The notes under the pieces: generated by a model | Database searches by the model: none | Seen by the model: the letters and a program-made list of their open reading frames with translations, nothing else | What the model was told of the DNA's origin: nothing | Position numbers and translations under genes: made by a program | DNA from: Sneathiella sp. HT1-7 | GTDB lineage: Bacteria > Pseudomonadota > Alphaproteobacteria > Sneathiellales > Sneathiellaceae | Assembly (NCBI RefSeq): GCF_020731145.1 | Contig: NZ_JAJFZN010000003.1 | Coordinates: 124,001-188,000, forward strand | DNA length: 64,000 nucleotides | Direction of reading: 5' to 3' | Part shown: positions 1-64,000 of the stretch, piece by piece | How the letters are laid out: every line of letters begins with the position of its first letter | Position numbering within the stretch: the first letter of the stretch is position 1

Positions 1-779
1 ACAAGCGGGTTGAACCGGCAGAAATGAAGAAGCTTATTAATGAACGAACGATTGCCATGGTCGGTTCTGCGCCCTGCTTTCCGCATGGGGTTGTTGATCC
101 GATTGACGAATTGAGTGCAATTGCTTTGGATGCGGGCATTTGGTTACATGTGGATGCCTGTGTTGGCGGGTGGATTGCCCCGTTTTTTACGCGGATTGGG
201 CGCCCGACACCCCATTTTGATTTTCGATTTGAAGGGGTCCGGTCCATTTCGGCCGATTTACATAAATTCGGATTTTGCCCCAAACCGGCATCGACGGTTT
301 TCTATCGGGATGCTGCCGATCTGGAGCGTGCGACGTTTAAATCCAATTCCTGGCCAAACGGACCGTTTGAAACGCCAACTCTTGTTGGCACAAGACCCGG
401 AGGTGCAGTTGCTGGAGCCTGGGCTGTACTTAACCATCTGGGGACAGAAGGCTATGAAGACGCGGCACGCCGGCTTGCCGAGATGACAGATCAGTATTGC
501 GAGGGTATCTGCAATATCGAAGGGTTGGAGCTTTGGGCTAAACCCGATCTTTCAATTATCAATTACGGCTCGAAAGAGGTCGATATTTTCCTTGTATCTG
601 AAAAGATGATGAGCCGTGGATGGCTTTCTGGCCTGACCCGCGAACCCAAGGGAATGCATGCGATGATGTCCCTTCTACATGATGGCGCCCGCGATGCATT
701 TTTGAAAGACTTGCGCGATTGCGTGGAACTGGCCCGTAAAGATCCGAATGCTGAAACCAACATTCAGGCCAAGTACTAG
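1..779 (+). CDS. PLP-dependent decarboxylase/lyase, sphingosine-1-phosphate-lyase-like (5' truncated)
   Basis: The reading frame is open from base 3, so the gene begins before the window; the ATG at 24 is internal. The visible 258 codons are the C-terminal part of a fold-type I PLP enzyme of the group II decarboxylase / sphingosine-phosphate lyase family. HVDACVGGW carries the aspartate that pairs with the pyridine nitrogen, and SADLHKFGFCPK carries the Schiff-base lysine (codon at about 271). The family cleaves or decarboxylates amino-group substrates in the cytosol. The substrate cannot be read from the sequence. It converges on the TetR gene that ends at 788, only 8 bases away, so there is no room for a long terminator. 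A plain group II amino-acid decarboxylase is the main alternative. Confidence 0.85.
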   Translation, partial: KRVEPAEMKKLINERTIAMVGSAPCFPHGVVDPIDELSAIALDAGIWLHVDACVGGWIAPFFTRIGRPTPHFDFRFEGVRSISADLHKFGFCPKPASTVFYRDAADLERATFKSNSWPNGPFETPTLVGTRPGGAVAGAWAVLNHLGTEGYEDAARRLAEMTDQYCEGICNIEGLELWAKPDLSIINYGSKEVDIFLVSEKMMSRGWLSGLTREPKGMHAMMSLLHDGARDAFLKDLRDCVELARKDPNAETNIQAKY

Positions 780-787
780 GCCATATC

Positions 788-1438
788 TTAAGCGTGGCTT
801 TGCAATAATGCGTCTACTCCTGCCGTGCAGAAATCAACAAGCTGATCGATTTCTGCACGCGGCATATCTGGGCTAAGGGTTTCAATCCGCCAGGCGGAGT
901 TAAAGAATGCCAGCATGGCGGCAACGGAAAAAATCTGGCCGATCGCCGCCATCTGCCGAGATGCCTTAGGGTAGAGCTTCAGAATTTCATCCAGAAACCG
1001 ATGGGTTGTCGGATCAAAGCACTCAATTGCAAGTTCCCGCCAACGAGCGTCCGCAGAAACATGGGCTACAAGGCGGCCGTAAGAAATCCACTGATCGCTA
1101 TCATCCTTCACCAGTTTTAAATAAGCGCGGAAAAAACAATCAAGAATATCTTTCAGTGTGACATCTGGCTGCTCAATTAAGACATCCAGATCGTTAATAC
1201 GGATATCAGATAACTTTGTGGCGCGGCGCCTGACAACTTCACAAAACAGGGCTTCCTTGCTAGTTCCATGATGATGAACAAGGCCAACGGGAACTTTTGC
1301 CTGCGCGGCGATATCCCGAAGCGATGCGCCATCAAATCCATGCTCCGCAAAGGTTTTTTCTGCGGCATCCAGAATCCGTTTCCGGGTTTGTAACGACCTG
1401 ACGGAAGGGGCCCTTTTTCGCGGAGCTTGTGTCGGCAT
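788..1438 (-). CDS. TetR/AcrR family transcriptional regulator
   Basis: This 216-residue protein has a typical TetR N-terminal helix-turn-helix: TRKRILDAAEKTFAEHGFDG followed by SLRDIAAQAKVPVGLVHHH (about residues 18-57), then a divergent all-helical ligand domain. It is divergent from the flavin monooxygenase gene with only 69 bases between the two starts. That gap contains an imperfect 16-bp palindrome (1470-1485), so it most likely represses the monooxygenase operon and itself. The basic N-terminus (PRKRAPSVR) is common in such proteins. The ligand is unknown. Confidence 0.9.
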   Translation of the reverse strand: MPTQAPRKRAPSVRSLQTRKRILDAAEKTFAEHGFDGASLRDIAAQAKVPVGLVHHHGTSKEALFCEVVRRRATKLSDIRINDLDVLIEQPDVTLKDILDCFFRAYLKLVKDDSDQWISYGRLVAHVSADARWRELAIECFDPTTHRFLDEILKLYPKASRQMAAIGQIFSVAAMLAFFNSAWRIETLSPDMPRAEIDQLVDFCTAGVDALLQSHA

Positions 1439-1469
1439 TTCTTTCCCTGAAAAAATCTATTGCCTTATT

Positions 1470-1485
1470 TTGTACATTTGTTCAA
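1470..1485. promoter_or_regulatory. Candidate TetR operator between divergent genes
   Basis: TTGTACATTTGTTCAA follows the symmetric pattern TTG-N-ACA-NN-TGT-N-CAA, with 12 of 16 positions in matching symmetry. It lies midway between the starts of the TetR gene (1438, minus) and the monooxygenase (1508, plus), where a self-regulating TetR site is expected. The assignment is inference from position and symmetry. Confidence 0.4.
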
Positions 1486-1507
1486 TCTAAAGAGCAACGG
1501 AGGAAGC

Positions 1508-2821
1508 ATGAAAAATACAAAAAAACGCTACGCCCTCATTGGCGCGGGTCCAATGGGTTTGGCAATGGCAAAAGTGCTAAAAGAGCAGGGGATTCCCTTT
1601 CAGGGATTTGAGGTGCATTCGGATGTTGGAGGCCTGTGGGATATCGACGGGCGGAAGTCCACGATGTATGAAACCGCGCATTTGATCTCCTCCAAGAAAA
1701 TGACGGAATTCACAGATTTCCCCATGAAGGAGAGGGTGGCAGAATATCCTTCTCATCGCGAGATGAAAGCATATTTCAGTGAATTCGCGGATTATTACGA
1801 TCTTCGGAAGGAATATCTGTTTAACGCCGAAGTTTTAAAGACTACTCCGCTCGGTCAGTCGGGGGAGGGGTGGCAAGTCACCTGGCAGGACGATGAGGGA
1901 GAAAAGAGTGAGAAATTTGCGGGCATCCTGATCGCCAATGGTACGCTTTCGGAACCGAACCTGCCTGAGTTTCCCGGCTCATTCGAAGGTGAGATGATCC
2001 ATTCCTGTGAATATCGTTATCCCGAGCAATTCAAAGGTAAGCGTGTTCTGGTTGTCGGAGCGGGCAATTCTGGCTGTGATATTGCGGTGGATGCCATTCA
2101 CCATGGTCTCAGTTGCGATCTTTCAATGCGGCGCGGATATTATTTTGTTCCGAAATATGTGTTCGGAAAGCCGGCCGACACACTTGGTGGGATGATTAAA
2201 CTGCCTATGTGGTTAAAACGGCGTATCGATGGAATGATCTTAAGATGGTTCGTTGGAAACCCACAGAAATACGGCTTTCCGAAGCCTGACTATCAGCTTT
2301 ATGAAAGTCACCCGATCGTTAATTCATTGGTGCTTTATCATGCCGGGCATGGGGATATCCAGATTCATCCCGATATTGAGCGGATTGATGGAAAGTCGGT
2401 TTATTTTAAGAATGGAAGTGTCGGCGAATATGACATGATCCTGGCCGCAACAGGATACAAGCTGCACTATCCTTTTATTGATCAGGAATTGCTCAACTGG
2501 CAGGGAAATGCACCACACTTGTATCTGAATGCCTTACATCCGGAACGGGACGATTTGTTTGTTCTTGGTATGGTTGAGGCGAGCGGCCTCGGCTGGCAGG
2601 GGCGTCATGAACAGGCGGAAATGGTTGCGAGATATATCAAGGGGCTGATGCTGGATGCACCTGCGGCCAAGGAATTGAAGGCTGAAAAATCAAAAGGGTT
2701 TCTTCGGGCAACCGGAGGAATGAATTACATCGATCTGCCGCGTATGGCCTATTATGTCGACAAGGCTACCTATCTCAAGTCGGTCAAAAACTGGATCCAG
2801 CGGCTTAAGGAGACAGGATAA
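1508..2821 (+). CDS. Flavin-containing monooxygenase (FMO/BVMO-like)
   Basis: The ATG at 1508 is chosen because GGAGGAA lies 4-9 bases upstream; a frame extension to 1460 would run into the operator region. The 437-residue protein has an N-terminal FAD motif (GAGPMG, residues 12-17), a second dinucleotide motif for NADPH (VVGAGNSG, near residue 180), and between them FEGEMIHSCEYR, matching the FMO fingerprint FxGxxxHxxxY. Such enzymes add one oxygen atom to soft nucleophiles (N or S) or to ketones using NADPH and O2 in the cytosol. The stop overlaps the start of the next gene by one base (TAATG), so it heads an operon with a BASS-type carrier, an epimerase and an SDR. The carrier suggests a steroid-like or other organic anion substrate, but that is only context. 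Confidence 0.9.
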   Translation: MKNTKKRYALIGAGPMGLAMAKVLKEQGIPFQGFEVHSDVGGLWDIDGRKSTMYETAHLISSKKMTEFTDFPMKERVAEYPSHREMKAYFSEFADYYDLRKEYLFNAEVLKTTPLGQSGEGWQVTWQDDEGEKSEKFAGILIANGTLSEPNLPEFPGSFEGEMIHSCEYRYPEQFKGKRVLVVGAGNSGCDIAVDAIHHGLSCDLSMRRGYYFVPKYVFGKPADTLGGMIKLPMWLKRRIDGMILRWFVGNPQKYGFPKPDYQLYESHPIVNSLVLYHAGHGDIQIHPDIERIDGKSVYFKNGSVGEYDMILAATGYKLHYPFIDQELLNWQGNAPHLYLNALHPERDDLFVLGMVEASGLGWQGRHEQAEMVARYIKGLMLDAPAAKELKAEKSKGFLRATGGMNYIDLPRMAYYVDKATYLKSVKNWIQRLKETG

Positions 2822-3723
2822 TGGGTGCTATTGACGATGTTGTCTTGAATTTCAGCCCGGGTTCCATGCTGATCCTGAATGCGGTGCTGGCCATCGTCAT
2901 GTTTTCCATTGCGCTTGACCTGACACCGCAGGATTTTCATAAGCTCCGCCGGGCACCGAAACCCCTCCTTGTGGGGCTGTTTTCCCAGTTTATTGTGCTG
3001 CCCGTGCTGACATTTTTGATGGTGTGGATGTTGCAGCCCAGACCGTCCATTGCGCTTGGACTCATTCTGGTTGCGGCTTGCCCCGGAGGAAATATCTCCA
3101 ACTTTATTACCCATCGGGCCGGAGGGAATTCTGCCCTTTCTGTTTCCATGACCGGGATCGCGACGATCGCAGCTATTTTGATGACCCCGCTGAATGTCGC
3201 GTTCTGGGGTAACCTCTATCCACCAACACGGGAAATCCTGCAACAAACATCGCTCGATCCGTTTCAGATCGCCATCACCGTCGGGTTTATGCTGGTATTG
3301 CCTCTTATCCTTGGGGTGCAATGTAACCTTCGGGCGCCGGTGCTGACGGCCCGGATCAGACGGCCGCTTCAGTGGCTGGCCATGGCAATTTTTATCAGCT
3401 TTATTGCCTTGGCGCTCGCGGCGAACTGGACATTTTTCCAGCAATTTGCCGGTGCTGTGGCCGGGCTGGTGATCTTGCATAATGCTCTTGCCCTCACAGG
3501 TGGATGGAGCACCGCAACCCTTGCCCGATTGTCACCCTATGACCGGCGTGCTGTGACAATTGAAACCGGTATCCAGAATTCTGCGCTGGGCCTTGTCCTG
3601 ATATTCGCCTTTTTCCACGGGCTTGGTGGCATGGCCGTAACGGCGGCTTTCTGGGGGATTTGGCATGCGATTTCCGGCCTTGGCCTGGCCATGTATCTTT
3701 CCCGGACGGAGGCAGCGCGATGA
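2821..3723 (+). CDS. Bile acid:sodium symporter (BASS) family transporter
   Basis: This 300-residue, strongly hydrophobic protein has about nine or ten membrane segments. It contains the family-typical stretch CPGGNISNFITHRAGGNSAL (near residue 83), followed by SVSMTGIATIAAILMTPLN, the crossover region that holds sodium ions in BASS proteins. It would sit in the inner membrane and move an organic anion with sodium. The start overlaps the monooxygenase stop by one base, and its own stop overlaps the next start as ATGA, so it is translationally coupled on both sides. Bacterial BASS proteins carry bile acids, pantoate, pyruvate and other anions, so the substrate is open. Confidence 0.9.
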   Translation: MGAIDDVVLNFSPGSMLILNAVLAIVMFSIALDLTPQDFHKLRRAPKPLLVGLFSQFIVLPVLTFLMVWMLQPRPSIALGLILVAACPGGNISNFITHRAGGNSALSVSMTGIATIAAILMTPLNVAFWGNLYPPTREILQQTSLDPFQIAITVGFMLVLPLILGVQCNLRAPVLTARIRRPLQWLAMAIFISFIALALAANWTFFQQFAGAVAGLVILHNALALTGGWSTATLARLSPYDRRAVTIETGIQNSALGLVLIFAFFHGLGGMAVTAAFWGIWHAISGLGLAMYLSRTEAAR

Positions 3724-4670
3724 CCGATAAAACGGTTGTCCTCGTCACTGGTGCCGCTGGCATGGTGGGGCGGGCTCTGCTCGAAGAACTCGCGGACAAT
3801 ATAAAATATCAAACTATCGCGACAGATATATCGCCGCTGGATGACCTGCCAGCAGGGATTGAGTTTCAAAAGCTGGATGTGACCACCAATGACCCGGCTC
3901 TGGTAATCAGCGATGTCCGGCCTGATGTCATTGTCCATCTGGCCTCTATTGTGACGCCGCCAAAGGGAACGGGGCGTGATTTTGCCTATCAGGTAGATGT
4001 TGAAGGAACGCGGAAAATTCTCGAGGCGGCGATCGTTGCTGATGTTCGGCGACTGGTCGTAACGTCCTCCGGCGCAGCATATGGTTATCATGCAGATAAT
4101 GCCGTTCCGCTTCAAGAGAGTGACCCCATTCGCGGAAATGAGGAATTTGCCTACTCACATCATAAAAGACTGGTTGAGGAGATGCTGCGAGAGGCGCGCG
4201 AAGCGACACCTCAGCTTGAGCAGGTGGTTTTTCGGGTGGGAACTGTGCTCGGGGTGGGAACGGAGAATCAGATCACGGCTCTGTTTCATAAACGACGCCT
4301 GCTGGCGATACAGGGATTTGAAAGTCCGTTTGTCTTTATCTGGACCCGTGATCTTGCGCGTATCTTGAAGCGGGCGGCAGGGGATGGTCCTGCGGGCATC
4401 TTTAATGTTGCAGGTGACGGTGCACTTGGCATTAGCGATCTTGCTCATCTACTCCAAAAGCCGATTTTTACGCTCCCTGCATGGGTCTTGAAAGCGGCCC
4501 TCGCGATAGCGCAGCCGCTTGGCCTGACGCAATATGGTCCAGAGCAGGTTAAATTCCTGCAGTATCGTCCGGTTCTGGATAACCAAAAGCTGAAGGATGA
4601 ATTCGGTTATATGCCCGAATTAACAAGCCGAGAGGTTTTCTCCCTATGGCAGAAGGCCGCGGGCCTATGA
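3720..4670 (+). CDS. NAD-dependent epimerase/dehydratase (extended SDR)
   Basis: The ATG at 3720 overlaps the upstream stop as ATGA and is preferred over an in-frame start at 3660. The 316-residue product begins with the Rossmann motif TGAAGMVG (residues 10-17) and has the catalytic YSHHK motif (Tyr near residue 145) after VVTSSGAAYG. This is the extended short-chain dehydrogenase architecture used for sugar-nucleotide epimerases and for 3-beta-hydroxysteroid dehydrogenase-like enzymes. Its place between a BASS carrier, an FMO and a classical SDR suggests oxidation of a hydroxylated substrate rather than nucleotide-sugar chemistry. That reading is inference. Confidence 0.88.
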   Translation: MTDKTVVLVTGAAGMVGRALLEELADNIKYQTIATDISPLDDLPAGIEFQKLDVTTNDPALVISDVRPDVIVHLASIVTPPKGTGRDFAYQVDVEGTRKILEAAIVADVRRLVVTSSGAAYGYHADNAVPLQESDPIRGNEEFAYSHHKRLVEEMLREAREATPQLEQVVFRVGTVLGVGTENQITALFHKRRLLAIQGFESPFVFIWTRDLARILKRAAGDGPAGIFNVAGDGALGISDLAHLLQKPIFTLPAWVLKAALAIAQPLGLTQYGPEQVKFLQYRPVLDNQKLKDEFGYMPELTSREVFSLWQKAAGL

Positions 4671-5425
4671 AAACGGCAGTGATTACAGGCGGCGCAGGCG
4701 GGTTGGGGCAGGCCTTGTCGCGGGACTTGCAGGTAAGGAGGTGGCGTGTGGTACTCATCGATCTCGATGTCAGTCGTTTGCAGACAACGGATACGCAGAG
4801 CCTCGTGGAGTGCGACCTTACCGATCCTGTGCAACTCAAACATGCGGCCGAGGGGATTATCGCGCAATATGATGCTATCGATCTCGTCATTTACAATGCC
4901 GGGATTACACAGATCGGTGCGTTTGAAGATCAAAGCGATCTCAGCCATCGAAAGGTGTTTGAGATCAATTATTTTGCGGCCGTTTCTCTTGCGCACTTAC
5001 TTTTGGATGCCATTCGGCGGGCGAAAGGAACGCATCTGGCGATTTCATCCGTCGCTGGCTTTGCGCCGCTCTATCACCGGACGTCCTATGCGGCATCAAA
5101 GCACGCGCTTGAAGGGTTCTTTAAATCTTTACGCTCCGAAGAAAAGATACACGGTGTTCATGTGCAGATTGCCGCGCCCTCATTTGTCGCGACCAATATC
5201 GGGAAAGCGGATCGTCAACCGGATGGAATAGCCCGGCCCGGGTCTGCCTCAGATGGCAAGGATTATATGACAGCGGACGCCGCGGCGACAGAGATTATGC
5301 GTGGATTTGACCGGGCACAGCCGATGATTCTGGTGGGCCGGGTCGCGCGCCTTTCCTGGTGGATTAACCGCATCTCACCGCGTCTTTACCAGTGGCTGAT
5401 GGAACGGGAGATATCTGGTAGCTAG
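4667..5425 (+). CDS. Short-chain dehydrogenase/reductase (classical SDR)
   Basis: The start at 4667 overlaps the upstream stop (ATGA) and puts the cofactor motif TGGAGGLG at residues 7-14. The 252-residue protein has the NAG motif in YNAGITQIG, the catalytic serine in AISSVAGF, and YAASK (Tyr near residue 141). The basic and acidic residues after the second strand (VVLIDLDVSR) favour NAD over NADP. It would interconvert a hydroxyl and a keto group. It is the last gene of the FMO operon; 112 bases separate it from imuA. The substrate is unknown. Confidence 0.9.
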   Translation: MKTAVITGGAGGLGQALSRDLQVRRWRVVLIDLDVSRLQTTDTQSLVECDLTDPVQLKHAAEGIIAQYDAIDLVIYNAGITQIGAFEDQSDLSHRKVFEINYFAAVSLAHLLLDAIRRAKGTHLAISSVAGFAPLYHRTSYAASKHALEGFFKSLRSEEKIHGVHVQIAAPSFVATNIGKADRQPDGIARPGSASDGKDYMTADAAATEIMRGFDRAQPMILVGRVARLSWWINRISPRLYQWLMEREISGS

Positions 5426-5507
5426 ACGTTAAACCATATCCTCCCCTTATCATTTTTATAGGATTAATGCGGCAACAGTTTTTTACTCTGTATGTAACTT
5501 TGTATAA

Positions 5508-5522
5508 GAACAAAAAGAGAAC
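5508..5522. promoter_or_regulatory. LexA/SOS box (GAAC-N7-GAAC)
   Basis: GAACAAAAAGAGAAC is an exact GAAC-N7-GAAC direct repeat, the complement of the alphaproteobacterial LexA operator GTTC-N7-GTTC. It ends 15 bases before the imuA ATG. The three genes that follow are the classical LexA-controlled mutagenesis cassette of this class, so position and content agree. Confidence 0.88.
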
Positions 5523-5537
5523 ATATGAGAGAACGTC

Positions 5538-6203
5538 ATGCGGTATGAAACATTAAGAGAGCAGATTATTGCGCTGGAGCTTGGCCGGCGGGAGCGTCAA
5601 TTTATACCGATCGGACTGTCCGCGATTGATGATGCTTTGCAGGGAGGGCTGGATCTTGGCGCCATGCATGAGGTCACAGGACCTGCGGCTGTTTTTTTTA
5701 CGCAAATGATCCTGCGGCAAAAAAGGGGTGGAGCGTTCTGGTTGGCAACCAGCAGCCCGAATGAGGAATACTATCCGCCGGGAATGGCGCAATACGGCGG
5801 CCAACCGGAAGAGGTTATCTCAGTTTGTCTGCCGGACACAAAGGACTTGCTGAAGGTCGCCTATGAAGTGTTGGCCGCGAATGTGGTGGGCTGCGTGCTG
5901 CTTGAAGTGCAAAAACCGCTCACCCAGACGCAAATGCGAAAACTTCAGATCGCCGTGCAGAATACTGACAGCTTGGGTCTTGTTACCAGGGGTGCGCATA
6001 CGGGCACAACCTCCCCGGAGCGTGAAAGCGCCTGTGGGTCGGCAATTACCCGCTGGTATGTAACGGTCGTCGATTGGTCTCATGAGAAAACGCAGATCGA
6101 GCTATATCTTGTAAAGAACCGGCGCGGTTCCCCATGCCGCTGGATCGTGGAGATTGACCATGCAACGTATGATTTGCATCTGGTTTCCGTTTCTGGAGAG
6201 TGA
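5538..6203 (+). CDS. imuA: ImuA, RecA-like SOS mutagenesis accessory protein
   Basis: This 221-residue protein has the organisation of ImuA (SulA/RecA-fold, no known enzymatic activity): an N-terminal GLSAIDDALQGGLDLGAMHEV segment like RecA, but the Walker A position reads GPAAVFFTQ, without the GK[ST] needed for ATP binding. A GAGAG ribosome site lies 6 bases before the ATG. It is first in the imuA-imuB-dnaE2 operon and directly behind an SOS box. It overlaps imuB by 44 bases. Its known role is to support ImuB and DnaE2 in error-prone bypass of DNA lesions. Confidence 0.9.
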   Translation: MRYETLREQIIALELGRRERQFIPIGLSAIDDALQGGLDLGAMHEVTGPAAVFFTQMILRQKRGGAFWLATSSPNEEYYPPGMAQYGGQPEEVISVCLPDTKDLLKVAYEVLAANVVGCVLLEVQKPLTQTQMRKLQIAVQNTDSLGLVTRGAHTGTTSPERESACGSAITRWYVTVVDWSHEKTQIELYLVKNRRGSPCRWIVEIDHATYDLHLVSVSGE

Positions 6204-7665
6204 ACGGCTGATCCGGCAAAATCATGATCTCGCGACGAGGCCGTTTGCCCTGGTCATGCGGGAAGCAAACCGTGCCTTTGTCTCTGCCTTGAGCCGGAAT
6301 GCTGGAAATATGGGATTCGCTCCGGGCATGAGCCTCGCCGATGTGCGCGCTGCCGCACCTGATATGCTCTATTTTGATGCGGACCCAATGCGGGATATTC
6401 GCTGTTTGCAGGGGCTGCTGCGCTGGGCCAGCCGGTTCACGCCCCGCGTATCCCGGGGCGGCGGGCATAATTTATATCTCGATATTGCGGGCGCGAGCCA
6501 TCTGTTCGGCGGAGAAGATGTTCTTCTGGAGAAAATAGAAACACAGTTGGAGGACTTCGGATTTACGACCCGACTTGCCCTCGCGGACAGTAAGGCCGCC
6601 GCCTGGGGTTTCACTCACTTTGGAAGCACCAAAAGCAATATTACGACGGAGAGATTAGAAGGGGCGGCACGCGAGTTGCCTGTCGAGGCATTGCGGTTGT
6701 CCTATGCGTCCACCGCGCTTTGCCAGCGACTGGGGCTGAAAAAAATCGGAGAGTTGACCAAGCTGTCCCGCGTGGCCCTGACCAGTCGACTAGGCTTGGA
6801 CGGAGTGTGCCGGATAGACCGGTTCTTTGGGCGGACAGCGGAGGTCACGGAATTTGCGCGCCATAAGAAGCGGTTGATTGAAGAGGAGCAGTTTTTTGAC
6901 CCGCTGGCGACAAATGCCGGGGTGGAGGCGGCGTTGGAAAGAATGCTTGAAAAGCTGTGCCAACGCCTGTCGGGAATGCGGCAAGGGGTGCGCAAATCGC
7001 AATTACAGCTGGATCGGGTGGATCATGAAACCATGTTCTTTTCCATTCAACTCACCCGGCCGAGTATTGATGTGAATCTTTTGAAGCGATTGTTTTTGCA
7101 CCATTTTGACCAGATTGACGTGGGCTTTGGCATAGACCGTCTTATTCTGGTCGCAGAGCAGGTGGCGCCGCTTTCCTGTCACCAATTGTCATTGGAGAAT
7201 AGTCAAACCCAGAACCGGGAGCAGGATCTGGAAAAACTGATCAATGAACTCTCAAACATGGTCGGTGCCCGGTACGTTCAGCGGTTCTTTCCAGTCGACA
7301 GCCATATCCCGGAGCGGACTTTTAGCCGGGTGGCCGCGCTGTACGCCTCCCGATTGGAAGAATGGCAATCACCGTCCGGCACGCGACCGCTTCGAATTTT
7401 GAAGAAGCCGGTGTCTGTTCTCTTGCGTGACGGCATTGAGAAGATGGCGCCTGAAACAGTTTTCTGGCACGGCCGGAAATGCCATTTGACGCCACTATCG
7501 GGGCCAGAACGGATAGAGCCGGACTGGTGGCGGGATGATCCCGACTGGCGGAGCGGGGGGCGTGATTACTGGTGGGCAAAAGCCGATTTTGGGGCGTTGC
7601 TCTGGCTCTATCGGGTGTCAGATGAAGAAAAGACTCAATGGTTTGTTCACGGGTTGGGAAGTTGA
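6160..7665 (+). CDS. imuB: ImuB, Y-family-polymerase-like SOS mutasome protein
   Basis: The ATG at 6160 (501 residues) has GGAG eight bases upstream and gives the usual ImuB start MQRMICIWFPFLESERL; a TTG at 6154 is possible. The fold follows Y-family polymerases, but the two metal-binding motifs are lost. The first acidic motif is replaced by IWFPF, and the SxDE motif reads NLYLDIAGASHLF, as in other ImuB proteins. So it should act as an adaptor rather than a polymerase. QLSLEN near residue 340 is a plausible beta-clamp-binding motif. It overlaps the end of imuA and is followed three bases later by dnaE2, consistent with one SOS-induced transcript. Confidence 0.9.
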   Translation: MQRMICIWFPFLESERLIRQNHDLATRPFALVMREANRAFVSALSRNAGNMGFAPGMSLADVRAAAPDMLYFDADPMRDIRCLQGLLRWASRFTPRVSRGGGHNLYLDIAGASHLFGGEDVLLEKIETQLEDFGFTTRLALADSKAAAWGFTHFGSTKSNITTERLEGAARELPVEALRLSYASTALCQRLGLKKIGELTKLSRVALTSRLGLDGVCRIDRFFGRTAEVTEFARHKKRLIEEEQFFDPLATNAGVEAALERMLEKLCQRLSGMRQGVRKSQLQLDRVDHETMFFSIQLTRPSIDVNLLKRLFLHHFDQIDVGFGIDRLILVAEQVAPLSCHQLSLENSQTQNREQDLEKLINELSNMVGARYVQRFFPVDSHIPERTFSRVAALYASRLEEWQSPSGTRPLRILKKPVSVLLRDGIEKMAPETVFWHGRKCHLTPLSGPERIEPDWWRDDPDWRSGGRDYWWAKADFGALLWLYRVSDEEKTQWFVHGLGS

Positions 7666-7668
7666 CAG

Positions 7669-10600
7669 ATGCTCCGTTTTGCTGAACTCCATACAACAAC
7701 AAATTTCACCTTTCTGGAGGGGGCTTCTCATCCGGAAGATTATGTCCGCCGGGCGAAGGAGCTGGGTCTGGAAGCCGTTGCTATCACGGACCGTAATTCT
7801 CTAGCGGGTGTTGTCCGGGCCTATGCGGAGGCGAGAAAAATCGGGCAGCGGATCATTATCGGCGCGGAGCTTCTTTTGTCCGACGGGCAATGTCTGGTCG
7901 CGCTGCCAACGGACCGGCTCGCCTATGGACGGTTGTGCCGTCTGATCAGTTGCGGGCGTCGGCGGGCCGAGAAAAGCCAATGCCTCATCCATAAGGAAGA
8001 TGTACTGGAATGGGCAGAGGGGATGATCTTCATCTTACAGCCACCAGAGGAAATCAATGAGCATTTCGAGGAATGCCTGCGCTATTGGGCAGCTCATTTG
8101 GGACCATCTTTATATATGGCGGCAGAAAATCTGCTGCTTGGCCATGATGAGTTGCAGCTGACCCGGCTGCACGCGATTGCCGGGGCGTATAAGGTGCCGG
8201 TTGTTGCCACTAATCATGCCATGATGCATGTCCCAGAAAGCCGCCCGATTGCGGATATCCTGACCTGCATCCGTGAGCATTGCACTATTGATGAAGCCGG
8301 CACGCGTCTGCAGAAGAATGCCGAGCGGCATTTGAAAAGCACCGAAGAAATGCTTGAGCTTTTCACTGGTTATGAAGACGCGGTCCGTCAAAGTCAGAAA
8401 ATCAGCCAGCAGATTACATTTTCGCTGGGTGAACTGAAATATGAGTATCCAGACGAGGTGTCAAACGGGCAGGATCCGCAAACGGAACTGGAGCGGTTGA
8501 TTATACAACATCTGCCAATCCGATACCCAGCTCATTTATTCCCTCATGGCGTCCCGGAAAAGGTCATAGAGCTTGTCCAGCGGGAACTGGCGGTCATTAA
8601 GGAGCTAAATTATGCGCCGTACTTTCTGACCATTTATGACATCGTGAAATTTGCAACGGAGCAGGGAATTCTGTGTCAGGGGCGGGGCTCTGCCGCCAAT
8701 TCGGTGGTCTGTTATGTTCTGGGCATTACCTCCGTCTCGCCGGAGCGGCTTGATATGGTGTTTGAGCGGTTTATCTCCGTTGAGCGTAACGAACCGCCGG
8801 ATATTGATGTTGATTTCGAGCATGAACGTCGTGAAGAAGTTATCCAGTATATCTATGAAAAATATGGTCGCCACCGCGCCGGTTTGTCGGCAACGGTGAT
8901 CTGCTATCGCGCCCGTTCGGCCATTCGCGAAGTGGGCAAGGCGCTGGGCCTGTCGCAGGATACCTTATCCTCCATGACAAGCCTTATCTGGGGCTGGTCG
9001 ACGGCAGATCAGGGCGCAAGTCGTGCCCAGATAACAGCGGCAGGTCTTGATCCGGACGACAGGCGGCTGGCACTTTGTGCGGAGTTGAGCCAGAAGATCA
9101 TGGGATATCCGCGCCATTTATCTCAGCATGTGGGCGGCTTTATCGTCACCAAGTCTCGCCTCGATGAAATCGTTCCTATCGAAAATGCGGCGATGGAAAA
9201 TCGTACCGTTATTGAATGGGACAAGGATGACATCGATACTCTGGGGATTTTGAAGGTTGATGTGCTGGGTCTGGGGATGTTGTCCTGCATTCGCCGGGCG
9301 TTCGAATTGATGAAAACCCATTATGGCGCCACCCATACGCTGGCCTCTCTGCCCGAAGGAGATGACGCGGTGTATGATATGCTGTGTCAGGCCGACAGCA
9401 TCGGCGTCTTTCAGGTAGAAAGCCGGGCGCAGATGTCTTTCCTCCCGCGAATGAAGCCGCGCAATTTTTATGATCTGGTGATTGAGGTGGCAATCGTTCG
9501 TCCCGGGCCCATTCAGGGCGATATGGTGCATCCCTATATCCGCCGCAGAAATGGGGAAGAAAAAGCGGTTTATCCGTCAAAAGAACTTGAAGGAGTTCTG
9601 AGCAAAACACTCGGCGTTCCCCTGTTTCAGGAACAGGCTATGCGCATTGCCATTGTGGGCGGGGGCTTCACCCCTGGGGAAGCGGATCAGTTGCGCCGTG
9701 CCATGGCGACTTTCCGCAAGATGGGCACCATCAATTCCTTCCATAACAAGTTTATTCAAGGGATGAAAAAAAATGGCTATGACATTGAGTTTGCAGAACG
9801 GTGCTTTAAGCAGATTGAAGGGTTTGGCGAATATGGATTTCCGGAAAGCCACGCGGCGTCATTCGCGTTGCTCGTCTATGCTTCGGCCTGGATTAAATGC
9901 CATCACCCGGACGTTTTCGCTTGTGCCTTGCTGAATTCCCAGCCAATGGGATTTTATGCGCCCGCACAGATTATTCGCGATGCCCGAGAGCATGGGGTGA
10001 CGGTGAAGCCACCTGATGTGAATTACTCGGCATGGGACAGCATTCTGGAACCGGGGGAGGGCGGATTGATGCTGCGTCTGGGACTGCGGCAGGTCAGAGG
10101 CATGAATGAGGAGGATGCGGCCTGGATCGTCGCGGCGAGACAGAATGGATATGTCACCGTGCGCGATGTATGGATGAGGGCCGGGGTGAAACCCGCGGCT
10201 CTCAAACGGTTAGCAAATGCGGATGCCTTTTCTTCTCTTAATCTGGATCGACGTGAAGCGCTGTGGCAGGCGAGCGGGATCAAGGGCGAGAAGCCTCTGC
10301 CTTTGTTTTCCTACGCGAGAGAAGATGAGCAGGGGCTCGATCCGGATGCCACTTTACCTAAAATGCATGTCGGTGAAAATGTTCTGCAGGATTACCGTTC
10401 TCTTCGCCTCAGCTTGCGGGATCATCCGCTCAAACTTCTCCGCCCGCAGTTTCCGGGCACAGCGCAATCCAAATCCCTGCTGTCAGTCTCCCATAAGCAG
10501 CGCGTGAGCGTGGCGGGGCTTGTCCTTGCCCGTCAGCGACCGGGTACGTCGAAGGGGGTGGTGTTCATGACCCTTGAAGATGAGGAAGGCAGCATAAATG

Positions 10601-10875
10601 TTGTTGTCTGGCAAAAAGTTTTTGAACGCTTCCGGCGGGCGGTGATGACCGGGCGGTTGGTTAAGATATCCGGGGTGCTTGAACGCAAAGATATCGTTAC
10701 TCATCTGATTGCGGATCACATTATGGATTATTCTTACTATCTGGAAAGCCTGGATGATGAGAATTTCCTCAAAAAACTGTCCAAAGCGACTCCCATTAAA
10801 GGCAGCGCGGTGAGTCTGCATAAGCATCCCCGTGATATGACAAAGGCCCTGTTTCCTTCCCGGGATTTTCATTAA
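7669..10875 (+). CDS. dnaE2: Error-prone DNA polymerase III alpha subunit DnaE2
   Basis: This 1068-residue C-family polymerase is close to the usual DnaE2 length of about 1050-1100, shorter than replicative DnaE. The PHP domain is at the N-terminus (FAELHTTTNFTFLEGASHP), the catalytic aspartates lie in PDIDVDFEHERR (near residue 376), the palm continues through SLAGVV-type and QVESRAQMSFLPR blocks, and an OB domain is near residue 945 (VSVAGLVLARQRPGTSKGV). It performs translesion synthesis with ImuA and ImuB on damaged DNA. It starts three bases after the imuB stop and shares the LexA box at 5508. No break or missing catalytic residue is seen. Confidence 0.95.
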   Translation: MLRFAELHTTTNFTFLEGASHPEDYVRRAKELGLEAVAITDRNSLAGVVRAYAEARKIGQRIIIGAELLLSDGQCLVALPTDRLAYGRLCRLISCGRRRAEKSQCLIHKEDVLEWAEGMIFILQPPEEINEHFEECLRYWAAHLGPSLYMAAENLLLGHDELQLTRLHAIAGAYKVPVVATNHAMMHVPESRPIADILTCIREHCTIDEAGTRLQKNAERHLKSTEEMLELFTGYEDAVRQSQKISQQITFSLGELKYEYPDEVSNGQDPQTELERLIIQHLPIRYPAHLFPHGVPEKVIELVQRELAVIKELNYAPYFLTIYDIVKFATEQGILCQGRGSAANSVVCYVLGITSVSPERLDMVFERFISVERNEPPDIDVDFEHERREEVIQYIYEKYGRHRAGLSATVICYRARSAIREVGKALGLSQDTLSSMTSLIWGWSTADQGASRAQITAAGLDPDDRRLALCAELSQKIMGYPRHLSQHVGGFIVTKSRLDEIVPIENAAMENRTVIEWDKDDIDTLGILKVDVLGLGMLSCIRRAFELMKTHYGATHTLASLPEGDDAVYDMLCQADSIGVFQVESRAQMSFLPRMKPRNFYDLVIEVAIVRPGPIQGDMVHPYIRRRNGEEKAVYPSKELEGVLSKTLGVPLFQEQAMRIAIVGGGFTPGEADQLRRAMATFRKMGTINSFHNKFIQGMKKNGYDIEFAERCFKQIEGFGEYGFPESHAASFALLVYASAWIKCHHPDVFACALLNSQPMGFYAPAQIIRDAREHGVTVKPPDVNYSAWDSILEPGEGGLMLRLGLRQVRGMNEEDAAWIVAARQNGYVTVRDVWMRAGVKPAALKRLANADAFSSLNLDRREALWQASGIKGEKPLPLFSYAREDEQGLDPDATLPKMHVGENVLQDYRSLRLSLRDHPLKLLRPQFPGTAQSKSLLSVSHKQRVSVAGLVLARQRPGTSKGVVFMTLEDEEGSINVVVWQKVFERFRRAVMTGRLVKISGVLERKDIVTHLIADHIMDYSYYLESLDDENFLKKLSKATPIKGSAVSLHKHPRDMTKALFPSRDFH

Positions 10876-11153
10876 TCGAGAAAAATGTCGGTGCCTTCCG
10901 AGGTGCGGCATACATCCTAAATTTTTATCAACTAACCAGTTGGTTACTATTGACAAGGTTCTGGCTAATATTTAGTTTTGTGACTTGGGTAAGTCAATTC
11001 ATGGGGGCTTGGAATGCGGCGCGAACGGCGGATCTAAAAAGGAATGCAAACGACATATTTCGGTATTCTTCAGTAAATAATCTGTCATTTTGATCTAGTT
11101 ATCTGGTTAAAACCGCCTCAGAAAATGGCGACTTCAATGCGGAGGGGAGAGTA
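10876..11153. other. Intergenic region with candidate operator and promoter
   Basis: This gap of 278 bases lies between dnaE2 and the isochorismatase-ABC operon. It holds the palindrome TAACCAGTTGGTTA (10933-10946), followed at once by a TTGACA -35-like hexamer (10950-10955), and a purine-rich ribosome site (GGAGGGGAG) just before the GTG start at 11154. I see no coding signal and no clear terminator for dnaE2. Confidence 0.5.
10933..10946. promoter_or_regulatory. Perfect inverted repeat TAACCA-GT-TGGTTA, candidate TetR operator
   Basis: The arms TAACCA and TGGTTA are exact complements around GT. The site abuts a TTGACA hexamer (10950), so a bound protein would block the -35 element. Closely related sites occur at 22964 and 23749, near a TetR gene and a permease gene. 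Assignment to a TetR protein is inference from that recurrence. Confidence 0.5.
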
Positions 11154-11777
11154 GTGGCACCATTGCTTGAAATAGACAATCCGGCTTTGTTAATCGTGGA
11201 TATGCAGAATGATTTTGTGCGGCCCGGGGCGCCTTTGGAAGTACCCGATGCCCGCAAAACAATCGCGCAGCACCAATCGCTCATTTCCATATTTCGCGCC
11301 GCGAAACGCCCGGTTTTTTACACCAAATTTCTTTCCACACCTTATAGATCGCTACTCTGGAATTGGTCACCCGAGTGTGAGGAGGAGACAAAATGCTGCT
11401 GGAAAGGGCATCAGCGGCTTTATGAAGACCGCAACGAATCCCTCGACTGCGCCGATATCATCAGTGAAATTTACCCTGAAAACGGGGATCACATTATCGA
11501 AAAATTCGGCTATGGCGCGTTTCATGGCACAGCCTTGGCGGATATGCTCCATGCGCTGGAAATAGAAACGGTTATTGTCACCGGTACGGTCACGCAGATA
11601 TGCGTTGAGGAAACAGCCCGGGAATCCTTTCATCACGGCTTCAAGACAATCATGGTCGCGGATGCTGTTTCATCTTTTGCGCCAAATCTACATGCCGCAA
11701 CCCTGGAAAATTTCGCGATGAAATTTGGCTGGGTCACTAGCTCCGACGATATATTGACGCGGATGAAACATGCGTAA
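11154..11777 (+). CDS. Isochorismatase-family cysteine hydrolase
   Basis: The start is a GTG at 11154 with GGAGGGGAG upstream. The 207-residue protein has the family triad: Asp in LLIVDMQNDF (about residue 16), Lys in IIEKFGYGAF (about residue 119), and Cys in GTVTQICVEE (about residue 150). Members hydrolyse C-N bonds (nicotinamide, N-carbamoyl compounds, biuret, ureidoacrylate) or the isochorismate ether. It overlaps the first ABC permease by 8 bases, and a nitrilase-type amidohydrolase closes the same operon. The set therefore looks like import and stepwise hydrolysis of an amide- or ureide-type nitrogen compound. N-carbamoylsarcosine or ureide amidohydrolase are possible identities; none can be fixed. 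Confidence 0.88.
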   Translation: MAPLLEIDNPALLIVDMQNDFVRPGAPLEVPDARKTIAQHQSLISIFRAAKRPVFYTKFLSTPYRSLLWNWSPECEEETKCCWKGHQRLYEDRNESLDCADIISEIYPENGDHIIEKFGYGAFHGTALADMLHALEIETVIVTGTVTQICVEETARESFHHGFKTIMVADAVSSFAPNLHAATLENFAMKFGWVTSSDDILTRMKHA

Positions 11778-12714
11778 TCCGCTGACTTCTATCCTGAGCA
11801 GTAAATATGGCATTATTGTCCTGCTGGGGTTGACCGTATTTTTCGCGTTTATTTTCGTGCCGGAGTTCGGGACGATAAACAATCTTACCAATATTGCCAT
11901 ACAGTCCGCGCCGCTGGCGATCCTTGCGATCGGTCAGACGGTTGTGATTATTGCGGGTCTCATTGATCTGTCCGTCGGCATGCTGCTCGGGCTTATTGTC
12001 GTTATTGCTGCCGATATAATGCAAGGTCAGTCAAGTATGACGGTTGTTGCTATCCTTGCTGCTCTCGGTCTGGGCGGCGGTGTTGGAATGATCAATGGCT
12101 TGCTCAATAACCTGTTGCGTATTCATCCGCTCATCCTGACGTTCGGGATGCTGAGTATCCTGCAAGGGTTGATCTTCGTCTATACAGACAGAAGTGTGGG
12201 GCAGACGTCCCCTGAATTTTCCTGGATGGCAAATGGAACGGTTTTGGGCGTGCCTTTTGCGATTATCTTACTGATTTTTGTTGCGGTCCTTGTCTCATTC
12301 CTTCTCCATAGAACACGCCTTGGCGCGCATATATTCGCTGTTGGCGGGGGAGAAGAACAGGCGCGTCGCGCGGGTATTCTGACGGGGCGTGTCAAGGTTT
12401 GGGCTTTCATTTTCTCCGGATTGTCCGCGGGCGTCGCGGGTATGCTTGTCGCGGGGCGACTTGGTACGGGTTATCCCAACGCCGGAGTTGGGTATGAACT
12501 TGATGCCATTGTCGCCGTCGTCCTCGGTGGGACATCCCTCGCGGGTGGACGTGGTAGCATTCTTGGAACCATCGCAGCAGTTTTTGTTTTGGGCGTCGCC
12601 AGTAATATCCTGAATTTGATGGAAATATCTTCCTTTGTTCAGATATTTGTCAAAGGCCTGATCGTTGTGATCGCTATCCTTCTAAATCAGCCAAAAAGGA
12701 TCGTCGCATCATGA
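11770..12714 (+). CDS. ABC transporter permease, RbsC/carbohydrate-type
   Basis: This 314-residue protein has eight to ten hydrophobic helices and the BPD_transp_2 (RbsC) signature region: GQTVVIIAGLIDLSVG near residue 56 and VAVVLGGTSLAGGRGSILGT near residue 256. It forms half of the membrane channel, with the next gene as its partner. It overlaps the hydrolase by 8 bases and the second permease as ATGA. RbsC-type permeases also serve nucleosides, autoinducer-2 and polyols, so family membership does not prove a sugar substrate. Confidence 0.92.
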   Translation: MRNPLTSILSSKYGIIVLLGLTVFFAFIFVPEFGTINNLTNIAIQSAPLAILAIGQTVVIIAGLIDLSVGMLLGLIVVIAADIMQGQSSMTVVAILAALGLGGGVGMINGLLNNLLRIHPLILTFGMLSILQGLIFVYTDRSVGQTSPEFSWMANGTVLGVPFAIILLIFVAVLVSFLLHRTRLGAHIFAVGGGEEQARRAGILTGRVKVWAFIFSGLSAGVAGMLVAGRLGTGYPNAGVGYELDAIVAVVLGGTSLAGGRGSILGTIAAVFVLGVASNILNLMEISSFVQIFVKGLIVVIAILLNQPKRIVAS

Positions 12715-13688
12715 GTGATAGAATGGGAGGCGACGTCGACGGAATTCAGATCAAGCTCTGGCGGTGGGCAAGCTCCAACGCAATCTGGGTAGTTCTTGCG
12801 CTGCTGTTTATTGTTGCGGCCCTATTATCTGATGCGTTTCTTCGCCCCGTCTATATTTTCAACGTCGTCCGTCAGGCGGCACCGGTCGGGATTGCCGCCA
12901 TCGGTGTGACATTGGTCATGATCCTCGGCGGTGTTGATTTGTCGGTCGGTGCCGTTATTTCGCTCACGGCTGTTCTAACGGCGGTCCTGATGGATGGCCA
13001 TGTCGCGAATATCCCCCTCGCGGTAACAGTCGCACTCGCCACCGGTGCCATTATTGGTGGGATCAACGGAACCCTGATCGCTTATAATCGCGTTTCTCCC
13101 TTTATCCTTACACTCGGGATGGCAGTGGTGGTCATGGGTATTACGCAAATTTATTCGGGCGGCACCGCACGGGGGATTGTCTCTCCTGGTTTTCGCGAAT
13201 TCTTTAATTACAGGATTGGCGGTATTGTTCCTGTCCTTGCGCTCACTTTTCTGGGCCTTGCTTTGGTGGGCGTGAGACTACAGCAAACAACAAAGTTCTG
13301 TCGCAACCTCTATCTCATCGGAAGCAATCCTCTGGCTGCGGAACTCTCTGGACTACCCGTCAGAAAAATAACCATCACCGCCTATGCCCTTTCTGGTTTG
13401 ATGGGGGCTATGGCGGGGATTGCGCTTCTCGCGCGCTCAGGTGTTTCCAGTACTTTCGCCGGTCGGGGGCTGGAGTTCGACGTGCTCGCGGCGGTCATTC
13501 TTGGCGGCACGACATTTCAGGGAGGGCGCGGGGGAATTGGCGGCACGATTGCCGCAGTTTTTGTACTGTTGATTGCGTTCAATTTAGTAAACATCGTTGG
13601 GCTTGATTACAACGCCCAGCTTATTGTCAAGGGTGCGATAATCATTATTGCATCTTCAGCATACATTTATTTCAAGAAAGTGCGTTAG
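12711..13688 (+). CDS. ABC transporter permease, RbsC/carbohydrate-type (second)
   Basis: This 325-residue permease is a paralogue of the preceding gene. It shows ILGGVDLSVGAVISL near residue 70 and AAVILGGTTFQGGRGGIGGT near residue 262. Two different permeases in one RbsABC-like system imply a heterodimeric channel. The ATG overlaps the upstream stop (ATGA). A short hydrophilic N-terminus (MSDRMGGDVDGIQIKLWRW) precedes the first helix. Confidence 0.92.
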   Translation: MSDRMGGDVDGIQIKLWRWASSNAIWVVLALLFIVAALLSDAFLRPVYIFNVVRQAAPVGIAAIGVTLVMILGGVDLSVGAVISLTAVLTAVLMDGHVANIPLAVTVALATGAIIGGINGTLIAYNRVSPFILTLGMAVVVMGITQIYSGGTARGIVSPGFREFFNYRIGGIVPVLALTFLGLALVGVRLQQTTKFCRNLYLIGSNPLAAELSGLPVRKITITAYALSGLMGAMAGIALLARSGVSSTFAGRGLEFDVLAAVILGGTTFQGGRGGIGGTIAAVFVLLIAFNLVNIVGLDYNAQLIVKGAIIIIASSAYIYFKKVR

Positions 13689-13723
13689 GTATGCAATGCA
13701 CACAACACAATAAGGGGAAGGCA

Positions 13724-14776
13724 ATGAGAAAACTTATTACATTTGTCGGAAGCACCTTGGTTTTGATCGGATTATGGACCGGTCTGGCGGTGGCTGCTGA
13801 TGATGCCCGGGTTATGCAGGAGAAGCGGGCGGCGGAAATGGTCGACACGTCTGCTTACAAGAAAGAAGGACCACTTAAAATCGGTGTTGCCGCCGGTTAT
13901 ATGGGGAACTCCTGGGTTGTGTTCACGCTTCAGCACATCAGGTATGAAGCCTCTCTTCACGACGAAATAACCGAAGTGCTCGTTACGGACGCGGCCTTCA
14001 ACCCGACGAAACAGGTTGCGGACATCGAAGATCTGATCAGCAAAGGCGTGGACCTGATCCTCTATTGGCCCGTTGATGACAAGGCGATTGAAGGGGCCCT
14101 CAAAAAAGCAAAAGATAAAGGAATCCCGACAATTAACACTGGCGGTGGCTTTGTCGACAGTCCTTCCGTTACGGCGAGTGTCTTTATTGATCAGTGGAAT
14201 CTGGGTGAGATGGTTGCCCGTCGGTTGTTTCAGGATATGGGTGGTAAGGGCAAGATTTTTGCCATGCTCCCAATCGCCGGAACAACGGCGGCTGTCGATC
14301 AGCTCGCCGCACTTGAAGCGGTTATGAAAGAGTATCCGGGTATCGAATTGCTGAGCGCGGAATATGGCGATTGGAACCGGGCGAAAGCGAAGCAGATTAC
14401 GGAAAACCTGCTGCAGAAATATCCTGAAATTGACGGTGTCTTCTCTCCCGCTGGACAGATGTCTATCGGCGTGGCTGAAGCGTTCGATGAAGCCGGCCGG
14501 CTTGGTGAAGTTGTGATGTCACCGGGCGATGAATATAACGGTTGGCTGAAATGGGTTCGCGATCATAACCAGGGCGGCGCCGTTACCTTCCCGACACGGG
14601 CAGGTCAGGAAGCACTTCGTCTTGGCATGCGTATCTTGCGCGGTGAAAGTGTGCGCAAGGGCATGAAGGTTCCATCAGAGTATATTTCTCCCGGCGCAGC
14701 AGGTGCATATGCGGAAGCGGATCGTCCGGATGACTGGTGGGCCAGTGAGCTGCCGGAAGAATGGAAACCGAAATAA
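13724..14776 (+). CDS. ABC transporter substrate-binding protein (Peripla_BP_4 type)
   Basis: The ATG at 13724 is chosen over one at 13691 because it has AAGGGGAAGG just upstream and starts directly with a signal peptide (MRKLITFVGSTLVLIGLWTG, then LAVA-ADD as the likely cleavage site). The mature part has the sugar-binding-protein fold: KIGVAAGYMGNSWV at the first strand, QVADIEDLISKGVDLIL, and IPTINTGGG. The periplasmic protein would deliver ligand to the two preceding permeases. Tryptophans near the C-terminus (DDWWASELPEEW) are notable. The ligand cannot be predicted. Confidence 0.9.
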   Translation: MRKLITFVGSTLVLIGLWTGLAVAADDARVMQEKRAAEMVDTSAYKKEGPLKIGVAAGYMGNSWVVFTLQHIRYEASLHDEITEVLVTDAAFNPTKQVADIEDLISKGVDLILYWPVDDKAIEGALKKAKDKGIPTINTGGGFVDSPSVTASVFIDQWNLGEMVARRLFQDMGGKGKIFAMLPIAGTTAAVDQLAALEAVMKEYPGIELLSAEYGDWNRAKAKQITENLLQKYPEIDGVFSPAGQMSIGVAEAFDEAGRLGEVVMSPGDEYNGWLKWVRDHNQGGAVTFPTRAGQEALRLGMRILRGESVRKGMKVPSEYISPGAAGAYAEADRPDDWWASELPEEWKPK

Positions 14777-14805
14777 CTCTATCAAATTCACACTGAGGGG
14801 CAGCA

Positions 14806-16275
14806 ATGTTGCTTGAAATCAAAGGATTGACGAAGCGATTCCCTGGTGTGTTAGCACTTGAGAGCGTGGATTTTTCTGCCAAGGCAGGGGAAGTCCACGC
14901 TCTAGTTGGTGCGAATGGGGCCGGAAAAAGTACACTAATGAATCTGCTATCTGGCGTTTACCGTCCGACAGATGGCGAAATAATAATTGATGGCCAGGCT
15001 GTACAGCTTTCAACTCCTGGCATTGCCGTCAGTTGCGGCGTCAGTACCGTTTATCAGGAATTCAGCTCAATACCTCAACTGACTGTCGCGCAGAATATAT
15101 TTTTGGGGCGAGAGCCTTGCGGAAAATCCGGCATCTTGAGCCATAAGAGAATGTACGCCGATGCGCGCGCAATACTCGATAAATATCACCTTGAATTGGA
15201 TGAAAAAGCTCTGGTTGAGAACTTGACGGTTGCCAATTTGCAATTGGTTGAAATCGCACGGGCGCTCTCGGTTGAGTCCCGTATTCTCATCCTCGATGAG
15301 CCAACGGCTGTATTGTCGATACCCGAACAGGAAAACCTCTTCCGTATCATCGAACAACTGAAACAGCAGGGCATGCTGATCCTGTATGTGTCTCACCGAA
15401 TGGAGGAGATATTCTCAATCTCTGATCGGGTGACCGTCCTGCGGGACGGAAAGAAAATTGATACGGTGCAGACAGCGGATATTTTACCTGCGGATATCAT
15501 TCGCATGATGATCGGCCATGATATCGAGCAGTCCTCAGGGCTCTCTACGGCTGATTCAGGAGAGCCAATCTTTGAGGTTAGTTTCAAAGACAAACGTCGT
15601 GGTTTCACGGTCGTAAAGGGCGAGATACTCGGTGTTGCCGGACTCGTTGGCGCTGGTCGGACCCGTCTTGCGCGCAAGCTCATCGGTATAGAGGAAAATA
15701 ACGATATGGACATCCTCCTGCATGGGGAGAAAGTCAATCCCGGATCTCCGCAGGATGCCATTCAGCAAGGTATTGTTTATCTGACCGAAAACAGGAAACA
15801 TGACGGTCTTTTTGCCAATCTGTCTGTTCTTAAAAATACAACTGCGTCGGCACTGGAAAGATTTACATCCTTTGGTTTTTTGCGTCAGGGAAATGAAAAG
15901 AAAGCTGGCACAAAGATACTTGATCGATTGCATCTGGTCGCGAGTTCTGTCGATGTCCCGATAAGCACCTTGAGTGGTGGAAATCAGCAGAAGGCGATTT
16001 TTGGCCGGGCGCTCATGTGTAATCCATCAGTGCTTATATGTGACGAGCCAACACGAGGGGTTGATGTTGGGGCGAAGGAAGAGATTTATCAGCTGCTGGT
16101 CGAACTTGCCCAGCAGGGGGTAGCAATTATTTTTATTTCATCCGAGATGAAGGAATTGTTTGCGGCCGCACATCGCTTGCTCGTTCTCCATGAAGGCGAC
16201 ATCGTAGAAGATTTGCCAACCAGCCAACTGACGGAAGAGAAAGTGCTTCAGGCGGCCACCGGTACGCTAAATTGA
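14806..16275 (+). CDS. ABC transporter ATP-binding protein, two-domain RbsA type
   Basis: This 489-residue protein has tandem nucleotide-binding domains, the normal architecture for RbsA-like ATPases. The first has Walker A GANGAGKST (near residue 35) and Walker B ILILDEPTAV. The second has the usual altered Walker A GLVGAGRTR (near residue 280) with signature LSGGNQQK (near residue 389) and LICDEPTRGVDVGAKEE. GAGGGG lies before the ATG. It energises the importer formed by the two permeases and the binding protein. Confidence 0.94.
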   Translation: MLLEIKGLTKRFPGVLALESVDFSAKAGEVHALVGANGAGKSTLMNLLSGVYRPTDGEIIIDGQAVQLSTPGIAVSCGVSTVYQEFSSIPQLTVAQNIFLGREPCGKSGILSHKRMYADARAILDKYHLELDEKALVENLTVANLQLVEIARALSVESRILILDEPTAVLSIPEQENLFRIIEQLKQQGMLILYVSHRMEEIFSISDRVTVLRDGKKIDTVQTADILPADIIRMMIGHDIEQSSGLSTADSGEPIFEVSFKDKRRGFTVVKGEILGVAGLVGAGRTRLARKLIGIEENNDMDILLHGEKVNPGSPQDAIQQGIVYLTENRKHDGLFANLSVLKNTTASALERFTSFGFLRQGNEKKAGTKILDRLHLVASSVDVPISTLSGGNQQKAIFGRALMCNPSVLICDEPTRGVDVGAKEEIYQLLVELAQQGVAIIFISSEMKELFAAAHRLLVLHEGDIVEDLPTSQLTEEKVLQAATGTLN

Positions 16276-16305
16276 ATATAGTGACTATTATACAAAGGCT
16301 CCGAA

Positions 16306-17130
16306 ATGACTGAGGATATCAAGTTGAAACTGGCTGTCGTGCAAATGGACTGTGCCGTTGGAGATATAGGGGCAAATTTGCGTAAAATAGGCCGATTTGC
16401 CGAGACAGCGGGAGAACAGAATGTCGATCTGGCGATATTCCCCGAATGTGCAACAACAGGATACTTTATCTCCGATGATCTTGCCCATCTTGCAGAGCCC
16501 AAGGACGGACCCACAGATCAAGAACTCTCCAGGATAGCGGCAAAGTCGGGCATTCACATGGCCATCGGCACCGTCGTTGAGGATGGCGGGAAGTTCTATA
16601 ATGCACAGGTTTTATTTTCACCCACCGGGAAACGATTGGCGACATATTACAAGGCTCATCTATTCTCGGCGGAGCGGCTCTCCTACGAGCTTGGAAATAC
16701 GCCGACTGTTGTCGATACAGACTTGGGGCGGATTGGGATGACAATTTGCTATGACATGATTTTCCCGGATTATTTTCGCACTCTCGTCAACCGGGGTGCA
16801 GAGATCATCATCAATAGTACAAACTGGATCAGTGACGCCTACCAACGGGATGTTTGGGGCTGGAGCGGCGTTACGACACAAGGTATGGCCGCCACAAGAG
16901 CTCTGGAGAATGGGGTGATCGTTGCCATGGCCAATCGCACAGGAACGGAGATGGGCTTTGATAGCCTCGGCCATTCCTGCATCATTGCGCCGTCGGGCCA
17001 TATCCTTGCATCTATCCCGAACGGGGAAGGCATCGCTATCGCGGATCTCGACTTTAAGGCTGAGGATATTGAGAAGTGGCGCTCCGTCGCGACCTACCGG
17101 CAAGACCGGCGACCGGAACTCTATGACTAA
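16306..17130 (+). CDS. Carbon-nitrogen hydrolase (nitrilase superfamily amidohydrolase)
   Basis: The 274-residue protein has the complete nitrilase-superfamily triad: Glu47 in FPECATTG, Lys116 in YYKAHLF and Cys148 in ICYDMIFPD. The superfamily hydrolyses amides, nitriles or N-carbamoyl compounds; the YDMIFPDYFR context after the cysteine is more like aliphatic amidases and N-carbamoylases than true nitrilases. It is 30 bases after the ATPase and is the last gene of the transporter operon that begins with an isochorismatase-like hydrolase. The likely role is intracellular cleavage of the imported compound. Confidence 0.9.
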   Translation: MTEDIKLKLAVVQMDCAVGDIGANLRKIGRFAETAGEQNVDLAIFPECATTGYFISDDLAHLAEPKDGPTDQELSRIAAKSGIHMAIGTVVEDGGKFYNAQVLFSPTGKRLATYYKAHLFSAERLSYELGNTPTVVDTDLGRIGMTICYDMIFPDYFRTLVNRGAEIIINSTNWISDAYQRDVWGWSGVTTQGMAATRALENGVIVAMANRTGTEMGFDSLGHSCIIAPSGHILASIPNGEGIAIADLDFKAEDIEKWRSVATYRQDRRPELYD

Positions 17131-17239
17131 TAGATTGGGCAAGTGCAGACCGATCTTCTGACACCAGCCAACGCGTAGCAGATCCCCAGTAAAAACTCTG
17201 TCGATCAGGCGGGGCATTTCACCTAGACTGTAAATTCCG

Positions 17240-17267
17240 GGAACCTTTCTGTTTGCCTGTCGTCTAA
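17240..17267 (+). promoter_or_regulatory. Sigma-E-like (ECF) promoter before the sigma factor gene
   Basis: GGAACCT (17240-17246), a spacer of exactly 15 bases, and GTCTAA (17262-17267) almost reproduce the RpoE-type promoter GGAACTT-N15-GTCTAA. It lies directly ahead of an ECF sigma gene, so autoregulation is the natural reading. Transcription would begin near 17274. That leaves almost no leader for an ATG at 17282 and supports the ATG at 17291. Confidence 0.75.
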
Positions 17268-17290
17268 CAGGGCAAAAAGGAATGATTAAT

Positions 17291-17971
17291 ATGCCCCAGA
17301 AACTTGCAGTAATTGAAATGATGGATGACGTCGAGCTCGCACGATATGCGGCGGCCCGAAACCCGCATGCAGTGCGAACAATTACCACGCGCAATAATCA
17401 GCGTTTGTTTCGAACGGCATGGAGTGTCCTGCGCAATCATGCAGATGCGGAAGAGGTGGTCCAGGAGGCGTATTTGAAAGCGTTTAATTCTCTCGAAACA
17501 TTCAGCGGCAACTCCAGCCTGTCAACCTGGCTCACCCGTATTGTTTACAACGCAGCAATTGACCGCCAACGAGCAATTAAACGTCGCCATAGCGAGTATT
17601 TACAGCAGGATGTCGCCATCTTGGAAGAATATCAGGCACGATATGAATCGCAGTCAGGCCGGCTATCTCCGGAAACAGAACTGTTGCGAAAGCAGTTTTC
17701 TGAGCTTTTGAAAACCGTCATTGCCCGCCTGCCTGACGAATTCCGCTCTGTATTCGTCCTGCGTGATATTGAAGGGATGTCTGTAGCCGAAACAGCCGAC
17801 GCGCTACAGATAAAGGAAGCAACGGTTAAATCACGGCTTTTCAGGGCCCGCCGTGAATTACGCGAGCATCTGGAACTCAAGTTCGAGACCGTCGCCGTGG
17901 ATGCGATTTCCTTCGCTGGTGCCGATTGCGATGCCATGACCAATCGTGTTCTGGCCGCCCTGAATATCTAA
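17291..17971 (+). CDS. RNA polymerase ECF sigma factor
   Basis: The ATG at 17291 has AAGGA (17277-17281) at good distance; one at 17282 is also in frame but sits on the ribosome site. The protein of about 226 residues has sigma region 2 (TWSVLRNHADAEEVVQEAYL-like block, with DAEEVVQEAYLKAF) and region 4 (SVAETADALQIKEATVKSRLF). LFRTAWSVLRNHADAEEV and STWLTRIVYNAAIDRQR are typical of ECF sigmas. A sigma-E-like promoter precedes it. The next two genes encode a Tat-exported ferritin-like protein and a cytochrome c. No anti-sigma gene follows. A role in a redox or envelope stress response is inferred. Confidence 0.92.
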   Translation: MPQKLAVIEMMDDVELARYAAARNPHAVRTITTRNNQRLFRTAWSVLRNHADAEEVVQEAYLKAFNSLETFSGNSSLSTWLTRIVYNAAIDRQRAIKRRHSEYLQQDVAILEEYQARYESQSGRLSPETELLRKQFSELLKTVIARLPDEFRSVFVLRDIEGMSVAETADALQIKEATVKSRLFRARRELREHLELKFETVAVDAISFAGADCDAMTNRVLAALNI

Positions 17972-18005
17972 GTTCACCCACCCCCCCTTAACGAGGAGTA
18001 TTTCG

Positions 18006-18584
18006 ATGCCAAATAACAGTATGATTCTGTCTTCACGACGCGCATTTCTGGGAAAAACCGGAAAAACATTGTCGGCGACGGCGCTTGCCATGGTTGTCGG
18101 CGGCAATATACGGTCGGCGACCGCCACCACCACCGATGCTTCGCAGGATATTAAAATTCTGAATGCCGCCATTGCGCTAGAGCATGAAGGCATTGCTGCG
18201 TATCAGATTGCAGCCACTAGTGGCCTGCTGGACCCTGCCGTTGTTGATATCGGTGTGACGTTTCAGGGCCATCATAAGGGGCATCGAGATGTTCTTGTGA
18301 AGGCCGTTGAAATGCTGGGTGGAACTCCGGCAGAGGAAAAATCACTCGGTGCCTATGCACAAGAGCTGAAGGCCTCAACTCTTAAAAATCAGGCAGATGT
18401 TTTACGTCTTGCATTAGCATTGGAGACTGGGGCGGCCAATGCATATCTCGGGCTGATCCCCTCTCTTGGACCGGATTATCACCAGGTCGCCGCCCAAATG
18501 GCTGGAGATGAAGCGTTCCATGCAGCCATTTTGGCAAACGCACTTGGCCAGCCGATCCCCAAAGCAGCGTTGATGTTTGGCTAA
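18006..18584 (+). CDS. Ferritin-like domain protein with Tat signal
   Basis: The 192-residue protein starts with a twin-arginine signal (SRRAFLGKTGKTLSATALAM, Arg-Arg near residue 10) and continues with a four-helix ferritin-like domain. Candidate metal ligands are ALEHEGIAAY, HHKGHRD, ALETGAANAY and DEAFH. That pattern fits the PF13668-type ferritin-like family, often annotated as dessication- or stress-associated. It is probably folded with metal in the cytosol and exported to the periplasm. GAGGAG lies upstream of the ATG. It is 34 bases after the ECF sigma and 30 bases before the cytochrome c gene, and is likely part of the sigma regulon. The enzymatic function is unknown. Confidence 0.82.
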   Translation: MPNNSMILSSRRAFLGKTGKTLSATALAMVVGGNIRSATATTTDASQDIKILNAAIALEHEGIAAYQIAATSGLLDPAVVDIGVTFQGHHKGHRDVLVKAVEMLGGTPAEEKSLGAYAQELKASTLKNQADVLRLALALETGAANAYLGLIPSLGPDYHQVAAQMAGDEAFHAAILANALGQPIPKAALMFG

Positions 18585-18614
18585 ACCTTATCTTCGTGAA
18601 AGCTATATCTACTC

Positions 18615-19091
18615 ATGAAAACCCCATTGTATGTCATCGTGTTATTCTGTGCAGTTCTGATATCCGGTAGCGCGTTAGCAAAAGACGCTATCAATTCTAT
18701 CGGCATGGATAAAACACAAGTGACATCGCAAGGAGACAGCGTCCCCCCTTACGTTGTCTCCGAAAAATTGGTTGGCGTAGGAGAAAAGCTGTACAAGCGC
18801 CGTTGCGGGGGGTGCCATTCTCTCGACAATAACCGGATCGGCCCCCGGCATCGGGATGTCTATGGCCGCAAAGCTGGCGTGGTTGCCAATTTTAAATATA
18901 GCAAGGCACTAAAGAATCTTGATGTGATTTGGACAGACGAAACACTCAATGACTGGCTGGTGAACCCAACGGCCTTCGCCAAAGGCACGTCGATGGGATT
19001 TCGTTTGGGCAAGACCAATGAAAGGAATGCGATTATTGAGTATCTGAAATCTTTGTCATCTGCGCCGGGTTTTTCCGCTGGCGTAAAGTAG
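18615..19091 (+). CDS. Cytochrome c family protein (c2-like, periplasmic)
   Basis: The 158-residue protein has a Sec signal peptide (MKTPLYVIVLFCAVLISGSA, cleavage near ALA-KD) and a single heme-binding CGGCH motif near residue 74. Methionine in GTSMGF is the likely distal ligand. The NRIGPRHRDVYGRKAG segment is characteristic of soluble class I c-type cytochromes (NKxGPxLxGVxGR). It would carry electrons in the periplasm. Following the ferritin-like gene closely suggests redox partnership, for example electron delivery to or from a peroxide- or metal-handling protein. It converges with the EamA gene 18 bases later. Confidence 0.9.
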   Translation: MKTPLYVIVLFCAVLISGSALAKDAINSIGMDKTQVTSQGDSVPPYVVSEKLVGVGEKLYKRRCGGCHSLDNNRIGPRHRDVYGRKAGVVANFKYSKALKNLDVIWTDETLNDWLVNPTAFAKGTSMGFRLGKTNERNAIIEYLKSLSSAPGFSAGVK

Positions 19092-19096
19092 GAAGG

Positions 19097-19121
19097 TTAT
19101 CAGTTGTTATCAGTTGTTATC
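19097..19121. repeat. Short tandem repeat (TTATCAGTTG x2.5)
   Basis: TTATCAGTTG occurs twice in tandem (19097-19106 and 19107-19116) and is followed by TTATC. It sits in the 18-base convergent gap and overlaps the stop of the EamA gene on the minus strand. A slipped-strand duplication here would move that stop codon by one repeat unit. Confidence 0.8.
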
Positions 19122-20006
19122 GCCCCTCTTTTTTATCTGGCCTTCGCGGATGGTGATATAGGTTGTTGCGGCAATAATCATGCCACCGCCAATCCATAAA
19201 TAGATCCCCGGGACTTCGCCAAAAGCAAAAAAGGCAATGATGGATATCCAGACAAGTCGGGAAAACTCGACGGGGAGGACTACTTGCGCCTCTCCAAATT
19301 TGAGGGCATTGGCCATCGCGAGTTGTCCGATGCCGCCCATAATGCCGATTGCCACGAGCCAAGCTAAATCATAGAGCGTGGGTGTGGTCCAGACGAATAA
19401 AGCAGGTATCAAGACGATCGGTGCCATAACCAGAGACATATAGGCCGTTATCGTTGCCGCGGATTCGGTACGTCCCAGATCCTTGATGATCATCATGCAA
19501 ACGGCCCAGCCAAACGCAGCGCCAAGGGTTACGATGCTCTCAATTCCGACATGGGCAAATCCCGGACGTATGATTACGATCGTGCCGACAAATCCGACAA
19601 AGATGGCGGCCCAGCGGTTCAGCCCCACCTTTTCCTTAAAAATAATGACAGCCAGAATAATTCCGAAGAGAGTTGCGGAAAATCCAAGGGCTGTTACCTG
19701 CGCCAAGGGGCCAATTGAGAGAGCGAAAAAGAAGCCCAACATACAGACCGCATTGATCACACCGCGGAGGCATAGCATCGGTAAACGCTTTGTATTTAAC
19801 ACGCTAAGTCCATGCCGATAGAAAAACGGCGCGAGCGCGAGCAGCCCAAAAACCAGACGGAAAAACGCAGCTTCAAACGGATGAATAGTCTCCGAGATAT
19901 GACGCACACCCGAGTGCATGCCTGTCATTGCAAGCGTGTACAACAGCATCCACATAATTCCCGTCAGGTTACTTTTAGGGATAGAACTAATGTTGGGTGC
20001 TGACAC
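19110..20006 (-). CDS. EamA/DMT family transporter
   Basis: This 298-residue protein has ten hydrophobic segments in two EamA repeats. Examples are FFFALSIGPLAQVTALGFSA in the first half and LAMANALKFGEAQVVLPVEF in the second; EGQIKKR ends the protein. DMT transporters of this type export amino acids or other metabolites from the cytosol. It stands alone on the minus strand and shares no obvious operon. Its start region (20007-20060) has no recognisable regulator site. The C-terminus overlaps a 10-base tandem repeat. Confidence 0.9.
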   Translation of the reverse strand: MSAPNISSIPKSNLTGIMWMLLYTLAMTGMHSGVRHISETIHPFEAAFFRLVFGLLALAPFFYRHGLSVLNTKRLPMLCLRGVINAVCMLGFFFALSIGPLAQVTALGFSATLFGIILAVIIFKEKVGLNRWAAIFVGFVGTIVIIRPGFAHVGIESIVTLGAAFGWAVCMMIIKDLGRTESAATITAYMSLVMAPIVLIPALFVWTTPTLYDLAWLVAIGIMGGIGQLAMANALKFGEAQVVLPVEFSRLVWISIIAFFAFGEVPGIYLWIGGGMIIAATTYITIREGQIKKRGDNN

Positions 20007-20260
20007 TGAATTGAACTCCCGAATAACTGGGCTTTATTGTTATCATTATTCGCAATCAAGCCTTACGGGACGCTCTGCCTGTGTAAGGAACTGTCGCTTT
20101 AATCCGAGATGGTTTTAGGCGAACGAGCGCTATAATAAATTGTTTTTCAATCGCTGTCCGAAATATCCTGTAGTGAGTAGGAGAAAGTGGTGAATACCTG
20201 CCCACCCGAGATCCTTTAGGGATATCACGAATAGACAGATAAGTTCATATCATCGGCGGA

Positions 20261-20959
20261 TCAGACTTCCGTCAGGATTTCGGAATAGGGCAGGCGTGAT
20301 TTAGGAAGAGTGGCGTTGAAGTCCGCTTTGGTGTCATGATAGCCAACCGGCACGACAACAAGACTGCTGTATCCTTTTTCACGTAAGCCAAATTCTTTGT
20401 CCAGAACCTTGGCTTCGATCCCTTCCATAGGTGTTGCGTCTATACCAAGTGTTGCCACGCCAAGCAAGAATTGGCCGATATTCAGATAAACCTGCTTGTC
20501 CATCCAATGCTGAACGTCTTTGTAATCCTGCTTGTGAATATTGACGAACAGGCTGCGTCCTGCATGCATTTGCGATTTGAATGTCTCCGGATCACCTGCG
20601 AAACGGCCGTCTTTTTCTTCCTGCACAAGCACTTTCTGTAGAAATTCTTCTTCTATGGACAGGCGGCTGCTAAACACCACAACGTGGGACGCGTTTACTA
20701 TTGAATTACGGTTGAACGGAAAAAGTCGGTCTGTCGCTTTAGCAATTCTTTCCTTTCCTTCTTCGGTCGAGGCGAGAATGAAATGCCAAGGCTGTGCGTT
20801 TGTGCTTGATGGGCTGAAGCGCAGTAATTCCTTGATTTTTTTAACGTTTTCATCAGAGATTTTTTTCGAAGGGTCAAAGGCCTTCGTCGTGTGCCTGTTC
20901 TTAGAGAAATGTGTGATATCGAAAGCTGGCGCAAGAGTGTTGATATTTTGAATGGTCAT
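20261..20959 (-). CDS. nfsB: Oxygen-insensitive NAD(P)H nitroreductase, NfsB type
   Basis: The 232-residue FMN enzyme closely resembles enterobacterial NfsB along its length: RHTTKAFDPSKKIS, SPSSTNAQPWHFILASTEEG, LNIGQFLLGVATLGIDATP, and GYSSLVVVPVGYH with FNATLPKSRLP at the end. An N-terminal extension of about 15 residues is the main difference. NfsB reduces nitroaromatics, quinones and flavins by two-electron steps in the cytosol. It is monocistronic, with a 254-base gap to EamA. The strength of the match to the gammaproteobacterial enzyme may reflect transfer; that is from memory of the E. coli sequence and needs alignment. Confidence 0.92.
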   Translation of the reverse strand: MTIQNINTLAPAFDITHFSKNRHTTKAFDPSKKISDENVKKIKELLRFSPSSTNAQPWHFILASTEEGKERIAKATDRLFPFNRNSIVNASHVVVFSSRLSIEEEFLQKVLVQEEKDGRFAGDPETFKSQMHAGRSLFVNIHKQDYKDVQHWMDKQVYLNIGQFLLGVATLGIDATPMEGIEAKVLDKEFGLREKGYSSLVVVPVGYHDTKADFNATLPKSRLPYSEILTEV

Positions 20960-21175
20960 GATACGGGTTCCTTTCGTTTGATAACGGGAACCTAGTCATT
21001 GCCGTGCGGCGAAACTATCTGCTGATTTTAAAAATCATTCTTTTGTCAGTTAAAAGAATACGTCCATTTTAGCAAACGATCGGCGTCTGATAAAAGAAAG
21101 GTCTCTTGAAACTAATTTGTTTTACCTTCGGTTTTAATAAATTAACTGGTTAAATTATTAAATTAAGGATTTGAT

Positions 21176-21625
21176 TTATGAGCTGCCAGATTTATCCAAA
21201 AGCGCCTTCTTACATTTCGCGAGCGATTTCAGGAGCTCCTTTCGTTCCTCATAGTCTTCAGTGACGTCCCGCATGATGGCGGCAACTGCCGTCAGGCTGC
21301 CAGATGAATCCGACAGGCCCAGGATTGAGAATTGGGTTGAAATGCGTTGTCCGTCCTTTCGGATCGCCGGAACTGAAAGGAGGTCTCCTGCGCCATATTT
21401 GGTTTTTCCGGTTTCCATTGTTTCCGAATATCCATCCCAATGTCGTTTGCGCAGGTTTGGTGGGATGATAATATCAAGCGACTGACCAACTGCTTCGGCG
21501 GAGGAAAACCCGAATATCCTTTCCGCGCCAGAATTCCAGAATTTAATGATGCCGTTTGCATCGGAGACAACGATTGCGTCTGAAATATTTTGAACAAGCG
21601 TTTCAGAAAAATTTTGAAGATCCAT
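21176..21625 (-). CDS. Stand-alone PAS domain protein
   Basis: The 149-residue protein is essentially one PAS/PAC domain: AIVVSDANGIIKFWNSGAER, then IFGFSSAEAVGQSLDIIIPP, VPAIRKDGQRIST, and MRDVTEDYEERKELLKSLAK leading into a short C-terminal helix. No kinase, GGDEF or DNA-binding output is attached. It could be a small sensor that binds a partner protein. Sensory ligands for such domains include heme, flavin or small acids; none is indicated. It is 216 bases upstream of nfsB on the same strand, too far for a certain operon. Confidence 0.85.
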   Translation of the reverse strand: MDLQNFSETLVQNISDAIVVSDANGIIKFWNSGAERIFGFSSAEAVGQSLDIIIPPNLRKRHWDGYSETMETGKTKYGAGDLLSVPAIRKDGQRISTQFSILGLSDSSGSLTAVAAIMRDVTEDYEERKELLKSLAKCKKALLDKSGSS

Positions 21626-21756
21626 GTGGGATACCCGAAAAGCAAGAGAATGATTAGACTTTATTTCCTTTTTTTGCGCGCTTTCTACGCGATTTGCAAG
21701 GGATACGGCATCACTATGGTTGATCGATGTTGATGCAGCCCTTTAAGATCGCCTTT

Positions 21757-21798
21757 AGATAAAAAGAAAGGCCAGCCAAATATAATCCGGCTGGCCTT
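21757..21798 (-). terminator. Intrinsic terminator after the binding-protein gene
   Basis: The arms AAGGCCAGCC (21768-21777) and GGCTGGCCTT (21789-21798) are exact complements with an 11-base loop. Read on the minus strand the hairpin is followed by a T-rich run (TTCTTTTTATCTA), so it terminates the transcript of the gene at 21823-22818. No T run follows on the plus strand. Confidence 0.88.
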
Positions 21799-21822
21799 CA
21801 ATCGTTGAACCGCTTGTGTTTT

Positions 21823-22818
21823 TTACTGAGCGGTCATCTTGATGTTTTTATCAAGATATTCGTTCGTATAGGATTCCGCCGGATTGAACGGCTTCTCGAC
21901 GCCGAAATAGGTATCAATCAGATCATATGTTTTTTGAATACGATCTCCACTGAAGAAGCCAAGTCCCTCTGTTGTGGTAGTTTCGTCAGCCATGAGTTCC
22001 TTAACGCGTGTCCATTGATCTTCCATAGCTTTTTTATCGAGACCGCTGGCGGCATCCATGATCGACTTGACGCATGGGTCCGGGTTCTTCACACATTCAG
22101 CGTAAGCACGTTGGGTGACTTCAACAAATTTCGCGACGACTTCCGGGTTTTCTTTCATATAGGCCGTGTTGACGATGAAAGAGTTGCCGTACGGGTTAAT
22201 GCCATATTCACTCCAGCGAAGGAAATCAAGATCATCCCCAAAGGCGCTTACTTTTGCGTCATGACCGTTGTAGAACTCACTGATGATATCAACGCGGTCT
22301 GCCGCGAGGGAAGGGTTCTTCGCAGGCGGTGCCAGATTAACAAAGCTGACGGCCCCATCCTCCAGTCCGACAGCCTTGGCAAAGGCCGGCCAGAGGACGC
22401 GCGCGGCATCACCCGGAGGGTTCCCTAATGTGCGGCCCGCAAAATCCTTGGGGCCCTTTATGCCGGAAGATTTCTTCCAGTAGAGGGTCAGTGGAGAGTT
22501 GGCGTAGAGCACCATAATTGCAGTGAGGTCGGCGCCTTTCGCTTTCGCAACAAAGGCGGTTCCCAATTCGGCAATCCCGAATTCAGAGGAACCTGTGCCA
22601 ACTGTCTGCGCCGCAAGACCGGACCCCTTGCCACTATTTACCTGCAAATCAACTCCGGCATCGGCATACCAACCTTGATCAAGCGCATAATAAATTGGTG
22701 CATGGTCCGCACCAGGTGTCCAATTAAGAATGAGGTTTGCCTCTTTAGCAAAGCCGGCGGTCGTGGATAGGCCCAACAGGGCGAAACCGGCAATCCAGGT
22801 TCCTAAAAGCTTCTTCAT
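21823..22818 (-). CDS. ABC transporter substrate-binding protein, NMT1/NitT-TauT type
   Basis: The 331-residue precursor has a signal peptide (MKKLLGTWIAGFALLGLSTT, cleavage near GFA-KEA) and a mature NMT1/THI5-like fold. LILNWTPGADHAPIYYALDQ starts the first domain, GSSEFGIAELG matches the ligand-contact loop, and GPKDFAGRTLGNPPG the hinge region. It delivers a small organic ligand to the permease (23795) and ATPase (27065) encoded on the other strand. The gene is divergent from the TetR gene, with a 175-base control region between them. Ligands of this family include pyrimidine precursors, taurine, nitrate and aromatic acids; co-located amidase suggests an amide. Confidence 0.9.
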   Translation of the reverse strand: MKKLLGTWIAGFALLGLSTTAGFAKEANLILNWTPGADHAPIYYALDQGWYADAGVDLQVNSGKGSGLAAQTVGTGSSEFGIAELGTAFVAKAKGADLTAIMVLYANSPLTLYWKKSSGIKGPKDFAGRTLGNPPGDAARVLWPAFAKAVGLEDGAVSFVNLAPPAKNPSLAADRVDIISEFYNGHDAKVSAFGDDLDFLRWSEYGINPYGNSFIVNTAYMKENPEVVAKFVEVTQRAYAECVKNPDPCVKSIMDAASGLDKKAMEDQWTRVKELMADETTTTEGLGFFSGDRIQKTYDLIDTYFGVEKPFNPAESYTNEYLDKNIKMTAQ

Positions 22819-22963
22819 GACTCTCTCCTGTAAATTGAAATAAATATCGACTTTTGCTAATTAATCTTTAGCCGCCAGCCGCGATCAATTATAATTTCTG
22901 CGGTCGATATAAGTTGTCAGATCGTGCAATAATGTTATCTATGTCATAATATAAGTCAATATA

Positions 22964-22981
22964 TATCCAACTGGTTGGTTG
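22964..22981. promoter_or_regulatory. Candidate TetR operator upstream of the TetR gene
   Basis: TATCCAACTGGTTGGTTG contains CCAACTGGTTGG and matches 12 of 14 positions of TAACCAACTGGTTA (the complement of the perfect site at 10933). It ends 12 bases before the TetR start at 22994 and lies in the divergent gap with the binding-protein gene, the expected place for autoregulation. Confidence 0.55.
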
Positions 22982-22993
22982 GTTAGAGGGAAT

Positions 22994-23665
22994 ATGGGTA
23001 GAGTCTCGACGAAGCAGAATGGCAAGCCATTGGCAAGTGAAACACAGCCAAAAAAACGTGTTCCGGGCGCGACGCGAAAAAAGCTACTGGCGGCCGGTCG
23101 GAAGGAATTCGCCAATCGTGGATTTGAGGGCGCGCGCGTTGACGAGATTGCGAAGAGGGCAGGGGTGAACAAGCAACTAGTTTACCATCATTTCGGGAAT
23201 AAGGATGAGCTCTACCGGCATGTACTTGAAAGCATTTATCAGGATATCCGCGAGCGCGAACAGGCGTTAAAGCTCGATACGCTTCCCCCGCTTGAAGCCT
23301 TACAAAAGCTGGTTGAATTTTCTTTTGATTATACGGCAAAGAACCGGGATTTTGCGCCTATTTTGATTGATGAGAATGTCCACAAGGGCAGGCATATGAA
23401 AGATATAGCGGATCTGGAAACCTTACATTCGCCATTGATCGTCGCAATTGGCCAGATCCTGGAACGAGGGGAGAAAGAGGGCTTGTTTCGAAGCGGACAA
23501 AATCCCGAGCAGCTCTATATTTCCATTGCAGCCCTCGGCTTCTTCTATTTTAGTAATATGTATACATTGTCTGCCATTTTTGGCCATAAGCTTGACACGC
23601 GCGAGAATATCTCCGAGCGGAAAGCGCATGTTGTGAAGTTAATAACGGACGCGATTATCAAGTAA
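22994..23665 (+). CDS. TetR/AcrR family transcriptional regulator
   Basis: The ATG at 22994 follows GAGGGA; a TTG at 22979 would start inside the operator. The 223-residue protein has the TetR helix-turn-helix TRKKLLAAGRKEFANRGFEG followed by VDEIAKRAGVNKQLVYHHFG. It is clearly paralogous to the regulator at 34580: both share EGAR-DEIA, HHF/HYF-NKD, ILERGEKEGLFR / VLRRGEEEGYFR and FYFSNMYTLSAIFG / LYFSNMHTLSEIFG. It sits between the divergent binding-protein gene and the permease-amidase-GNAT-ATPase genes and most likely controls both directions. Confidence 0.92.
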   Translation: MGRVSTKQNGKPLASETQPKKRVPGATRKKLLAAGRKEFANRGFEGARVDEIAKRAGVNKQLVYHHFGNKDELYRHVLESIYQDIREREQALKLDTLPPLEALQKLVEFSFDYTAKNRDFAPILIDENVHKGRHMKDIADLETLHSPLIVAIGQILERGEKEGLFRSGQNPEQLYISIAALGFFYFSNMYTLSAIFGHKLDTRENISERKAHVVKLITDAIIK

Positions 23666-23748
23666 CCGTCTGCGGCAGACGCGGCTTGAAAATTGACAGT
23701 GCGCTCGTCGTTCCGTTATTGACAGCAGATATTTTTATGTTCAATAAT

Positions 23749-23762
23749 CAACCAACTGTTTG
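23749..23762. promoter_or_regulatory. Candidate TetR operator upstream of the ABC permease
   Basis: CAACCAACTGTTTG matches 11 of 14 positions of TAACCAACTGGTTA, the complement of the site at 10933. A TTGACA hexamer lies at 23719-23724, and CAATAA at 23742-23747 (17-base spacing) is a possible -10, so the site would overlap the transcription start. The permease ATG follows at 23795. Confidence 0.45.
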
Positions 23763-23794
23763 GATGATATTCAGGTTTGGCATAGGAAGTATGT

Positions 23795-24664
23795 ATGGGC
23801 GAACAAACACAAAGCGCAAGCACGAATCCGGATGCCGATGATAGTGTGATCAGTCGTCAACCTACTCGCTCCCGGTTTGGCAAACAATGGCCGCTGTTTG
23901 TTTCCAATCTGCCAAGATATTCCATTGTGGCATTCATGCATATCCTCGTCCTGGTGCTTTGGTATGCAGTGACGGCGTCTGGCTTTGTTCACAAGCTGAT
24001 CCTGCCATCCCCGGGGGAGACTTTTGCGACCCTAACTCAGCCACAGTATCAATGGGCAAATAATACATTCATTACGGCATGGGAGATTTTGGCAGGATAC
24101 TGTCTGGCGGTAGTTGTTGGTGTCATGCTTGCGCTTATGTTTTCCTGGTTTCGAAGTTTGCAGACAACCCTGTTTCCTCTGTTCGTGACGTTCAGCATGA
24201 TCCCGAAAATTGCGTTGGGCCCGCTTCTAATTGTCTGGTTTGGATATGGGATCGGGACGAACATATTCTTTGCGTTTATCCTGTCATTCTTCCCGATCTT
24301 GATCACCTCCGGGCGCGGTCTCAGGGAGGTGGAACCTGATCTCCTTGATCTGGTTCGGGCGCTTAAAGGAACGCGCTGGCAGATCTTTCGCAAAATCCAG
24401 CTACCGGGCGCCATGCCGTATATTTTCTCCTCCATGAAGGTTGGCGCGATCCTCGCGCTTGCGGGGGCGATTGTGGGCGAATTCGTGGCCTCAAGTCAGG
24501 GCCTTGGGTATTTGATGATACAGGTGCAATCAACATTGGATACCGCGGCCATGTTCATGGCGGTAATTTTGCTCAGCGTACTGGGAATTAGTCTTTTTGG
24601 GATTGTCACTCTGCTTGAGTATATTTTTGTCCCAAGCGATGCCCGACTGGATAATCAGTCCTAA
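23795..24664 (+). CDS. ABC transporter permease, NitT/TauT (SsuC) type
   Basis: The 289-residue membrane protein has a cytosolic N-terminus of about 45 residues, six hydrophobic segments, and the BPD_transp_1 coupling loop EVEPDLLDLVRALKGTRWQI (near residue 180), ending in FRKIQLPGAMPY. It forms the channel of the importer whose binding protein is encoded at 21823 and whose ATPase is at 27065. The amidase gene begins 17 bases after its stop. Typical length and no broken motif. Confidence 0.92.
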   Translation: MGEQTQSASTNPDADDSVISRQPTRSRFGKQWPLFVSNLPRYSIVAFMHILVLVLWYAVTASGFVHKLILPSPGETFATLTQPQYQWANNTFITAWEILAGYCLAVVVGVMLALMFSWFRSLQTTLFPLFVTFSMIPKIALGPLLIVWFGYGIGTNIFFAFILSFFPILITSGRGLREVEPDLLDLVRALKGTRWQIFRKIQLPGAMPYIFSSMKVGAILALAGAIVGEFVASSQGLGYLMIQVQSTLDTAAMFMAVILLSVLGISLFGIVTLLEYIFVPSDARLDNQS

Positions 24665-24680
24665 GGTCAAGGATCGACGT

Positions 24681-26081
24681 ATGACAGAAGAACTCGCTTT
24701 TAAATCTGCGCAAAACCTTTCGAAATCTTTTTCTACAGGTGAGCTTTCGCCTATAGATGTTGTGGAAAATCTATTCTCGCGAATTGAAAAACTGGAGCCG
24801 ATCCTCAACGCTTTTTGCGTTCTCGATCAAGAGGCCGCAATGACGGCCGCCCAGGCATCGGAGAAAAGGTGGGCAGTGGGTGAACCGTTAAGCGCTATTG
24901 ATGGAATTCCAGTCTCGGTAAAGGATATTATCCTGACAAAAGGCTGGCCAACATTGCGGGGCTCATTGACTATCGATCCTGATCAGCCTTGGGATGTCGA
25001 TGGACCGGCCGTAGCGCGGCTGCGGGAGGCCGGGGCCGTGATTTTCGGCAAGACAACAACACCGGAGTTTGCCTCAAAGCCGGTCACGAACAGTGCCTTG
25101 ACCGGCATCACCCGAAACCCGTGGAATCCTGCGCTTACGCCGGGTGGGTCGAGTGGTGGAGCCGCTGCTGCGGTGGCCTCTGGTCTGGCGCCGCTGGCGC
25201 TTGCCACGGATGCAGGCGGATCCATCAGAATTCCGGCCAGTCTCTGCGGTGTGTTCGGCCATAAACCAAGCGGTGGGCGTGTCCCGATGTTTCCACCAAC
25301 GCCTTACGCAAGTCTTGCCGGGTTTGGTCCGATTACCCGAACGGTTGGCGATGCCGCGATGATGCTGAGCGTGATTTCCCGCCCTGACCCAAGGGATTTT
25401 GGCAGCTTGCCCTATGATCCAGTGTCTTATGAAGACCTGATTGAAGAGGGTGATCTCTCAACACTTCGTATCGCCTATAGCCCTACTCTGGGGTATGCGG
25501 ATGTCGATGCGGAAGTTGAGGGCACTGTCCGTGCCGCCGTAGACAGGCTTTCGGATAGTGGCGCGCGGATAGATGTGCTGGACAAGGTGATGGACAGCCC
25601 GATTGATATGTTGGAGCGTTTGAAGCGTGGGTTCGCTGATTATGCCTTTCGGCATCTCGGGCCCGAGGGCCTTGCGAAAGTTGATCCGCAGATTGCTGCT
25701 GAAATTGAAGCCGCGCGCGGTGCGGGCCTTGCAGAACATTTTGATGCCGAGATAGAGCGTGCGGCGCTGCATCGTCACATGGCGGAGTTCCACGAAACTT
25801 ATGATATTTTGCTGTCGCCTGCGATTTCCGCTCAGGCGTTTCCTGCGGAACTTGATGCCCCGGAAGGCGGTGGTCGGTATGACTGGATACCCTTCACGTC
25901 ACCTTTCAATTTAACGCGTCAGCCAGCGGCTTCTATCCCTTGTGGTTTTTCTTCGAGCGGGATGCCAATCGGGATGCAGATCGTCGGGCCGCAGTTTGCA
26001 GATACGCGTGTCCTACAGGCGGCAAGACTGTTTGAGAAAATATTACCTTGGGATGAATTCAGGCCAGGCTATGGAATGTGA
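24681..26081 (+). CDS. Amidase (amidase signature family)
   Basis: The ATG at 24681 follows AAGG/GGA and avoids a long overlap with the permease. The 466-residue protein has the Ser-cis-Ser-Lys catalytic set: Lys near residue 81 in PVSVKDII, Ser near 157 in GGSSGGAAAA, and Ser near 181 in GGSIRIPAS. This family hydrolyses amides to carboxylic acid and ammonia. Being embedded between the permease and the ATPase of an importer implies that the imported solute, or a derivative, is an amide. GatA is an alternative by family only; no GatB or GatC is nearby, so a catabolic amidase is more likely. Confidence 0.92.
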   Translation: MTEELAFKSAQNLSKSFSTGELSPIDVVENLFSRIEKLEPILNAFCVLDQEAAMTAAQASEKRWAVGEPLSAIDGIPVSVKDIILTKGWPTLRGSLTIDPDQPWDVDGPAVARLREAGAVIFGKTTTPEFASKPVTNSALTGITRNPWNPALTPGGSSGGAAAAVASGLAPLALATDAGGSIRIPASLCGVFGHKPSGGRVPMFPPTPYASLAGFGPITRTVGDAAMMLSVISRPDPRDFGSLPYDPVSYEDLIEEGDLSTLRIAYSPTLGYADVDAEVEGTVRAAVDRLSDSGARIDVLDKVMDSPIDMLERLKRGFADYAFRHLGPEGLAKVDPQIAAEIEAARGAGLAEHFDAEIERAALHRHMAEFHETYDILLSPAISAQAFPAELDAPEGGGRYDWIPFTSPFNLTRQPAASIPCGFSSSGMPIGMQIVGPQFADTRVLQAARLFEKILPWDEFRPGYGM

Positions 26082-26116
26082 CGAATGGACCATGGTACTT
26101 ACAGATAGTCGCCCAT

Positions 26117-26953
26117 ATGAATGATCTAGAGACCTTACAGTTCGGCACCTTGACGCTCGATGACATGGCGGCTGTCCTTGCCTTATCGGAAGAGGCGGGG
26201 TGGACGCAAGTGTCCGACGATTGGGCTCTGATGATGACGACCGGGTCTTGCGTTGGATTTCGCGATAAGACGGGAGTGCCCATCGCTTCAGGCGTTGCCT
26301 TGCCTATGGATGACAAAATCGGTTGGGTTAGCATGATTTTGGTGACAAAGGATTGGCAGCGAAAAGGTTTGGCGACGAAATTAGTCGAAAACTGCTGCAA
26401 TTGGCTTGAAGAGCAAGGGATTACGCCGTTGTTGGATGCAACCCCGGATGGTCGTGCGGTATATTCAAAGATGGGGTTCTCTGATCAGCTTGGTATCACC
26501 CGGTGGCGATGCGAAGCTATAACTGCGGTCAAGGAAGAAGAGGATTGCCAGGCAAGAGCTGACGATCTGATTTGGATTTCGGATTATGATGCTGAGGTGT
26601 TTGGGGCGTGTCGACCGTCTATAGTCGGCAATTTGATGATGCGCGGGCCAGCTTTCGTCGATAAAAATCAGAATGGAATTCTGCTTGGGCGAGAAGGGCG
26701 GGGCGTGACCCAGATTGGCCCGATTTCCGCAGAAAACGGCACTATCGCGGCCAACCTTCTTGATGCGGCGTTATCTTCCCTCTCCGGCACGGTGACGATT
26801 GATGCCTTTGATGCACAGCTGGAGTTTGCAAGCCATTTGGCGGCTCGCGGCTTCAAGGCGCAGCGCGGCTTCACCCGAATGACACGCGGACCGGTCACAC
26901 CATTAGGGAAGGCGTCTCATGCCTTTGCCGCCGCGGGGCCGGAACTGGGGTGA
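26117..26953 (+). CDS. Tandem-GNAT acetyltransferase
   Basis: The protein has two acetyltransferase-like halves. The first (about residues 10-125) carries VSMILVTKDWQRKGLATKLV, where QRKGLA is the acetyl-CoA pyrophosphate loop. The second (about 150-275) resembles the GNAT-like C-terminal domain of YitH-type proteins (PF18014). The start is uncertain: a GTG at 26078 overlaps the amidase stop (GTGA), while the ATG at 26117 gives 278 residues and is listed here. The gene lies between amidase and ATPase in the NitT-type importer operon. It may acetylate a product of the amidase reaction, but this is only context. No strong ribosome site precedes either start. Confidence 0.8.
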   Translation: MNDLETLQFGTLTLDDMAAVLALSEEAGWTQVSDDWALMMTTGSCVGFRDKTGVPIASGVALPMDDKIGWVSMILVTKDWQRKGLATKLVENCCNWLEEQGITPLLDATPDGRAVYSKMGFSDQLGITRWRCEAITAVKEEEDCQARADDLIWISDYDAEVFGACRPSIVGNLMMRGPAFVDKNQNGILLGREGRGVTQIGPISAENGTIAANLLDAALSSLSGTVTIDAFDAQLEFASHLAARGFKAQRGFTRMTRGPVTPLGKASHAFAAAGPELG

Positions 26954-27064
26954 CTGGTGGGTTTTTGGTGGAAAATGCGAAACAGTTGGAAGATTACCCG
27001 TGGTTTTTAGGACGGGAAATTTTTCGCTCAGATTTTATATGATCTTGAATTGAAAGCAGAAAGC

Positions 27065-27832
27065 ATGACTACGGATACGATAATTAGCCTTTCCGGTATC
27101 AAGAAAATATACCGCACCAAGGAAAAGGAAACGATTGCCGTCTCCGATGTCAGTATGAAGATCAATACGGGTGACTTTATCTCTTTGGTGGGGCCGTCCG
27201 GCTGCGGTAAATCTACAATCCTGAAAATTATTGCCGACCTTATTCCGGTCGAGGGCGGATCAATCGAGATTGGCAATGCAACGCGCCCGATAGATCGAAG
27301 CCGGGATATTGGCATGGTGTTTCAGCAGGCATTGCTGCTGAAATGGCGGAAGATTATCGATAATGTTCTCTTGCCCGCTGAAATCCTTGGGCTACCAATG
27401 AAAGAGGCGCGAGGGAGGGCGAAAGACCTGCTCGAAATGGTGGGTCTGCGAGGGTTTGAGGATGTGTATCCCTATGAACTTTCGGGTGGCATGCAACAAA
27501 GAGCGGCAATTGCCCGATCCTTAGTGCATGATCCGGAAATTGTCCTGATGGATGAACCGTTTGGCGCACTTGATGCGTTGACGCGCGAAAAAATGAATAC
27601 GGAGCTGCATCAGATCTGGCGAAAATCAGGAAAGACCGTTTTGTTCGTCACCCATAGCATCCAGGAAGCTGTTTTTCTTGGCACTCATTGCGCGGTTCTA
27701 ACGGCGGGACCGGCGCGGATGGCCTCCTATTTTCCAATTGAACTCGATGTGCCGCGACATTTGGCGATCAAGACGGAACCGCAATTCGGCACCTATACCC
27801 GGAAAATTTACGATCTGCTTGGTGTTGAATAG
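27065..27832 (+). CDS. ABC transporter ATP-binding protein, NitT/TauT type
   Basis: The 255-residue ATPase has Walker A GPSGCGKST (near residue 46), signature LSGGMQQRAAIAR (near residue 140) and Walker B IVLMDEPFGALD, all in the SsuB/TauB-like form. The ATG at 27065 is preferred over a TTG at 27050. It completes the importer of which the permease is at 23795 and the binding protein at 21823. A gap of 111 bases separates it from the acetyltransferase gene. Confidence 0.93.
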   Translation: MTTDTIISLSGIKKIYRTKEKETIAVSDVSMKINTGDFISLVGPSGCGKSTILKIIADLIPVEGGSIEIGNATRPIDRSRDIGMVFQQALLLKWRKIIDNVLLPAEILGLPMKEARGRAKDLLEMVGLRGFEDVYPYELSGGMQQRAAIARSLVHDPEIVLMDEPFGALDALTREKMNTELHQIWRKSGKTVLFVTHSIQEAVFLGTHCAVLTAGPARMASYFPIELDVPRHLAIKTEPQFGTYTRKIYDLLGVE

Positions 27833-28121
27833 TGCAATTTATTCCTCTCCTTTCAGAGGTGCATTAGACTTTTGTATATGACTTCCTCGAAAGTGCTGTT
27901 CACGCCGCTTCAGCCCTTGCGGTAAAATCAGTTTCGATTCGTATCAAAGTGCTGATTATATAGAAACTCTTCTCCTCGATGATCGGTATCAATCGGCACT
28001 GAATCCTTTTAAATCAGAGCGATATTCCCCGTGAAAAAGGATTCTTGACAAGCGCGATGTATTATCAATATCTTTTCTTAAGTATCCAGCAGGTTACTTA
28101 TTCCTACAGGGAGATAATAAA
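27833..28121. other. Intergenic region: weak hairpin, promoter and operator-like site before tctC
   Basis: The gap of 289 bases holds a short stem CCTCT/AGAGG (27844-27859) that may end the upstream operon. A TTGACA hexamer (28045-28050) pairs with TATCTT (28069-28074, 18-base spacing), and an operator-like site lies at 28083-28100. CAGGGAGA (28107-28114) is the ribosome site for the ATG at 28122. No coding signal is seen in the first 200 bases. Confidence 0.45.
28083..28100. promoter_or_regulatory. Operator-like site similar to that at 22964
   Basis: TATCCAGCAGGTTACTTA matches TATCCAACTGGTTGGTTG (22964) at 13 of 18 positions. It lies between the putative -10 and the tctC start. The operon downstream encodes a TetR (34580) paralogous to the one at 22994, so related operators are expected. 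Weak on its own. Confidence 0.35.
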
Positions 28122-29123
28122 ATGAAATTCATCATATCGATGCTTGCTGCTGTGGCCTTGTTTGCTGCGCCAGCAACAGCAGAAGAGTATTCTTGGAAAC
28201 CGGACAAACCGGTAACAATCATCGTGCCATGGTCTGCGGGTGGTTCAACCGATAGCGTTACACGCGTTCTTGCGGGCGAACTTGAAGATGCGCTGGGCCA
28301 GACTGTTGTTATTGTCAATCAGCCTGGCGCCGCGGGTTCCGTTGGGACGACAAACGCATGGCAGGCAGATCATGATGGCCTGACTTGGGCCGCAGGGGCC
28401 GCCATTGACCTTGGTGCCTATCAGGTTCTTGGCATGCTCGACGTTCCGGTAACCGATTGGAAACTTTATCTGCATATCGCCAATGTTGCTGTCGTCGGCG
28501 CAAACCCCGATTCAGGATATAAAGACTTTGGTGACGTGCTCGCTGCAATGAAATCCGATCCGGATAGCGTTTCAGTCGCAACAGCCGGTGTAACTTCCGG
28601 TGGTCATAACGCCATGGAATCAATTGCCCAAACGGCTGGCGGTAAGTACAAGCATGTGAGCTATGACGGTGGTAAACCGGCAGTACTGGCGGCAGTTTCT
28701 GGTGAAACCAAGCTGACGACGCAGCTCGCATCCGAGCAGGCGGAAATGATCCGTGCTGGCCGTATTGTCCCGCTTGCAGTGCTCGCCGACAAACCACTTG
28801 TCATTGAAGGATATGGTGAAATTCCGTCCATCAAGCAGTGGGTGCCGGACATCAAGACGGCTAACAACTACTTTGGTATCTGGACGCCTGCTGACGTTCC
28901 GGCCAACGTTCTTGAAACCATGGACAAGGTATGGGCGAACGCCATCGCCAAGTCCGATGCAATGGCGGAATATGCTGCAAACCGGGGCGCGATACTTGAT
29001 CCGTCTTCAGGTGATGCGGCTCTTGAGGCTGTTAGTCCGGCCCTGACGCAGAATGTCTTCCTGCTGTTCGATGGCGGTAAGACAAAGAATGATCCAACTA
29101 AATACGGTTTTAAACGCCCATAG
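28122..29123 (+). CDS. Tripartite tricarboxylate transporter substrate-binding protein (TctC family)
   Basis: The 333-residue protein has a signal peptide (MKFIISMLAAVALFAAPATA-EE) and the TctC/Bug fold. KPVTIIVPWSAGGSTDSVTR (near residue 28) is the ligand-binding beta-hairpin region, and QTVVIVNQPGAAGSVGT follows. The periplasmic protein captures carboxylates or related solutes for the TctAB channel encoded next. Two hairpins between it and tctA suggest higher expression of this gene than of the channel. The following sugar-acid-type enzymes hint at an aldonate- or sugar-derived ligand. Confidence 0.92.
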   Translation: MKFIISMLAAVALFAAPATAEEYSWKPDKPVTIIVPWSAGGSTDSVTRVLAGELEDALGQTVVIVNQPGAAGSVGTTNAWQADHDGLTWAAGAAIDLGAYQVLGMLDVPVTDWKLYLHIANVAVVGANPDSGYKDFGDVLAAMKSDPDSVSVATAGVTSGGHNAMESIAQTAGGKYKHVSYDGGKPAVLAAVSGETKLTTQLASEQAEMIRAGRIVPLAVLADKPLVIEGYGEIPSIKQWVPDIKTANNYFGIWTPADVPANVLETMDKVWANAIAKSDAMAEYAANRGAILDPSSGDAALEAVSPALTQNVFLLFDGGKTKNDPTKYGFKRP

Positions 29124-29137
29124 CGTTTGATCCTTTG

Positions 29138-29173
29138 GCATCCCCCTTGGCGCTGAGTGCGTCAAGGGAATGC
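29138..29173 (+). terminator. Stem-loop 1 between tctC and tctA (attenuator or mRNA stabiliser)
   Basis: The arms 29138-29153 and 29159-29173 (GCAT...GGCGC against GCGTC...ATGC) pair over about 14 positions with one mismatch and one bulge around the loop TGAGT. No T run follows, so it is more likely a 3' stabilising or partial-termination element than a full terminator. A second hairpin follows within 20 bases. Confidence 0.6.
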
Positions 29174-29190
29174 TTGGGCTTGCCTTTTGA

Positions 29191-29207
29191 CCCTGCCGGG
29201 AGCAGGG
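29191..29207 (+). terminator. Stem-loop 2 between tctC and tctA
   Basis: CCCTGC (29191-29196) pairs exactly with GCAGGG (29202-29207) around CGGGA. It lies 24 bases before the tctA start. Together with the larger hairpin upstream it separates the binding-protein message from the channel genes. Confidence 0.5.
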
Positions 29208-29230
29208 CATTGGATCAGGAAAGTTAATTT

Positions 29231-30748
29231 ATGGACGGCCTCATATCCTTTGCAAACTCCGTTGCTTCCATCCTGACGAGCTGGTCAGCCGTCGATGTTG
29301 TATGGGCGACGCTGCTCGGCATTATCGTCGGCATGTTGCCGGGTTTAACTGCCACCCTCGGTGTTGCGTTGCTGACGACATTGACGTTCAAAATGGAAGC
29401 GGATCAGGCAATCCTTATTCTAGTTTGCATGTATGTTGGCGCGATTTATGGCGGGAGCCGGAGCGCCATTTTGCTGAATATCCCTGGTACGCCCGCGAAT
29501 GCGGCGACCGCGCTTGACGGATTTCCACTGGCTCGATCGGGCAAGGCGGGGTCGGCGATGGCCATTGCAACAACCGGGTCAGTCTTTGGCGGTTTGATCG
29601 GCATGATGGCTCTGGCAGTTATTGCGCCAGTCCTTGCAGAATTTGCGTTGTCTTTCGGGGCGTTTGAATTTTTCTGGCTAGCGGTATTTGGCGTTCTTAT
29701 ATCCGGCCAGCTTACTTCGCTTGATGATCCGATTAAGGGTTGGATTGCGGGTTTCCTTGGACTCTTCATCGCAACAATTGGGCAGGAAGGCATATATGCC
29801 GTCCCGCGCTTCTCTTATGGCTCGACGGATCTCTCCGGGGGGATTGGATTGCTTCCCGCTATGGTGGGGGCGTTCGGCCTTGCGGAGATTTTGACGGTTA
29901 TGCGCCACGAAGCCTATGAAGCTGTCCGGGCAAAATCGGACAGTGTCTGGTCCGGTATCCGCGACGCTTACAAATATAAATTTACCGCCATTCGCTCAGG
30001 CCTAATCGGGACTCTTATGGGTTTGATTCCCGGTGTTGGTGAAGATATGGGATCCTGGGCGTCCTACGCGGCGGCCCGGCAATCATCCAAAAACAAAGAA
30101 GAGTTTGGTAAAGGCTCGGTTGAAGGGTTGCTTGCAGCTGAGTCCGGGAATAACGCCGCAGTTCCGGGCGCACTCATTCCGGTTTTGACATTGGCTGTAC
30201 CTGGCTCTGCACCGGCCGCTGTTTTGCTGGCGGCGATGATTATTCATGGCATTCGCCCCGGACCACTGATCATGATCGAATCTCCGGGCTTTGTTTATTC
30301 CGTTGTGGCCATGGTGTTTTTGGCGACGATTGCGATGGGTGTTCTCGGGCTGCTGCTGACCCGGCCACTTGTGATGGTCCTCAAAGTGACGCGAGAGCGC
30401 CTGATGCCGATCATCTTTGTCCTCTGTACCGTTGGTGCTTTTGCTATAGCCAGTCGGACGTTCGATGTTTGGGTGATGCTGTTCTTCGGTGTCTTCGGCT
30501 TTATCCTTCGGGAACTGAAATATCCGATGGCGCCGCTTATTCTCGGGATTGTTCTCGGCGATATTCTGGACAAGAGTCTGCGGCGCGGTCTTGTATTGTC
30601 TGATGGCGAACTTATTCAGTTCTTTAATCGGCCGATCAGTATGGTGCTTTGGATATCTGCGCTTCTCTTTATCTTGCTGACGATGCCCTCAATCCGAAAT
30701 CTGCTAGGCCGTCTTTTCAAACAGAAAACTGAGGGAGGGATCCAATGA
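29231..30748 (+). CDS. Tripartite tricarboxylate transporter large membrane subunit (TctA family)
   Basis: The 505-residue protein has about twelve membrane segments and the TctA signature regions: GMLPGLTATLGVALL (near residue 36), YGGSRSAILLNIPGTPANAA (near residue 74), and GLIPGVGEDMGSWASYAAAR in the second half. It forms the ion-coupled channel in the inner membrane. It overlaps tctB as ATGA. The order C-A-B is one of the common arrangements. Confidence 0.95.
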   Translation: MDGLISFANSVASILTSWSAVDVVWATLLGIIVGMLPGLTATLGVALLTTLTFKMEADQAILILVCMYVGAIYGGSRSAILLNIPGTPANAATALDGFPLARSGKAGSAMAIATTGSVFGGLIGMMALAVIAPVLAEFALSFGAFEFFWLAVFGVLISGQLTSLDDPIKGWIAGFLGLFIATIGQEGIYAVPRFSYGSTDLSGGIGLLPAMVGAFGLAEILTVMRHEAYEAVRAKSDSVWSGIRDAYKYKFTAIRSGLIGTLMGLIPGVGEDMGSWASYAAARQSSKNKEEFGKGSVEGLLAAESGNNAAVPGALIPVLTLAVPGSAPAAVLLAAMIIHGIRPGPLIMIESPGFVYSVVAMVFLATIAMGVLGLLLTRPLVMVLKVTRERLMPIIFVLCTVGAFAIASRTFDVWVMLFFGVFGFILRELKYPMAPLILGIVLGDILDKSLRRGLVLSDGELIQFFNRPISMVLWISALLFILLTMPSIRNLLGRLFKQKTEGGIQ

Positions 30749-31263
30749 GCCAGCCAGCCATGAACAAGGCGGATTTTATCTCCTCAATCGTTCTGACGTT
30801 ATTCGGTATCGGGATTGTTGTGGAAAGCTTGCGCCTTCCAAGGCTCGAAAATCTCAATGTCAACTCCTACACGGTACCGGGAATTGTACCGGGATTTCTG
30901 GGGCTGTTCCTGACTATTGCGGGCCTCGCTATTCTTGTGCGGTCCATACGGCGTGGGGGGTGGAAGCTCAGCCTGAACAAAGATGGAGTGCGCCGCTGGC
31001 TTGGTTCCGCCATGGTCATGCGAACCGCCGTAACCGTAGTTATAACAATGGGCTATGCGATCTTGTTATTTCCGAATGTGCCATTCTGGATTGCGACGCC
31101 GATTTTCATATTCGTATTTGTCGTCGCAACGGAAGCGATGAAATATGGCGGCCTGCCGAGCCGTATGAAACTGCTAACCGCGCTTGTCCTTGCCATCATT
31201 GCCGGTCTCGTCATCAATTATGTATTTCAGGACTTGTTTTTTGTCCGACTGCCGGGAGGCTGA
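30745..31263 (+). CDS. Tripartite tricarboxylate transporter small membrane subunit (TctB family)
   Basis: The 172-residue protein has four hydrophobic segments and the TctB pattern: ADFISSIVLTLFGIGIVVES at the start, then VPGIVPGFLGLFLTIAGLAI. It partners the TctA-like channel. The start overlaps the tctA stop (ATGA). As usual for this subunit, conservation is low and identity rests on size, topology and position. Confidence 0.88.
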   Translation: MSQPAMNKADFISSIVLTLFGIGIVVESLRLPRLENLNVNSYTVPGIVPGFLGLFLTIAGLAILVRSIRRGGWKLSLNKDGVRRWLGSAMVMRTAVTVVITMGYAILLFPNVPFWIATPIFIFVFVVATEAMKYGGLPSRMKLLTALVLAIIAGLVINYVFQDLFFVRLPGG

Positions 31264-31269
31264 ATCTTT

Positions 31270-32100
31270 ATGCTACTAAGTCTATGTAATGAAGTGCTGC
31301 GCGATTATCCTTTTCCGGATCAATGCCGCATCGCGGCCTCCTTGGGGTATAAGGGGCTGGAAGTGGCGCCCTTTACACTGGGCGATGATCCGATGGCACT
31401 GACGGAGGCGACGGCGGAAGAATGCCGTCGGATTGCCGAAGACTATGGCTTGGAGATCACCGGGCTTCACTGGCTTCTGGTTGCACCTCCCGGACTTTCG
31501 ATCACGACAGATGACATGGCTGTCCGGGGCAAAACCCTGTCCTTGATGGAACATCTGATTACGTTATGTGCGAGCATGAACGGTTCTGTCCTCGTGCATG
31601 GCTCACCGGCGCAGAGATTGCTGTCTCAAGCGGCAACACCTGAGGCCGCGCGTGAAAATGCCATGGACTGCTTCGCGAGAGTTGCAAGCTGGGCGCAGGC
31701 GGCAGGGGTTACATATTGCATTGAACCGCTTAGCCGAAATCAGACCGACTATATCAATACTGTTGAAGAGGGGGCGGAGATTGTCGCGGCAATCGACTCT
31801 CCGGCGTTTAAAACCATGATCGATACGGCCTCTGCTGGTCTTGCAGAGGAAGAGGCGGTTGATGCACTCATCCGAAAATGGTGGCCGACTGGACATATTG
31901 GTCATATTCAGGTCAATGATACCAATCAGCGTGCACCGGGGCAGGGCGAGAATAAATTCACGCCAATTTTTCAGGCGTTGAAGGATGTCGGCCATGACGG
32001 GGTTGTTGCGGTGGAGCCTTTTGTCTATGAACCCGATGGGCCAAACACTGCCGCAGTGGCAGCGGGCTATATTCGCGGAGTAATGGAGAATTTAGTATGA
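31270..32100 (+). CDS. Sugar phosphate isomerase/epimerase (AP-endonuclease-2-fold TIM barrel)
   Basis: The 276-residue protein starts LLSLCNEVLRDYPFPDQCRI and has the xylose-isomerase-like TIM-barrel pattern: YKGLEVAPF, EITGLHWLL, YCIEPLSRNQTDYINT (metal-ligand Glu), MIDTASAGLAEEEA and HIQVNDTNQRAPGQGE, HVGVVAVEPF-type ending. Such enzymes isomerise keto and aldo sugars or sugar acids with a divalent metal. It follows tctB by 6 bases and overlaps the enolase-superfamily gene by 4 bases. A second isomerase of this fold closes the operon at 38687. The substrate is unknown. Confidence 0.88.
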   Translation: MLLSLCNEVLRDYPFPDQCRIAASLGYKGLEVAPFTLGDDPMALTEATAEECRRIAEDYGLEITGLHWLLVAPPGLSITTDDMAVRGKTLSLMEHLITLCASMNGSVLVHGSPAQRLLSQAATPEAARENAMDCFARVASWAQAAGVTYCIEPLSRNQTDYINTVEEGAEIVAAIDSPAFKTMIDTASAGLAEEEAVDALIRKWWPTGHIGHIQVNDTNQRAPGQGENKFTPIFQALKDVGHDGVVAVEPFVYEPDGPNTAAVAAGYIRGVMENLV

Positions 32101-33551
32101 GCAATCCAAAATTCCGCATTGTGGATAGCCGTGTTGTTGTGCGCAACGCCTTCACCCGACTGCCGTTTCGATTTGGGGTGGTCACTATGGAAGCTGCGCC
32201 GGTCGGTATTCTGCAGGTCGAGGTGGAGTTTGAAAACGGCGCGCGCGCCATTGGCGTTGCGAGTGATTTTCTGGCATATAAATGGTTCGATAAATCACCG
32301 GAAAAAACACCTGCCGATAATGTTGCGGACTTGCTTCAGGCACTTCGCGATGCCCGCAACGTTTATTCCGGGGCAGGATTTGGAACGCCCTACGGATTGT
32401 GGTTCTCGACCCGTGAAGAGATTGAGGCAAAATCACTCGCCTGCGGGTTCAATCGCCTTGGGGCGTCCTTCGCAAGCTCAATGATGGAGCGGGCCGTTAT
32501 TGACGCTATGGGCCGTCATAGTGGACAAACATTCGATCAGATGGTCCGAAGCAATAGCCTGTCGATTGACCCGGCGGCGTTGCTGAAAGAGGTTAGCTAT
32601 GACGATATACTCGGAGTTCTCCCCGCGCGTCCGCTTGAGGAAGTCGCGCTTCGTCACACGGTTGGATTGGTTGATCCTATTTCTGCGGCGGATAAAGAAG
32701 TCGACGCACCAAAGGACGGGTTCCCGGTCACGCTGGAAGAATATCTCACTGTCGACAAACTTCGTTACCTGAAAGTCAAGGTAGGGGGGCAGATCGAGGA
32801 AGATATAGATCGATTGTCCCAAATCGCAGAGGTGGTTAAGGCGGCTGATCAGCCGATCCAGATGACCTTTGATGGTAATGAGCAATATAAGAACCTTGAA
32901 GATTTTGTCGCGCTTGTAGAACGGATCAAATCAACATCGGCGCTTGATGCTCTTTGGAAATCTGTCCTGTTCATCGAACAGCCGCTGCACCGGGATGTTG
33001 CCATGGCTGCGCCGCTACCGTCAGACGCGGTTGCTGCAATCGGCAAGCCGCTATTGATTGATGAGGCGGATGGCTGGGCGGAGGCCTTCTATGATGCGAT
33101 TGAGCTTGGATATGAAGGGGTCAGTCACAAGAACTGCAAGGGTGTCTATCGATCCTTAATTAACACCGGCCTCGCGGCAGTTCGCAACCGATCCAATAGT
33201 GATAAACATTATTTCCTCTCTGCTGAGGACCTGACCAATCTTGCTGTTGTGCCGTTGCAGGCTGATCTTGCCGTCATCGCCACACTTGGTATTCCGCATG
33301 TAGAGCGAAACGGGCATCATTACTTCTGCGGTCTTGATCATTTGCCGGAAGCTGAATGGACGTCCGCCTTAGAACATCACGCTGGGCTTTATGAACGGCA
33401 TGGTAATTCAGGGGCGCTCTGTATCGACAACGGCATGTTGGATTTACGCTCGCTACAGGTGCCTGGGCTAGGCGTTACCGATCGGCCAAATCTGAATAAT
33501 GGCGTACCGGAAGAAGACTGGAAATTTGAGATGTTGGAGAATAAGCCATGA
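32097..33551 (+). CDS. Enolase-superfamily (mandelate racemase-like) dehydratase
   Basis: The 484-residue protein has enolase-superfamily features: catalytic lysine region LKVKVGG (near residue 226), metal ligand Asp in MTFDGNEQY (near 259), Glu in FIEQPL (near 294) and acidic pair in LLIDEADG (near 322). The family abstracts a proton alpha to a carboxylate; many members dehydrate sugar acids. It is longer than typical (about 380-400) because of an extended N-terminal half (to residue 190) and a C-terminal tail of some 60 residues. It sits among sugar-acid-type enzymes and overlaps its neighbours by 4 bases on both sides. An unusual subgroup seems likely. Confidence 0.85.
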   Translation: MSNPKFRIVDSRVVVRNAFTRLPFRFGVVTMEAAPVGILQVEVEFENGARAIGVASDFLAYKWFDKSPEKTPADNVADLLQALRDARNVYSGAGFGTPYGLWFSTREEIEAKSLACGFNRLGASFASSMMERAVIDAMGRHSGQTFDQMVRSNSLSIDPAALLKEVSYDDILGVLPARPLEEVALRHTVGLVDPISAADKEVDAPKDGFPVTLEEYLTVDKLRYLKVKVGGQIEEDIDRLSQIAEVVKAADQPIQMTFDGNEQYKNLEDFVALVERIKSTSALDALWKSVLFIEQPLHRDVAMAAPLPSDAVAAIGKPLLIDEADGWAEAFYDAIELGYEGVSHKNCKGVYRSLINTGLAAVRNRSNSDKHYFLSAEDLTNLAVVPLQADLAVIATLGIPHVERNGHHYFCGLDHLPEAEWTSALEHHAGLYERHGNSGALCIDNGMLDLRSLQVPGLGVTDRPNLNNGVPEEDWKFEMLENKP

Positions 33552-34573
33552 GTGATCTGCCAGACCAATTTGAGAATGTAGCGGAGCTTGAGGAATTCAT
33601 GACGCGTCCGCAAAAAGGGCTTTCTGAAGATCTCGCGAAGGCTCCCGGCGCAATCACGATCCTTGGTATTGGTGGTAAGATGGGGCCGACGCTCGCACGC
33701 ATGGCAAAACGCGCGGATCCGGACCGCCGTATTATTGGCGTTGCCCGTTTCTCTGATCCGACAGTTCGCCAGGAGCTGGAAGACGCCGGTATTGAAACCG
33801 TTGCCTGCGACCTTCTTGATGAAGCCGCCGTGCGGAGACTTGAAGTCACTGAAAATGTGATTTTCATGGCCGGAATGAAGTTCGGTGCAACCGGAAACGA
33901 ACCGCTCACATGGGCGATGAACAGCCATGTCCCGGCGCTTGTAGCTAGTCACTTTACGACGAGTCGTATCGTCGCCTTTTCCACCGCTTGTGTTTATCCC
34001 TTCGTGGATATCCGCCATCAGGGCGCGACGGAAGATATGTTGCCAACGCCGCAAGGGGAGTATGCCAACTCCTGCGTCGGGCGGGAACGGATATTCGAGT
34101 ATTTTTCAGAGAAGAACAGCACACCGGGTCGCCTGTTCCGTCTGTCTTACGCAATCGATATGCGATATGGCGTTTTGCATGATGTTGCTCAAGCTGTCCT
34201 TCGGGGTGAGCCAGTCTCGCTCGCGATGGGGCATGTCAATGTGATTTGGCAGGGGGATGCGAACGCCTGTGCTCTGCGCTGCCTTGCCCATGCGGAGACG
34301 CCAATGACGCCGATAAACATCTCCGGACCGGAGACGGCGAGCATTCGTTCCGTTGCCCAGCTCTTTGCGCAGAAGTTCAATAAGCCTGCTATATTTGAAG
34401 GGGAAGAAGGCGAGACAGCCTGGCTCGTCAATACCAACCAGCAGCAGGATTTATTCGGCTATCCGTCAGTGCCGCTCTCTAAACTGGTCGACTGGACAGC
34501 AGATTGGGTTGCGCGCGGCCAAGAGAGCTTGGGTAAGCCCACGCATTTTGAAGTAAGTGATGGAAACTACTGA
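33548..34573 (+). CDS. NAD-dependent epimerase/dehydratase family protein
   Basis: The 341-residue protein has a Rossmann start ITILGIGGKMGPTLARMAKR (near residue 37), a variant of the extended-SDR glycine motif (GIGGKMG). Instead of a textbook YxxxK it shows YANSCVGRERIFEYF, where the lysine position is not clear. IVAFSTACVYPFVDI supplies the serine region. A likely role is oxidation or epimerisation of a sugar-like intermediate of this operon. It overlaps the previous gene by 4 bases and is followed directly by the TetR gene. The unusual catalytic segment makes enzymatic activity less certain. Confidence 0.75.
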   Translation: MSDLPDQFENVAELEEFMTRPQKGLSEDLAKAPGAITILGIGGKMGPTLARMAKRADPDRRIIGVARFSDPTVRQELEDAGIETVACDLLDEAAVRRLEVTENVIFMAGMKFGATGNEPLTWAMNSHVPALVASHFTTSRIVAFSTACVYPFVDIRHQGATEDMLPTPQGEYANSCVGRERIFEYFSEKNSTPGRLFRLSYAIDMRYGVLHDVAQAVLRGEPVSLAMGHVNVIWQGDANACALRCLAHAETPMTPINISGPETASIRSVAQLFAQKFNKPAIFEGEEGETAWLVNTNQQQDLFGYPSVPLSKLVDWTADWVARGQESLGKPTHFEVSDGNY

Positions 34574-34579
34574 TTGGTC

Positions 34580-35254
34580 ATGGAAATCACCCAGCCACGC
34601 ACCCGAAACCCAGAGCGCACCCGTAAGCAAATCCTTGATGCGGCGACGGTGGAGTTTACAAAGAAGGGTATCGAAGGTGCCCGCACAGATGAGATTGCTC
34701 GCGCGGCAGGTGTCAGTAAACGTATGCTGTTTCACTATTTTAACAGCAAAGATGGTCTGTTTCAGGCGGTGCTGGAGAAAATCTATCTGGATATTCGAAG
34801 CGCAGAGGAAGGTCTTGACCTGACGGGTCGGGATCCGATTGAAGCGATGACGGAGCTTTGCACCTTCAGTTTTGACTGGTTTGAAAAGCATCCGGAATTT
34901 ATGGCTATCCTGAATGAGGAAAACCTGCATGGCGCCGTGCATGCCAAGTCCAGTGATTCTGTTCTGACCCTTAATATGCCATTGGTCGATATCATTTCAA
35001 AAGTTCTGAGAAGAGGAGAGGAGGAGGGGTATTTCCGGCCCGACGTGGACCCTGTTGAGCTCTACGTGTCGATCGCGGGCGTGTCCTATCTTTATTTTTC
35101 GAACATGCATACCCTGTCTGAAATATTCGGTCGCGACTTGTCGTCGCGCAAAGAGCTGGACAAGCGGCGTAACCACGTCGTGGAGGTCATTCTCGGATAT
35201 CTTTGTCACCCGAAAACACAACCGTCGGTCCCCACTGATAAATTGAGGAAATAA
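34580..35254 (+). CDS. TetR/AcrR family regulator embedded in the sugar-acid operon
   Basis: The ATG at 34580 is listed; a TTG at 34574 follows the upstream stop immediately. The 224-residue protein has the helix-turn-helix RKQILDAATVEFTKKGIEGA followed by TDEIARAAGVSKRMLFHYF. It is a paralogue of the regulator at 22994 through both domains. Its gene is the seventh in the operon, between the epimerase and the DHDPS-like gene, so it would be made together with the enzymes and feed back on the promoter. Operator-like sequence at 28083 is a candidate target. Confidence 0.92.
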   Translation: MEITQPRTRNPERTRKQILDAATVEFTKKGIEGARTDEIARAAGVSKRMLFHYFNSKDGLFQAVLEKIYLDIRSAEEGLDLTGRDPIEAMTELCTFSFDWFEKHPEFMAILNEENLHGAVHAKSSDSVLTLNMPLVDIISKVLRRGEEEGYFRPDVDPVELYVSIAGVSYLYFSNMHTLSEIFGRDLSSRKELDKRRNHVVEVILGYLCHPKTQPSVPTDKLRK

Positions 35255-35258
35255 AGTG

Positions 35259-36317
35259 ATGCGAATTGATGATATTCCAGAAGAAACTTTATCGGCCTTT
35301 CGGCGCGGAGGTGTCATTCCGGCCCAACCGCTTGCGCTAAACAGTCAGCGTGAATTGGATGTCCGCCGCCAGCGTGCATTGAGCCGATATTACCTTGATG
35401 CGGGATCAGTTGGTATCGCCGTCGGGGTTCATACGACGCAGTTTACCATTCGCGATGTTGGGCTATATGAACCAGTCTTGCGTCTCGCGGCAGAGGAAGC
35501 AGAGAGCTGGGTCGAGAGAACGCCCTTCATGATCGCCGGAGTTGTCGGTAAGACGGATCAGGCGCTAAGTGAGGCGAAGATTGCCAAATCGCTCGGCTAT
35601 CAGGCCGTTCTTCTGGGGTTGGCGGCGCTGAATGACGCTAGCGTTGATGAGTTGGTGGCACATTGCAGGAAAGTCGCCGATGTCATGCCGGTGGTGGGAT
35701 TTTATCTGCAACCGGCTGTGGGTGGCCGGAACCTGCCGTACGAGTTCTGGAAGCAATTTGCTGAAATTGAAAATGTCGTCGGTATCAAGCTTGCCCCGTT
35801 TAATCGTTACAAGACCCTAGACGTTGTGCGTGGCGTTGCCGATGCCGGCGCGAAGGACCGCATAACGCTTTATACCGGGAATGACGATCACATTGTTGGC
35901 GACCTGATGACGCCTTTCCCCGTTCAGATCAATGGCAAGACGGAGACGATCAACATCGTTGGGGGATTGCTCGGCCATTGGTCGGTCTGGACCCGCAAGG
36001 CCGTGGAACTGGTTGAAGAGATTTCCGCCATCCGCGGACAAGAAGCCGCCCCCATGGCTTGGTGGACACGCGATGCGGCGGTGACGGATAGCAACGGTGC
36101 TTTCTTCGATGCGGCAAATGATTATGTCGGCGTGATTGCCGGTCTTCATGAAGTGCTCCGGCGGCAAGGTCTACTGGAAGGGATCTGGTGTCTCGATCCG
36201 GACGAGGGTTTAGGCCGGGGCCAGCTCGCTGAAATCGATCGGGTTTACACATCATACCCTGAACTGAATGACGACGACTTTGTCCGCCAAAATCTCGACA
36301 GATGGCTGGCGGACTGA
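35259..36317 (+). CDS. Dihydrodipicolinate synthase (DapA)-family aldolase
   Basis: The protein of about 352 residues is a DHDPS/NAL-family TIM barrel with the Schiff-base lysine near residue 177 (VVGIKLAPF) and the tyrosine in VVGFYLQPAVGG. A GTG at 35256 is an alternative start; GAGGAAA lies upstream. The family makes or breaks C-C bonds next to pyruvate, or dehydrates sugar acids. The chain is longer than DapA (about 290). With the Gfo/Idh/MocA, DUF993 and isomerase genes that follow it forms a recurrent sugar catabolism set. It follows the TetR stop by 1-4 bases. Confidence 0.88.
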   Translation: MRIDDIPEETLSAFRRGGVIPAQPLALNSQRELDVRRQRALSRYYLDAGSVGIAVGVHTTQFTIRDVGLYEPVLRLAAEEAESWVERTPFMIAGVVGKTDQALSEAKIAKSLGYQAVLLGLAALNDASVDELVAHCRKVADVMPVVGFYLQPAVGGRNLPYEFWKQFAEIENVVGIKLAPFNRYKTLDVVRGVADAGAKDRITLYTGNDDHIVGDLMTPFPVQINGKTETINIVGGLLGHWSVWTRKAVELVEEISAIRGQEAAPMAWWTRDAAVTDSNGAFFDAANDYVGVIAGLHEVLRRQGLLEGIWCLDPDEGLGRGQLAEIDRVYTSYPELNDDDFVRQNLDRWLAD

Positions 36318-36376
36318 CAACCAAACTCGTTTCGTAACCACGAAACACAACGGATAAGACTGAAAGGAATATTTTG

Positions 36377-37525
36377 ATGGAACGCAGGATTGGGATCATC
36401 ATGCATGGGGTAACGGGCAGAATGGGGATGAACCAGCATCTGATCCGTTCCATCCTTGCCATTCGCGCGGAAAACGGCATGCTTTTGCCAAATGGCGACA
36501 GGCTGATGCCCGATCCTATTTTGGTGGGCCGCAATGCGGCAAAAGTAGAGCATCTGGCGAAAGAGCATGGTGTGGAGCGTTGGACGGACAATCTCGATGA
36601 AGCCCTTGCCAATCCGGATGACACGATTTTTTTTGATGCCGGCTCCACGCAAATGCGGGCGGAGCTACTGAAAAAAGCGATTGCCGCAGGTAAGCATGTT
36701 TATTGCGAGAAACCAATCACCGATAACCTGGACGTTGCGCTTGATCTGGCGCAAACGGCCGAGGCGGCGGGCGTAAAAAATGGCGCGGTGCAGGATAAAC
36801 TCTGGCTGCCGGGATTGTTGAAACTCAAACAGGCAATTGATAACGGCGCCCTTGGCCGGATCCTCGATGTCCGCATTGATTTTGGCTACTGGGTGTTTGA
36901 GGGAGACTGGACCCCGGCGCAACGCCCATCCTGGAACTATCGCAAGGAAGATGGCGGCGGCGTGATCCTCGATATGATGTGCCATTGGCGCTATGTTATC
37001 GATAATCTGTTCGGCGACGTTAGTTCTGTCGTCTGTCGCGGTGCGATCCATATCCCGGAGCGTTGGGATGAAAATGGGGAGCGTTACGACGCGACGGCTG
37101 ACGATGCGGCCTATGCGATTGTAGAGCTTAAAAATGGCGCTATTGTGCAGATCGCCAGCAGCTGGTGCACACGCGTTCGACGGGATGATTTGGTGACCTT
37201 CCATGTGAACGGAACGCATGGTTCCGCCGTTGCAGGCCTGACCGATTGTCGTATCCAGCCGCGCGAGGCAACACCAAAGCCTGTCTGGAATCCGGATGAG
37301 AAACAAGCGATGAATTTCTTTGATGACTGGCAGACGATCCCGGATCGGGAGCCATTCAACAACGCCTTCAAGGCACAATGGGAATTGTTCCTCAGGCATG
37401 TGGTTCTCGATACGCCGTTCCGCTGGACATTGCGGGAGGCGGCAAAAGGCGTGCAGTTCGCAGAGCTCGCCCTCAAGAGTTGGGATGAGAAGCGCTTTGT
37501 TGAAGTGCCAGATATGGGGAAATAA
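36377..37525 (+). CDS. Gfo/Idh/MocA family oxidoreductase
   Basis: The 382-residue dehydrogenase has the N-terminal NAD(P) fold, GIIMHGVTGRMGMNQHL, which is a variant glycine motif, and the family EKP motif as YCEKPITDNL (Lys near residue 115). The C-terminal domain contains GGGVILDMMCHWRYVIDNLF, the usual GGG...D...H region with the catalytic histidine. It oxidises sugars, polyols or similar compounds at one carbon. AAAGGA precedes the start. It lies between the DHDPS-like and DUF993 genes. Confidence 0.9.
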   Translation: MERRIGIIMHGVTGRMGMNQHLIRSILAIRAENGMLLPNGDRLMPDPILVGRNAAKVEHLAKEHGVERWTDNLDEALANPDDTIFFDAGSTQMRAELLKKAIAAGKHVYCEKPITDNLDVALDLAQTAEAAGVKNGAVQDKLWLPGLLKLKQAIDNGALGRILDVRIDFGYWVFEGDWTPAQRPSWNYRKEDGGGVILDMMCHWRYVIDNLFGDVSSVVCRGAIHIPERWDENGERYDATADDAAYAIVELKNGAIVQIASSWCTRVRRDDLVTFHVNGTHGSAVAGLTDCRIQPREATPKPVWNPDEKQAMNFFDDWQTIPDREPFNNAFKAQWELFLRHVVLDTPFRWTLREAAKGVQFAELALKSWDEKRFVEVPDMGK

Positions 37526-37529
37526 ATCG

Positions 37530-38687
37530 ATGACCAGCCTGATTCTGCCCACAGTGGGTGGCAAGACCGAGCGTTACAGTCTATCCGGTACTCCCGTGAG
37601 CGCACCTGAAAAGGCGGGCGGACGGAACAGGATTGCCTATGCGGCGGCGCATGTGGTTGCAGATCCTTTCGCGGATAATGATCCGTGGTTATCCCCGGCG
37701 ATAGACTGGGACCGGACAATTGCTTATCGGCAGCATCTCTGGGGTTTGGGTTTTGGTGTGGCTGAAGCTATGGATACGGCGCAGCGTGGCGGCGGATTGC
37801 ATTGGGCAGATAGCCTAGACCTTATCCGTCATGCGCTGGAAGCGGCCGGGCCGGATGATAAAATCGCCTCTGGGTGTGGCACTGACCATCTTGATCCGGC
37901 GGATGCAAAATCGCTGGATGATGTAATTGCGGCCTATGAAACTCAGATTGACGCGATTGAGAAGCTCGGCGGTAATCTGATCCTGATGGCGAGCCGGGCC
38001 CTCACAAAGGTTGCCAAAGGACCGGAGGATTACGCGAAAGTGTATGACCGGCTTTTGTCCCAGGTGCGGGAGCCAGTAATGATCCATTGGCTTGGGGATA
38101 TGTTTGATCCCGCGCTAAAAGGGTATTGGGGGTCAGAAAATCTTGATACGGCGATGGATACCTGCCTTGGGATTTTGCAGACGAATGCTGCGAAGGTTGA
38201 GGGGATTAAAATCTCGCTTCTGGATGATCAGAAAGAAGTCAAGATGCGGCGGATGTTGCCTGATGGGGTCAGCATGTACACCGGGGATGATTTTAACTAC
38301 CCGGCGCTGATCAAAGGTGATGATCAGGGGTATAGTCATGCCTTGTTGGGTATTTTTGACGTGATCGCGCCTGTGGCTGCGGCGGCGCTCGATCATCTCG
38401 CGGCTGGGGATATTGCGGAATACGATCATTTGTTTGCACCAACGGTACCGCTCTCTCGCCACATCTTCAAGGCACCGACCAATTTCTATAAAACGGGCGT
38501 CGTCTTTATGGCCTATCTCAATGGCCATCAGGATCATTTCACTATGATCGGAGGTCAGGAAAGTGCCCGATCAACACAGCATCTGGCGGAATTGTTCCGG
38601 CTGGCAGATAAAGCCGGTTTGTTCGCCGATCCGGACATGGCAGCGGCGCGCTGTGCCTCCGTCATGTCGGTAAGGGGGATTGCATAA
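37530..38687 (+). CDS. DUF993 family protein
   Basis: The start at 37530 follows the upstream stop by 4 bases and gives 385 residues; a longer frame back to 37320 runs over the previous gene and is spurious. MTSLILPTVGGKTERYSL begins the protein. The body has TIM-barrel-like blocks (EAMDTAQRGGGLHWADS, IASGCGTDHLDPADAKSLDD, VMIHWLGDMFDPALKGYWG, VEGIKISLLDDQKEVKMRR, YTGDDFNYPALIKG), including a lysine in GIKISLL that recalls class I aldolases. This matches PF06187 (DUF993). Function is not established; the fold looks like DHDPS and it travels with sugar-oxidising genes. Confidence 0.88.
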   Translation: MTSLILPTVGGKTERYSLSGTPVSAPEKAGGRNRIAYAAAHVVADPFADNDPWLSPAIDWDRTIAYRQHLWGLGFGVAEAMDTAQRGGGLHWADSLDLIRHALEAAGPDDKIASGCGTDHLDPADAKSLDDVIAAYETQIDAIEKLGGNLILMASRALTKVAKGPEDYAKVYDRLLSQVREPVMIHWLGDMFDPALKGYWGSENLDTAMDTCLGILQTNAAKVEGIKISLLDDQKEVKMRRMLPDGVSMYTGDDFNYPALIKGDDQGYSHALLGIFDVIAPVAAAALDHLAAGDIAEYDHLFAPTVPLSRHIFKAPTNFYKTGVVFMAYLNGHQDHFTMIGGQESARSTQHLAELFRLADKAGLFADPDMAAARCASVMSVRGIA

Positions 38688-39529
38688 TGACTAATGCCCG
38701 CCCGATAACGGATCATTCTCGTTTATCGATCAATACGGCAACCACCCGTGCCCAATGGACCCTTTCGCAGGCGATTGATGGCTACGCGCGCGCCGGTGTG
38801 GGCGGTATCTCCCCATGGCGGGACCAGATTGCGGAGATGGGGCTTGCCAACGCGGCAAAAGCCATCCGGGATGCAAATCTGACTGTTACTGGTGTCTGTC
38901 GCGGCGGGATGTTTCCTTGGGTGGATGAGGTGGGACGACTGGCCATGCTCGACGATAATCGACGGGCCATAGAGGAGGCGGCAACCCTAAATGCGCAGTG
39001 CCTTGTCCTCGTTGTTGGTGGACTGCCGGAGGGATCAAAAGATCTGGCCGGTGCCCACGCGATGGTGGAAGAAGCAATTAACACACTCCTGCCCGAAGCG
39101 CGCGCGGCGGGCGTAAAAATGGCAATTGAGCCCCTACATCCCATGTACGCGGCAGATCGCGCCTGCGTCAATACCATGCGTCATGCTCTTGATATTTGTG
39201 AGCGCGCGGGCGAGGGAATTGGTGTCGCCGTTGATGTCTACCACGTCTGGTGGGACACAGAGCTGCTGAACCAGATCAAGCGGGCAGGCAAGGATCAACT
39301 ATTGGCTTTTCATGTTTGCGACTGGCTTGTTCCGACGCGCGACCTCCTGATGGATCGCGGGATGATGGGCGATGGCATAATCGATATTCCGTTGCTGCGC
39401 GGCTGGGTTGAAGACGCCGGGTATGATGGGTTTCATGAGGTTGAAATTTTCTCTGAACTTGATTGGTGGAAACGCGATCCTGAAGAGGTTGTGAGTATTT
39501 GTAAAGAACGGTCTTTGTCCGTCGTTTAA
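38687..39529 (+). CDS. Sugar phosphate isomerase/epimerase (second)
   Basis: The 280-residue TIM barrel has AP-endonuclease-2/xylose-isomerase-like motifs: GVGGISPWRDQIAEMG, TGVCRGGMFPW, MAIEPLHPMYAADRACVNT (metal ligand Glu), VAVDVYHVWWDTELL and FHVCDWLVPTRDLLMDRGMM, then FHEVEIFSELDWW. The start overlaps the DUF993 stop by one base. It is the last gene of the operon. Its partner at 31270 belongs to the same superfamily but is not close in sequence, so the two probably act at different steps. Confidence 0.9.
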   Translation: MTNARPITDHSRLSINTATTRAQWTLSQAIDGYARAGVGGISPWRDQIAEMGLANAAKAIRDANLTVTGVCRGGMFPWVDEVGRLAMLDDNRRAIEEAATLNAQCLVLVVGGLPEGSKDLAGAHAMVEEAINTLLPEARAAGVKMAIEPLHPMYAADRACVNTMRHALDICERAGEGIGVAVDVYHVWWDTELLNQIKRAGKDQLLAFHVCDWLVPTRDLLMDRGMMGDGIIDIPLLRGWVEDAGYDGFHEVEIFSELDWWKRDPEEVVSICKERSLSVV

Positions 39530-39572
39530 ACGACAAAGATAAATCGCACTGGATAGCATAAAGTTATGCATG

Positions 39573-39605
39573 GGCTCATGCCTGCCGGGTGTCGGAGTAT
39601 GAGCC
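39573..39605 (+). terminator. Stem-loop after the sugar-acid operon (no T run)
   Basis: GGCTCAT (39573-39579) pairs with ATGAGCC (39599-39605) across a 19-base loop, 44 bases after the last stop. There is no following T run, so it may mark a factor-dependent end or protect the 3' end. Confidence 0.35.
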
Positions 39606-39626
39606 GGTGTTGTAGGCGTGCGATTA

Positions 39627-39642
39627 AAATTCCATGGAATTT
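39627..39642. promoter_or_regulatory. Perfect 16-bp palindrome AAATTCCATGGAATTT
   Basis: The sequence is identical to its own complement over 16 bases. It lies far (245 bases) upstream of the hydrolase gene and does not match the other operator families in the window. It may be a binding site for an unlinked regulator. Confidence 0.4.
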
Positions 39643-39773
39643 ATTGAGAAAAATTAGGGTTCTATGGTAGATGAAATGCGAGCCCGATAGGCATTCATTT
39701 TTAATGTTAGCGCGTATTTCAAAATCATAAAGATTAGCCTTGACAATTTTCCTAAGGCTCTCCAAATTTATAA

Positions 39774-39787
39774 CTTAGCTATCTAAG
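39774..39787. promoter_or_regulatory. Degenerate copy of the TTAGATATCTAA box
   Basis: CTTAGCTATCTAAG keeps the TTAG-N4-CTAA frame of the boxes at 42126, 42149, 45508 and 50744, with centre CTAT instead of ATAT. It is 101 bases before the hydrolase start. It is probably a weaker site of the same regulator. Confidence 0.55.
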
Positions 39788-39887
39788 AATAAATTGTTAA
39801 GAATGCATCCGCGATTGCGGTTCAGCCAGAAAATAGCGCAAGATAATATGCGTATAAGTCGGGCAGGGAACAGGGGAAAAGAATACA

Positions 39888-41168
39888 ATGAGATTACTTT
39901 CGAAAACCTACTGGCATGGTACGCAAATCCGCTTTCGGGATCCTGTGGAGGATGTGACGGGGATCAGCGTCGCCCTGAATGCCGCGGATGGTGCACGGCT
40001 CCGGGGCGTCTATTGGACTCCTGATAAAAGCCCGCGTCCAAAAGTGGCTGTCATTGCAGCCCATCCAAGAGGTGACTTTTCGGAACATCATGCCTTTCCC
40101 GCATTCCTGAAGGCCGGATATGCCTGCATGGGCGCCAATATGCGGAACGTCAATAATGATTCAGACTGCCAGCATGAAAAGCTTGTCGTCGATATTGCTG
40201 CCTATATGCAATGGCTTAAGGAAAATGGCGTAGAAAAAATTGTCCTGCTTGGCAATTCAGGTGGAGGCTCTCTCTTTTCCTTTTACCAGTCACAGGCGGC
40301 AGCAGCGCCGGAAGAGAGGATTAAAGTTACTCCGGGCGGACGTCCGACAGGCCTTGAAAAGATGGAGCTAATTCCGGGGGATGCTATCATATATATGGCG
40401 GCCCATACGGGGCAGGGCCTGATTATCAATGAAGTGATTGACCCGTCTGTCGTTGACGAGCATCAGCCGCTCAAAACAAACCCTGAATTTGACATGTATG
40501 ACCCGGAGAATGGGTTTAAACCAGCGCCCGAATGGGTAAAGTATTCTCCAGAATTTATTAAAAAATTCAGGAAAGCTCAGCTTGATAGAGTTCAAAGGCT
40601 TGATGCGGTGGCACATGATTGGATTAACCTTTCCAATGATGCCGCGAGAATTCATGGCAGTGAAGGCTTCGAGGATCTCCCGACCGATGTGCAGCGCCGC
40701 GTGATGGAGCGGGAAGCCTTTGAGCCGGTAATGGTAATCTACCGGACCATGGCCAACTTGCATTATGCGGATAACACTCTTGATCCGTCACCGCGCCCTT
40801 ATGGCTCCTTGATCAGCCCGCGCCCGGACTTGATGAATTTTCAGCGATTTGGTTTTGCTCGTGTCATGACACCACATGGATGGCTGTCGACGTGGTCGGG
40901 GCTATCCTCAAACGCGAGTATTCCGAAGACCGGCCCCTCAATCACGGAGCCTGCCGTTGTGATACAAGCCGGCAAGGATCTGGATGTGTTCCCGGAAACC
41001 CACTCGAAGCTGACATTTAACACTATTCAGTCTGCGGATAAGGAATACTGGGACATCCCCGAAGCGCTGCATTATTTTGAGCCCGATGAAGGTGATGACG
41101 GCAACGAAACTCTGGATAGGGTGATGAACCGCCTAGTTGCTTGGGTTCAAGAGCGCTTTCCAATTTAG
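39888..41168 (+). CDS. Alpha/beta hydrolase family protein
   Basis: The 426-residue protein has the hydrolase pattern: oxyanion region VIAAHPRGDFSEHH (near residue 51), nucleophile elbow GNSGGG (Ser near residue 121) and a late histidine in ALHYFEPDEG (near residue 402). A large insertion between elbow and acid, rich in Pro and charged residues (DMYDPENGFKPAPEWVKYSP), makes it longer than simple esterases. It could hydrolyse an ester or a C-C bond in the aromatic/CoA pathway encoded downstream. The SDR gene begins 16 bases later. A degraded MarR-type box lies upstream. Confidence 0.82.
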   Translation: MRLLSKTYWHGTQIRFRDPVEDVTGISVALNAADGARLRGVYWTPDKSPRPKVAVIAAHPRGDFSEHHAFPAFLKAGYACMGANMRNVNNDSDCQHEKLVVDIAAYMQWLKENGVEKIVLLGNSGGGSLFSFYQSQAAAAPEERIKVTPGGRPTGLEKMELIPGDAIIYMAAHTGQGLIINEVIDPSVVDEHQPLKTNPEFDMYDPENGFKPAPEWVKYSPEFIKKFRKAQLDRVQRLDAVAHDWINLSNDAARIHGSEGFEDLPTDVQRRVMEREAFEPVMVIYRTMANLHYADNTLDPSPRPYGSLISPRPDLMNFQRFGFARVMTPHGWLSTWSGLSSNASIPKTGPSITEPAVVIQAGKDLDVFPETHSKLTFNTIQSADKEYWDIPEALHYFEPDEGDDGNETLDRVMNRLVAWVQERFPI

Positions 41169-41184
41169 GAACGGGAGTATCTCA

Positions 41185-41970
41185 ATGGGCCGGTTAGCGG
41201 GAAAAACAGCTATTATCACAGGCGCAGGGCGTGGAATTGGTTTCTCCACCGCAGCTCTCTTCGCGAATGAAGGCGCAAATGTCGTCATTTGTGACATCCA
41301 GGAAGAGAGCTGCGAGTGCGCTTGTAAAGAAATTACGGAAGAGGGCGGTAGCGCCCTTTCGCAACCAATGGATGTCATCAACGAAGGGGACTGGAAATCC
41401 GTATTCGCGAAATCTATCGAAGCATTCGGGCAAGTGGATGTGGTGATGAACTGCGCGGGAATCGGCGATCAATCTCCTATTGAGGATACCTCCGTCGATG
41501 TTTTCGACAAGCTTTGCGATGTCAATTTGAAAGGTGTTTTTCTTGGCTGCAAACATGCAATTTTGCATATGAAAACCCGGCCTGCGGACATGCCGTCCGC
41601 CTCGATAATCAATGTCTCGTCAACCGCGGGCTTCGTTGGTACGGCGCGGTCGGGTATCTACACAATGACCAAAGGGGGCGTTCGCCTGTTTTCGAAATCG
41701 GTAGCCGTGGAGGTGTCGGCGTTTGGATATAATATCCGGTGCAACTCCTTGCATCCGGGCGGAACGGAAACGCCGATGTTTGATAATTCGCTTGAACAAA
41801 GAAATGTCTCTAAGGAAGCATTCAGTGAAATCGTGAAGCGACGAAATCTTCTGGGACGGCGTGCAAAACCGATTGAAATTGCCTATGGCGCACTTTTCCT
41901 CGCAAGCGATGAATCATCTTTTATGACCGGCACCGAACTGGCGCTGGATGGGGGATATGCGGCGCGCTAA
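41185..41970 (+). CDS. Short-chain dehydrogenase/reductase (classical SDR)
   Basis: The ATG at 41185 follows GGGAG and puts TGAGRGIG at residues 11-18; an in-frame start at 41137 would overlap the hydrolase. The 261-residue protein has NCAGIGD, catalytic Ser in INVSSTAGF, and YTMTK. VVICDIQEES after the second strand fits NAD. It oxidises a secondary alcohol or reduces a ketone, and is paired with the hydrolase. HPGGTETPMF and GTELALDGGYAAR are typical SDR C-terminal features. Confidence 0.92.
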   Translation: MGRLAGKTAIITGAGRGIGFSTAALFANEGANVVICDIQEESCECACKEITEEGGSALSQPMDVINEGDWKSVFAKSIEAFGQVDVVMNCAGIGDQSPIEDTSVDVFDKLCDVNLKGVFLGCKHAILHMKTRPADMPSASIINVSSTAGFVGTARSGIYTMTKGGVRLFSKSVAVEVSAFGYNIRCNSLHPGGTETPMFDNSLEQRNVSKEAFSEIVKRRNLLGRRAKPIEIAYGALFLASDESSFMTGTELALDGGYAAR

Positions 41971-42125
41971 TGGGCGTGAAAATGCATATCTTCAAACCGG
42001 GTTTGACCTTCGGCGGATACATTATCCGGCAAGCACTCATGTTTTCCCTCCCAGGGGCTTGGGTATGGATTTCGGTATAAATATTCTGCTGAGGGTCATT
42101 CATTCTTTGATTATAGTCTATAAAA

Positions 42126-42137
42126 TTAGATATCTAA
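42126..42137. promoter_or_regulatory. MarR-type operator, copy 1 (TTAGATATCTAA)
   Basis: A perfect 12-base palindrome placed just upstream of the -35 hexamer TTGACG (42139-42144). It is 23 bases, about two helical turns, from the second copy at 42149, so two dimers could bind on the same face. Confidence 0.7.
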
Positions 42138-42138
42138 C

Positions 42139-42167
42139 TTGACGATCATTAGATATCTAATTAAATT
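42139..42167 (+). promoter_or_regulatory. Promoter of the enoyl-CoA hydratase operon
   Basis: TTGACG (42139-42144), a spacer of 17 bases and TAAATT (42162-42167). The spacer contains the second operator copy, so a bound repressor would exclude RNA polymerase. Confidence 0.6.
42148..42161. promoter_or_regulatory. MarR-type operator, copy 2 (ATTAGATATCTAAT)
   Basis: A perfect 14-base palindrome filling most of the promoter spacer. The same 14 bases recur at 45507 and 50743. Confidence 0.75.
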
Positions 42168-42220
42168 TTCCGTCATATAATATAAAGTTGTAAACGCGGT
42201 AACGGGGAGAATTTTTCAAT

Positions 42221-42994
42221 ATGGTTTATCAGCCAGTGCTTCTGGATAAGAAAGACGGCGTCGCCCTTGTCACATTGAACCGGCCGGACGCAGGAAATGC
42301 GAGCGATGCGGAAATGGCGCATGAATTAATCGCGCTCTGGCCGAAATTGAGTGAGGATGAAGACGTTCGTGCCGTTGTTCTGACGGGCGCGGGGACACGT
42401 CATTTCTGTACCGGTGCGGATATGAAGCTTGCATCCGACAAGGGCGATACGGGGTTTGATGCCTGGGGCGATATTCCAGAGGATTTTTATAAGCCAGTAA
42501 TTTGCGCCGTTAATGGCGTCGTTGCCGGCGGCGGCTGGCATTTTATGTGGCAGGCTGACTTTGCGATTGCAGCGGAAAATGCCACTTTTTTGGAACCGCA
42601 TGTGAGCGTCGGGTGGGTTCCGCTTCGGGAAATGCTGGGGATGGCGCTTCGCGTTCCGCAGGGTCCGATCCGCCGGATGGCCTATATGGGGACTGCCGAG
42701 CGTATGGATGCAAAGCGTGCTTATGAACTCGGGGTTGTGACTGAGGTTGTCCCGATTGAGGAACTGGTCGATCGGGCAATGGAGATTGCGACGGTCATCG
42801 CCAATCAGGCGCCGCTCGCGGTGCAGGCAACAAAGGAAACATTTCAGCGTGCGTTCGACCTGCGCTATGCATGGCGCCCGCTGTATGATCATATGCACGA
42901 AAAGCGGATCCAGGTTGACTGGGAGAGTGAAGATGGCAAGGAGGGACCGCGCGCCTTTGCCGAAAAACGTGCGCCAGTCTGGAAGGGTCGTTAG
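42221..42994 (+). CDS. Enoyl-CoA hydratase/isomerase family protein
   Basis: The 257-residue protein has the crotonase fold: VALVTLNRPDAGNAS at the start, oxyanion-hole region GTRHFCTGADMKLA (near residue 60), VVAGGGWHFMWQADFAIAAE (near residue 98), and FLEPHVSVGWVPL, where acid/base residues usually lie. Crotonases hydrate, isomerise or cleave acyl-CoA thioesters. It is the first gene of a three-gene operon with a CoA-transferase and an acyl-CoA dehydrogenase. Two MarR-type boxes precede it. The CoA-transferase start follows its stop by 2 bases. Confidence 0.92.
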   Translation: MVYQPVLLDKKDGVALVTLNRPDAGNASDAEMAHELIALWPKLSEDEDVRAVVLTGAGTRHFCTGADMKLASDKGDTGFDAWGDIPEDFYKPVICAVNGVVAGGGWHFMWQADFAIAAENATFLEPHVSVGWVPLREMLGMALRVPQGPIRRMAYMGTAERMDAKRAYELGVVTEVVPIEELVDRAMEIATVIANQAPLAVQATKETFQRAFDLRYAWRPLYDHMHEKRIQVDWESEDGKEGPRAFAEKRAPVWKGR

Positions 42995-42996
42995 GG

Positions 42997-44247
42997 ATGG
43001 CGCAGGAGCAATCCATGCCTGAGAATGCGAGTTTGCTCTCAAATTTGCGGGTCCTGGATATTTCCAGCTACATTGCGGCACCCGCCGCGGCAACGATACT
43101 TGGTGACTTCGGGGCCGATGTGATAAAAATTGAACCCGTGGGAGCGGGTGATGCCTATCGTGTATTTCAGAATTCACCGGGAAATCCGACAAGTGACGTT
43201 GCCTATGGCTGGCAAATGGATAACCGTAACAAACGGAGCCTTGCGCTCGATCTTGCGGGTGATGCCGGTCGCACGACCTTTAGAAGGATGGCAGCTCTTG
43301 CAGATGTCATTATCGTCAACTTGCCGCTTAAAAGCCGTTCAAAATTATCGCTCACATATGAGGACTTAAAGAGCCTTAACCCGAGAATGATTTATGCGTC
43401 CCTGACGGCCTATGGCGAAAAGGGACCAGAGGCCGACCGATCCGGATTTGATCATACTGCCTTGTGGGCCCGCACAGGCATGATGGACACGGTAAGGCCC
43501 GCCCCGGATGCGCCGCCGTCTCGTGCGGCTCTTGGCATGGGCGATCACGCTTCCGGCATGACGTTATTCGGGGCCATTATGATGGCGCTGTATCGGCGGG
43601 AAATAACAGGGGAAGGGACATCGGTGCAAACCAACCTAATGGCTAATGGTCTCTGGTGTAATGCCATACAGGTACAGGCTATGCTCTGTGGGGCAGAATA
43701 TGCCTATCGCCCGGCCCGTGAGAACGCGGATAATGCTCTGCATAATCTATACAAGACGTCGGACGATCGATGGTTTCATCTTATCGTCATCCCGGAGGAA
43801 AAGCGTTGGCCAGCTCTCTTGCAGATAATTGAGCGAGAGGATCTGTTGACGGATACAAGGTTCGATACCACGGCGAAACGGCACGCAAACGCTTCTGATC
43901 TGGTTAAAATTCTGGATGCGATCTTCCTTGGCCGAACCATGGAGTTCTGGCAGACAAAGCTCGATGCAGCAGGCATTCCTATAGGCGTGGTGCAGAGGCT
44001 GCGCGATATCCCGGAAGATCGGCAGATGAACGAAAGTGAAGCCCTTATGCCTTTTCACGGTTTAGACGGGCAGGTCGATCGCACCGTCAACAGCCCGCTT
44101 TGGATAGATGGAATGCCTAAAAGACCAGCGTACAGGGCTCCGGAAATTGGGGAACATAGCGAAGAAATACTAGCAGAATTCGGGTTCTCAGGTGAAGAGA
44201 TCAACGGTTTGCTGCGGGAGAGGGCGGTTAAATCGCTGGAAAAATAA
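42997..44247 (+). CDS. Class III CoA-transferase (CaiB/BaiF family)
   Basis: The 416-residue protein starts with LRVLDISSYIAAPAAATILG and GADVIKIEPVGAGDAYR, typical CaiB/BaiF N-terminal blocks. The catalytic aspartate is near residue 183 in LGMGDHASGM. NRNKRSLALDL and ADVIIVNLPL are further family marks. It transfers CoA between carboxylates, activating a carboxylic acid without ATP. An internal ATG at 43015 is also possible. It links the hydratase and acyl-CoA dehydrogenase and could activate the acid taken up by the TRAP system. Confidence 0.93.
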   Translation: MAQEQSMPENASLLSNLRVLDISSYIAAPAAATILGDFGADVIKIEPVGAGDAYRVFQNSPGNPTSDVAYGWQMDNRNKRSLALDLAGDAGRTTFRRMAALADVIIVNLPLKSRSKLSLTYEDLKSLNPRMIYASLTAYGEKGPEADRSGFDHTALWARTGMMDTVRPAPDAPPSRAALGMGDHASGMTLFGAIMMALYRREITGEGTSVQTNLMANGLWCNAIQVQAMLCGAEYAYRPARENADNALHNLYKTSDDRWFHLIVIPEEKRWPALLQIIEREDLLTDTRFDTTAKRHANASDLVKILDAIFLGRTMEFWQTKLDAAGIPIGVVQRLRDIPEDRQMNESEALMPFHGLDGQVDRTVNSPLWIDGMPKRPAYRAPEIGEHSEEILAEFGFSGEEINGLLRERAVKSLEK

Positions 44248-44300
44248 TAAGACAGCACCGGATAGACTGTTGGGTTCTTTGATGAGGGAGTAGGGCAACC

Positions 44301-45467
44301 ATGGATTTGGGATGGACAGAGGAGCAGGTGGCAATACAGGATGCCATCGATAGAAAATGCCGCAATTATGGCGATAACTACTGGCTGGAGAGAGATAAAG
44401 ACGGCCGGTTCCCGGAAGAGTTTGTGCGCGATATCGCCGAAGATGGCTGGCTCGGCATTGCGATGCCCGAAGAATTTGGTGGCGCAGGCCTCGGCCTGAC
44501 TGAAGCCTGCATTATGATGCAGACCATCACGCAGTCGGGCGCCGGATATACTGGCGGTGGTGGTGTGCATATCAATATTTTCGGTCCGAGCCCGATTGTC
44601 GCCTATGGAACCACCGAGCAAAAGCAACGTATGTTACCGCCGCTCATTCGCGGAGAAGATAGGTGCTGCTTTGGCGTAACAGAGCCTAATGCCGGTCTCG
44701 ATACCTCATCAATTGAAACACGCGCGGATTGGGATGGTGAAAAATACATTATCAACGGCCGCAAGATGTGGACATCCACTGCCCAGACCGCCAATAAAAT
44801 TCTTTTACTCGCCCGGACGACGCCGCGTGATGAAGCAGACAAACCAACCGGCGGGATGTCGCTTTTCTATACAGATCTCGACAGAAACTATGTCGATGTT
44901 CAGCGTATTGAAAAGATGGGACGCAAAGCTGTTGATTCCAACGCCGTCTTTATCGATGGGTTGCCAGTCTCTAAGGATGATTTGATCGGAGAGGAAGGAA
45001 AGGGGTTCAAGTATATCCTTCACGGAATGAACGCAGAACGTATTCTTATCGGGGCGGAAACTGTCGGTTTTGGTCGAGCAGGACTACGAAAAGCGGTGGA
45101 ATATGCGAAGGAGCGGGTTGTCTTCGGTCGGCCAATTGGCATGAACCAGGGAATTCAGCATCCATTGGCGGATGCATGGGCACAACTTGAGGCGGCAAAT
45201 CTAATGTGCTTTCAGGCAGCAAAGCTTTATGACGCCGGAAAGCCTTGTGGTGCGGAGGCAAACGCGGCCAAATATCTTGCGGCAGAGGCGGGCTTCACGG
45301 CCTGTGAAAGGGCTGTTCTGACACATGGTGGAATGGGGTATGCAAAGGAGTTCCATGTTGAACGATATTTTCGTGAAATATTCCTTGCGCGCATCGCACC
45401 CGTCAGCCGAGAAATGATCCTAAATTATATAGGAGAGCATGTTCTGGGCTTGCCAAAGTCCTACTGA
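44301..45467 (+). CDS. Acyl-CoA dehydrogenase family protein
   Basis: The 388-residue flavoprotein has the ACAD blocks: FGVTEPNAGLDTSSIETRAD (near residue 120), DKYIINGRKMWTSTAQTANK-like substrate loop, FGRPIGMNQGIQHPLADAWA and HGGMGYAKEFHVERYFRE. The usual YEGT motif that carries the catalytic glutamate in medium-chain enzymes is missing; the same position reads ARIAPVSREM. A glutamate elsewhere may act instead, as in isovaleryl-CoA type enzymes, or the reaction may not be a classical dehydrogenation. It is last in the enoyl-CoA hydratase operon. Confidence 0.92.
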   Translation: MDLGWTEEQVAIQDAIDRKCRNYGDNYWLERDKDGRFPEEFVRDIAEDGWLGIAMPEEFGGAGLGLTEACIMMQTITQSGAGYTGGGGVHINIFGPSPIVAYGTTEQKQRMLPPLIRGEDRCCFGVTEPNAGLDTSSIETRADWDGEKYIINGRKMWTSTAQTANKILLLARTTPRDEADKPTGGMSLFYTDLDRNYVDVQRIEKMGRKAVDSNAVFIDGLPVSKDDLIGEEGKGFKYILHGMNAERILIGAETVGFGRAGLRKAVEYAKERVVFGRPIGMNQGIQHPLADAWAQLEAANLMCFQAAKLYDAGKPCGAEANAAKYLAAEAGFTACERAVLTHGGMGYAKEFHVERYFREIFLARIAPVSREMILNYIGEHVLGLPKSY

Positions 45468-45497
45468 ATGCCTTGAATATGCTCAATTAGTGTTTTC

Positions 45498-45525
45498 TTG
45501 ACAATAATTAGATATCTAATAATAT
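45498..45525 (+). promoter_or_regulatory. Promoter of the TRAP operon
   Basis: TTGACA (45498-45503), a spacer of 16 bases and TAATAT (45520-45525). The operator copy at 45507 lies fully within this promoter. The dctP-type ATG follows at 45642 with AGGGAGAAAG upstream. Confidence 0.65.
45507..45520. promoter_or_regulatory. MarR-type operator, copy 3 (ATTAGATATCTAAT)
   Basis: A perfect 14-base palindrome, identical to those at 42148 and 50743, filling the spacer of the TTGACA/TAATAT promoter. Confidence 0.75.
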
Positions 45526-45641
45526 TTTTGGGTAAAAAGCTGAACGCAATGAAACAGGTGAAAAATAACGATAAAAGTTGAGGGTGTTTTTCTTGGGATC
45601 AGCCGTCGACTTTTCAGCATAATTAGCAGGGAGAAAGTGTT

Positions 45642-46712
45642 ATGAAATTAATGAAAAAATGCTCGGCCGCCATGGCGGCTCTAGCGATATCAGGAACGTT
45701 TGCGCTCGCATCGACGGCCGCGGCGGAAACAACTCTGCGCTGGTCCGATGGTCAGCCAAATCGTGGCGTGAATTCTGAAACATTGCAGTGGATGGCAAAC
45801 GAACTGGAAAAACGAAGTGACGGCGATCTCGGCGTAGAATTCCATTGGGGCGGGGCATTGTTTAAGTCGAAATCTGCCGTCAAGGGCGTAGGTACTCGAT
45901 CCGCAGACATTGCAACGATTATTGCGGCATATACACCAAAAGAACTCGTCGCCTACAGTGTCGGGGATATTCCGCTTCCAAACTCTGACGTCTGGGTCGG
46001 CATGCGCGCCATGTATGAATTGGCTACCACACACCCGGCTCTTAAAAAGATGTTTGACGATCTGAACCTGGTGTATCTCACCAATCTCTCGACCAGTGCG
46101 ATTGAAGTCCTGTGTAAAGACAAGTTCATCAATACACTGGATGATCTAAAGGGTGTAAAAATGCGGGCTGTCGGCCCCTATGGTCGTATATTCAAGGACC
46201 TTGGTGCCGATGTCGCGCGATTGAGCCAGGCGAAAGTCTATAACGCGCTGGACTCTGGAATTGTTGAGTGTAATCAGAACTATATGTACTCAATCGAAGT
46301 CTATAAGCAGAATGACGTAGCAAAGAAGCTGACGAAGCTTGATTGGGGGCAACATCTTGGCTTCGGCGTCGTGATGAACAAGGAGACATACGGGGGATTG
46401 TCCGATGAAAACCGTCAGGTTTTGCAGGAAGTATCCTCTGACTTCATTGATCAGTTTGCGCGTCGCATACAGGAAGCAAATATCAAGGCACTTGAAAGAA
46501 TGACGAGCGGGGATAGCCCACTGGAAGTTGTCGAAATGGATCCGAATGAAAAGGCCAAGCTGGAGAAAATGGGATTTGATACAGTCCCGAACTGGATTGA
46601 GCGGGCAAATGATGCAGGACTTCCCGGTCAGGACATTTTCGATAGCTACATGGCACTTGTCGCGAAATATGAAAAAATTCGTGATGAAAAAGGTTATCCG
46701 TGGAACAACTAG
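45642..46712 (+). CDS. TRAP transporter substrate-binding protein (DctP type)
   Basis: The 356-residue precursor has a signal peptide (MKLMKKCSAAMAALAISGTF, cleavage near AAA-ETT) and the DctP fold: LRWSDGQPNRGVNSETLQWM, ELEKRSDGDLGVEFHWGGAL, LDDLKGVKMRAVGPYGRIFK and NALDSGIVECNQ. The periplasmic protein feeds carboxylated ligands to the DctQM pair encoded next. Its place in the MarR-type regulon with a Rieske oxygenase of the phthalate group suggests an aromatic or cyclic carboxylate. Overlaps dctQ by 13 bases. Confidence 0.92.
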   Translation: MKLMKKCSAAMAALAISGTFALASTAAAETTLRWSDGQPNRGVNSETLQWMANELEKRSDGDLGVEFHWGGALFKSKSAVKGVGTRSADIATIIAAYTPKELVAYSVGDIPLPNSDVWVGMRAMYELATTHPALKKMFDDLNLVYLTNLSTSAIEVLCKDKFINTLDDLKGVKMRAVGPYGRIFKDLGADVARLSQAKVYNALDSGIVECNQNYMYSIEVYKQNDVAKKLTKLDWGQHLGFGVVMNKETYGGLSDENRQVLQEVSSDFIDQFARRIQEANIKALERMTSGDSPLEVVEMDPNEKAKLEKMGFDTVPNWIERANDAGLPGQDIFDSYMALVAKYEKIRDEKGYPWNN

Positions 46713-47257
46713 ATCTCCCGAATGAGCGATCGCAGGTCCATAGAGGTGTGGACCCTGCGTTCCTCGTCTGGCTTGAAAATGCCGGCGTGGTCGTCTCATC
46801 CATTGCAATCGTTATTCTCGCGGGTGTTATCACCATATCTGTCGTGGGCCGAACGTTTTTTGGCTCAATGATACCGGATGACCTTGTTATTTCCGGAGAA
46901 CTGATGGTGACGCTTGTTGCTCTCCCATGGGCCTATATTACAGCGGAGCGTGGCCATATCGCCGTGGAGCTTTTTACGAACTGGACGTCGGAGCGGGCGA
47001 GAATAAGGCTGGATATCTTGGCGGCTGTTGTTGGTCTGGCCATGATTGGCCCGCTTACTTGGGCAACCGGTATTGCGCTTTGGCAGGCGATTGATTATGG
47101 CAGCTATTTTGATGGCGAGTTTTATTTGCCGGAATGGCCCGGCCGGTCGATGTTTTTTCTCGGATTTTTAATGGTGTTGATCAGGCTTCTCCTTATTCTG
47201 GTGACGGATATTACGCGCTTGATTTATCACGGTAAGACAGAAAAAGGGCGCAGGTAA
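46700..47257 (+). CDS. TRAP transporter small permease (DctQ type)
   Basis: The 185-residue protein starts with GTG at 46700, with AAAAAGG upstream, and overlaps dctP by 13 bases. It has four membrane segments; VVGRTFFGSMIPDDLVISGE and PWAYITAERGHIAVELF are typical DctQ blocks. It associates with DctM in the inner membrane. Its stop overlaps the dctM start by one base. Confidence 0.9.
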   Translation: MEQLDLPNERSQVHRGVDPAFLVWLENAGVVVSSIAIVILAGVITISVVGRTFFGSMIPDDLVISGELMVTLVALPWAYITAERGHIAVELFTNWTSERARIRLDILAAVVGLAMIGPLTWATGIALWQAIDYGSYFDGEFYLPEWPGRSMFFLGFLMVLIRLLLILVTDITRLIYHGKTEKGRR

Positions 47258-48600
47258 TGGATCCGTTTTTACTCGGTATTTGCGGTTTTGCGATTGTTGT
47301 TATTCTGCTTGCACTTCGGGTCCCGATTGCTTTCTGTCTGGGTTCTATTGCGGTCGCCTGTACATTTTTGTTCTATGCTTGGCCTCATGGTGGGGAATTC
47401 AACGGCCCGGCAGGGTGGCGCTCGGCAACGACTATCCTGACATCAAATAGCTATGATTTTGTTCATTCTTTTGAACTCACGATGGTTCCCTTGTTTATCC
47501 TGCTAAGTCAGGTGGCCTATCATGCTGGTATAACGACGGAAATATATAATTCCGCACGAGTGTGGCTTGCGCGCGTGCCAGGTGGTCTGGCAATTGCCTC
47601 CATCCTTGGCTGTGGCGGATTCTCGGCTATTACCGGGTCTAGTGTTGCCTGTGCGGCGGCAATGGGCAGGATCTGTACGCCAGAGATGCTCAAGGCAGGA
47701 TATGGCCAACGGCTCGCAACGTCTTCTGTTGCTGTAGGCGGGACATTGGGATCACTTATTCCGCCAAGTGTGCCCTTTATCCTTTATGGAATTTTTACAG
47801 AAACCTCGATCAGCAAGCTTTTCCTTGCGGGTATTCTGCCCGGCATTATTTCACTTGTCGGCTATATTATTGTGGTTTTTATCTGGGTTAAGATTAACCC
47901 TAAAGAAGCACCGGCATTTACTGAAGAAAAACGGCCTGGGGATCGTCGCCGTGCCGCGCTGCGGGCTTGGCCTGCTGTTCTGCTGTTCTTGATTATCGTT
48001 GTTGGAATTTATGGCGGACTTTTTACCACAACGGAAGCCGCCGGTATAAGTGCTGTGACCGCAGTTGTACTTGGCGTTGTATTGCGGCGTTTGAGCCTCG
48101 CCAGCTTCATTTTGTCACTGCGCGAGACAGCCTATCAAACGGCTATGATCTTCATGATCGTCTTCGGCGCGAAGATTTTCGTCTCCTTCATCTCGCTCAC
48201 CGGAGTGTCGCCTTGGTTGATCGCGGAGGTTCAGGCCGCGAATGTCTCCGACTGGATCGTTATTGCGATACTGTGCCTGATGTTTCTTGTACTGGGCATG
48301 TTCCTGGATCCGATTGGCATCTTGCTTCTGACCCTTCCGGTTTCAATCCCATTGATTGAGAATATGGGGCTGGATCTGATCTGGTTTGGCGTCATTGTTG
48401 TGAAATTGCTGGAAATTGGGCTGATAACGCCGCCTGTCGGTTTAAACGCCTTTATAATCAAGGCGGTCGGTGGAAAGGATATTCAGATACATTCCATATT
48501 TGCCGGCATTTCGCGGTTTCTGATTGCGGAGGTAGTGATCCTTGTCCTTTTGCTGCTATTCCCGATTTTATCGCTGATAATACCAAATACTATGTATTGA
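47257..48600 (+). CDS. TRAP transporter large permease (DctM type)
   Basis: The 447-residue protein has about twelve membrane segments with DctM features: FELTMVPLFILLSQVAYHAG (near residue 70), GSSVACAAAMGRICTPEMLK (near residue 128), GTLGSLIPPSVPFILYGIFT and MFLDPIGILLLTLPVSIPL. It drives sodium-coupled uptake. Its start overlaps the small permease stop. The downstream 200 bases before the MarR gene contain no clear terminator. Confidence 0.95.
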   Translation: MDPFLLGICGFAIVVILLALRVPIAFCLGSIAVACTFLFYAWPHGGEFNGPAGWRSATTILTSNSYDFVHSFELTMVPLFILLSQVAYHAGITTEIYNSARVWLARVPGGLAIASILGCGGFSAITGSSVACAAAMGRICTPEMLKAGYGQRLATSSVAVGGTLGSLIPPSVPFILYGIFTETSISKLFLAGILPGIISLVGYIIVVFIWVKINPKEAPAFTEEKRPGDRRRAALRAWPAVLLFLIIVVGIYGGLFTTTEAAGISAVTAVVLGVVLRRLSLASFILSLRETAYQTAMIFMIVFGAKIFVSFISLTGVSPWLIAEVQAANVSDWIVIAILCLMFLVLGMFLDPIGILLLTLPVSIPLIENMGLDLIWFGVIVVKLLEIGLITPPVGLNAFIIKAVGGKDIQIHSIFAGISRFLIAEVVILVLLLLFPILSLIIPNTMY

Positions 48601-48800
48601 AGGTTGCGAAACCATCCGCATATTGACATATCACCTTGATGTCGGAAATAGATCAGAAAGAGGCGTAAATATTTGCTACTCACCTGTTTCGGTTCTATAC
48701 ACAGCTTTAGCCGGTCATGTAGAGTTTTAATGTTTAACATTGCGGGCGATAAAGTATCACTCGGCCACAGAATATGTAATATCGCAACTTTAAGGCAATT

Positions 48801-49361
48801 ATGGTCAGACAAAAAAAATTAACAGTTGAAGCGGATGCTACAACTCAGGCTATTCTTGAACATTGGGATCATATCAAGCCCGATGACAGGGTCGCCCATC
48901 TTGTCAGGGATGTCGCTCGGGGGTTTACGCGGTCGTTACAAACCCGTCTGGGAGATCATGGAGTGTCTTTTGGGCATTGGATATTCCTTCGCGCGATGTG
49001 GCATAAAGATGGGGTGACACAACGCGATCTTGCGGTTCAGGTCGGCTTGACGGAGCCAACAACCCACACGGCAATCACCAAAATGGTAGAGCTGGGATAT
49101 GTCAGCCGCCGTCGTAAGGAAGGCAATCTGAAAAAGCAATATATCTTTCTGACAAAGGAGGGGAGGGCTCTCGAAAATAAGCTTGTACCGCTCGCTCAGG
49201 AAGTGAATAAGATTGCGCTTGCCGGGATTGATGATGAAACACAAATGATTGTCCGTAACAGCTTGCTGACTATGATCTATAACCTTGCTGTCGATGAAGC
49301 GCATGCGCTTGCCGATGGGAAGAAAATCCCTTCGACAAGAAGCCTTGGCATAAGAAGCTGA
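48801..49361 (+). CDS. MarR family transcriptional regulator
   Basis: The 186-residue protein has the MarR winged helix: RAMWHKDGVTQRDLAVQVGL, then TEPTTHTAITKMVELGYVSR and RRRKEGNLKKQYIFLTKEGR, the wing. It lies between the TRAP operon and the Rieske gene, in the middle of the set of promoters that carry TTAGATATCTAA, and is the only MarR in the window. MarR dimers bind such short AT-rich palindromes and release them on binding phenolic or CoA-linked ligands, so it is the natural owner of the box. No copy is seen in front of its own gene, so it may be constitutive. It converges with the Rieske gene, 16 bases apart. Confidence 0.92.
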   Translation: MVRQKKLTVEADATTQAILEHWDHIKPDDRVAHLVRDVARGFTRSLQTRLGDHGVSFGHWIFLRAMWHKDGVTQRDLAVQVGLTEPTTHTAITKMVELGYVSRRRKEGNLKKQYIFLTKEGRALENKLVPLAQEVNKIALAGIDDETQMIVRNSLLTMIYNLAVDEAHALADGKKIPSTRSLGIRS

Positions 49362-49377
49362 ATTTGTCCTTGTTCGA

Positions 49378-50682
49378 TTAAGACGCCGCTTTTCCCATGT
49401 TACTCAGGAACATTTGTTCAGTCTCCTCGGTCCCGAGAGTGAGCCAATCGGTGCCTTTCGGAATAATTCCCTGATAGGATGAAATTTCAACCTGAGGGAT
49501 ATGCGGGTCTGAAATTCCGATCGGGCCGGCCTTTCCATCTCGGAAATTTTTGACGGCGTCGACCATCAGGCGACGGAACTCGACTACCGCAAAGTCGCTT
49601 GCTCCTAGAGTGTCCCGGCTACGATTGACAGTTTTTCCCATACTCACCCACATGGCAATATCCTGATTGGGTATGCCGGGGAGGCCGGTGAAGCTCCCGT
49701 TGTTCATAAGTTCCCGATCCTGCAAAAAATCATTCTCAAGGGTTCGGGTGCTGTTGTAGTCGCTGTCTATATCCTCCCCCATGACGAGCCGATTGAACTG
49801 CCGCCATTGTTCCGTGCCGACTGTCGCTTCGCCGCCCCAGGATAGAAAGTAAAACCAGCTGCTTTCATCGTCGGCTGGCACAACGATACTGGCGACGTTA
49901 TAGGATGAGTTCGGCGGGATCAGGGAGATAAATGGCGCAACATATACCGTGACCCGTGCATAGTCGTGTGTTCGCGCATCCTTGATCGGCCTTCTGAGCG
50001 CGACATAGCGAAACCCATAGGGTGTGGTTTGAGTGATCATTCTGGGAGCCTTGTCCGTCGACGGGCGTGTCCAGTTCTTTTCTGTTGCGCCAGCGGAGTC
50101 AACTCGGGCCGGCACCATGTCTGTGGAGTGAAGAGTAGAGGAGTGCGCGGAATCAATCTGCCCTTCCTGAATCTGGGCCCAATTGCAGGGCACCTTGACT
50201 TTAGCGATGGAGATCGGAGTTTGATCATCCGGGGCGAATGGGGGGCGCTCAAATGCAGGTATCTTTTCTGGCGGCCCCATGTAGGCCCAAACGAATCCTC
50301 CCGTTTCCTCCGTTGGGTAGGATTTGATCTTCACCTTCCTTTTCATTGGGCTATCCGCTGGCTCGGACGGCATTTCGATGACATTGCCCGCGACATCAAA
50401 TTTCCAACCGTGATAAAGACAACGAAGGCCGCATTGTTCATTCCGGCCATAAACAAGAGATGGACCTCTATGCGGGCAGAATTCATCCAAAAGACCAATC
50501 TTTCCGTCACTATCGCGGAACGCAACCAGGTCTTCGCCCATAAGCCGGACACGAACCGGCTTGCCGTCGGCAATAAGCTCTTCTGACATTAGGGCAGGGA
50601 TCCAATGGCGCCGCATCATCTGGCCCATCGGAGCGTCGCCCTCTACACGGCATAAGAGATCATTCTCTTCTGATGTCAGCAT
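49378..50682 (-). CDS. Rieske non-heme iron oxygenase alpha subunit (phthalate dioxygenase-like)
   Basis: The 434-residue protein has the Rieske 2Fe-2S ligands Cys69/His71 (FCPHRG) and Cys88/His91 (RCLYHGW). The mononuclear iron site shows Asp177, His180 and His185 in DSAHSSTLH (DxxHxxxxH). Size and motif spacing fit the single-component alpha-only phthalate 4,5-dioxygenase / vanillate demethylase group. Its electron donor is the reductase gene starting 106 bases away on the other strand. The shared gap has a MarR-type box. The expected reaction is ring dihydroxylation (or demethylation) of an aromatic acid in the cytosol. The substrate is inferred only from the neighbours. Confidence 0.93.
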   Translation of the reverse strand: MLTSEENDLLCRVEGDAPMGQMMRRHWIPALMSEELIADGKPVRVRLMGEDLVAFRDSDGKIGLLDEFCPHRGPSLVYGRNEQCGLRCLYHGWKFDVAGNVIEMPSEPADSPMKRKVKIKSYPTEETGGFVWAYMGPPEKIPAFERPPFAPDDQTPISIAKVKVPCNWAQIQEGQIDSAHSSTLHSTDMVPARVDSAGATEKNWTRPSTDKAPRMITQTTPYGFRYVALRRPIKDARTHDYARVTVYVAPFISLIPPNSSYNVASIVVPADDESSWFYFLSWGGEATVGTEQWRQFNRLVMGEDIDSDYNSTRTLENDFLQDRELMNNGSFTGLPGIPNQDIAMWVSMGKTVNRSRDTLGASDFAVVEFRRLMVDAVKNFRDGKAGPIGISDPHIPQVEISSYQGIIPKGTDWLTLGTEETEQMFLSNMGKAAS

Positions 50683-50729
50683 AACGGTCTCCAGCTTTTC
50701 TCTATCTTTCGCAAGAGTGTTTCTAGTTC

Positions 50730-50758
50730 TTGCAAATTTATAATTAGATATCTAATAT
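50730..50758 (+). promoter_or_regulatory. Promoter of the reductase operon
   Basis: TTGCAA (50730-50735), a spacer of 17 bases, and TAATAT (50753-50758). The operator copy at 50743 covers the end of the spacer and the first part of the -10. The transcript would begin about 23 bases before the ATG at 50788. Confidence 0.55.
50743..50756. promoter_or_regulatory. MarR-type operator, copy 4 (ATTAGATATCTAAT)
   Basis: A perfect 14-base palindrome in the 105-base gap between the divergent Rieske and reductase genes, so one site can control both. Confidence 0.75.
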
Positions 50759-50787
50759 TATTTTTAGAATATAGCCACTAGGTCCTT

Positions 50788-51741
50788 ATGATGCAAACTG
50801 ATTTTTTAGATGTCGTGATTACTGAGAAGAAGGTTATCGCGAATGATTACTGCGTATTGAAACTCTGCTCGGTGCTGGGTGGGGACCTGCCTGAGTTCAG
50901 TGCTGGCGCGCATATTTCCGTAAAAACACCACAGGGAGGGATGCGTCATTATTCTCTCGCGAATAGTCCGTCGGAAAGGGACTACTATCTTTTGGCGGTC
51001 AAGGCGGAAAATGAAGGGAGAGGAGCCTCCCTTAGCCTCGTCAAGGATGCAAATGTCGGCGACATTCTTGAGATACAGCCGCCTGAGAATAATTTTGAAC
51101 TGATCCCGGCAAGTGAATACCTTTTTATCGCCGGCGGAATTGGTATTACGCCCATACTGGCGATGTGCCGAAAGCTGTTGTCCGATGGGCATTCAAACTT
51201 TCGTCTGATCTATTGCACGCAGTCGCTTGAAAGTACAGTTTTTGCCGATCAGTTGGCAGAGGCGGAACTTGCCCCTCACGTCATCCTTCACCATGACGAA
51301 GGGAATATTGCGAACAACTATGATTTCTGGCCGCATTTTGAAACACCCACCCATGCACATGTTTATTGTTGTGGTCCGAAGCCGATGATGGAAGCGATCC
51401 AGGATTTTTCCGGTCATTGGCCCGAAAGCCAAATTCATTTTGAAGATTTTAACCCGGTAGAAGTTATTCAGCAGGACGATGTATCTTTCACTGTTTATTT
51501 GAAGAAATCCAATATCTGGATCACCATCCCGCAGCATCAGACAATCCTCGAAACGTTGCGTAATCACGGCTATGACCTGAGGTCATCTTGCGAAAGTGGA
51601 ACGTGCGGATCCTGCAAGACCGGTTTGCTTGCCGGTGACGTCGAGCATCGGGATCTGGTACTCACCGATGATGAGAGAGAAGATTTCATCATGATCTGTG
51701 TTTCGCGGGCGAAGGGGGGAGAGATCACCCTTGACCTTTAA
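50788..51741 (+). CDS. Phthalate dioxygenase reductase-type FMN/2Fe-2S oxidoreductase
   Basis: The 317-residue protein follows the PDR/VanB order: flavin domain with RHYSLANSPSERDYYLLAVK (near residue 52), NAD domain with YLFIAGGIGITPILAM (near residue 112), and a C-terminal plant-type ferredoxin with Cys268, Cys273, Cys276 (CESGTCGSC) and a fourth Cys near 305 (MICVSRA). It passes electrons from NADH to the Rieske oxygenase encoded divergently. It overlaps the next gene by 11 bases if that gene uses its TTG start. Confidence 0.94.
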   Translation: MMQTDFLDVVITEKKVIANDYCVLKLCSVLGGDLPEFSAGAHISVKTPQGGMRHYSLANSPSERDYYLLAVKAENEGRGASLSLVKDANVGDILEIQPPENNFELIPASEYLFIAGGIGITPILAMCRKLLSDGHSNFRLIYCTQSLESTVFADQLAEAELAPHVILHHDEGNIANNYDFWPHFETPTHAHVYCCGPKPMMEAIQDFSGHWPESQIHFEDFNPVEVIQQDDVSFTVYLKKSNIWITIPQHQTILETLRNHGYDLRSSCESGTCGSCKTGLLAGDVEHRDLVLTDDEREDFIMICVSRAKGGEITLDL

Positions 51742-52942
51742 TAAGGCGGATAAATGCATCGATGCGATTGGGGTAGGCGTTGTTGGATTGGGGCGCGCTT
51801 TCATGCTCACGCGACCGGATTTTGAGGGCGATGCGCGCTTTAATCTTGTCGCGGCCTGTGACACAAGAGCTGAAGCACGGGATAGTTTTTCTACTCGATA
51901 CTCTGCGGCAGCCTACTCTGACGTAGAGAAACTTGCTGCCGATCCGTCCGTAGAGGCTGTTTACATTGCTAGTCCGCATCAACTTCACGAGGCGCATGCC
52001 ATCACGGCACTGACGGCCGATAAGCATGTTCTGATTGAAAAGCCGATTGCCATTAAACTTTCCGCTAGCCGCGCAATCATTGAGGCCGCAGCTGTCAGTA
52101 AAGGCAGTGTAATTGTTGGTCCTAGCCATAGTTTTGACCCACAAATCGAAGCCTGCCTGGATATAGTTAAGTCCGAGGAGTTTGGGCGTCTTAGGATGAT
52201 ACGAACGAGCTATTACACAGATTTCATGTATCGACCGCGCCGACCAGAAGAAATGCGGACCGAGGACGGCGGTGGAGTTGTTTTCAGTCAGGCCGTCCAT
52301 CAGGTTGATATCGTCCGTCTGCTTGCCGGGGGGCTGACGAAACAGGTATTTTCCCATACCGGTGATTGGGATGAAAAAAGGCCGACCGAAGGGGCCTATA
52401 CGGCACTTCTGAAATTTGAAAACGGTATTTCTGCCAACCTTCATTATTCTGGTTACGCCCATTACGATACTGACGCGGCATTTAGCTGGATGTCGGAACT
52501 AGGGATGAAGAAAGATCCTGCGCAGTATGGCGCAGCAAGAAAGCTGCTTAGGACGGTGAACGGCAAGTCTGAGGGAGACCTCAAAAATCAGCGCATGTTT
52601 GGTTCGGCTGTAAACTTTCAAGACGTATCTGGAAACGAGCACTTCGGAGAATTGACCCTGACGTTTGATCATGCGGATATCCGGGTTACGCCACAAATGC
52701 TTGAAATATATGGAGAGGATCATATTAGGAGTGAGCCAGTCCTGCCTGTCATTGGGAGGCGGAGCAATGTCCTGAGCGCACTTTGGGGTTTGGTCAGGGA
52801 AAACAAGGCGCCGGTTCAGGATGGGCGATGGGGCCATGCCACGCTTGAAGTTTGTCACGGTATTTTGAGTTCCGGGAGATCCGGCGAGGTTCAGATCATG
52901 CGGGAGCAGGTGCCCGTTCCGGGCTATCCGGCAACGACATAA
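51731..52942 (+). CDS. Gfo/Idh/MocA dehydrogenase, phthalate cis-diol dehydrogenase-like
   Basis: No ATG fits the frame. The TTG at 51731 is chosen because AGGGGGGAGAG lies 7-17 bases upstream and it gives MTFNKADKCIDAIGVGVVGL; a GTG at 51698 is possible. The 403-residue protein has the NAD motif GVVGLGRAF (near residue 15), EKPIAIKL with the family lysine, and GGGVVFSQAVHQVDIVRLLA with the catalytic region. It resembles the 4,5-dihydro-4,5-dihydroxyphthalate dehydrogenases, which rearomatise the diol made by the Rieske enzyme. Position between reductase and the decarboxylase-like gene supports this. The TTG may lower its translation. Confidence 0.87.
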   Translation: MTFNKADKCIDAIGVGVVGLGRAFMLTRPDFEGDARFNLVAACDTRAEARDSFSTRYSAAAYSDVEKLAADPSVEAVYIASPHQLHEAHAITALTADKHVLIEKPIAIKLSASRAIIEAAAVSKGSVIVGPSHSFDPQIEACLDIVKSEEFGRLRMIRTSYYTDFMYRPRRPEEMRTEDGGGVVFSQAVHQVDIVRLLAGGLTKQVFSHTGDWDEKRPTEGAYTALLKFENGISANLHYSGYAHYDTDAAFSWMSELGMKKDPAQYGAARKLLRTVNGKSEGDLKNQRMFGSAVNFQDVSGNEHFGELTLTFDHADIRVTPQMLEIYGEDHIRSEPVLPVIGRRSNVLSALWGLVRENKAPVQDGRWGHATLEVCHGILSSGRSGEVQIMREQVPVPGYPATT

Positions 52943-52956
52943 CAGGGAACAGATAG

Positions 52957-53949
52957 ATGAGTAAATTAAAGCTTTCAATTGCCATTGGAGACTATGATCG
53001 AAACCGTGCCTTGATTGATGGGCGGGTGCAGATTGACGGGGTCGATCCTATTTTTATGGCACTTACGCCTGAAGAAATGTTCTTTCGCGCCTTTCGGCAT
53101 CAGGACTTTGATATTTCGGAAGTTTCTTTTGCAAGTCAGGTTGTCAGCATTGCGCAAGATCGTTCAAAATATCAGGCGCTGCCGATATTTTTGTCGCGAG
53201 CCTTTCGCCATAGCGCCATCTATATCCGGACAGATAAAGGTATCGAAAGCCCGGTACAGTTAAAGGGTAAAAAAATCGGAATTGCGGAATATCAGCTTAG
53301 TGCGAACGTCTGGGCTCGCGCCATTCTGGAAGACGAATATGGCGTCAAGCCGTCCGATATACATTGGGTGCGGGGGGGTATGAATTCGCCCGGGCGACCC
53401 GAAAAAATAGCCATTCAATTGCCCGAAGATGTCAAAATGACAACTGCGCCCGAGGATAAATCCCTGAATGACCTTCTTATCTCCGGCGAGATAGATGGGT
53501 TTATCGGACCGCGCAGCCCGAATTGCTTTGATGAGCAAAATTCGAATGTCGGCAGACTTTTCGGCAATACAGTAGAAGTCGCAAGTGTCTACTGGAAGAA
53601 AACCGGCATCTTTCCGATTATGCACCTTCTTGGAGTGCGCCGAGAACTTCTGGAGGCGCACCCGTTTCTTGCTGGTGCCCTTATGAAAGCCTTCAGTGCG
53701 TCAAAAGCGTCCGCTGAGGCACTGTTGGCAGATACCTCCGCTACCAAGGTAACAATGCCATTCGTCGAAGATCACCTGAATGAGGCGAAGAAGTTGATGG
53801 GGGAAAATTTCTGGTCGTATGGCATTAACGGCAATGAAGCGGCCTTAAACACATTTCTAGACCATCATCATCGACAGGGGTTGTCGTCGCGGCGGGTCAC
53901 AATCGATGAACTTTTTCCAAAGAATGTGGCGGAAAGCTATAGCTTGTGA
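52957..53949 (+). CDS. 4,5-dihydroxyphthalate decarboxylase-like protein
   Basis: The 330-residue protein lacks a signal peptide (MSKLKLSIAIGDYDRNRALI) but has a periplasmic-binding-protein-like fold: QIDGVDPIFMALTPEEMFFR, FDISEVSFASQ, LPIFLSRAFRHSAIYIR and LKGKKIGIAEYQLSANVWA. This is the known pattern of the Pht5 family of 4,5-dihydroxyphthalate decarboxylases, which convert the diol to protocatechuate. It follows the dehydrogenase by 14 bases. The set oxygenase, reductase, dehydrogenase, decarboxylase is a complete phthalate-to-protocatechuate kit, although close substrates cannot be excluded. No protocatechuate ring-cleavage gene is in the window. Confidence 0.88.
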   Translation: MSKLKLSIAIGDYDRNRALIDGRVQIDGVDPIFMALTPEEMFFRAFRHQDFDISEVSFASQVVSIAQDRSKYQALPIFLSRAFRHSAIYIRTDKGIESPVQLKGKKIGIAEYQLSANVWARAILEDEYGVKPSDIHWVRGGMNSPGRPEKIAIQLPEDVKMTTAPEDKSLNDLLISGEIDGFIGPRSPNCFDEQNSNVGRLFGNTVEVASVYWKKTGIFPIMHLLGVRRELLEAHPFLAGALMKAFSASKASAEALLADTSATKVTMPFVEDHLNEAKKLMGENFWSYGINGNEAALNTFLDHHHRQGLSSRRVTIDELFPKNVAESYSL

Positions 53950-54079
53950 TCGCTTCGTTCCAAAAATAGCAATATAACTACTTGGCAGTTTCCCTGTATT
54001 CTAAAAAACGAGTACTTTCGGACAAAGGCTGGCAAAGCCAATAAATCCGGGCGGGGATATATATACTGGGAACTGTTCA

Positions 54080-55819
54080 TTGCTGACACAGGAATTAAAT
54101 TCCGGTTTTCTGATAGGAGCTGCTATCGGCTCCGGCAGCAATGCGCTGGCCGTTGAACGGGGTGGGGCGGATTTTCTGCTCGCCATCAACGCAGGTCGCT
54201 TGCGTAATATGGGCGTTCCTTCCATCGCAAGCATGTTGCCGGTTCTGGATGCCGACAGCCTGACGGATGATTACGCACAAGAGGAATTGCTTGCCCTCTG
54301 CAAAAAGCCGGTTCTCCTCGGCGTGAATGTATGGAGACGTGACTTTAATCCAGTGGCTCAGGCGGAAACGATAAGAGAGGGGGGATTTGCCGGCGCCGTT
54401 AATTTTCCAAGCTGCATGCATTATTCCAGACCGATGCAGCAGATACTGTCCCGTGCGGGCCGTGGTATTGAGCAGGAAGTTGCACTGCTTAAGGCCGTTC
54501 AGGATGCTGGCATGATGTCCATGTTTTACTGCTCTACGCGTACGCAAGCCCGGCTCGCGGCAGACGCAGGACTTGATCTTGTTTGCCTCAATATTGGCTG
54601 GAACGTTGGGGGTGCGCTCGGACACCGCAGCCGTTCCACAATTGAGGAGGTCGCCATGGAGGCAAGGGAAATTGGCCGCCTGATTAAGCGCATCAGCCCG
54701 AAGACACGGTTCCTATTGGAAGGTGGCCCAATTGCTGCGCCTGAAGATTTATCCCGTGTACTCTCTCTCGCGCCGCTAGATGGATATGTCGGGGGATCGA
54801 CGATCGATAGACTGCCTCTGGAAGCCTCAGTTGCCAGTATGATCGATGGATTTCGGCGCGCAAGCCTTCGGCCGACAAGAATAGATGAAGAAAGTCTTGG
54901 TCTTGTCAATTGGTCGAAACAATTTGGTATTGTAGGCCAGTCAGAAACTCATCTTGCGGTATTGAGACGATTGCAGGCACTTTCGTCGGCACGTGATCCG
55001 GTTCTGATTGTCGCAGAACCGGGGCAAGGTTCGTTGCCTTTCGTGCGCGCATTAGGTGCGACCAAAGCGAGAAGTCGGTCCCTGAATATGGTTCAAATTG
55101 ATGTTGCCGAACAGGATCTTCCTGCGCGGGCACGTAATGTATTGTTTGGACATCGGGATGCCAGCAACATACGTCCCCCAATTCTGGCCGACCCATCCGT
55201 TGAAATTGCCGTCATCCGCGCGCCTGAAAAATTGACTCAGGCACTTCAGCGGCGCCTTGCGCGCGCTTTGCGGGACGGCGTTTTTCGCATGGCGGGATCA
55301 CGCCGATCCTTGAAAATAGAGCCTCGCATAGTGTTGCTATGCGATATCCATGTTCAGGATGAAGCGCAAGTTGAAGACTTGCTTGGCGCCGGATTGGAGC
55401 CGGAACTGGTTTCTTATATGGAAGGCTGGGTTTTGCGGTTACCGCCTATTCGGGAGCGAATTTCTGATCTACCCCTTTTGATAGACGCGGAAGCGGAGGG
55501 GAGCCAGTGGGAGTTTTCCTCTGGCGCATTGCAAAGATTGCAGGCCCATGACTGGCCTGGTAATGAGGCTGAACTCCGCACAATTATTGGACGCCTTGCC
55601 GGCCGCTCTTCGAGACTGCCTGTTCAAACTGAGGAGTTAGAGCCGTTGTTGCAGTCTGCGCCGAGTGTCGGCCGGCAGCGAAAGGGGAGGACGGAGAAAG
55701 ATTTGATTGTCGACGCTCTCTGGCGGAATAGTTTCAATCGCTCCAAGGCGGCAGAAGTCCTCGGTATATCTCGTAAAACGCTCTATAACAAAATCAAGAA
55801 ATACGGGCTCTCAGGATAG
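54080..55819 (+). CDS. TIM-barrel (PF09370-type) / degenerate sigma-54 activator AAA / Fis HTH fusion regulator
   Basis: The best start is a TTG at 54080 with GGGA upstream; no ATG is in frame. Of 579 residues, 1-265 form a PEP-hydrolase-like/TIM-barrel signal domain (IGSGSNALAVERGGADFLLA, NAGRLRNMGVPSIASMLPV, FLLEGGPIAAPEDLSRVL, GYVGGSTIDRLPLEASV). Residues about 285-510 align with a sigma-54 activator AAA domain, including LPPIRERISDLPLLIDAEAE and the WPGNEAEL block. Residues 530-579 are a Fis helix-turn-helix (NRSKAAEVLGISRKTLYNKI). Walker A is replaced by AEPGQGSLPF and no GAFTGA loop is seen, so it should bind DNA but not remodel sigma-54 polymerase. It lies next to the Liv-type operon and the second TIM-like gene. 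Confidence 0.8.
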   Translation: MLTQELNSGFLIGAAIGSGSNALAVERGGADFLLAINAGRLRNMGVPSIASMLPVLDADSLTDDYAQEELLALCKKPVLLGVNVWRRDFNPVAQAETIREGGFAGAVNFPSCMHYSRPMQQILSRAGRGIEQEVALLKAVQDAGMMSMFYCSTRTQARLAADAGLDLVCLNIGWNVGGALGHRSRSTIEEVAMEAREIGRLIKRISPKTRFLLEGGPIAAPEDLSRVLSLAPLDGYVGGSTIDRLPLEASVASMIDGFRRASLRPTRIDEESLGLVNWSKQFGIVGQSETHLAVLRRLQALSSARDPVLIVAEPGQGSLPFVRALGATKARSRSLNMVQIDVAEQDLPARARNVLFGHRDASNIRPPILADPSVEIAVIRAPEKLTQALQRRLARALRDGVFRMAGSRRSLKIEPRIVLLCDIHVQDEAQVEDLLGAGLEPELVSYMEGWVLRLPPIRERISDLPLLIDAEAEGSQWEFSSGALQRLQAHDWPGNEAELRTIIGRLAGRSSRLPVQTEELEPLLQSAPSVGRQRKGRTEKDLIVDALWRNSFNRSKAAEVLGISRKTLYNKIKKYGLSG

Positions 55820-56509
55820 GGCGCTCGAAACGAGCTCAGGGCGGCATATCAGGCCATCTACTTTATCGGGCCATTGCCTTTCATGGGCAAGTTCGCTGGT
55901 TTCCCCGAGACACAGCAAAATACCCGACCACCCAGCATCCTGCAAAACATGGAAAATCTCCTGCGTCATGGAGCCTCGCTGATGAAGAGATGGAAAGCCC
56001 GCTGCAAAATCAGCAATTCGCGGAAGGACAATGACAACTTCCGGATATACTTCGGTCATGGCAGCTGCCGCCGTCGCATCGGTAACAACGGCCGCAATCT
56101 TAAAGCCGGCAGAGCGAAAACTCGCGAGCATGTCTCGCTCCCGTTTATAGTCCAGTCCAACGTCAGATAGCTGTTGCGAAAACTCAATATCCTGCTGTTC
56201 AGTGCTAGGTAAATTCGAAACCCATTCGACTTTGGCATCAGAAAGGCGGCGATGTTCTCGCGTCAAATTCAGGAGTGGATCCGCAAGAAACAACCCGAGC
56301 GCCGCGTCCCTGCATAGATTTGGTGTTTCAACAACGGTATCAATTAATGCTCTGGGACCACTGTTGGTCGGTAGCAGGAGACCAACTTCGCTGGGAAGGT
56401 TCTCGTGATGAAATTGCGGGGCGATGGTCAGGATAGACGATGGCACGCTCGTCAGGGCGGGCTTTCTCTCCGATCTTAGCACAATGCGCCAGTTCATTAA
56501 TTCGATCAT
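55811..56509 (-). CDS. Divergent TIM-barrel (PF09370-like) protein, function unknown
   Basis: The 232-residue protein converges with the fusion regulator, overlapping its end by 9 bases. It has a conserved order of blocks that parallels the PF09370 barrel: ALIDTVVETPNLCRDAALGL, LGLFLADPLLNLTREH, GLDYKRERDMLASFRSAGFK, IAAVVTDATAAAAMTEVYPE, DAGWSGILLCLGETSEL and VDGLICRPELVSSAL. The typical glycine-rich first strand (GAGSGLSA) is missing, so it may be an N-terminally shortened or rebuilt barrel. It follows the GntR gene by 35 bases on the same strand and is probably co-transcribed. It could be a regulatory partner of the fusion protein rather than an enzyme. Assignment to the family is tentative. 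Confidence 0.55.
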   Translation of the reverse strand: MIELMNWRIVLRSERKPALTSVPSSILTIAPQFHHENLPSEVGLLLPTNSGPRALIDTVVETPNLCRDAALGLFLADPLLNLTREHRRLSDAKVEWVSNLPSTEQQDIEFSQQLSDVGLDYKRERDMLASFRSAGFKIAAVVTDATAAAAMTEVYPEVVIVLPRIADFAAGFPSLHQRGSMTQEIFHVLQDAGWSGILLCLGETSELAHERQWPDKVDGLICRPELVSSALS

Positions 56510-56544
56510 TCTTTATTCCAAAATCGCTATTACTGAACAGCAGA

Positions 56545-57207
56545 CTAATTGAGCATATCATCCCGAACCGCGGCAAGATGCTCGCGCATTAATCGCTGGC
56601 AATCGACGGCATCGCGTCGTTCAATTGCCCGCACAAGGTTTTTATGCTGGATCGAATATCGTCTACGTCTCTGATCATTCAGGGTTGCCTCTTTTAGTTG
56701 TCCCCAGACGGCATGCTCCCTGATCGCATTCACGGCGTTGAAAAGGGCCAATAGGAGAGTATTCCGCGCGGCTTCCGCAATTGCGCGATGTAATGCGCCA
56801 TCCCACATTTCATAGGAGGCTGTATCTTCTGCCGCTTCGCCTTTTTCAAGGCATTGTTTCATAAACTCAATACCATTGATTGTCGCGCGATGAGCGGCAA
56901 GGTCAGCGATCTGCGGTTCGATAATGAGGCGTACTTCCATAACCTCGGACGGATTAGTCATGTCGGCGGGCAGGGGAAACACTTCTATATTCTCGGAGGG
57001 ACGCTTCCCAACGAAAGTACCTCTCCCGACATGGCGCCAGACCTCCCCCTCAGACTCTAAGGTGTCTAAAGCCGTTCGCAAAGTAGACCGTGATACTTTC
57101 AATATCTCTGCGAGCTTTCTCTCAGAAGGGAGCTTTGACTGCGGCGCGAAATAGGTCGTTCTAATTAAATTCCTGAGTTCCGTGACAGTGGAAATTTTTG
57201 AGGACAT
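56545..57207 (-). CDS. GntR family regulator (FadR/FCD subfamily)
   Basis: The 220-residue protein has the GntR winged helix (YFAPQSKLPSERKLAEILKV, then SRSTLRTALDTLESEGEVWR) and an FCD effector domain (VRLIIEPQIADLAAHRATIN, DGALHRAIAEAARNTLLLAL, QHKNLVRAIERRDAVDCQRL, MREHLAAV), where the D...H...H residues bind a metal and a carboxylate ligand. It is the first gene of a two-gene minus-strand unit and faces the Liv-type operon across 542 bases with two CCAAT...ATTGG inverted repeats. It most likely represses that operon and itself. Confidence 0.93.
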   Translation of the reverse strand: MSSKISTVTELRNLIRTTYFAPQSKLPSERKLAEILKVSRSTLRTALDTLESEGEVWRHVGRGTFVGKRPSENIEVFPLPADMTNPSEVMEVRLIIEPQIADLAAHRATINGIEFMKQCLEKGEAAEDTASYEMWDGALHRAIAEAARNTLLLALFNAVNAIREHAVWGQLKEATLNDQRRRRYSIQHKNLVRAIERRDAVDCQRLMREHLAAVRDDMLN

Positions 57208-57250
57208 GTTGGCTGATTCTCTTTGATCCGGTTATCAATCTAACAATAAC

Positions 57251-57272
57251 ATACCAATTTTTTGATTGGTAT
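57251..57272. promoter_or_regulatory. Candidate GntR operator 1 (ATACCAAT-N6-ATTGGTAT)
   Basis: Exact 8-base arms, ATACCAAT (57251-57258) and ATTGGTAT (57265-57272), flank TTTTTG. The site ends 44 bases upstream of the GntR start on its own promoter side, where autorepression is expected. Confidence 0.6.
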
Positions 57273-57339
57273 AAATTTATGTAAGGTATAACTATTTGAA
57301 AAACATATAAAATTATAAGTTTCAGTAAAAAATTTGACA

Positions 57340-57356
57340 CCAATTCAATAAATTGG
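57340..57356. promoter_or_regulatory. Candidate GntR operator 2 (CCAATT-N5-AATTGG)
   Basis: CCAATT (57340-57345) and AATTGG (57351-57356) are exact complements. Core CCAAT/ATTGG matches operator 1, with a spacing one base longer. The centre-to-centre distance of about 86 bases could allow looping. Confidence 0.5.
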
Positions 57357-57690
57357 ATTGTTAGTGCGGCAGGTTAACTAATGAAAATGGGAGCTTTATG
57401 AAATTCAGGGACTTTGATGCATTCTCAAGAATTATTTCTGGTGCGTAAGGGGTGATTTCCAAGTTTTAAGTATCAGTACTTCACCGTGATTCGCATATTA
57501 GTTTTATAAATTACCCATTTTTACCCGATTGAGAAAATTTACTATATTGCACGGCCTAGCTGGACTAAGGCACTGTTAAATGAACTAAAGCGATAACACA
57601 GCACAACAAATCAAACGAGAAAAGCTGGTGGTCGCAAAAGAAAACAGGGAGAGCGCTTTAAATAAAAGCGCGGAGCGGGATTACAAATTG

Positions 57691-57753
57691 ATGTACCGGT
57701 TTGACAAATCGTTTGACGATTCACGCACAACGCCCGTGTGGCATAAGCCATGA
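57691..57753 (+). CDS. Candidate short leader peptide overlapping the livH-type start
   Basis: From ATG 57691 the frame reads MYRFDKSFDDSRTTPVWHKP and stops at 57751-57753, so stop and next start overlap as ATGA. The frame is open back to 57589 with a GTG at 57628, which would give 41 residues. AGCGGGA lies upstream of the ATG. The livH-type gene has no ribosome site of its own (CGTGTGGCATAAGCC precedes it), so coupling to this frame is plausible. The peptide is hydrophilic and I recognise no family. Confidence 0.35.
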   Translation: MYRFDKSFDDSRTTPVWHKP

Positions 57754-58760
57754 GAAATTTCGTTGAACGTCATACCTTCTGGGCAATTGTCCTGTTGCTT
57801 GTCGCCGTAATTTTTCTTTGGATGATTTTTGCTGTCTGGCCGGATTGGCTTGTCGATGCGCTTGGTCGCAAGAAGACTTTCGTTAACACACTCCTTAATG
57901 GGGTCACGCTGGGCGGTTTATATTTCCTGGTCGCGAGTGGGTTCACATTGATCTTCGGTTTGATGCGAAATGTTAATCTGGCGCATGGCTCGATGTATCT
58001 TCTTGGGGCCTATATTGGGTATGAGGTGGCAGACCTGACCGGCAACTGGTTCCTCGGACTTGCCGCTGCTTTTATTAGTGTCGCCATCAGCGGTGTGCTG
58101 CTTCAGGTGCTCATTTTCCGGCGAATGGCTAACGATGACTTGCGGCAGACCCTTGTCACAATCGGTATCTCCATTATTGCCGCAGATGCCATGCTGGCAA
58201 TCTGGACGGGGACAACTTATCAATTCTCGCCGCCTGACTGGTTGTTCGGTGCGGCTAATTTGCCGATTATTTCCGTGATCAAGTCTTCGGGCGCTGCTGT
58301 CTATATTAAATACCCGGTTTTCCGGCTTGTGGTCCTGGTAATTGCCGTTGCTGTTGGAATTAGTCTTTGGATTTTCCTGAACCGGACGCGCATTGGCATG
58401 ATGATCCGCGCCGGAGTCAATGACCGGGAAATGCTGGCTGCAACAGGTGTGAACGTACAGCTTGTGTTCGTTCTCGTTTTCGCGATAGGTGCCGGACTGG
58501 CCGGATTTGCGGGGGTCATTGGAGGCACAGCGCTCTCCGTCGCCCCAGGCGAAGACATACGGTACTTGTTGGCATCATTGGTTGTGGTGATTGTCGGCGG
58601 ACTCGGCTCGATCACGGGCGCAGCGATCGGTGCCTTGATCATTGGCCTCGCAGAACAGTTCGGGCTTGCCTATTTCCCGACTTACGGAGTGGTGCTCACC
58701 TTTCTGATTATGGTAGTCGTTCTTGCGGTGCGCCCGCAGGGACTGATGGGGGGGCGCTGA
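57750..58760 (+). CDS. Branched-chain amino acid-type ABC permease (LivH family)
   Basis: The 336-residue protein has the LivH signature TLLNGVTLGGLYFLVASGFT with LIFGLMRNVNLAHGSMYLLG (near residue 70) and VVVIVGGLGSITGAAIGALI (near residue 270). It is longer than usual LivH (about 290-308) by an extra N-terminal membrane segment (WAIVLLLVAVIFLWMIFAVW). It forms half of the channel with the LivM-type protein. The start overlaps the stop of a short frame, and the next gene begins 3 bases after its stop. Despite the name, such systems also import amides, urea and aromatic acids. Confidence 0.92.
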   Translation: MRNFVERHTFWAIVLLLVAVIFLWMIFAVWPDWLVDALGRKKTFVNTLLNGVTLGGLYFLVASGFTLIFGLMRNVNLAHGSMYLLGAYIGYEVADLTGNWFLGLAAAFISVAISGVLLQVLIFRRMANDDLRQTLVTIGISIIAADAMLAIWTGTTYQFSPPDWLFGAANLPIISVIKSSGAAVYIKYPVFRLVVLVIAVAVGISLWIFLNRTRIGMMIRAGVNDREMLAATGVNVQLVFVLVFAIGAGLAGFAGVIGGTALSVAPGEDIRYLLASLVVVIVGGLGSITGAAIGALIIGLAEQFGLAYFPTYGVVLTFLIMVVVLAVRPQGLMGGR

Positions 58761-58763
58761 TAC

Positions 58764-59837
58764 ATGGATTCACGACGACTTTTCTCGGGTTCGATCTCTT
58801 TCAAGGATATTCATCCGGCGGTGCTGATAGCTGCTGTGTTTCTGTTGGCTTATCCAAGTTTTGCTACTGATTTCTTTATCTTCCAGATAGGAGCTTACTC
58901 GCTCATCCTTGGAACGATTGCTCTCTCCCTCATGATGCTCGCCGGATATGGGGGGATGGTCAGTCTCGCACAGTTGACGGTGGCTGGGTTTGCCGCCTAT
59001 CTGATGGCAATCCTTGGGGAAAACAGTATGGACGTAATGGGCCTGGGGTGGCCTTGGTGGTTGACCGTTATCGTTTCCGTTTTAGGAGCGGCCCTTTTCA
59101 GCACCTTTATCGGCGCGGTCTCTGTCCGGACGGAGGGGATATATACTATTATGATCACCCTTGCCGTCGCCGTCGCCTTTTTCTATTTCGTGCGGCAGAA
59201 CTATGTGCTGTTCAACGGCTTTACCGGATTTGCAGGTGTTGAGCCGCCGACTTTATTCGGGATCTACTGGCGAGATCCGGTTCCATTTTATTATTTGAGC
59301 CTGACGGTCGCCATCGGTTTTTTCGCCGCCGTTTATTATTGCGCGCAATCAACATACGGGCTGGGACTTCAGGCAATACGCGATAATCCCCGCCGGATGC
59401 GGGCGCTTGGCTTTAATGTGACACTACATCGTATCGTTGCCTATTTTTTTGCGGGAATTATTGCCGGATTTGGGGGCGTCTTGCTCGTCTGGTTCAACGG
59501 ACGGGTATCGCCCGGTACAGTCGGTGTCGATGTCGCTATCGATATCCTCGTCATCGCGGTGGTTGGCGGGATGCGCCACCCGATCGGTCCGTTTCTTGGG
59601 GCAATTGCCTTTGTACTGCTTGAGAATTTTGCCATCGACCTGATCGACCGGGAGCGGTTCAACATGGTCATCGGGACAGCATTTCTGCTCGTTGTCCTGT
59701 TTTCACCAGATGGCTTGCTAGGGCTTTGGAACCGTTTCCGTGACAGGCTTCGGTTCAGAGGGAACGCGCTGCTGGGAGATGAGCGCGTCAACAAGGATGG
59801 TCCGGCCAGTACCGGATCATTAGAGAAAACTGAATAA
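58764..59837 (+). CDS. Branched-chain amino acid-type ABC permease (LivM family)
   Basis: The 357-residue protein has LivM features: YSLILGTIALSLMMLAGYGG, MVSLAQLTVAGFAAYLMAIL and, later, GLGLQAIRDNPRRMRALGFN and AVVGGMRHPIGPFLGAIAFV. It is the partner permease of the LivH-type gene. A hydrophilic C-terminal tail of about 25 residues follows the last helix. The binding-protein gene starts 18 bases after its stop. Confidence 0.93.
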   Translation: MDSRRLFSGSISFKDIHPAVLIAAVFLLAYPSFATDFFIFQIGAYSLILGTIALSLMMLAGYGGMVSLAQLTVAGFAAYLMAILGENSMDVMGLGWPWWLTVIVSVLGAALFSTFIGAVSVRTEGIYTIMITLAVAVAFFYFVRQNYVLFNGFTGFAGVEPPTLFGIYWRDPVPFYYLSLTVAIGFFAAVYYCAQSTYGLGLQAIRDNPRRMRALGFNVTLHRIVAYFFAGIIAGFGGVLLVWFNGRVSPGTVGVDVAIDILVIAVVGGMRHPIGPFLGAIAFVLLENFAIDLIDRERFNMVIGTAFLLVVLFSPDGLLGLWNRFRDRLRFRGNALLGDERVNKDGPASTGSLEKTE

Positions 59838-59855
59838 CAGGAGGAAGTAACGGCT

Positions 59856-61103
59856 ATGGGAAAACTAAAGCATTTAATGGCGGCGACATTGGCGCTGTCA
59901 ATTACTGTCCCCGCAGTATCCGCGGCGGACGATATCAAAATGGGTGCGCTGGCAACATTGGAAGGCGCGTTCACTGTCCTCGGTGAAGATGGGATGCGTG
60001 GCGTTAAACTCGCGCTTCAGGAATTTGATTATATGGCTGGCGGCAAGAAGATTGAGCTGATCACGGGGTCGTCTGACGCCTCCCCGGACAGCGCTGTGCG
60101 CGCTGTCCGGAAACTGGTGGAACAGGACGGCGTGCAACTCGTCATCGGTCCGCTTTCTGGGTCTGAGGGGTTGGCGGTAAAGGATTATGCAAAGACGCAG
60201 CCGAACGTGACATTCTTGAACGGTTCTTCCGCTGCGCAGGATACGACACTGCGTAGTCCTGCTGAAAACTTCTTCCGTTTTAGCACGGAAGGGGCGCAAT
60301 GGATGGCCGGTCTCGGAGAATATGCCTACAATGAAAAAGGCTACCGCAACGTAGCGGTTCTGGCGGAAGACTATTCCTTCCCTTATACGCAGGTGTTCGG
60401 TTTCCTTGAGCCTTTCTGTCGGTTAGGCGGAAAATCAGCAATTGATTCACGCTTTTGGGTGCCGATCGGGAATAAGGATTATTCCTCTGTGATCGCAGCT
60501 TTGCCGGATGATGTCGATGCTATTTTCGTGGCTCTTGGCGGCGCGGATGCAGTCAATTTCCTGACCCAATATGAACAGTCCGGCGGTGATCTTCCGCTAA
60601 TTGGTGGATCTATCACGGTTGACCAGTCTGTTCTTGGTTCCAAAGGGAAGGCTCGGAGCTTTGTTGTCGGAACACCTTCAGCTGGTCCGGTTTCGGATAC
60701 CTGGGATGATCCGCGCTGGAAAGAGTTTGTTGCAGCCTATCAGAAGGCATTTCCAGATGGCTTCCCGTCACCGTCACTTTTCGCGCATGCCTATTACATA
60801 AATACCAAGGCTGCTCTGTTGGCGCTTAATGAGGTCAATGGCGATCTTTCCGATGGCGAAAAGAAGTTCCGCGCGGCGCTTTCCAAGCTGTCATTCGAGA
60901 CACCAACGGGCATGGTCAGTGTTGACGAACGCCGCAATGCGGTTGCCGACATATTCCTGACGGAAGTGATCGAAGGGCCGGACGGAAATCTGTTGAATAA
61001 AACCATCAAGGTTATCCCGCAGGTTAACCAGACTCTTGGTGTTTCTTACGAGAAATTCCTGGAATATGGCCAAGTTGGTCGTGAAAATCCGTCTTGTAGC
61101 TAA
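59856..61103 (+). CDS. ABC transporter substrate-binding protein (LivK/AmiC-like, Peripla_BP_6)
   Basis: The 415-residue precursor has a signal peptide (MGKLKHLMAATLALSITVPA, cleavage near VSA-ADD) and the receptor-type fold: KMGALATLEGAFTVLGEDGM, SPDSAVRAVRKLVEQDGVQL, VIGPLSGSEGLAVKDYAKT, FFRFSTEGAQWMAGLGEYAY. GGAGGAAG precedes the start. It delivers the ligand to the LivHM channel. The AFTVLGEDG segment (ligand contacts) fits neutral amide, amino acid or aromatic ligands; none can be chosen. Confidence 0.92.
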   Translation: MGKLKHLMAATLALSITVPAVSAADDIKMGALATLEGAFTVLGEDGMRGVKLALQEFDYMAGGKKIELITGSSDASPDSAVRAVRKLVEQDGVQLVIGPLSGSEGLAVKDYAKTQPNVTFLNGSSAAQDTTLRSPAENFFRFSTEGAQWMAGLGEYAYNEKGYRNVAVLAEDYSFPYTQVFGFLEPFCRLGGKSAIDSRFWVPIGNKDYSSVIAALPDDVDAIFVALGGADAVNFLTQYEQSGGDLPLIGGSITVDQSVLGSKGKARSFVVGTPSAGPVSDTWDDPRWKEFVAAYQKAFPDGFPSPSLFAHAYYINTKAALLALNEVNGDLSDGEKKFRAALSKLSFETPTGMVSVDERRNAVADIFLTEVIEGPDGNLLNKTIKVIPQVNQTLGVSYEKFLEYGQVGRENPSCS

Positions 61104-61118
61104 GGGAAGATAACCCGA

Positions 61119-61910
61119 ATGCCTGGAACCGACGCTCTCTCTCGCTTGCAAAGCACTGGCCAATATGCGCTAGAGCTTGAAGCTGTCAGTCGCCATTTCG
61201 GTGCGCTGGTAGCCTTGGCGGACGTTAATATGACCGTCAAAGCGGGGGAGCGGCGCGCGGTTCTGGGATCGAATGGTGCTGGTAAAACGACACTGTTCAA
61301 TGCGATTACCGGGGATTTTCCGACCACAACAGGTCGGGTCCGGCTCTTCGGAGAAGACGTAACGGATCTGCCTAGTCATGAGCGGATCCGTCGCGGTCTT
61401 CGCCGAACCTATCAGATTTCATTATTATTCAATGGCCTTACCGTTCTGGAAAATACGTTTCTGGCCTGCCGGGGCGTTACCCGGGGACGGTTCTCGCTTC
61501 GTCGTCCGAAGCGGGATGACGGGTCAATGGAATTAGCGCAGTCCCTGCTTGAAGCGGTTCATCTCGATGATGTAAAGGACAAACAGGTCGCAGAGCTGAG
61601 TTATGGACAACAGCGCCAGCTTGAAATTGCGCTTGCGCTTTCCGGCGCACCGCGCCTCATTTTGTTTGATGAACCGGCTGCGGGACTATCGCCAACTGAA
61701 CGGACGCTGCTTGTCGAAATATTGCAAAGCCTCCCGTCGCATATTGGATATATCATTATCGAACATGACATGGATGTCGCGCTCAAGGTCTCCCAAAGAG
61801 TGACCATGATGCATAACGGGCGCATTTTCAAAGACGGTACGCCGGAAGAAATCGAGAATGACGGTGAAGTGCAGGAGCTTTACCTCGGCCACGGAGGTGG
61901 ACATGGCTGA
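61119..61910 (+). CDS. Branched-chain amino acid-type ABC ATPase (LivG family)
   Basis: The 263-residue ATPase has Walker A GSNGAGKTT (near residue 50), signature LSYGQQRQLEIALAL (near residue 157), Walker B LILFDEPAAGLSPTE and the LivG extension RRGLRRTYQISLLFNGLTVL. It is the first of two ATPases; the second is fused to a UPF0261 domain. The next gene overlaps its last 8 bases. Confidence 0.94.
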   Translation: MPGTDALSRLQSTGQYALELEAVSRHFGALVALADVNMTVKAGERRAVLGSNGAGKTTLFNAITGDFPTTTGRVRLFGEDVTDLPSHERIRRGLRRTYQISLLFNGLTVLENTFLACRGVTRGRFSLRRPKRDDGSMELAQSLLEAVHLDDVKDKQVAELSYGQQRQLEIALALSGAPRLILFDEPAAGLSPTERTLLVEILQSLPSHIGYIIIEHDMDVALKVSQRVTMMHNGRIFKDGTPEEIENDGEVQELYLGHGGGHG

Positions 61911-64000
61911 TCGTAGCAACAGACGCTCGGCACCGGCTGCCATTCTGCAGGTTAAGGATCTGCATGTATACTATGGCCAATCTCACGCTTTACAGGGAGT
62001 GAATCTTACTCTTGACCATGGCGTTCACGCCGTCGTCGGACGTAACGGTATGGGGAAAACAACCCTCTGTAATGCAATTATGGGACTGTTGCCAATCCGG
62101 CGAGGCTCCATCCGCTATCACGGTGAAGATATCACGGGCATGCCGCCCTATAAAATTGCCTCTTCAGGGATTGGGTACACACCGCAAGGGCGCCGGTTAT
62201 GGCCATCCTTAACTGTGCATGAGCATCTTAAGCTGTGTGAAGGCGGCGGCTCCTGGACGATCGACCGCATCTATGAAATATTTCCGCGACTATTTGAGCG
62301 ACGCCGCAATGGCGCGGGCCAGCTTTCAGGCGGGGAGCAGCAAATGCTCGCTATCTCGCGGGCGCTACTGCAAGACCCACAACTTCTGATCCTGGATGAA
62401 CCGACTGAAGGACTTGCCCCGGTGATCGTGGATCAGGTCGAAAAGTTGCTGGCGGAGCTTGCCGCCGACGCGGATGTATCTATCTTGCTGATCGAGCAGA
62501 ATATATCGGTTGCCACCTCGATATCCGAGGATGTGGCGATCATGGCGAATGGCCGCATAAACCGCGTAATGCCAGCGAGAGAACTCGCATCAGATCGGGC
62601 GCTGCAGGAGCGGCTTCTTGGTGTCGGGCGGCATTCACATGACGAAACAGAACTTCCCAAATTCACTGAAATGACGCAGATCGAGGAAGTGCCGTTGGCA
62701 GAGCCTGCCATACCTAGTGATGATGCGCCTGTTCCACCGGTTGAGTCAGAGCCTACCCGGAAGACAGTGGTTTATAGCGCTCCGACCCGCTGGTCCCGGA
62801 ATGCATGGGAAGAGAAGGTTGTCACGCCAGCCAAAAATCTCCAAACGGTGAGACCATTCGATACCGTCCCTGAGCCACTCTTTCATGAACCACCGATTTC
62901 TTTCGATGCTATGTCAGGTGGGGATGTTTTGGTGGCTGGGACTTTTGATACGAAGGGAGTGGAACTCAACTACATTCGGGACCGAATAGTAAGTCATGGC
63001 TTGCGGGTCAGAACAGTTGATTTATCCACAACGCAAAAGCCGTCTTCCACTGATGTGCCGCCGCATATGGTCGCTGCCTATCATCCGGGAGGCGCTAGCG
63101 CGGTCTTTACAGGGGACCGGGGGAAATCCGTCCGCGCGATGTCTGAGGCCTTCGAGAACTGGATCCGGCGTCAAAGAGATTTGGGCGGAATTATCTCCGC
63201 CGGGGGATCGGGGGGCACCGCGCTTGTCACGCCGGCCATGCGTCAACTTCCAATCGGTGTACCAAAGGTCATGATTTCCACAGTTGCCTCCGGCGAGGTA
63301 GGTCAATATGTCGGACCGACGGATATTATGATGATGTATTCGGTGACCGATGTGCAGGGGTTGAATAAAATCTCTCGTCGAGTTCTTGCCAATGGTGCCA
63401 ATGCGATATCCGGCATGGTCGCGGACGCGAAAAAGGATACTGATAAACGGGCGTCTTCGGCAGACAAACTAGGGCTTGGGCTAACGATGTTTGGTGTCAC
63501 CACGCAGGCGATACAGCAACTGACTGCAGAATTGGACGATCAATTTGAATGCATGGTCTTCCACGCGACAGGAACGGGCGGTCGGTCCATGGAAAAACTC
63601 GTTGATAGCGGCCTGCTTGAAGCTGCAATTGATCTCACCACAACCGAAATATGCGACATGATGATGGGCGGATTCTTTGCCGCGACGGAGGAACGCTTCG
63701 ATGCCTTTATCCGCACGCGCATTCCCTATGTAGGTTCTGTTGGGGCACTGGATATGGTCAATTTTGGCGCAAGAAGCACGGTGCCGGACCACTACCGTGA
63801 CAGAAAGTTTGTCGAGCATAATCCGCAAATCACCTTGATGCGCACCACTGCGGCTGAAAATGCCCGTATGGGAGAGTGGATTGCGGACAAGCTTAATCAG
63901 ATGACGGGTCCGGTCCGGTTTTTGATCCCCGAAGGAGGAGTATCCGCACTCGATGCGCCGGGGCAGCCATTCCATGATCCGGAAGCGGATCGCGCGCTTT
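61903..64000 (+). CDS. LivF-type ABC ATPase fused to a UPF0261 (Tm-1-like) domain, 3' truncated
   Basis: The ATG at 61903 overlaps the LivG-type stop by 8 bases; the frame stays open to the window end (699 codons visible). Residues about 10-243 are a complete LivF ATPase: Walker A GRNGMGKTT (46-54), signature LSGGEQQ (near 142), Walker B LLILDEPTEGLAP (near 163). A Pro/acid-rich linker (about 244-340) leads to a UPF0261/Tm-1-like domain from about 341: DVLVAGTFDTKGVELNYIRD, GGIISAGGSGGTALVTPAMR, MISTVASGEVGQYVGPTDIM, MVFHATGTGGRSMEKLVDSG, IPYVGSVGALDMVNFGARST. The second domain also binds nucleotide in the family. The fusion implies a link between transport and the unknown UPF0261 reaction. 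Confidence 0.93.
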   Translation, partial: MADRSNRRSAPAAILQVKDLHVYYGQSHALQGVNLTLDHGVHAVVGRNGMGKTTLCNAIMGLLPIRRGSIRYHGEDITGMPPYKIASSGIGYTPQGRRLWPSLTVHEHLKLCEGGGSWTIDRIYEIFPRLFERRRNGAGQLSGGEQQMLAISRALLQDPQLLILDEPTEGLAPVIVDQVEKLLAELAADADVSILLIEQNISVATSISEDVAIMANGRINRVMPARELASDRALQERLLGVGRHSHDETELPKFTEMTQIEEVPLAEPAIPSDDAPVPPVESEPTRKTVVYSAPTRWSRNAWEEKVVTPAKNLQTVRPFDTVPEPLFHEPPISFDAMSGGDVLVAGTFDTKGVELNYIRDRIVSHGLRVRTVDLSTTQKPSSTDVPPHMVAAYHPGGASAVFTGDRGKSVRAMSEAFENWIRRQRDLGGIISAGGSGGTALVTPAMRQLPIGVPKVMISTVASGEVGQYVGPTDIMMMYSVTDVQGLNKISRRVLANGANAISGMVADAKKDTDKRASSADKLGLGLTMFGVTTQAIQQLTAELDDQFECMVFHATGTGGRSMEKLVDSGLLEAAIDLTTTEICDMMMGGFFAATEERFDAFIRTRIPYVGSVGALDMVNFGARSTVPDHYRDRKFVEHNPQITLMRTTAAENARMGEWIADKLNQMTGPVRFLIPEGGVSALDAPGQPFHDPEADRAL

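Follow-up and report, generated by a model that had tools for sequence, protein, structure and literature searches.

A candidate MarR-family repressor of ortho-phthalate catabolism and its palindromic operator in Sneathiella sp. HT1-7

Introduction

Phthalate is a main breakdown product of plasticiser esters, and genes that match enzymes of its degradation lie in a 64,000-nucleotide stretch of the Sneathiella sp. HT1-7 genome (here, the window). Within 11 kb, a single palindrome recurs ahead of several gene sets with a MarR-family gene among them, and a preliminary description took this arrangement for a local MarR regulon. That proposal is supported by the present analysis, as the boxes cluster at one place in the genome and are conserved both in sister genomes and in distant loci. 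Judging from sequence, it is very likely that the MarR protein represses phthalate catabolism through the palindrome as its operator, with repression lifted by phthalate or a pathway product.

Genes of the locus and their likely substrate

The region had been assigned to an aromatic acid, an assignment that can be refined: by its sequence matches, it is an ortho-phthalate 4,5-dioxygenase pathway, with a Rieske oxygenase, dehydrogenase and decarboxylase that match phthalate enzymes and a phthalate-dioxygenase-reductase-like protein (Table 1). The substrate residues of the Rieske protein are also kept, with S181, R206, R243 and I255 matching S182, R207, R244 and I256 of phthalate dioxygenase. 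What the hydrolase, SDR and acyl-CoA gene products do can only be guessed. The 39888 protein may be an ester hydrolase, for which no PDB relative better than E 0.056 was found, and the SDR may be an alcohol dehydrogenase. A GntR/FCD gene is located at 56548, about 6 kb from the last box.

It is possible, if unlikely, that the regulon serves a phthalate-like acid instead, whether a phthalate with substituents or the acid part of an ester, with the ech, CoA-transferase and acyl-CoA dehydrogenase products handling its side chain. The additional genes (hydrolase, SDR and acyl-CoA) have the operator in common with the pathway genes and fall outside the 4,5-dioxygenase pathway as listed in the available part of PMC13040137. 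However, the Rieske, dehydrogenase and decarboxylase matches and the retained substrate residues point to phthalate itself.

Table 1. Promoter elements, boxes and genes of the phthalate locus (positions in the window)
Feature	Position	Strand	Remarks
-35-like TTGACA, hydrolase/SDR promoter	39740..39745	+	CTTGACAATT identical in window, G009 and G024
Putative operator, variant TTAGCTATCTAA, before hydrolase-SDR pair	39775..39786	.	Identical in 3/3 aligned genomes
Alpha/beta-hydrolase-like protein, 426 aa	39888..41168	+	Pfam Abhydrolase_1, below cut-off
Short-chain dehydrogenase (SDR)	41137..41970	+	
Putative operator, distal copy	42126..42137	.	Just upstream of ech promoter -35
Putative operator, proximal copy	42149..42160	.	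In spacer TTGACG(42139)-17-TAAATT(42162-42167)
Enoyl-CoA hydratase/isomerase family (ech)	42221..42994	+	
CoA-transferase family III	42997..44247	+	
Acyl-CoA dehydrogenase	44301..45467	+	
Putative TRAP promoter operator	45508..45519	.	In spacer TTGACA(45498)-16-TAATAT(45520-45525)
DctP-type TRAP solute-binding protein	45642..46712	+	Pfam DctP
DctQ, small TRAP membrane subunit	46700..47257	+	
DctM, large TRAP membrane subunit	47257..48600	+	
MarR-family regulator, 186 aa, proposed repressor	48801..49361	+	Pfam MarR_2/MarR
Rieske oxygenase, phthalate 4,5-dioxygenase-like	49378..50682	-	E 2.3e-167 to PDB 7fjl/7v25/7v28
Putative operator, divergent Rieske/reductase promoter region	50744..50755	.	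Exact copy
Phthalate-dioxygenase-reductase-like FNR-[2Fe-2S] protein	50788..51741	+	Fer2, NAD_binding_1, FAD_binding_6
Gfo/Idh dihydrodiol dehydrogenase	51698..52942	+	E 4.8e-99 to PDB 7wzd '4,5-dihydroxyphthalate dehydrogenase'
4,5-dihydroxyphthalate decarboxylase	52957..53949	+	E 1.6e-123 to PDB 9jp7

Copies of the palindrome

A scan of the window confirms four exact copies of TTAGATATCTAA (at 42126, 42149, 45508 and 50744), three of which are extended to the 14-mer ATTAGATATCTAAT (at 42148, 45507 and 50743), compared with none in 100 dinucleotide shuffles. No further exact copy was found in the whole genome (3,830,890 bases, 3.83 Mb; 99.96% complete), and the exact boxes are indeed confined to the 11-kb stretch; three one-mismatch sites occur elsewhere, all on other contigs. 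The looser palindrome TTAGN4CTAA is present 11 times in the genome, five of them in the 11-kb stretch, versus 87 sites for the same pattern read backwards. One of the six sites outside the locus (C4:850419) reads TTAGAGAGCTAA, with a core also found in other loci; by eye, no phthalate gene was seen among the open reading frames of the 3-kb stretch around it. Chance palindromes were considered as well, and were ruled out by the shuffles, the genome count and the control arms.

A fifth box, TTAGCTATCTAA at 39775, has one mismatch to TTAGATATCTAA. Although it had been called degraded, the sister genomes G009 and G024 have exactly this box with exactly these nearest flanks (TTTATAAC before, GAATAA after), and it is better described as a conserved variant. 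The same variant occurs ahead of phthalate-cluster genes in six other loci (L052, L053, L054, L091, L113 and L118).

Box placement and a model of repression

The statement that the boxes mark all promoters of the region is too strong, as there is no box directly ahead of the MarR gene. Three exact copies had also been placed inside promoter spacers. The 42149 and 45508 boxes do lie wholly within theirs, but the 50744 box reaches three bases into its -10 (TAATAT, 50753-50758), in a promoter too weak to be listed by the promoter scan. The 39775 box begins 35 bp after the start of the conserved TTGACA, near the likely start point and outside the spacer. Since the scan finds no more promoters in the window (13) than in shuffles (14.1), support for the box promoters comes from their conservation.

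In the model that we propose, the product of the gene at 48801-49361, as a MarR dimer, would bind the palindrome TTAG-N4-CTAA, for which TTAGATATCTAA would be the best form. Once there, it would occupy the space between or over the RNA polymerase contact sites and block four promoter regions, those of the hydrolase-SDR pair, of the ech, CoA-transferase and acyl-CoA dehydrogenase genes, of dctPQM (probably along with marR, by read-through), and of the Rieske gene with the divergent reductase-dehydrogenase-decarboxylase set. On entry of phthalate or a pathway product, which would occupy the MarR pocket, MarR would be released from the DNA, and the whole phthalate-to-protocatechuate pathway and the importer would be switched on. 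This MarR is in all probability the protein that binds the boxes, and it very probably acts there as a repressor. Its ligand is likely to be phthalate or a close product, and import of phthalate by the TRAP system is a reasonable, somewhat less secure expectation.

An activator or a dual-acting regulator, in place of a plain repressor, is improbable. The distal 42126 box, just upstream of the -35, does occupy a possible activator position. However, a spacer or -10 position is taken by the 42149, 45508 and 50744 boxes, and the 39775 box is near the likely start point, all of which are blocking positions, and the MarR regulators of other aromatic pathways, DdvR (in the available text of PMC6874591) and DesR, repress.

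The MarR-family regulator

The 48801 protein matches the curated models MarR_2 (34.8 bits; cut-off 27) and MarR (28; cut-off 24.6). Its AlphaFold monomer model (pLDDT 90.1) has the MarR fold, including a dimerisation helix region at either end, and the Foldseek and VIA-align rows for this model are MarR-family proteins. It resembles DNA-bound MarR proteins, such as SlyA in its DNA complex 3q5f (Z 15.6, rmsd 2.0, 140 aligned), to which it is 17-19% identical in structure comparisons. Described earlier as the only MarR gene, it is so in the window (one Pfam PF12802 match) but not in the genome, where there are 31 matches at E <= 0.001. With 25 of these over the cut-off, another MarR of the cell could bind the box.

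The lack of a box ahead of marR in the window, which is borne out here, had been read as a possible lack of autoregulation. That reading is doubtful. The gene starts 200 bp after dctM on the same strand, and the window scan lists no terminator-like site between them, so transcription from the box-bearing TRAP promoter may extend into marR. Among 71 loci with a MarR match, a box is present within 300 bp ahead of marR in only three, and in 29 marR directly follows the dehydrogenase gene on the same strand.

Conservation in family genomes

The boxes are conserved in related genomes. The 42126 box is kept in G009 and G012 and absent in Oceanibacterium, and the 50744 box is kept in G009, G024, G012 and G021. 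At 42149, TTGAC and the box are kept in four genomes, with one box change in G012 and one in Oceanibacterium; at 45508, the arrangement CTTGAC...box...TAA is kept in five, with one box change in Oceanibacterium. In the aligned genomes, the box is better kept than the remaining promoter sequence.

Six of 25 family genomes have both this MarR and exact boxes, and all 17 of their box copies are at this locus. Another 18 lack this MarR (at E <= 1e-20); the exact box is absent in 15 of these and the cluster in all. G022 has kept the MarR gene but lacks any exact box; a deletion has removed its genes from Rieske to decarboxylase, and the contig ends there. Lone exact boxes occur in three MarR-less genomes, G005, G013 and G019 (two copies in one of them and single copies in the others, G005 included), with no phthalate-enzyme matches in the surrounding 6-12 kb and with weak matches to dctM (30%, G005), SDR (30%, G013) and CoA transferase (28%, G019). 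The lone box of G005 is about 140 bp ahead of a TRAP-type gene set.

Distant loci

Conservation of the box extends well beyond the family. A set of 80 Rieske loci was compared, drawn from alpha-, beta- and gammaproteobacteria and not independent (several are from Caballeronia, Halomonas relatives and Paraburkholderia). In 70 of them, TTAGN4CTAA lies upstream of the Rieske or reductase gene at a distance of up to 250 bp, while the best of 47 control palindromes reaches five. In four more, it is found before a transporter gene that heads the cluster or lies beside it. The fetched stretches of the remaining six (L021, L027, L069, L074, L081 and L085) have no box. The core four bases differ widely between loci, and a listing of them against the MarR recognition helix across loci gave no clear covariation pattern.

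It is very hard to maintain, given these counts, that the repeats arose by chance in AT-rich promoter spacers, or that recombination spread them as a small repeat, with no regulator involved. Every site is in AT-rich promoter DNA, and two copies in G024 seem to have been the ends of a deletion, but neither the distant loci nor the retention of the box over the rest of the promoter fits such an origin.

A MarR relative is nearby in 67 of the 80 loci at >=60 bits and in 52 at >=130 bits, and of the five gene groups that recur most in the 66 longer loci, MarR alone is a regulator. Because nearly all loci have both and many contigs are cut, the association of MarR and box within a locus is not significant: Fisher's test gives p 0.052 (60 bits) and 0.31 (130 bits) over all 80 loci, and 0.22 and 1.0 over loci with full flanks. 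From the other direction, the box is present in all 11 inspected MarR-anchored plasmid loci, drawn from 111 records with a match, and 16 of 17 such boxes have an annotated gene start no more than about 105 bp away.

These data also bear on whether the boxes, as true operators, are bound by some other regulator, either another MarR or the GntR protein encoded at 56548, which we regard as quite unlikely. The 31 PF12802 matches in the genome and the nearness of the GntR/FCD gene would allow it, and the genomes of five of the six box-less loci hold a MarR relative, beside the Rieske gene or elsewhere (L027 has neither box nor relative). Nevertheless, across distant loci only this MarR recurs with the box, family genomes without it mostly lack the exact box and all lack the cluster, and the half-sites fit its relative SlyA. 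Binding by the 48801 MarR is the preferred reading.

Comparison with known systems

CbaR, of the chlorobenzoate pathway, is similar by description: it is reportedly a MarR protein that controls a related Rieske oxygenase and has a single binding site, located over the start point. MarR-family genes also neighbor phthalate genes elsewhere, as with phtR of S. yanoikuyae SHJ, beside 4,5-pathway genes (PMC6051330), and Oph-R of Han 2008, for which the table row in PMC5031561 lists 3,4-dioxygenase components. In the parts of these sources available for comparison by description, both are named by annotation and no operator sequence is given. A similar cluster on another S. yanoikuyae plasmid encodes a MarR that shares 35% identity with the window protein. 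DdvR of Sphingobium SYK-6 is, as described in the accessible text of PMC6874591, a substrate-relieved MarR repressor of the Rieske gene ligXa and the uptake gene ddvT, although its substrate is a lignin dimer and not phthalate. For SlyA of Salmonella and E. coli, the site proposed in the portion of PMC5797941 consulted, TTAGCAAGCTAA, has the same TTAG...CTAA half-sites as the box; SlyA, however, regulates broadly and in E. coli acts as an antagonist of H-NS. OphR of Rhodococcus DK17 regulates a phthalate operon too, but belongs to the IclR and not the MarR family. A likeness of the box to HucR/PecS-type operators was dropped, as the PecS site given in the excerpt of PMC6391409 differs.

Importers behind the box

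The regulator is of a known kind, and MarR genes have already been named in phthalate clusters. Searches of the open-licence literature with the 12-mer TTAGATATCTAA and longer or variant strings gave only unrelated matches, and the matches listed for MarR with phthalate are annotation-level mentions only. Within that literature, three points appear to be new: that the operator is conserved, that unrelated transporters have been brought under it, and that a DctP-TRAP phthalate importer is predicted. Section 14 of PMC13040137 gives MFS, TTT, ABC and TAXI-TRAP as the known phthalate importer classes, and the three-gene DctP/DctQ/DctM TRAP system behind the box falls outside these four as listed there. 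Elsewhere, the uptake systems behind the box are of the TAXI-TRAP, TTT, MFS, TauE-like and porin kinds.

The balance of this evidence slightly favors a general reading, in which a MarR protein widespread among alpha-, beta- and gammaproteobacteria regulates ortho-phthalate catabolism with TTAGN4CTAA as its common operator, and this operator has been put before unrelated uptake systems, so that the box may predict importers, including a fifth class and a new hydrolase/acyl-CoA branch in this genus. An operator-regulator pair spanning three classes could serve as a tool, with the box flagging the genes of phthalate use in each genome. In the window, it singles out a DctP-TRAP transporter of the classic type, as well as an uncharacterised module of hydrolase and acyl-CoA genes.

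The phthalate gene cluster

The divergent Rieske/reductase pair at 49378-51741 and the genes downstream of it are, on their sequence matches, the ortho-phthalate 4,5-dioxygenase pathway. For the Rieske protein, PDB entries 7fjl, 7v25 and 7v28 give matches at E 2.3e-167, and 7V25 is named a phthalate dioxygenase in the available text of PMC10511449. The residues discussed for phthalate binding and dioxygenation in the available text of PMC12445078 (S182, R207, R244 and I256) have as counterparts S181, R206, R243 and I255 in the window protein. The match for the Gfo/Idh protein is 4,5-dihydroxyphthalate dehydrogenase, and that for the last gene of the pathway is 4,5-dihydroxyphthalate decarboxylase. 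A related cluster on a plasmid carries the annotations pht3, ophA1, pht4 and pht5. Given these enzyme matches and the plasmid annotation, what the preliminary description called an aromatic-acid region may be renamed for phthalate.

Several plasmid phthalate clusters (L112, L114, L118 and L119) carry an extra nadC (quinolinate phosphoribosyltransferase); nadC helps strain DBO1 grow on phthalate, according to the available text of PMC6051330. For the hydrolase-like protein of 426 aa at 39888-41168, the PDB offers no relative with an E-value below 0.056. Its plasmid relatives share 34-39% identity with it (12 listed of 50 records), and closer relatives occur in phthalate loci L012 (66%) and L071 (55%).

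The putative operator and its predicted promoters

The palindrome TTAGATATCTAA, the putative MarR operator, is present in four copies in the window, at the places first reported, and in none of 100 shuffles. Its confinement to the locus also held, as no further exact copy occurs anywhere in the genome (11 contigs, 3.83 Mb in all); the genome is placed in Sneathiellaceae, together with Oceanibacterium hippocampi. TTAGN4CTAA, a looser form of the palindrome, is rare, with 11 occurrences genome-wide, five of these in the window locus, against 87 for the reversed pattern. By simple arithmetic, the chance of four random copies all falling within one 8.6-kb stretch is ~5e-8, a value that is too small if the 42126/42149 pair is a local duplication.

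Predicted promoters, boxes and genes of the locus (window coordinates)
Feature	Coordinates	First hexamer	Box	Second hexamer	Remark
Hydrolase promoter			39775		CTTGACAATT from 39739
ech promoter		TTGACG 42139-42144	42149-42160	-10 TAAATT 42162	box in spacer; second box 23 bp upstream
TRAP promoter		TTGACA 45498-45503	45508-45519	TAATAT 45520	
Reductase promoter		TTGCAA 50730	50744-50755	TAATAT 50753	
marR	48801-49361 (+)				
Rieske	49378-50682 (-)				
Reductase	50788-51741 (+)				
Gfo/Idh dehydrogenase	51698-52942 (+)				
Decarboxylase	52957-53949 (+)				

Where related genomes are aligned, 12 of 12 columns are kept in the hydrolase box against 134 of 369 others (three genomes), and 11 of 12 in the dctP box against 28 of 184 (five genomes). 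The figures are 12 of 24 against 34 of 234 for the ech box pair (four genomes), and 5 of 12 against 21 of 114 for the Rieske box (six genomes). The Oceanibacterium box differs in place or spelling in both the ech and the Rieske alignments. G012 and G021, two genomes of the family, have a second box near the Rieske start, where Oceanibacterium has its single box (window 50690-50730; alignment A3 columns 31-53). This 23-column stretch is absent from the window, G009 and G024.

Conservation in related loci

Among 80 loci fetched with the Rieske protein (the best 80 of 592 relatives), 70 have TTAGN4CTAA upstream of the Rieske or reductase gene, at a distance of at most 250 bp; 47 control palindrome arms of like make-up reach at most 5 of 80 (median 0). 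The box is conserved in related loci; these counts are not independent events, as the loci are related to differing degrees. In four of the remaining ten (L054, L082, L090 and L091), a box lies ahead of a transporter gene heading or adjoining the cluster, L090 being judged by eye. No box was found in the stretches fetched around the Rieske gene in the other six. A MarR relative occurs in the genomes of five of these six, so MarR is not always accompanied by the box. The 96 upstream boxes of these best 80 loci include 31 copies of TTAGATATCTAA and 37 perfect palindromes; from box centre to the start of the matched gene, the median distance is 64 bp (Rieske) or 96 bp (reductase). C stands directly before TTAG in 54%, as at 39775, with an A/T-rich stretch further out.

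The proposed MarR regulator

With a threshold of 60 bits, 67 of the same best 80 loci have a MarR relative, and with one of 130 bits 52 do; some weaker matches (33-43% identity) may not be orthologues. Twelve genomes, chosen for an absent, weak or cut-off MarR or box, were re-searched whole, and 11 have a MarR relative; L027, which has none, has no box either. When ORFs of 66 longer loci were grouped by reciprocal best match and named from sequence and place, the most frequent groups were the Rieske frame (45), dehydrogenase (42), reductase and MarR (38 each) and decarboxylase (34), all lower bounds because ORF picking loses genes in GC-rich DNA. With MarR as the anchor, 111 plasmid records gave a match, of which 11 were selected for variety. 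Each of these 11 loci has a Rieske gene and one or more boxes in the stretch, seven (L110, L111, L113, L114, L115, L117 and L119) also have Gfo/Idh and decarboxylase-like genes, and an annotated start is no more than about 105 bp away from 16 of their 17 boxes.

Across 42 MarR sequences (the window protein and 41 relatives), invariant positions include R30, H33, R40, W60, R64, W67 and T87, and the head of the recognition helix is mostly EPTT, with little variation. This near-constancy is in keeping with constant half-sites, as a correlation and not a contact map. The AlphaFold model (pLDDT 90) has MarR proteins as structural neighbours, including DNA-bound PecS, MftR, MepR and SlyA.

From the lack of a box before marR, it had been suggested that the repressor may not be autoregulated. 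There is indeed no box directly before the gene in the window, nor within 300 bp before it in 68 of the 71 loci with a MarR match; in 29 of the 71, marR is the next gene after that of the dehydrogenase, on the same strand. The absence of feedback is doubtful, as marR follows dctM in the window and no terminator-like site is listed in the gap between them (200 bp; 190-206 bp in the window genome, G009, G024 and G012). Feedback on marR through read-through is likely.

Distribution in the family

Among 25 genomes of the family, seven have a MarR relative at E <= 1e-20 and nine have the exact box. Six have both (G000 and G009 four copies each, G012 and G024 three, G021 two, G001 one), and all their exact boxes are at this locus. 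G022 has MarR, and the exact box was not found there. Exact boxes without MarR occur in G005 and G013 (one each) and G019 (two), with no phthalate-enzyme matches in the 6-12 kb around these four. However, the G005 box (L127:5720) lies ~140 bp ahead of a TRAP-type gene set, its dctM 30% identical to that of the window, which counts against a clean negative for MarR-less genomes.

Two genomes lack parts of the locus. G024 is without ech, CoA transferase and acyl-CoA dehydrogenase here, and the junction (L093:10242-10273 against window 42138-42169 and 45497-45528) lies inside the repeated -35/operator sequence common to the promoters of ech and dctP, as though recombination between two operator copies had removed the operon between them. 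G022 keeps an open marR; directly behind it Rieske, reductase, dehydrogenase and most of decarboxylase are absent (L096:781-790 against window 49361 and 53788).

Proposed recruitment to transporters

Outside the Rieske/reductase upstream zone, the best 80 of 592 relatives yield 18 boxes, and in 12 cases the gene that follows has a Pfam domain of a transporter or porin: NMT1_3 (five; presumably TAXI-type, with which plasmid annotation agrees), TctC (three), and MFS, TauE, Peripla_BP_6 and Porin_4 (one each), the Peripla_BP_6 case being weak (L087, TTAGAGTCCTAA). Another precedes dctP in Oceanibacterium, and one precedes an MFS-like ORF that runs into masked DNA. The last four are before ech, an aldehyde dehydrogenase and an unassigned ORF, with one place unclear. 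The same putative operator thus sits on unrelated transporters in different lineages. In the window's genus the operator-bearing transporter is a DctPQM TRAP of the classic type; the transport section of PMC13040137 names four import classes, and this is not one of them.

MarR operator regulons for aromatic catabolism are known as a kind, and MarR genes have already been named in phthalate clusters in the available text of earlier work. Within the literature searched, the putative operator, how deeply it is conserved, and the extended regulon together with the predicted transporter would be new.

Other genes of the window

A separate cluster at 28122-39529 encodes a TctC/TctA transporter, DUF993, two xylose-isomerase-like barrels, a Gfo/Idh protein and a TetR regulator, and has no TTAGATATCTAA boxes. 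At 54080-56509, a PEP-hydrolase-like domain is joined to sigma-54-activator and Fis-type DNA-binding domains, and a second, weakly PEP-hydrolase-like gene adjoins it on the other strand.
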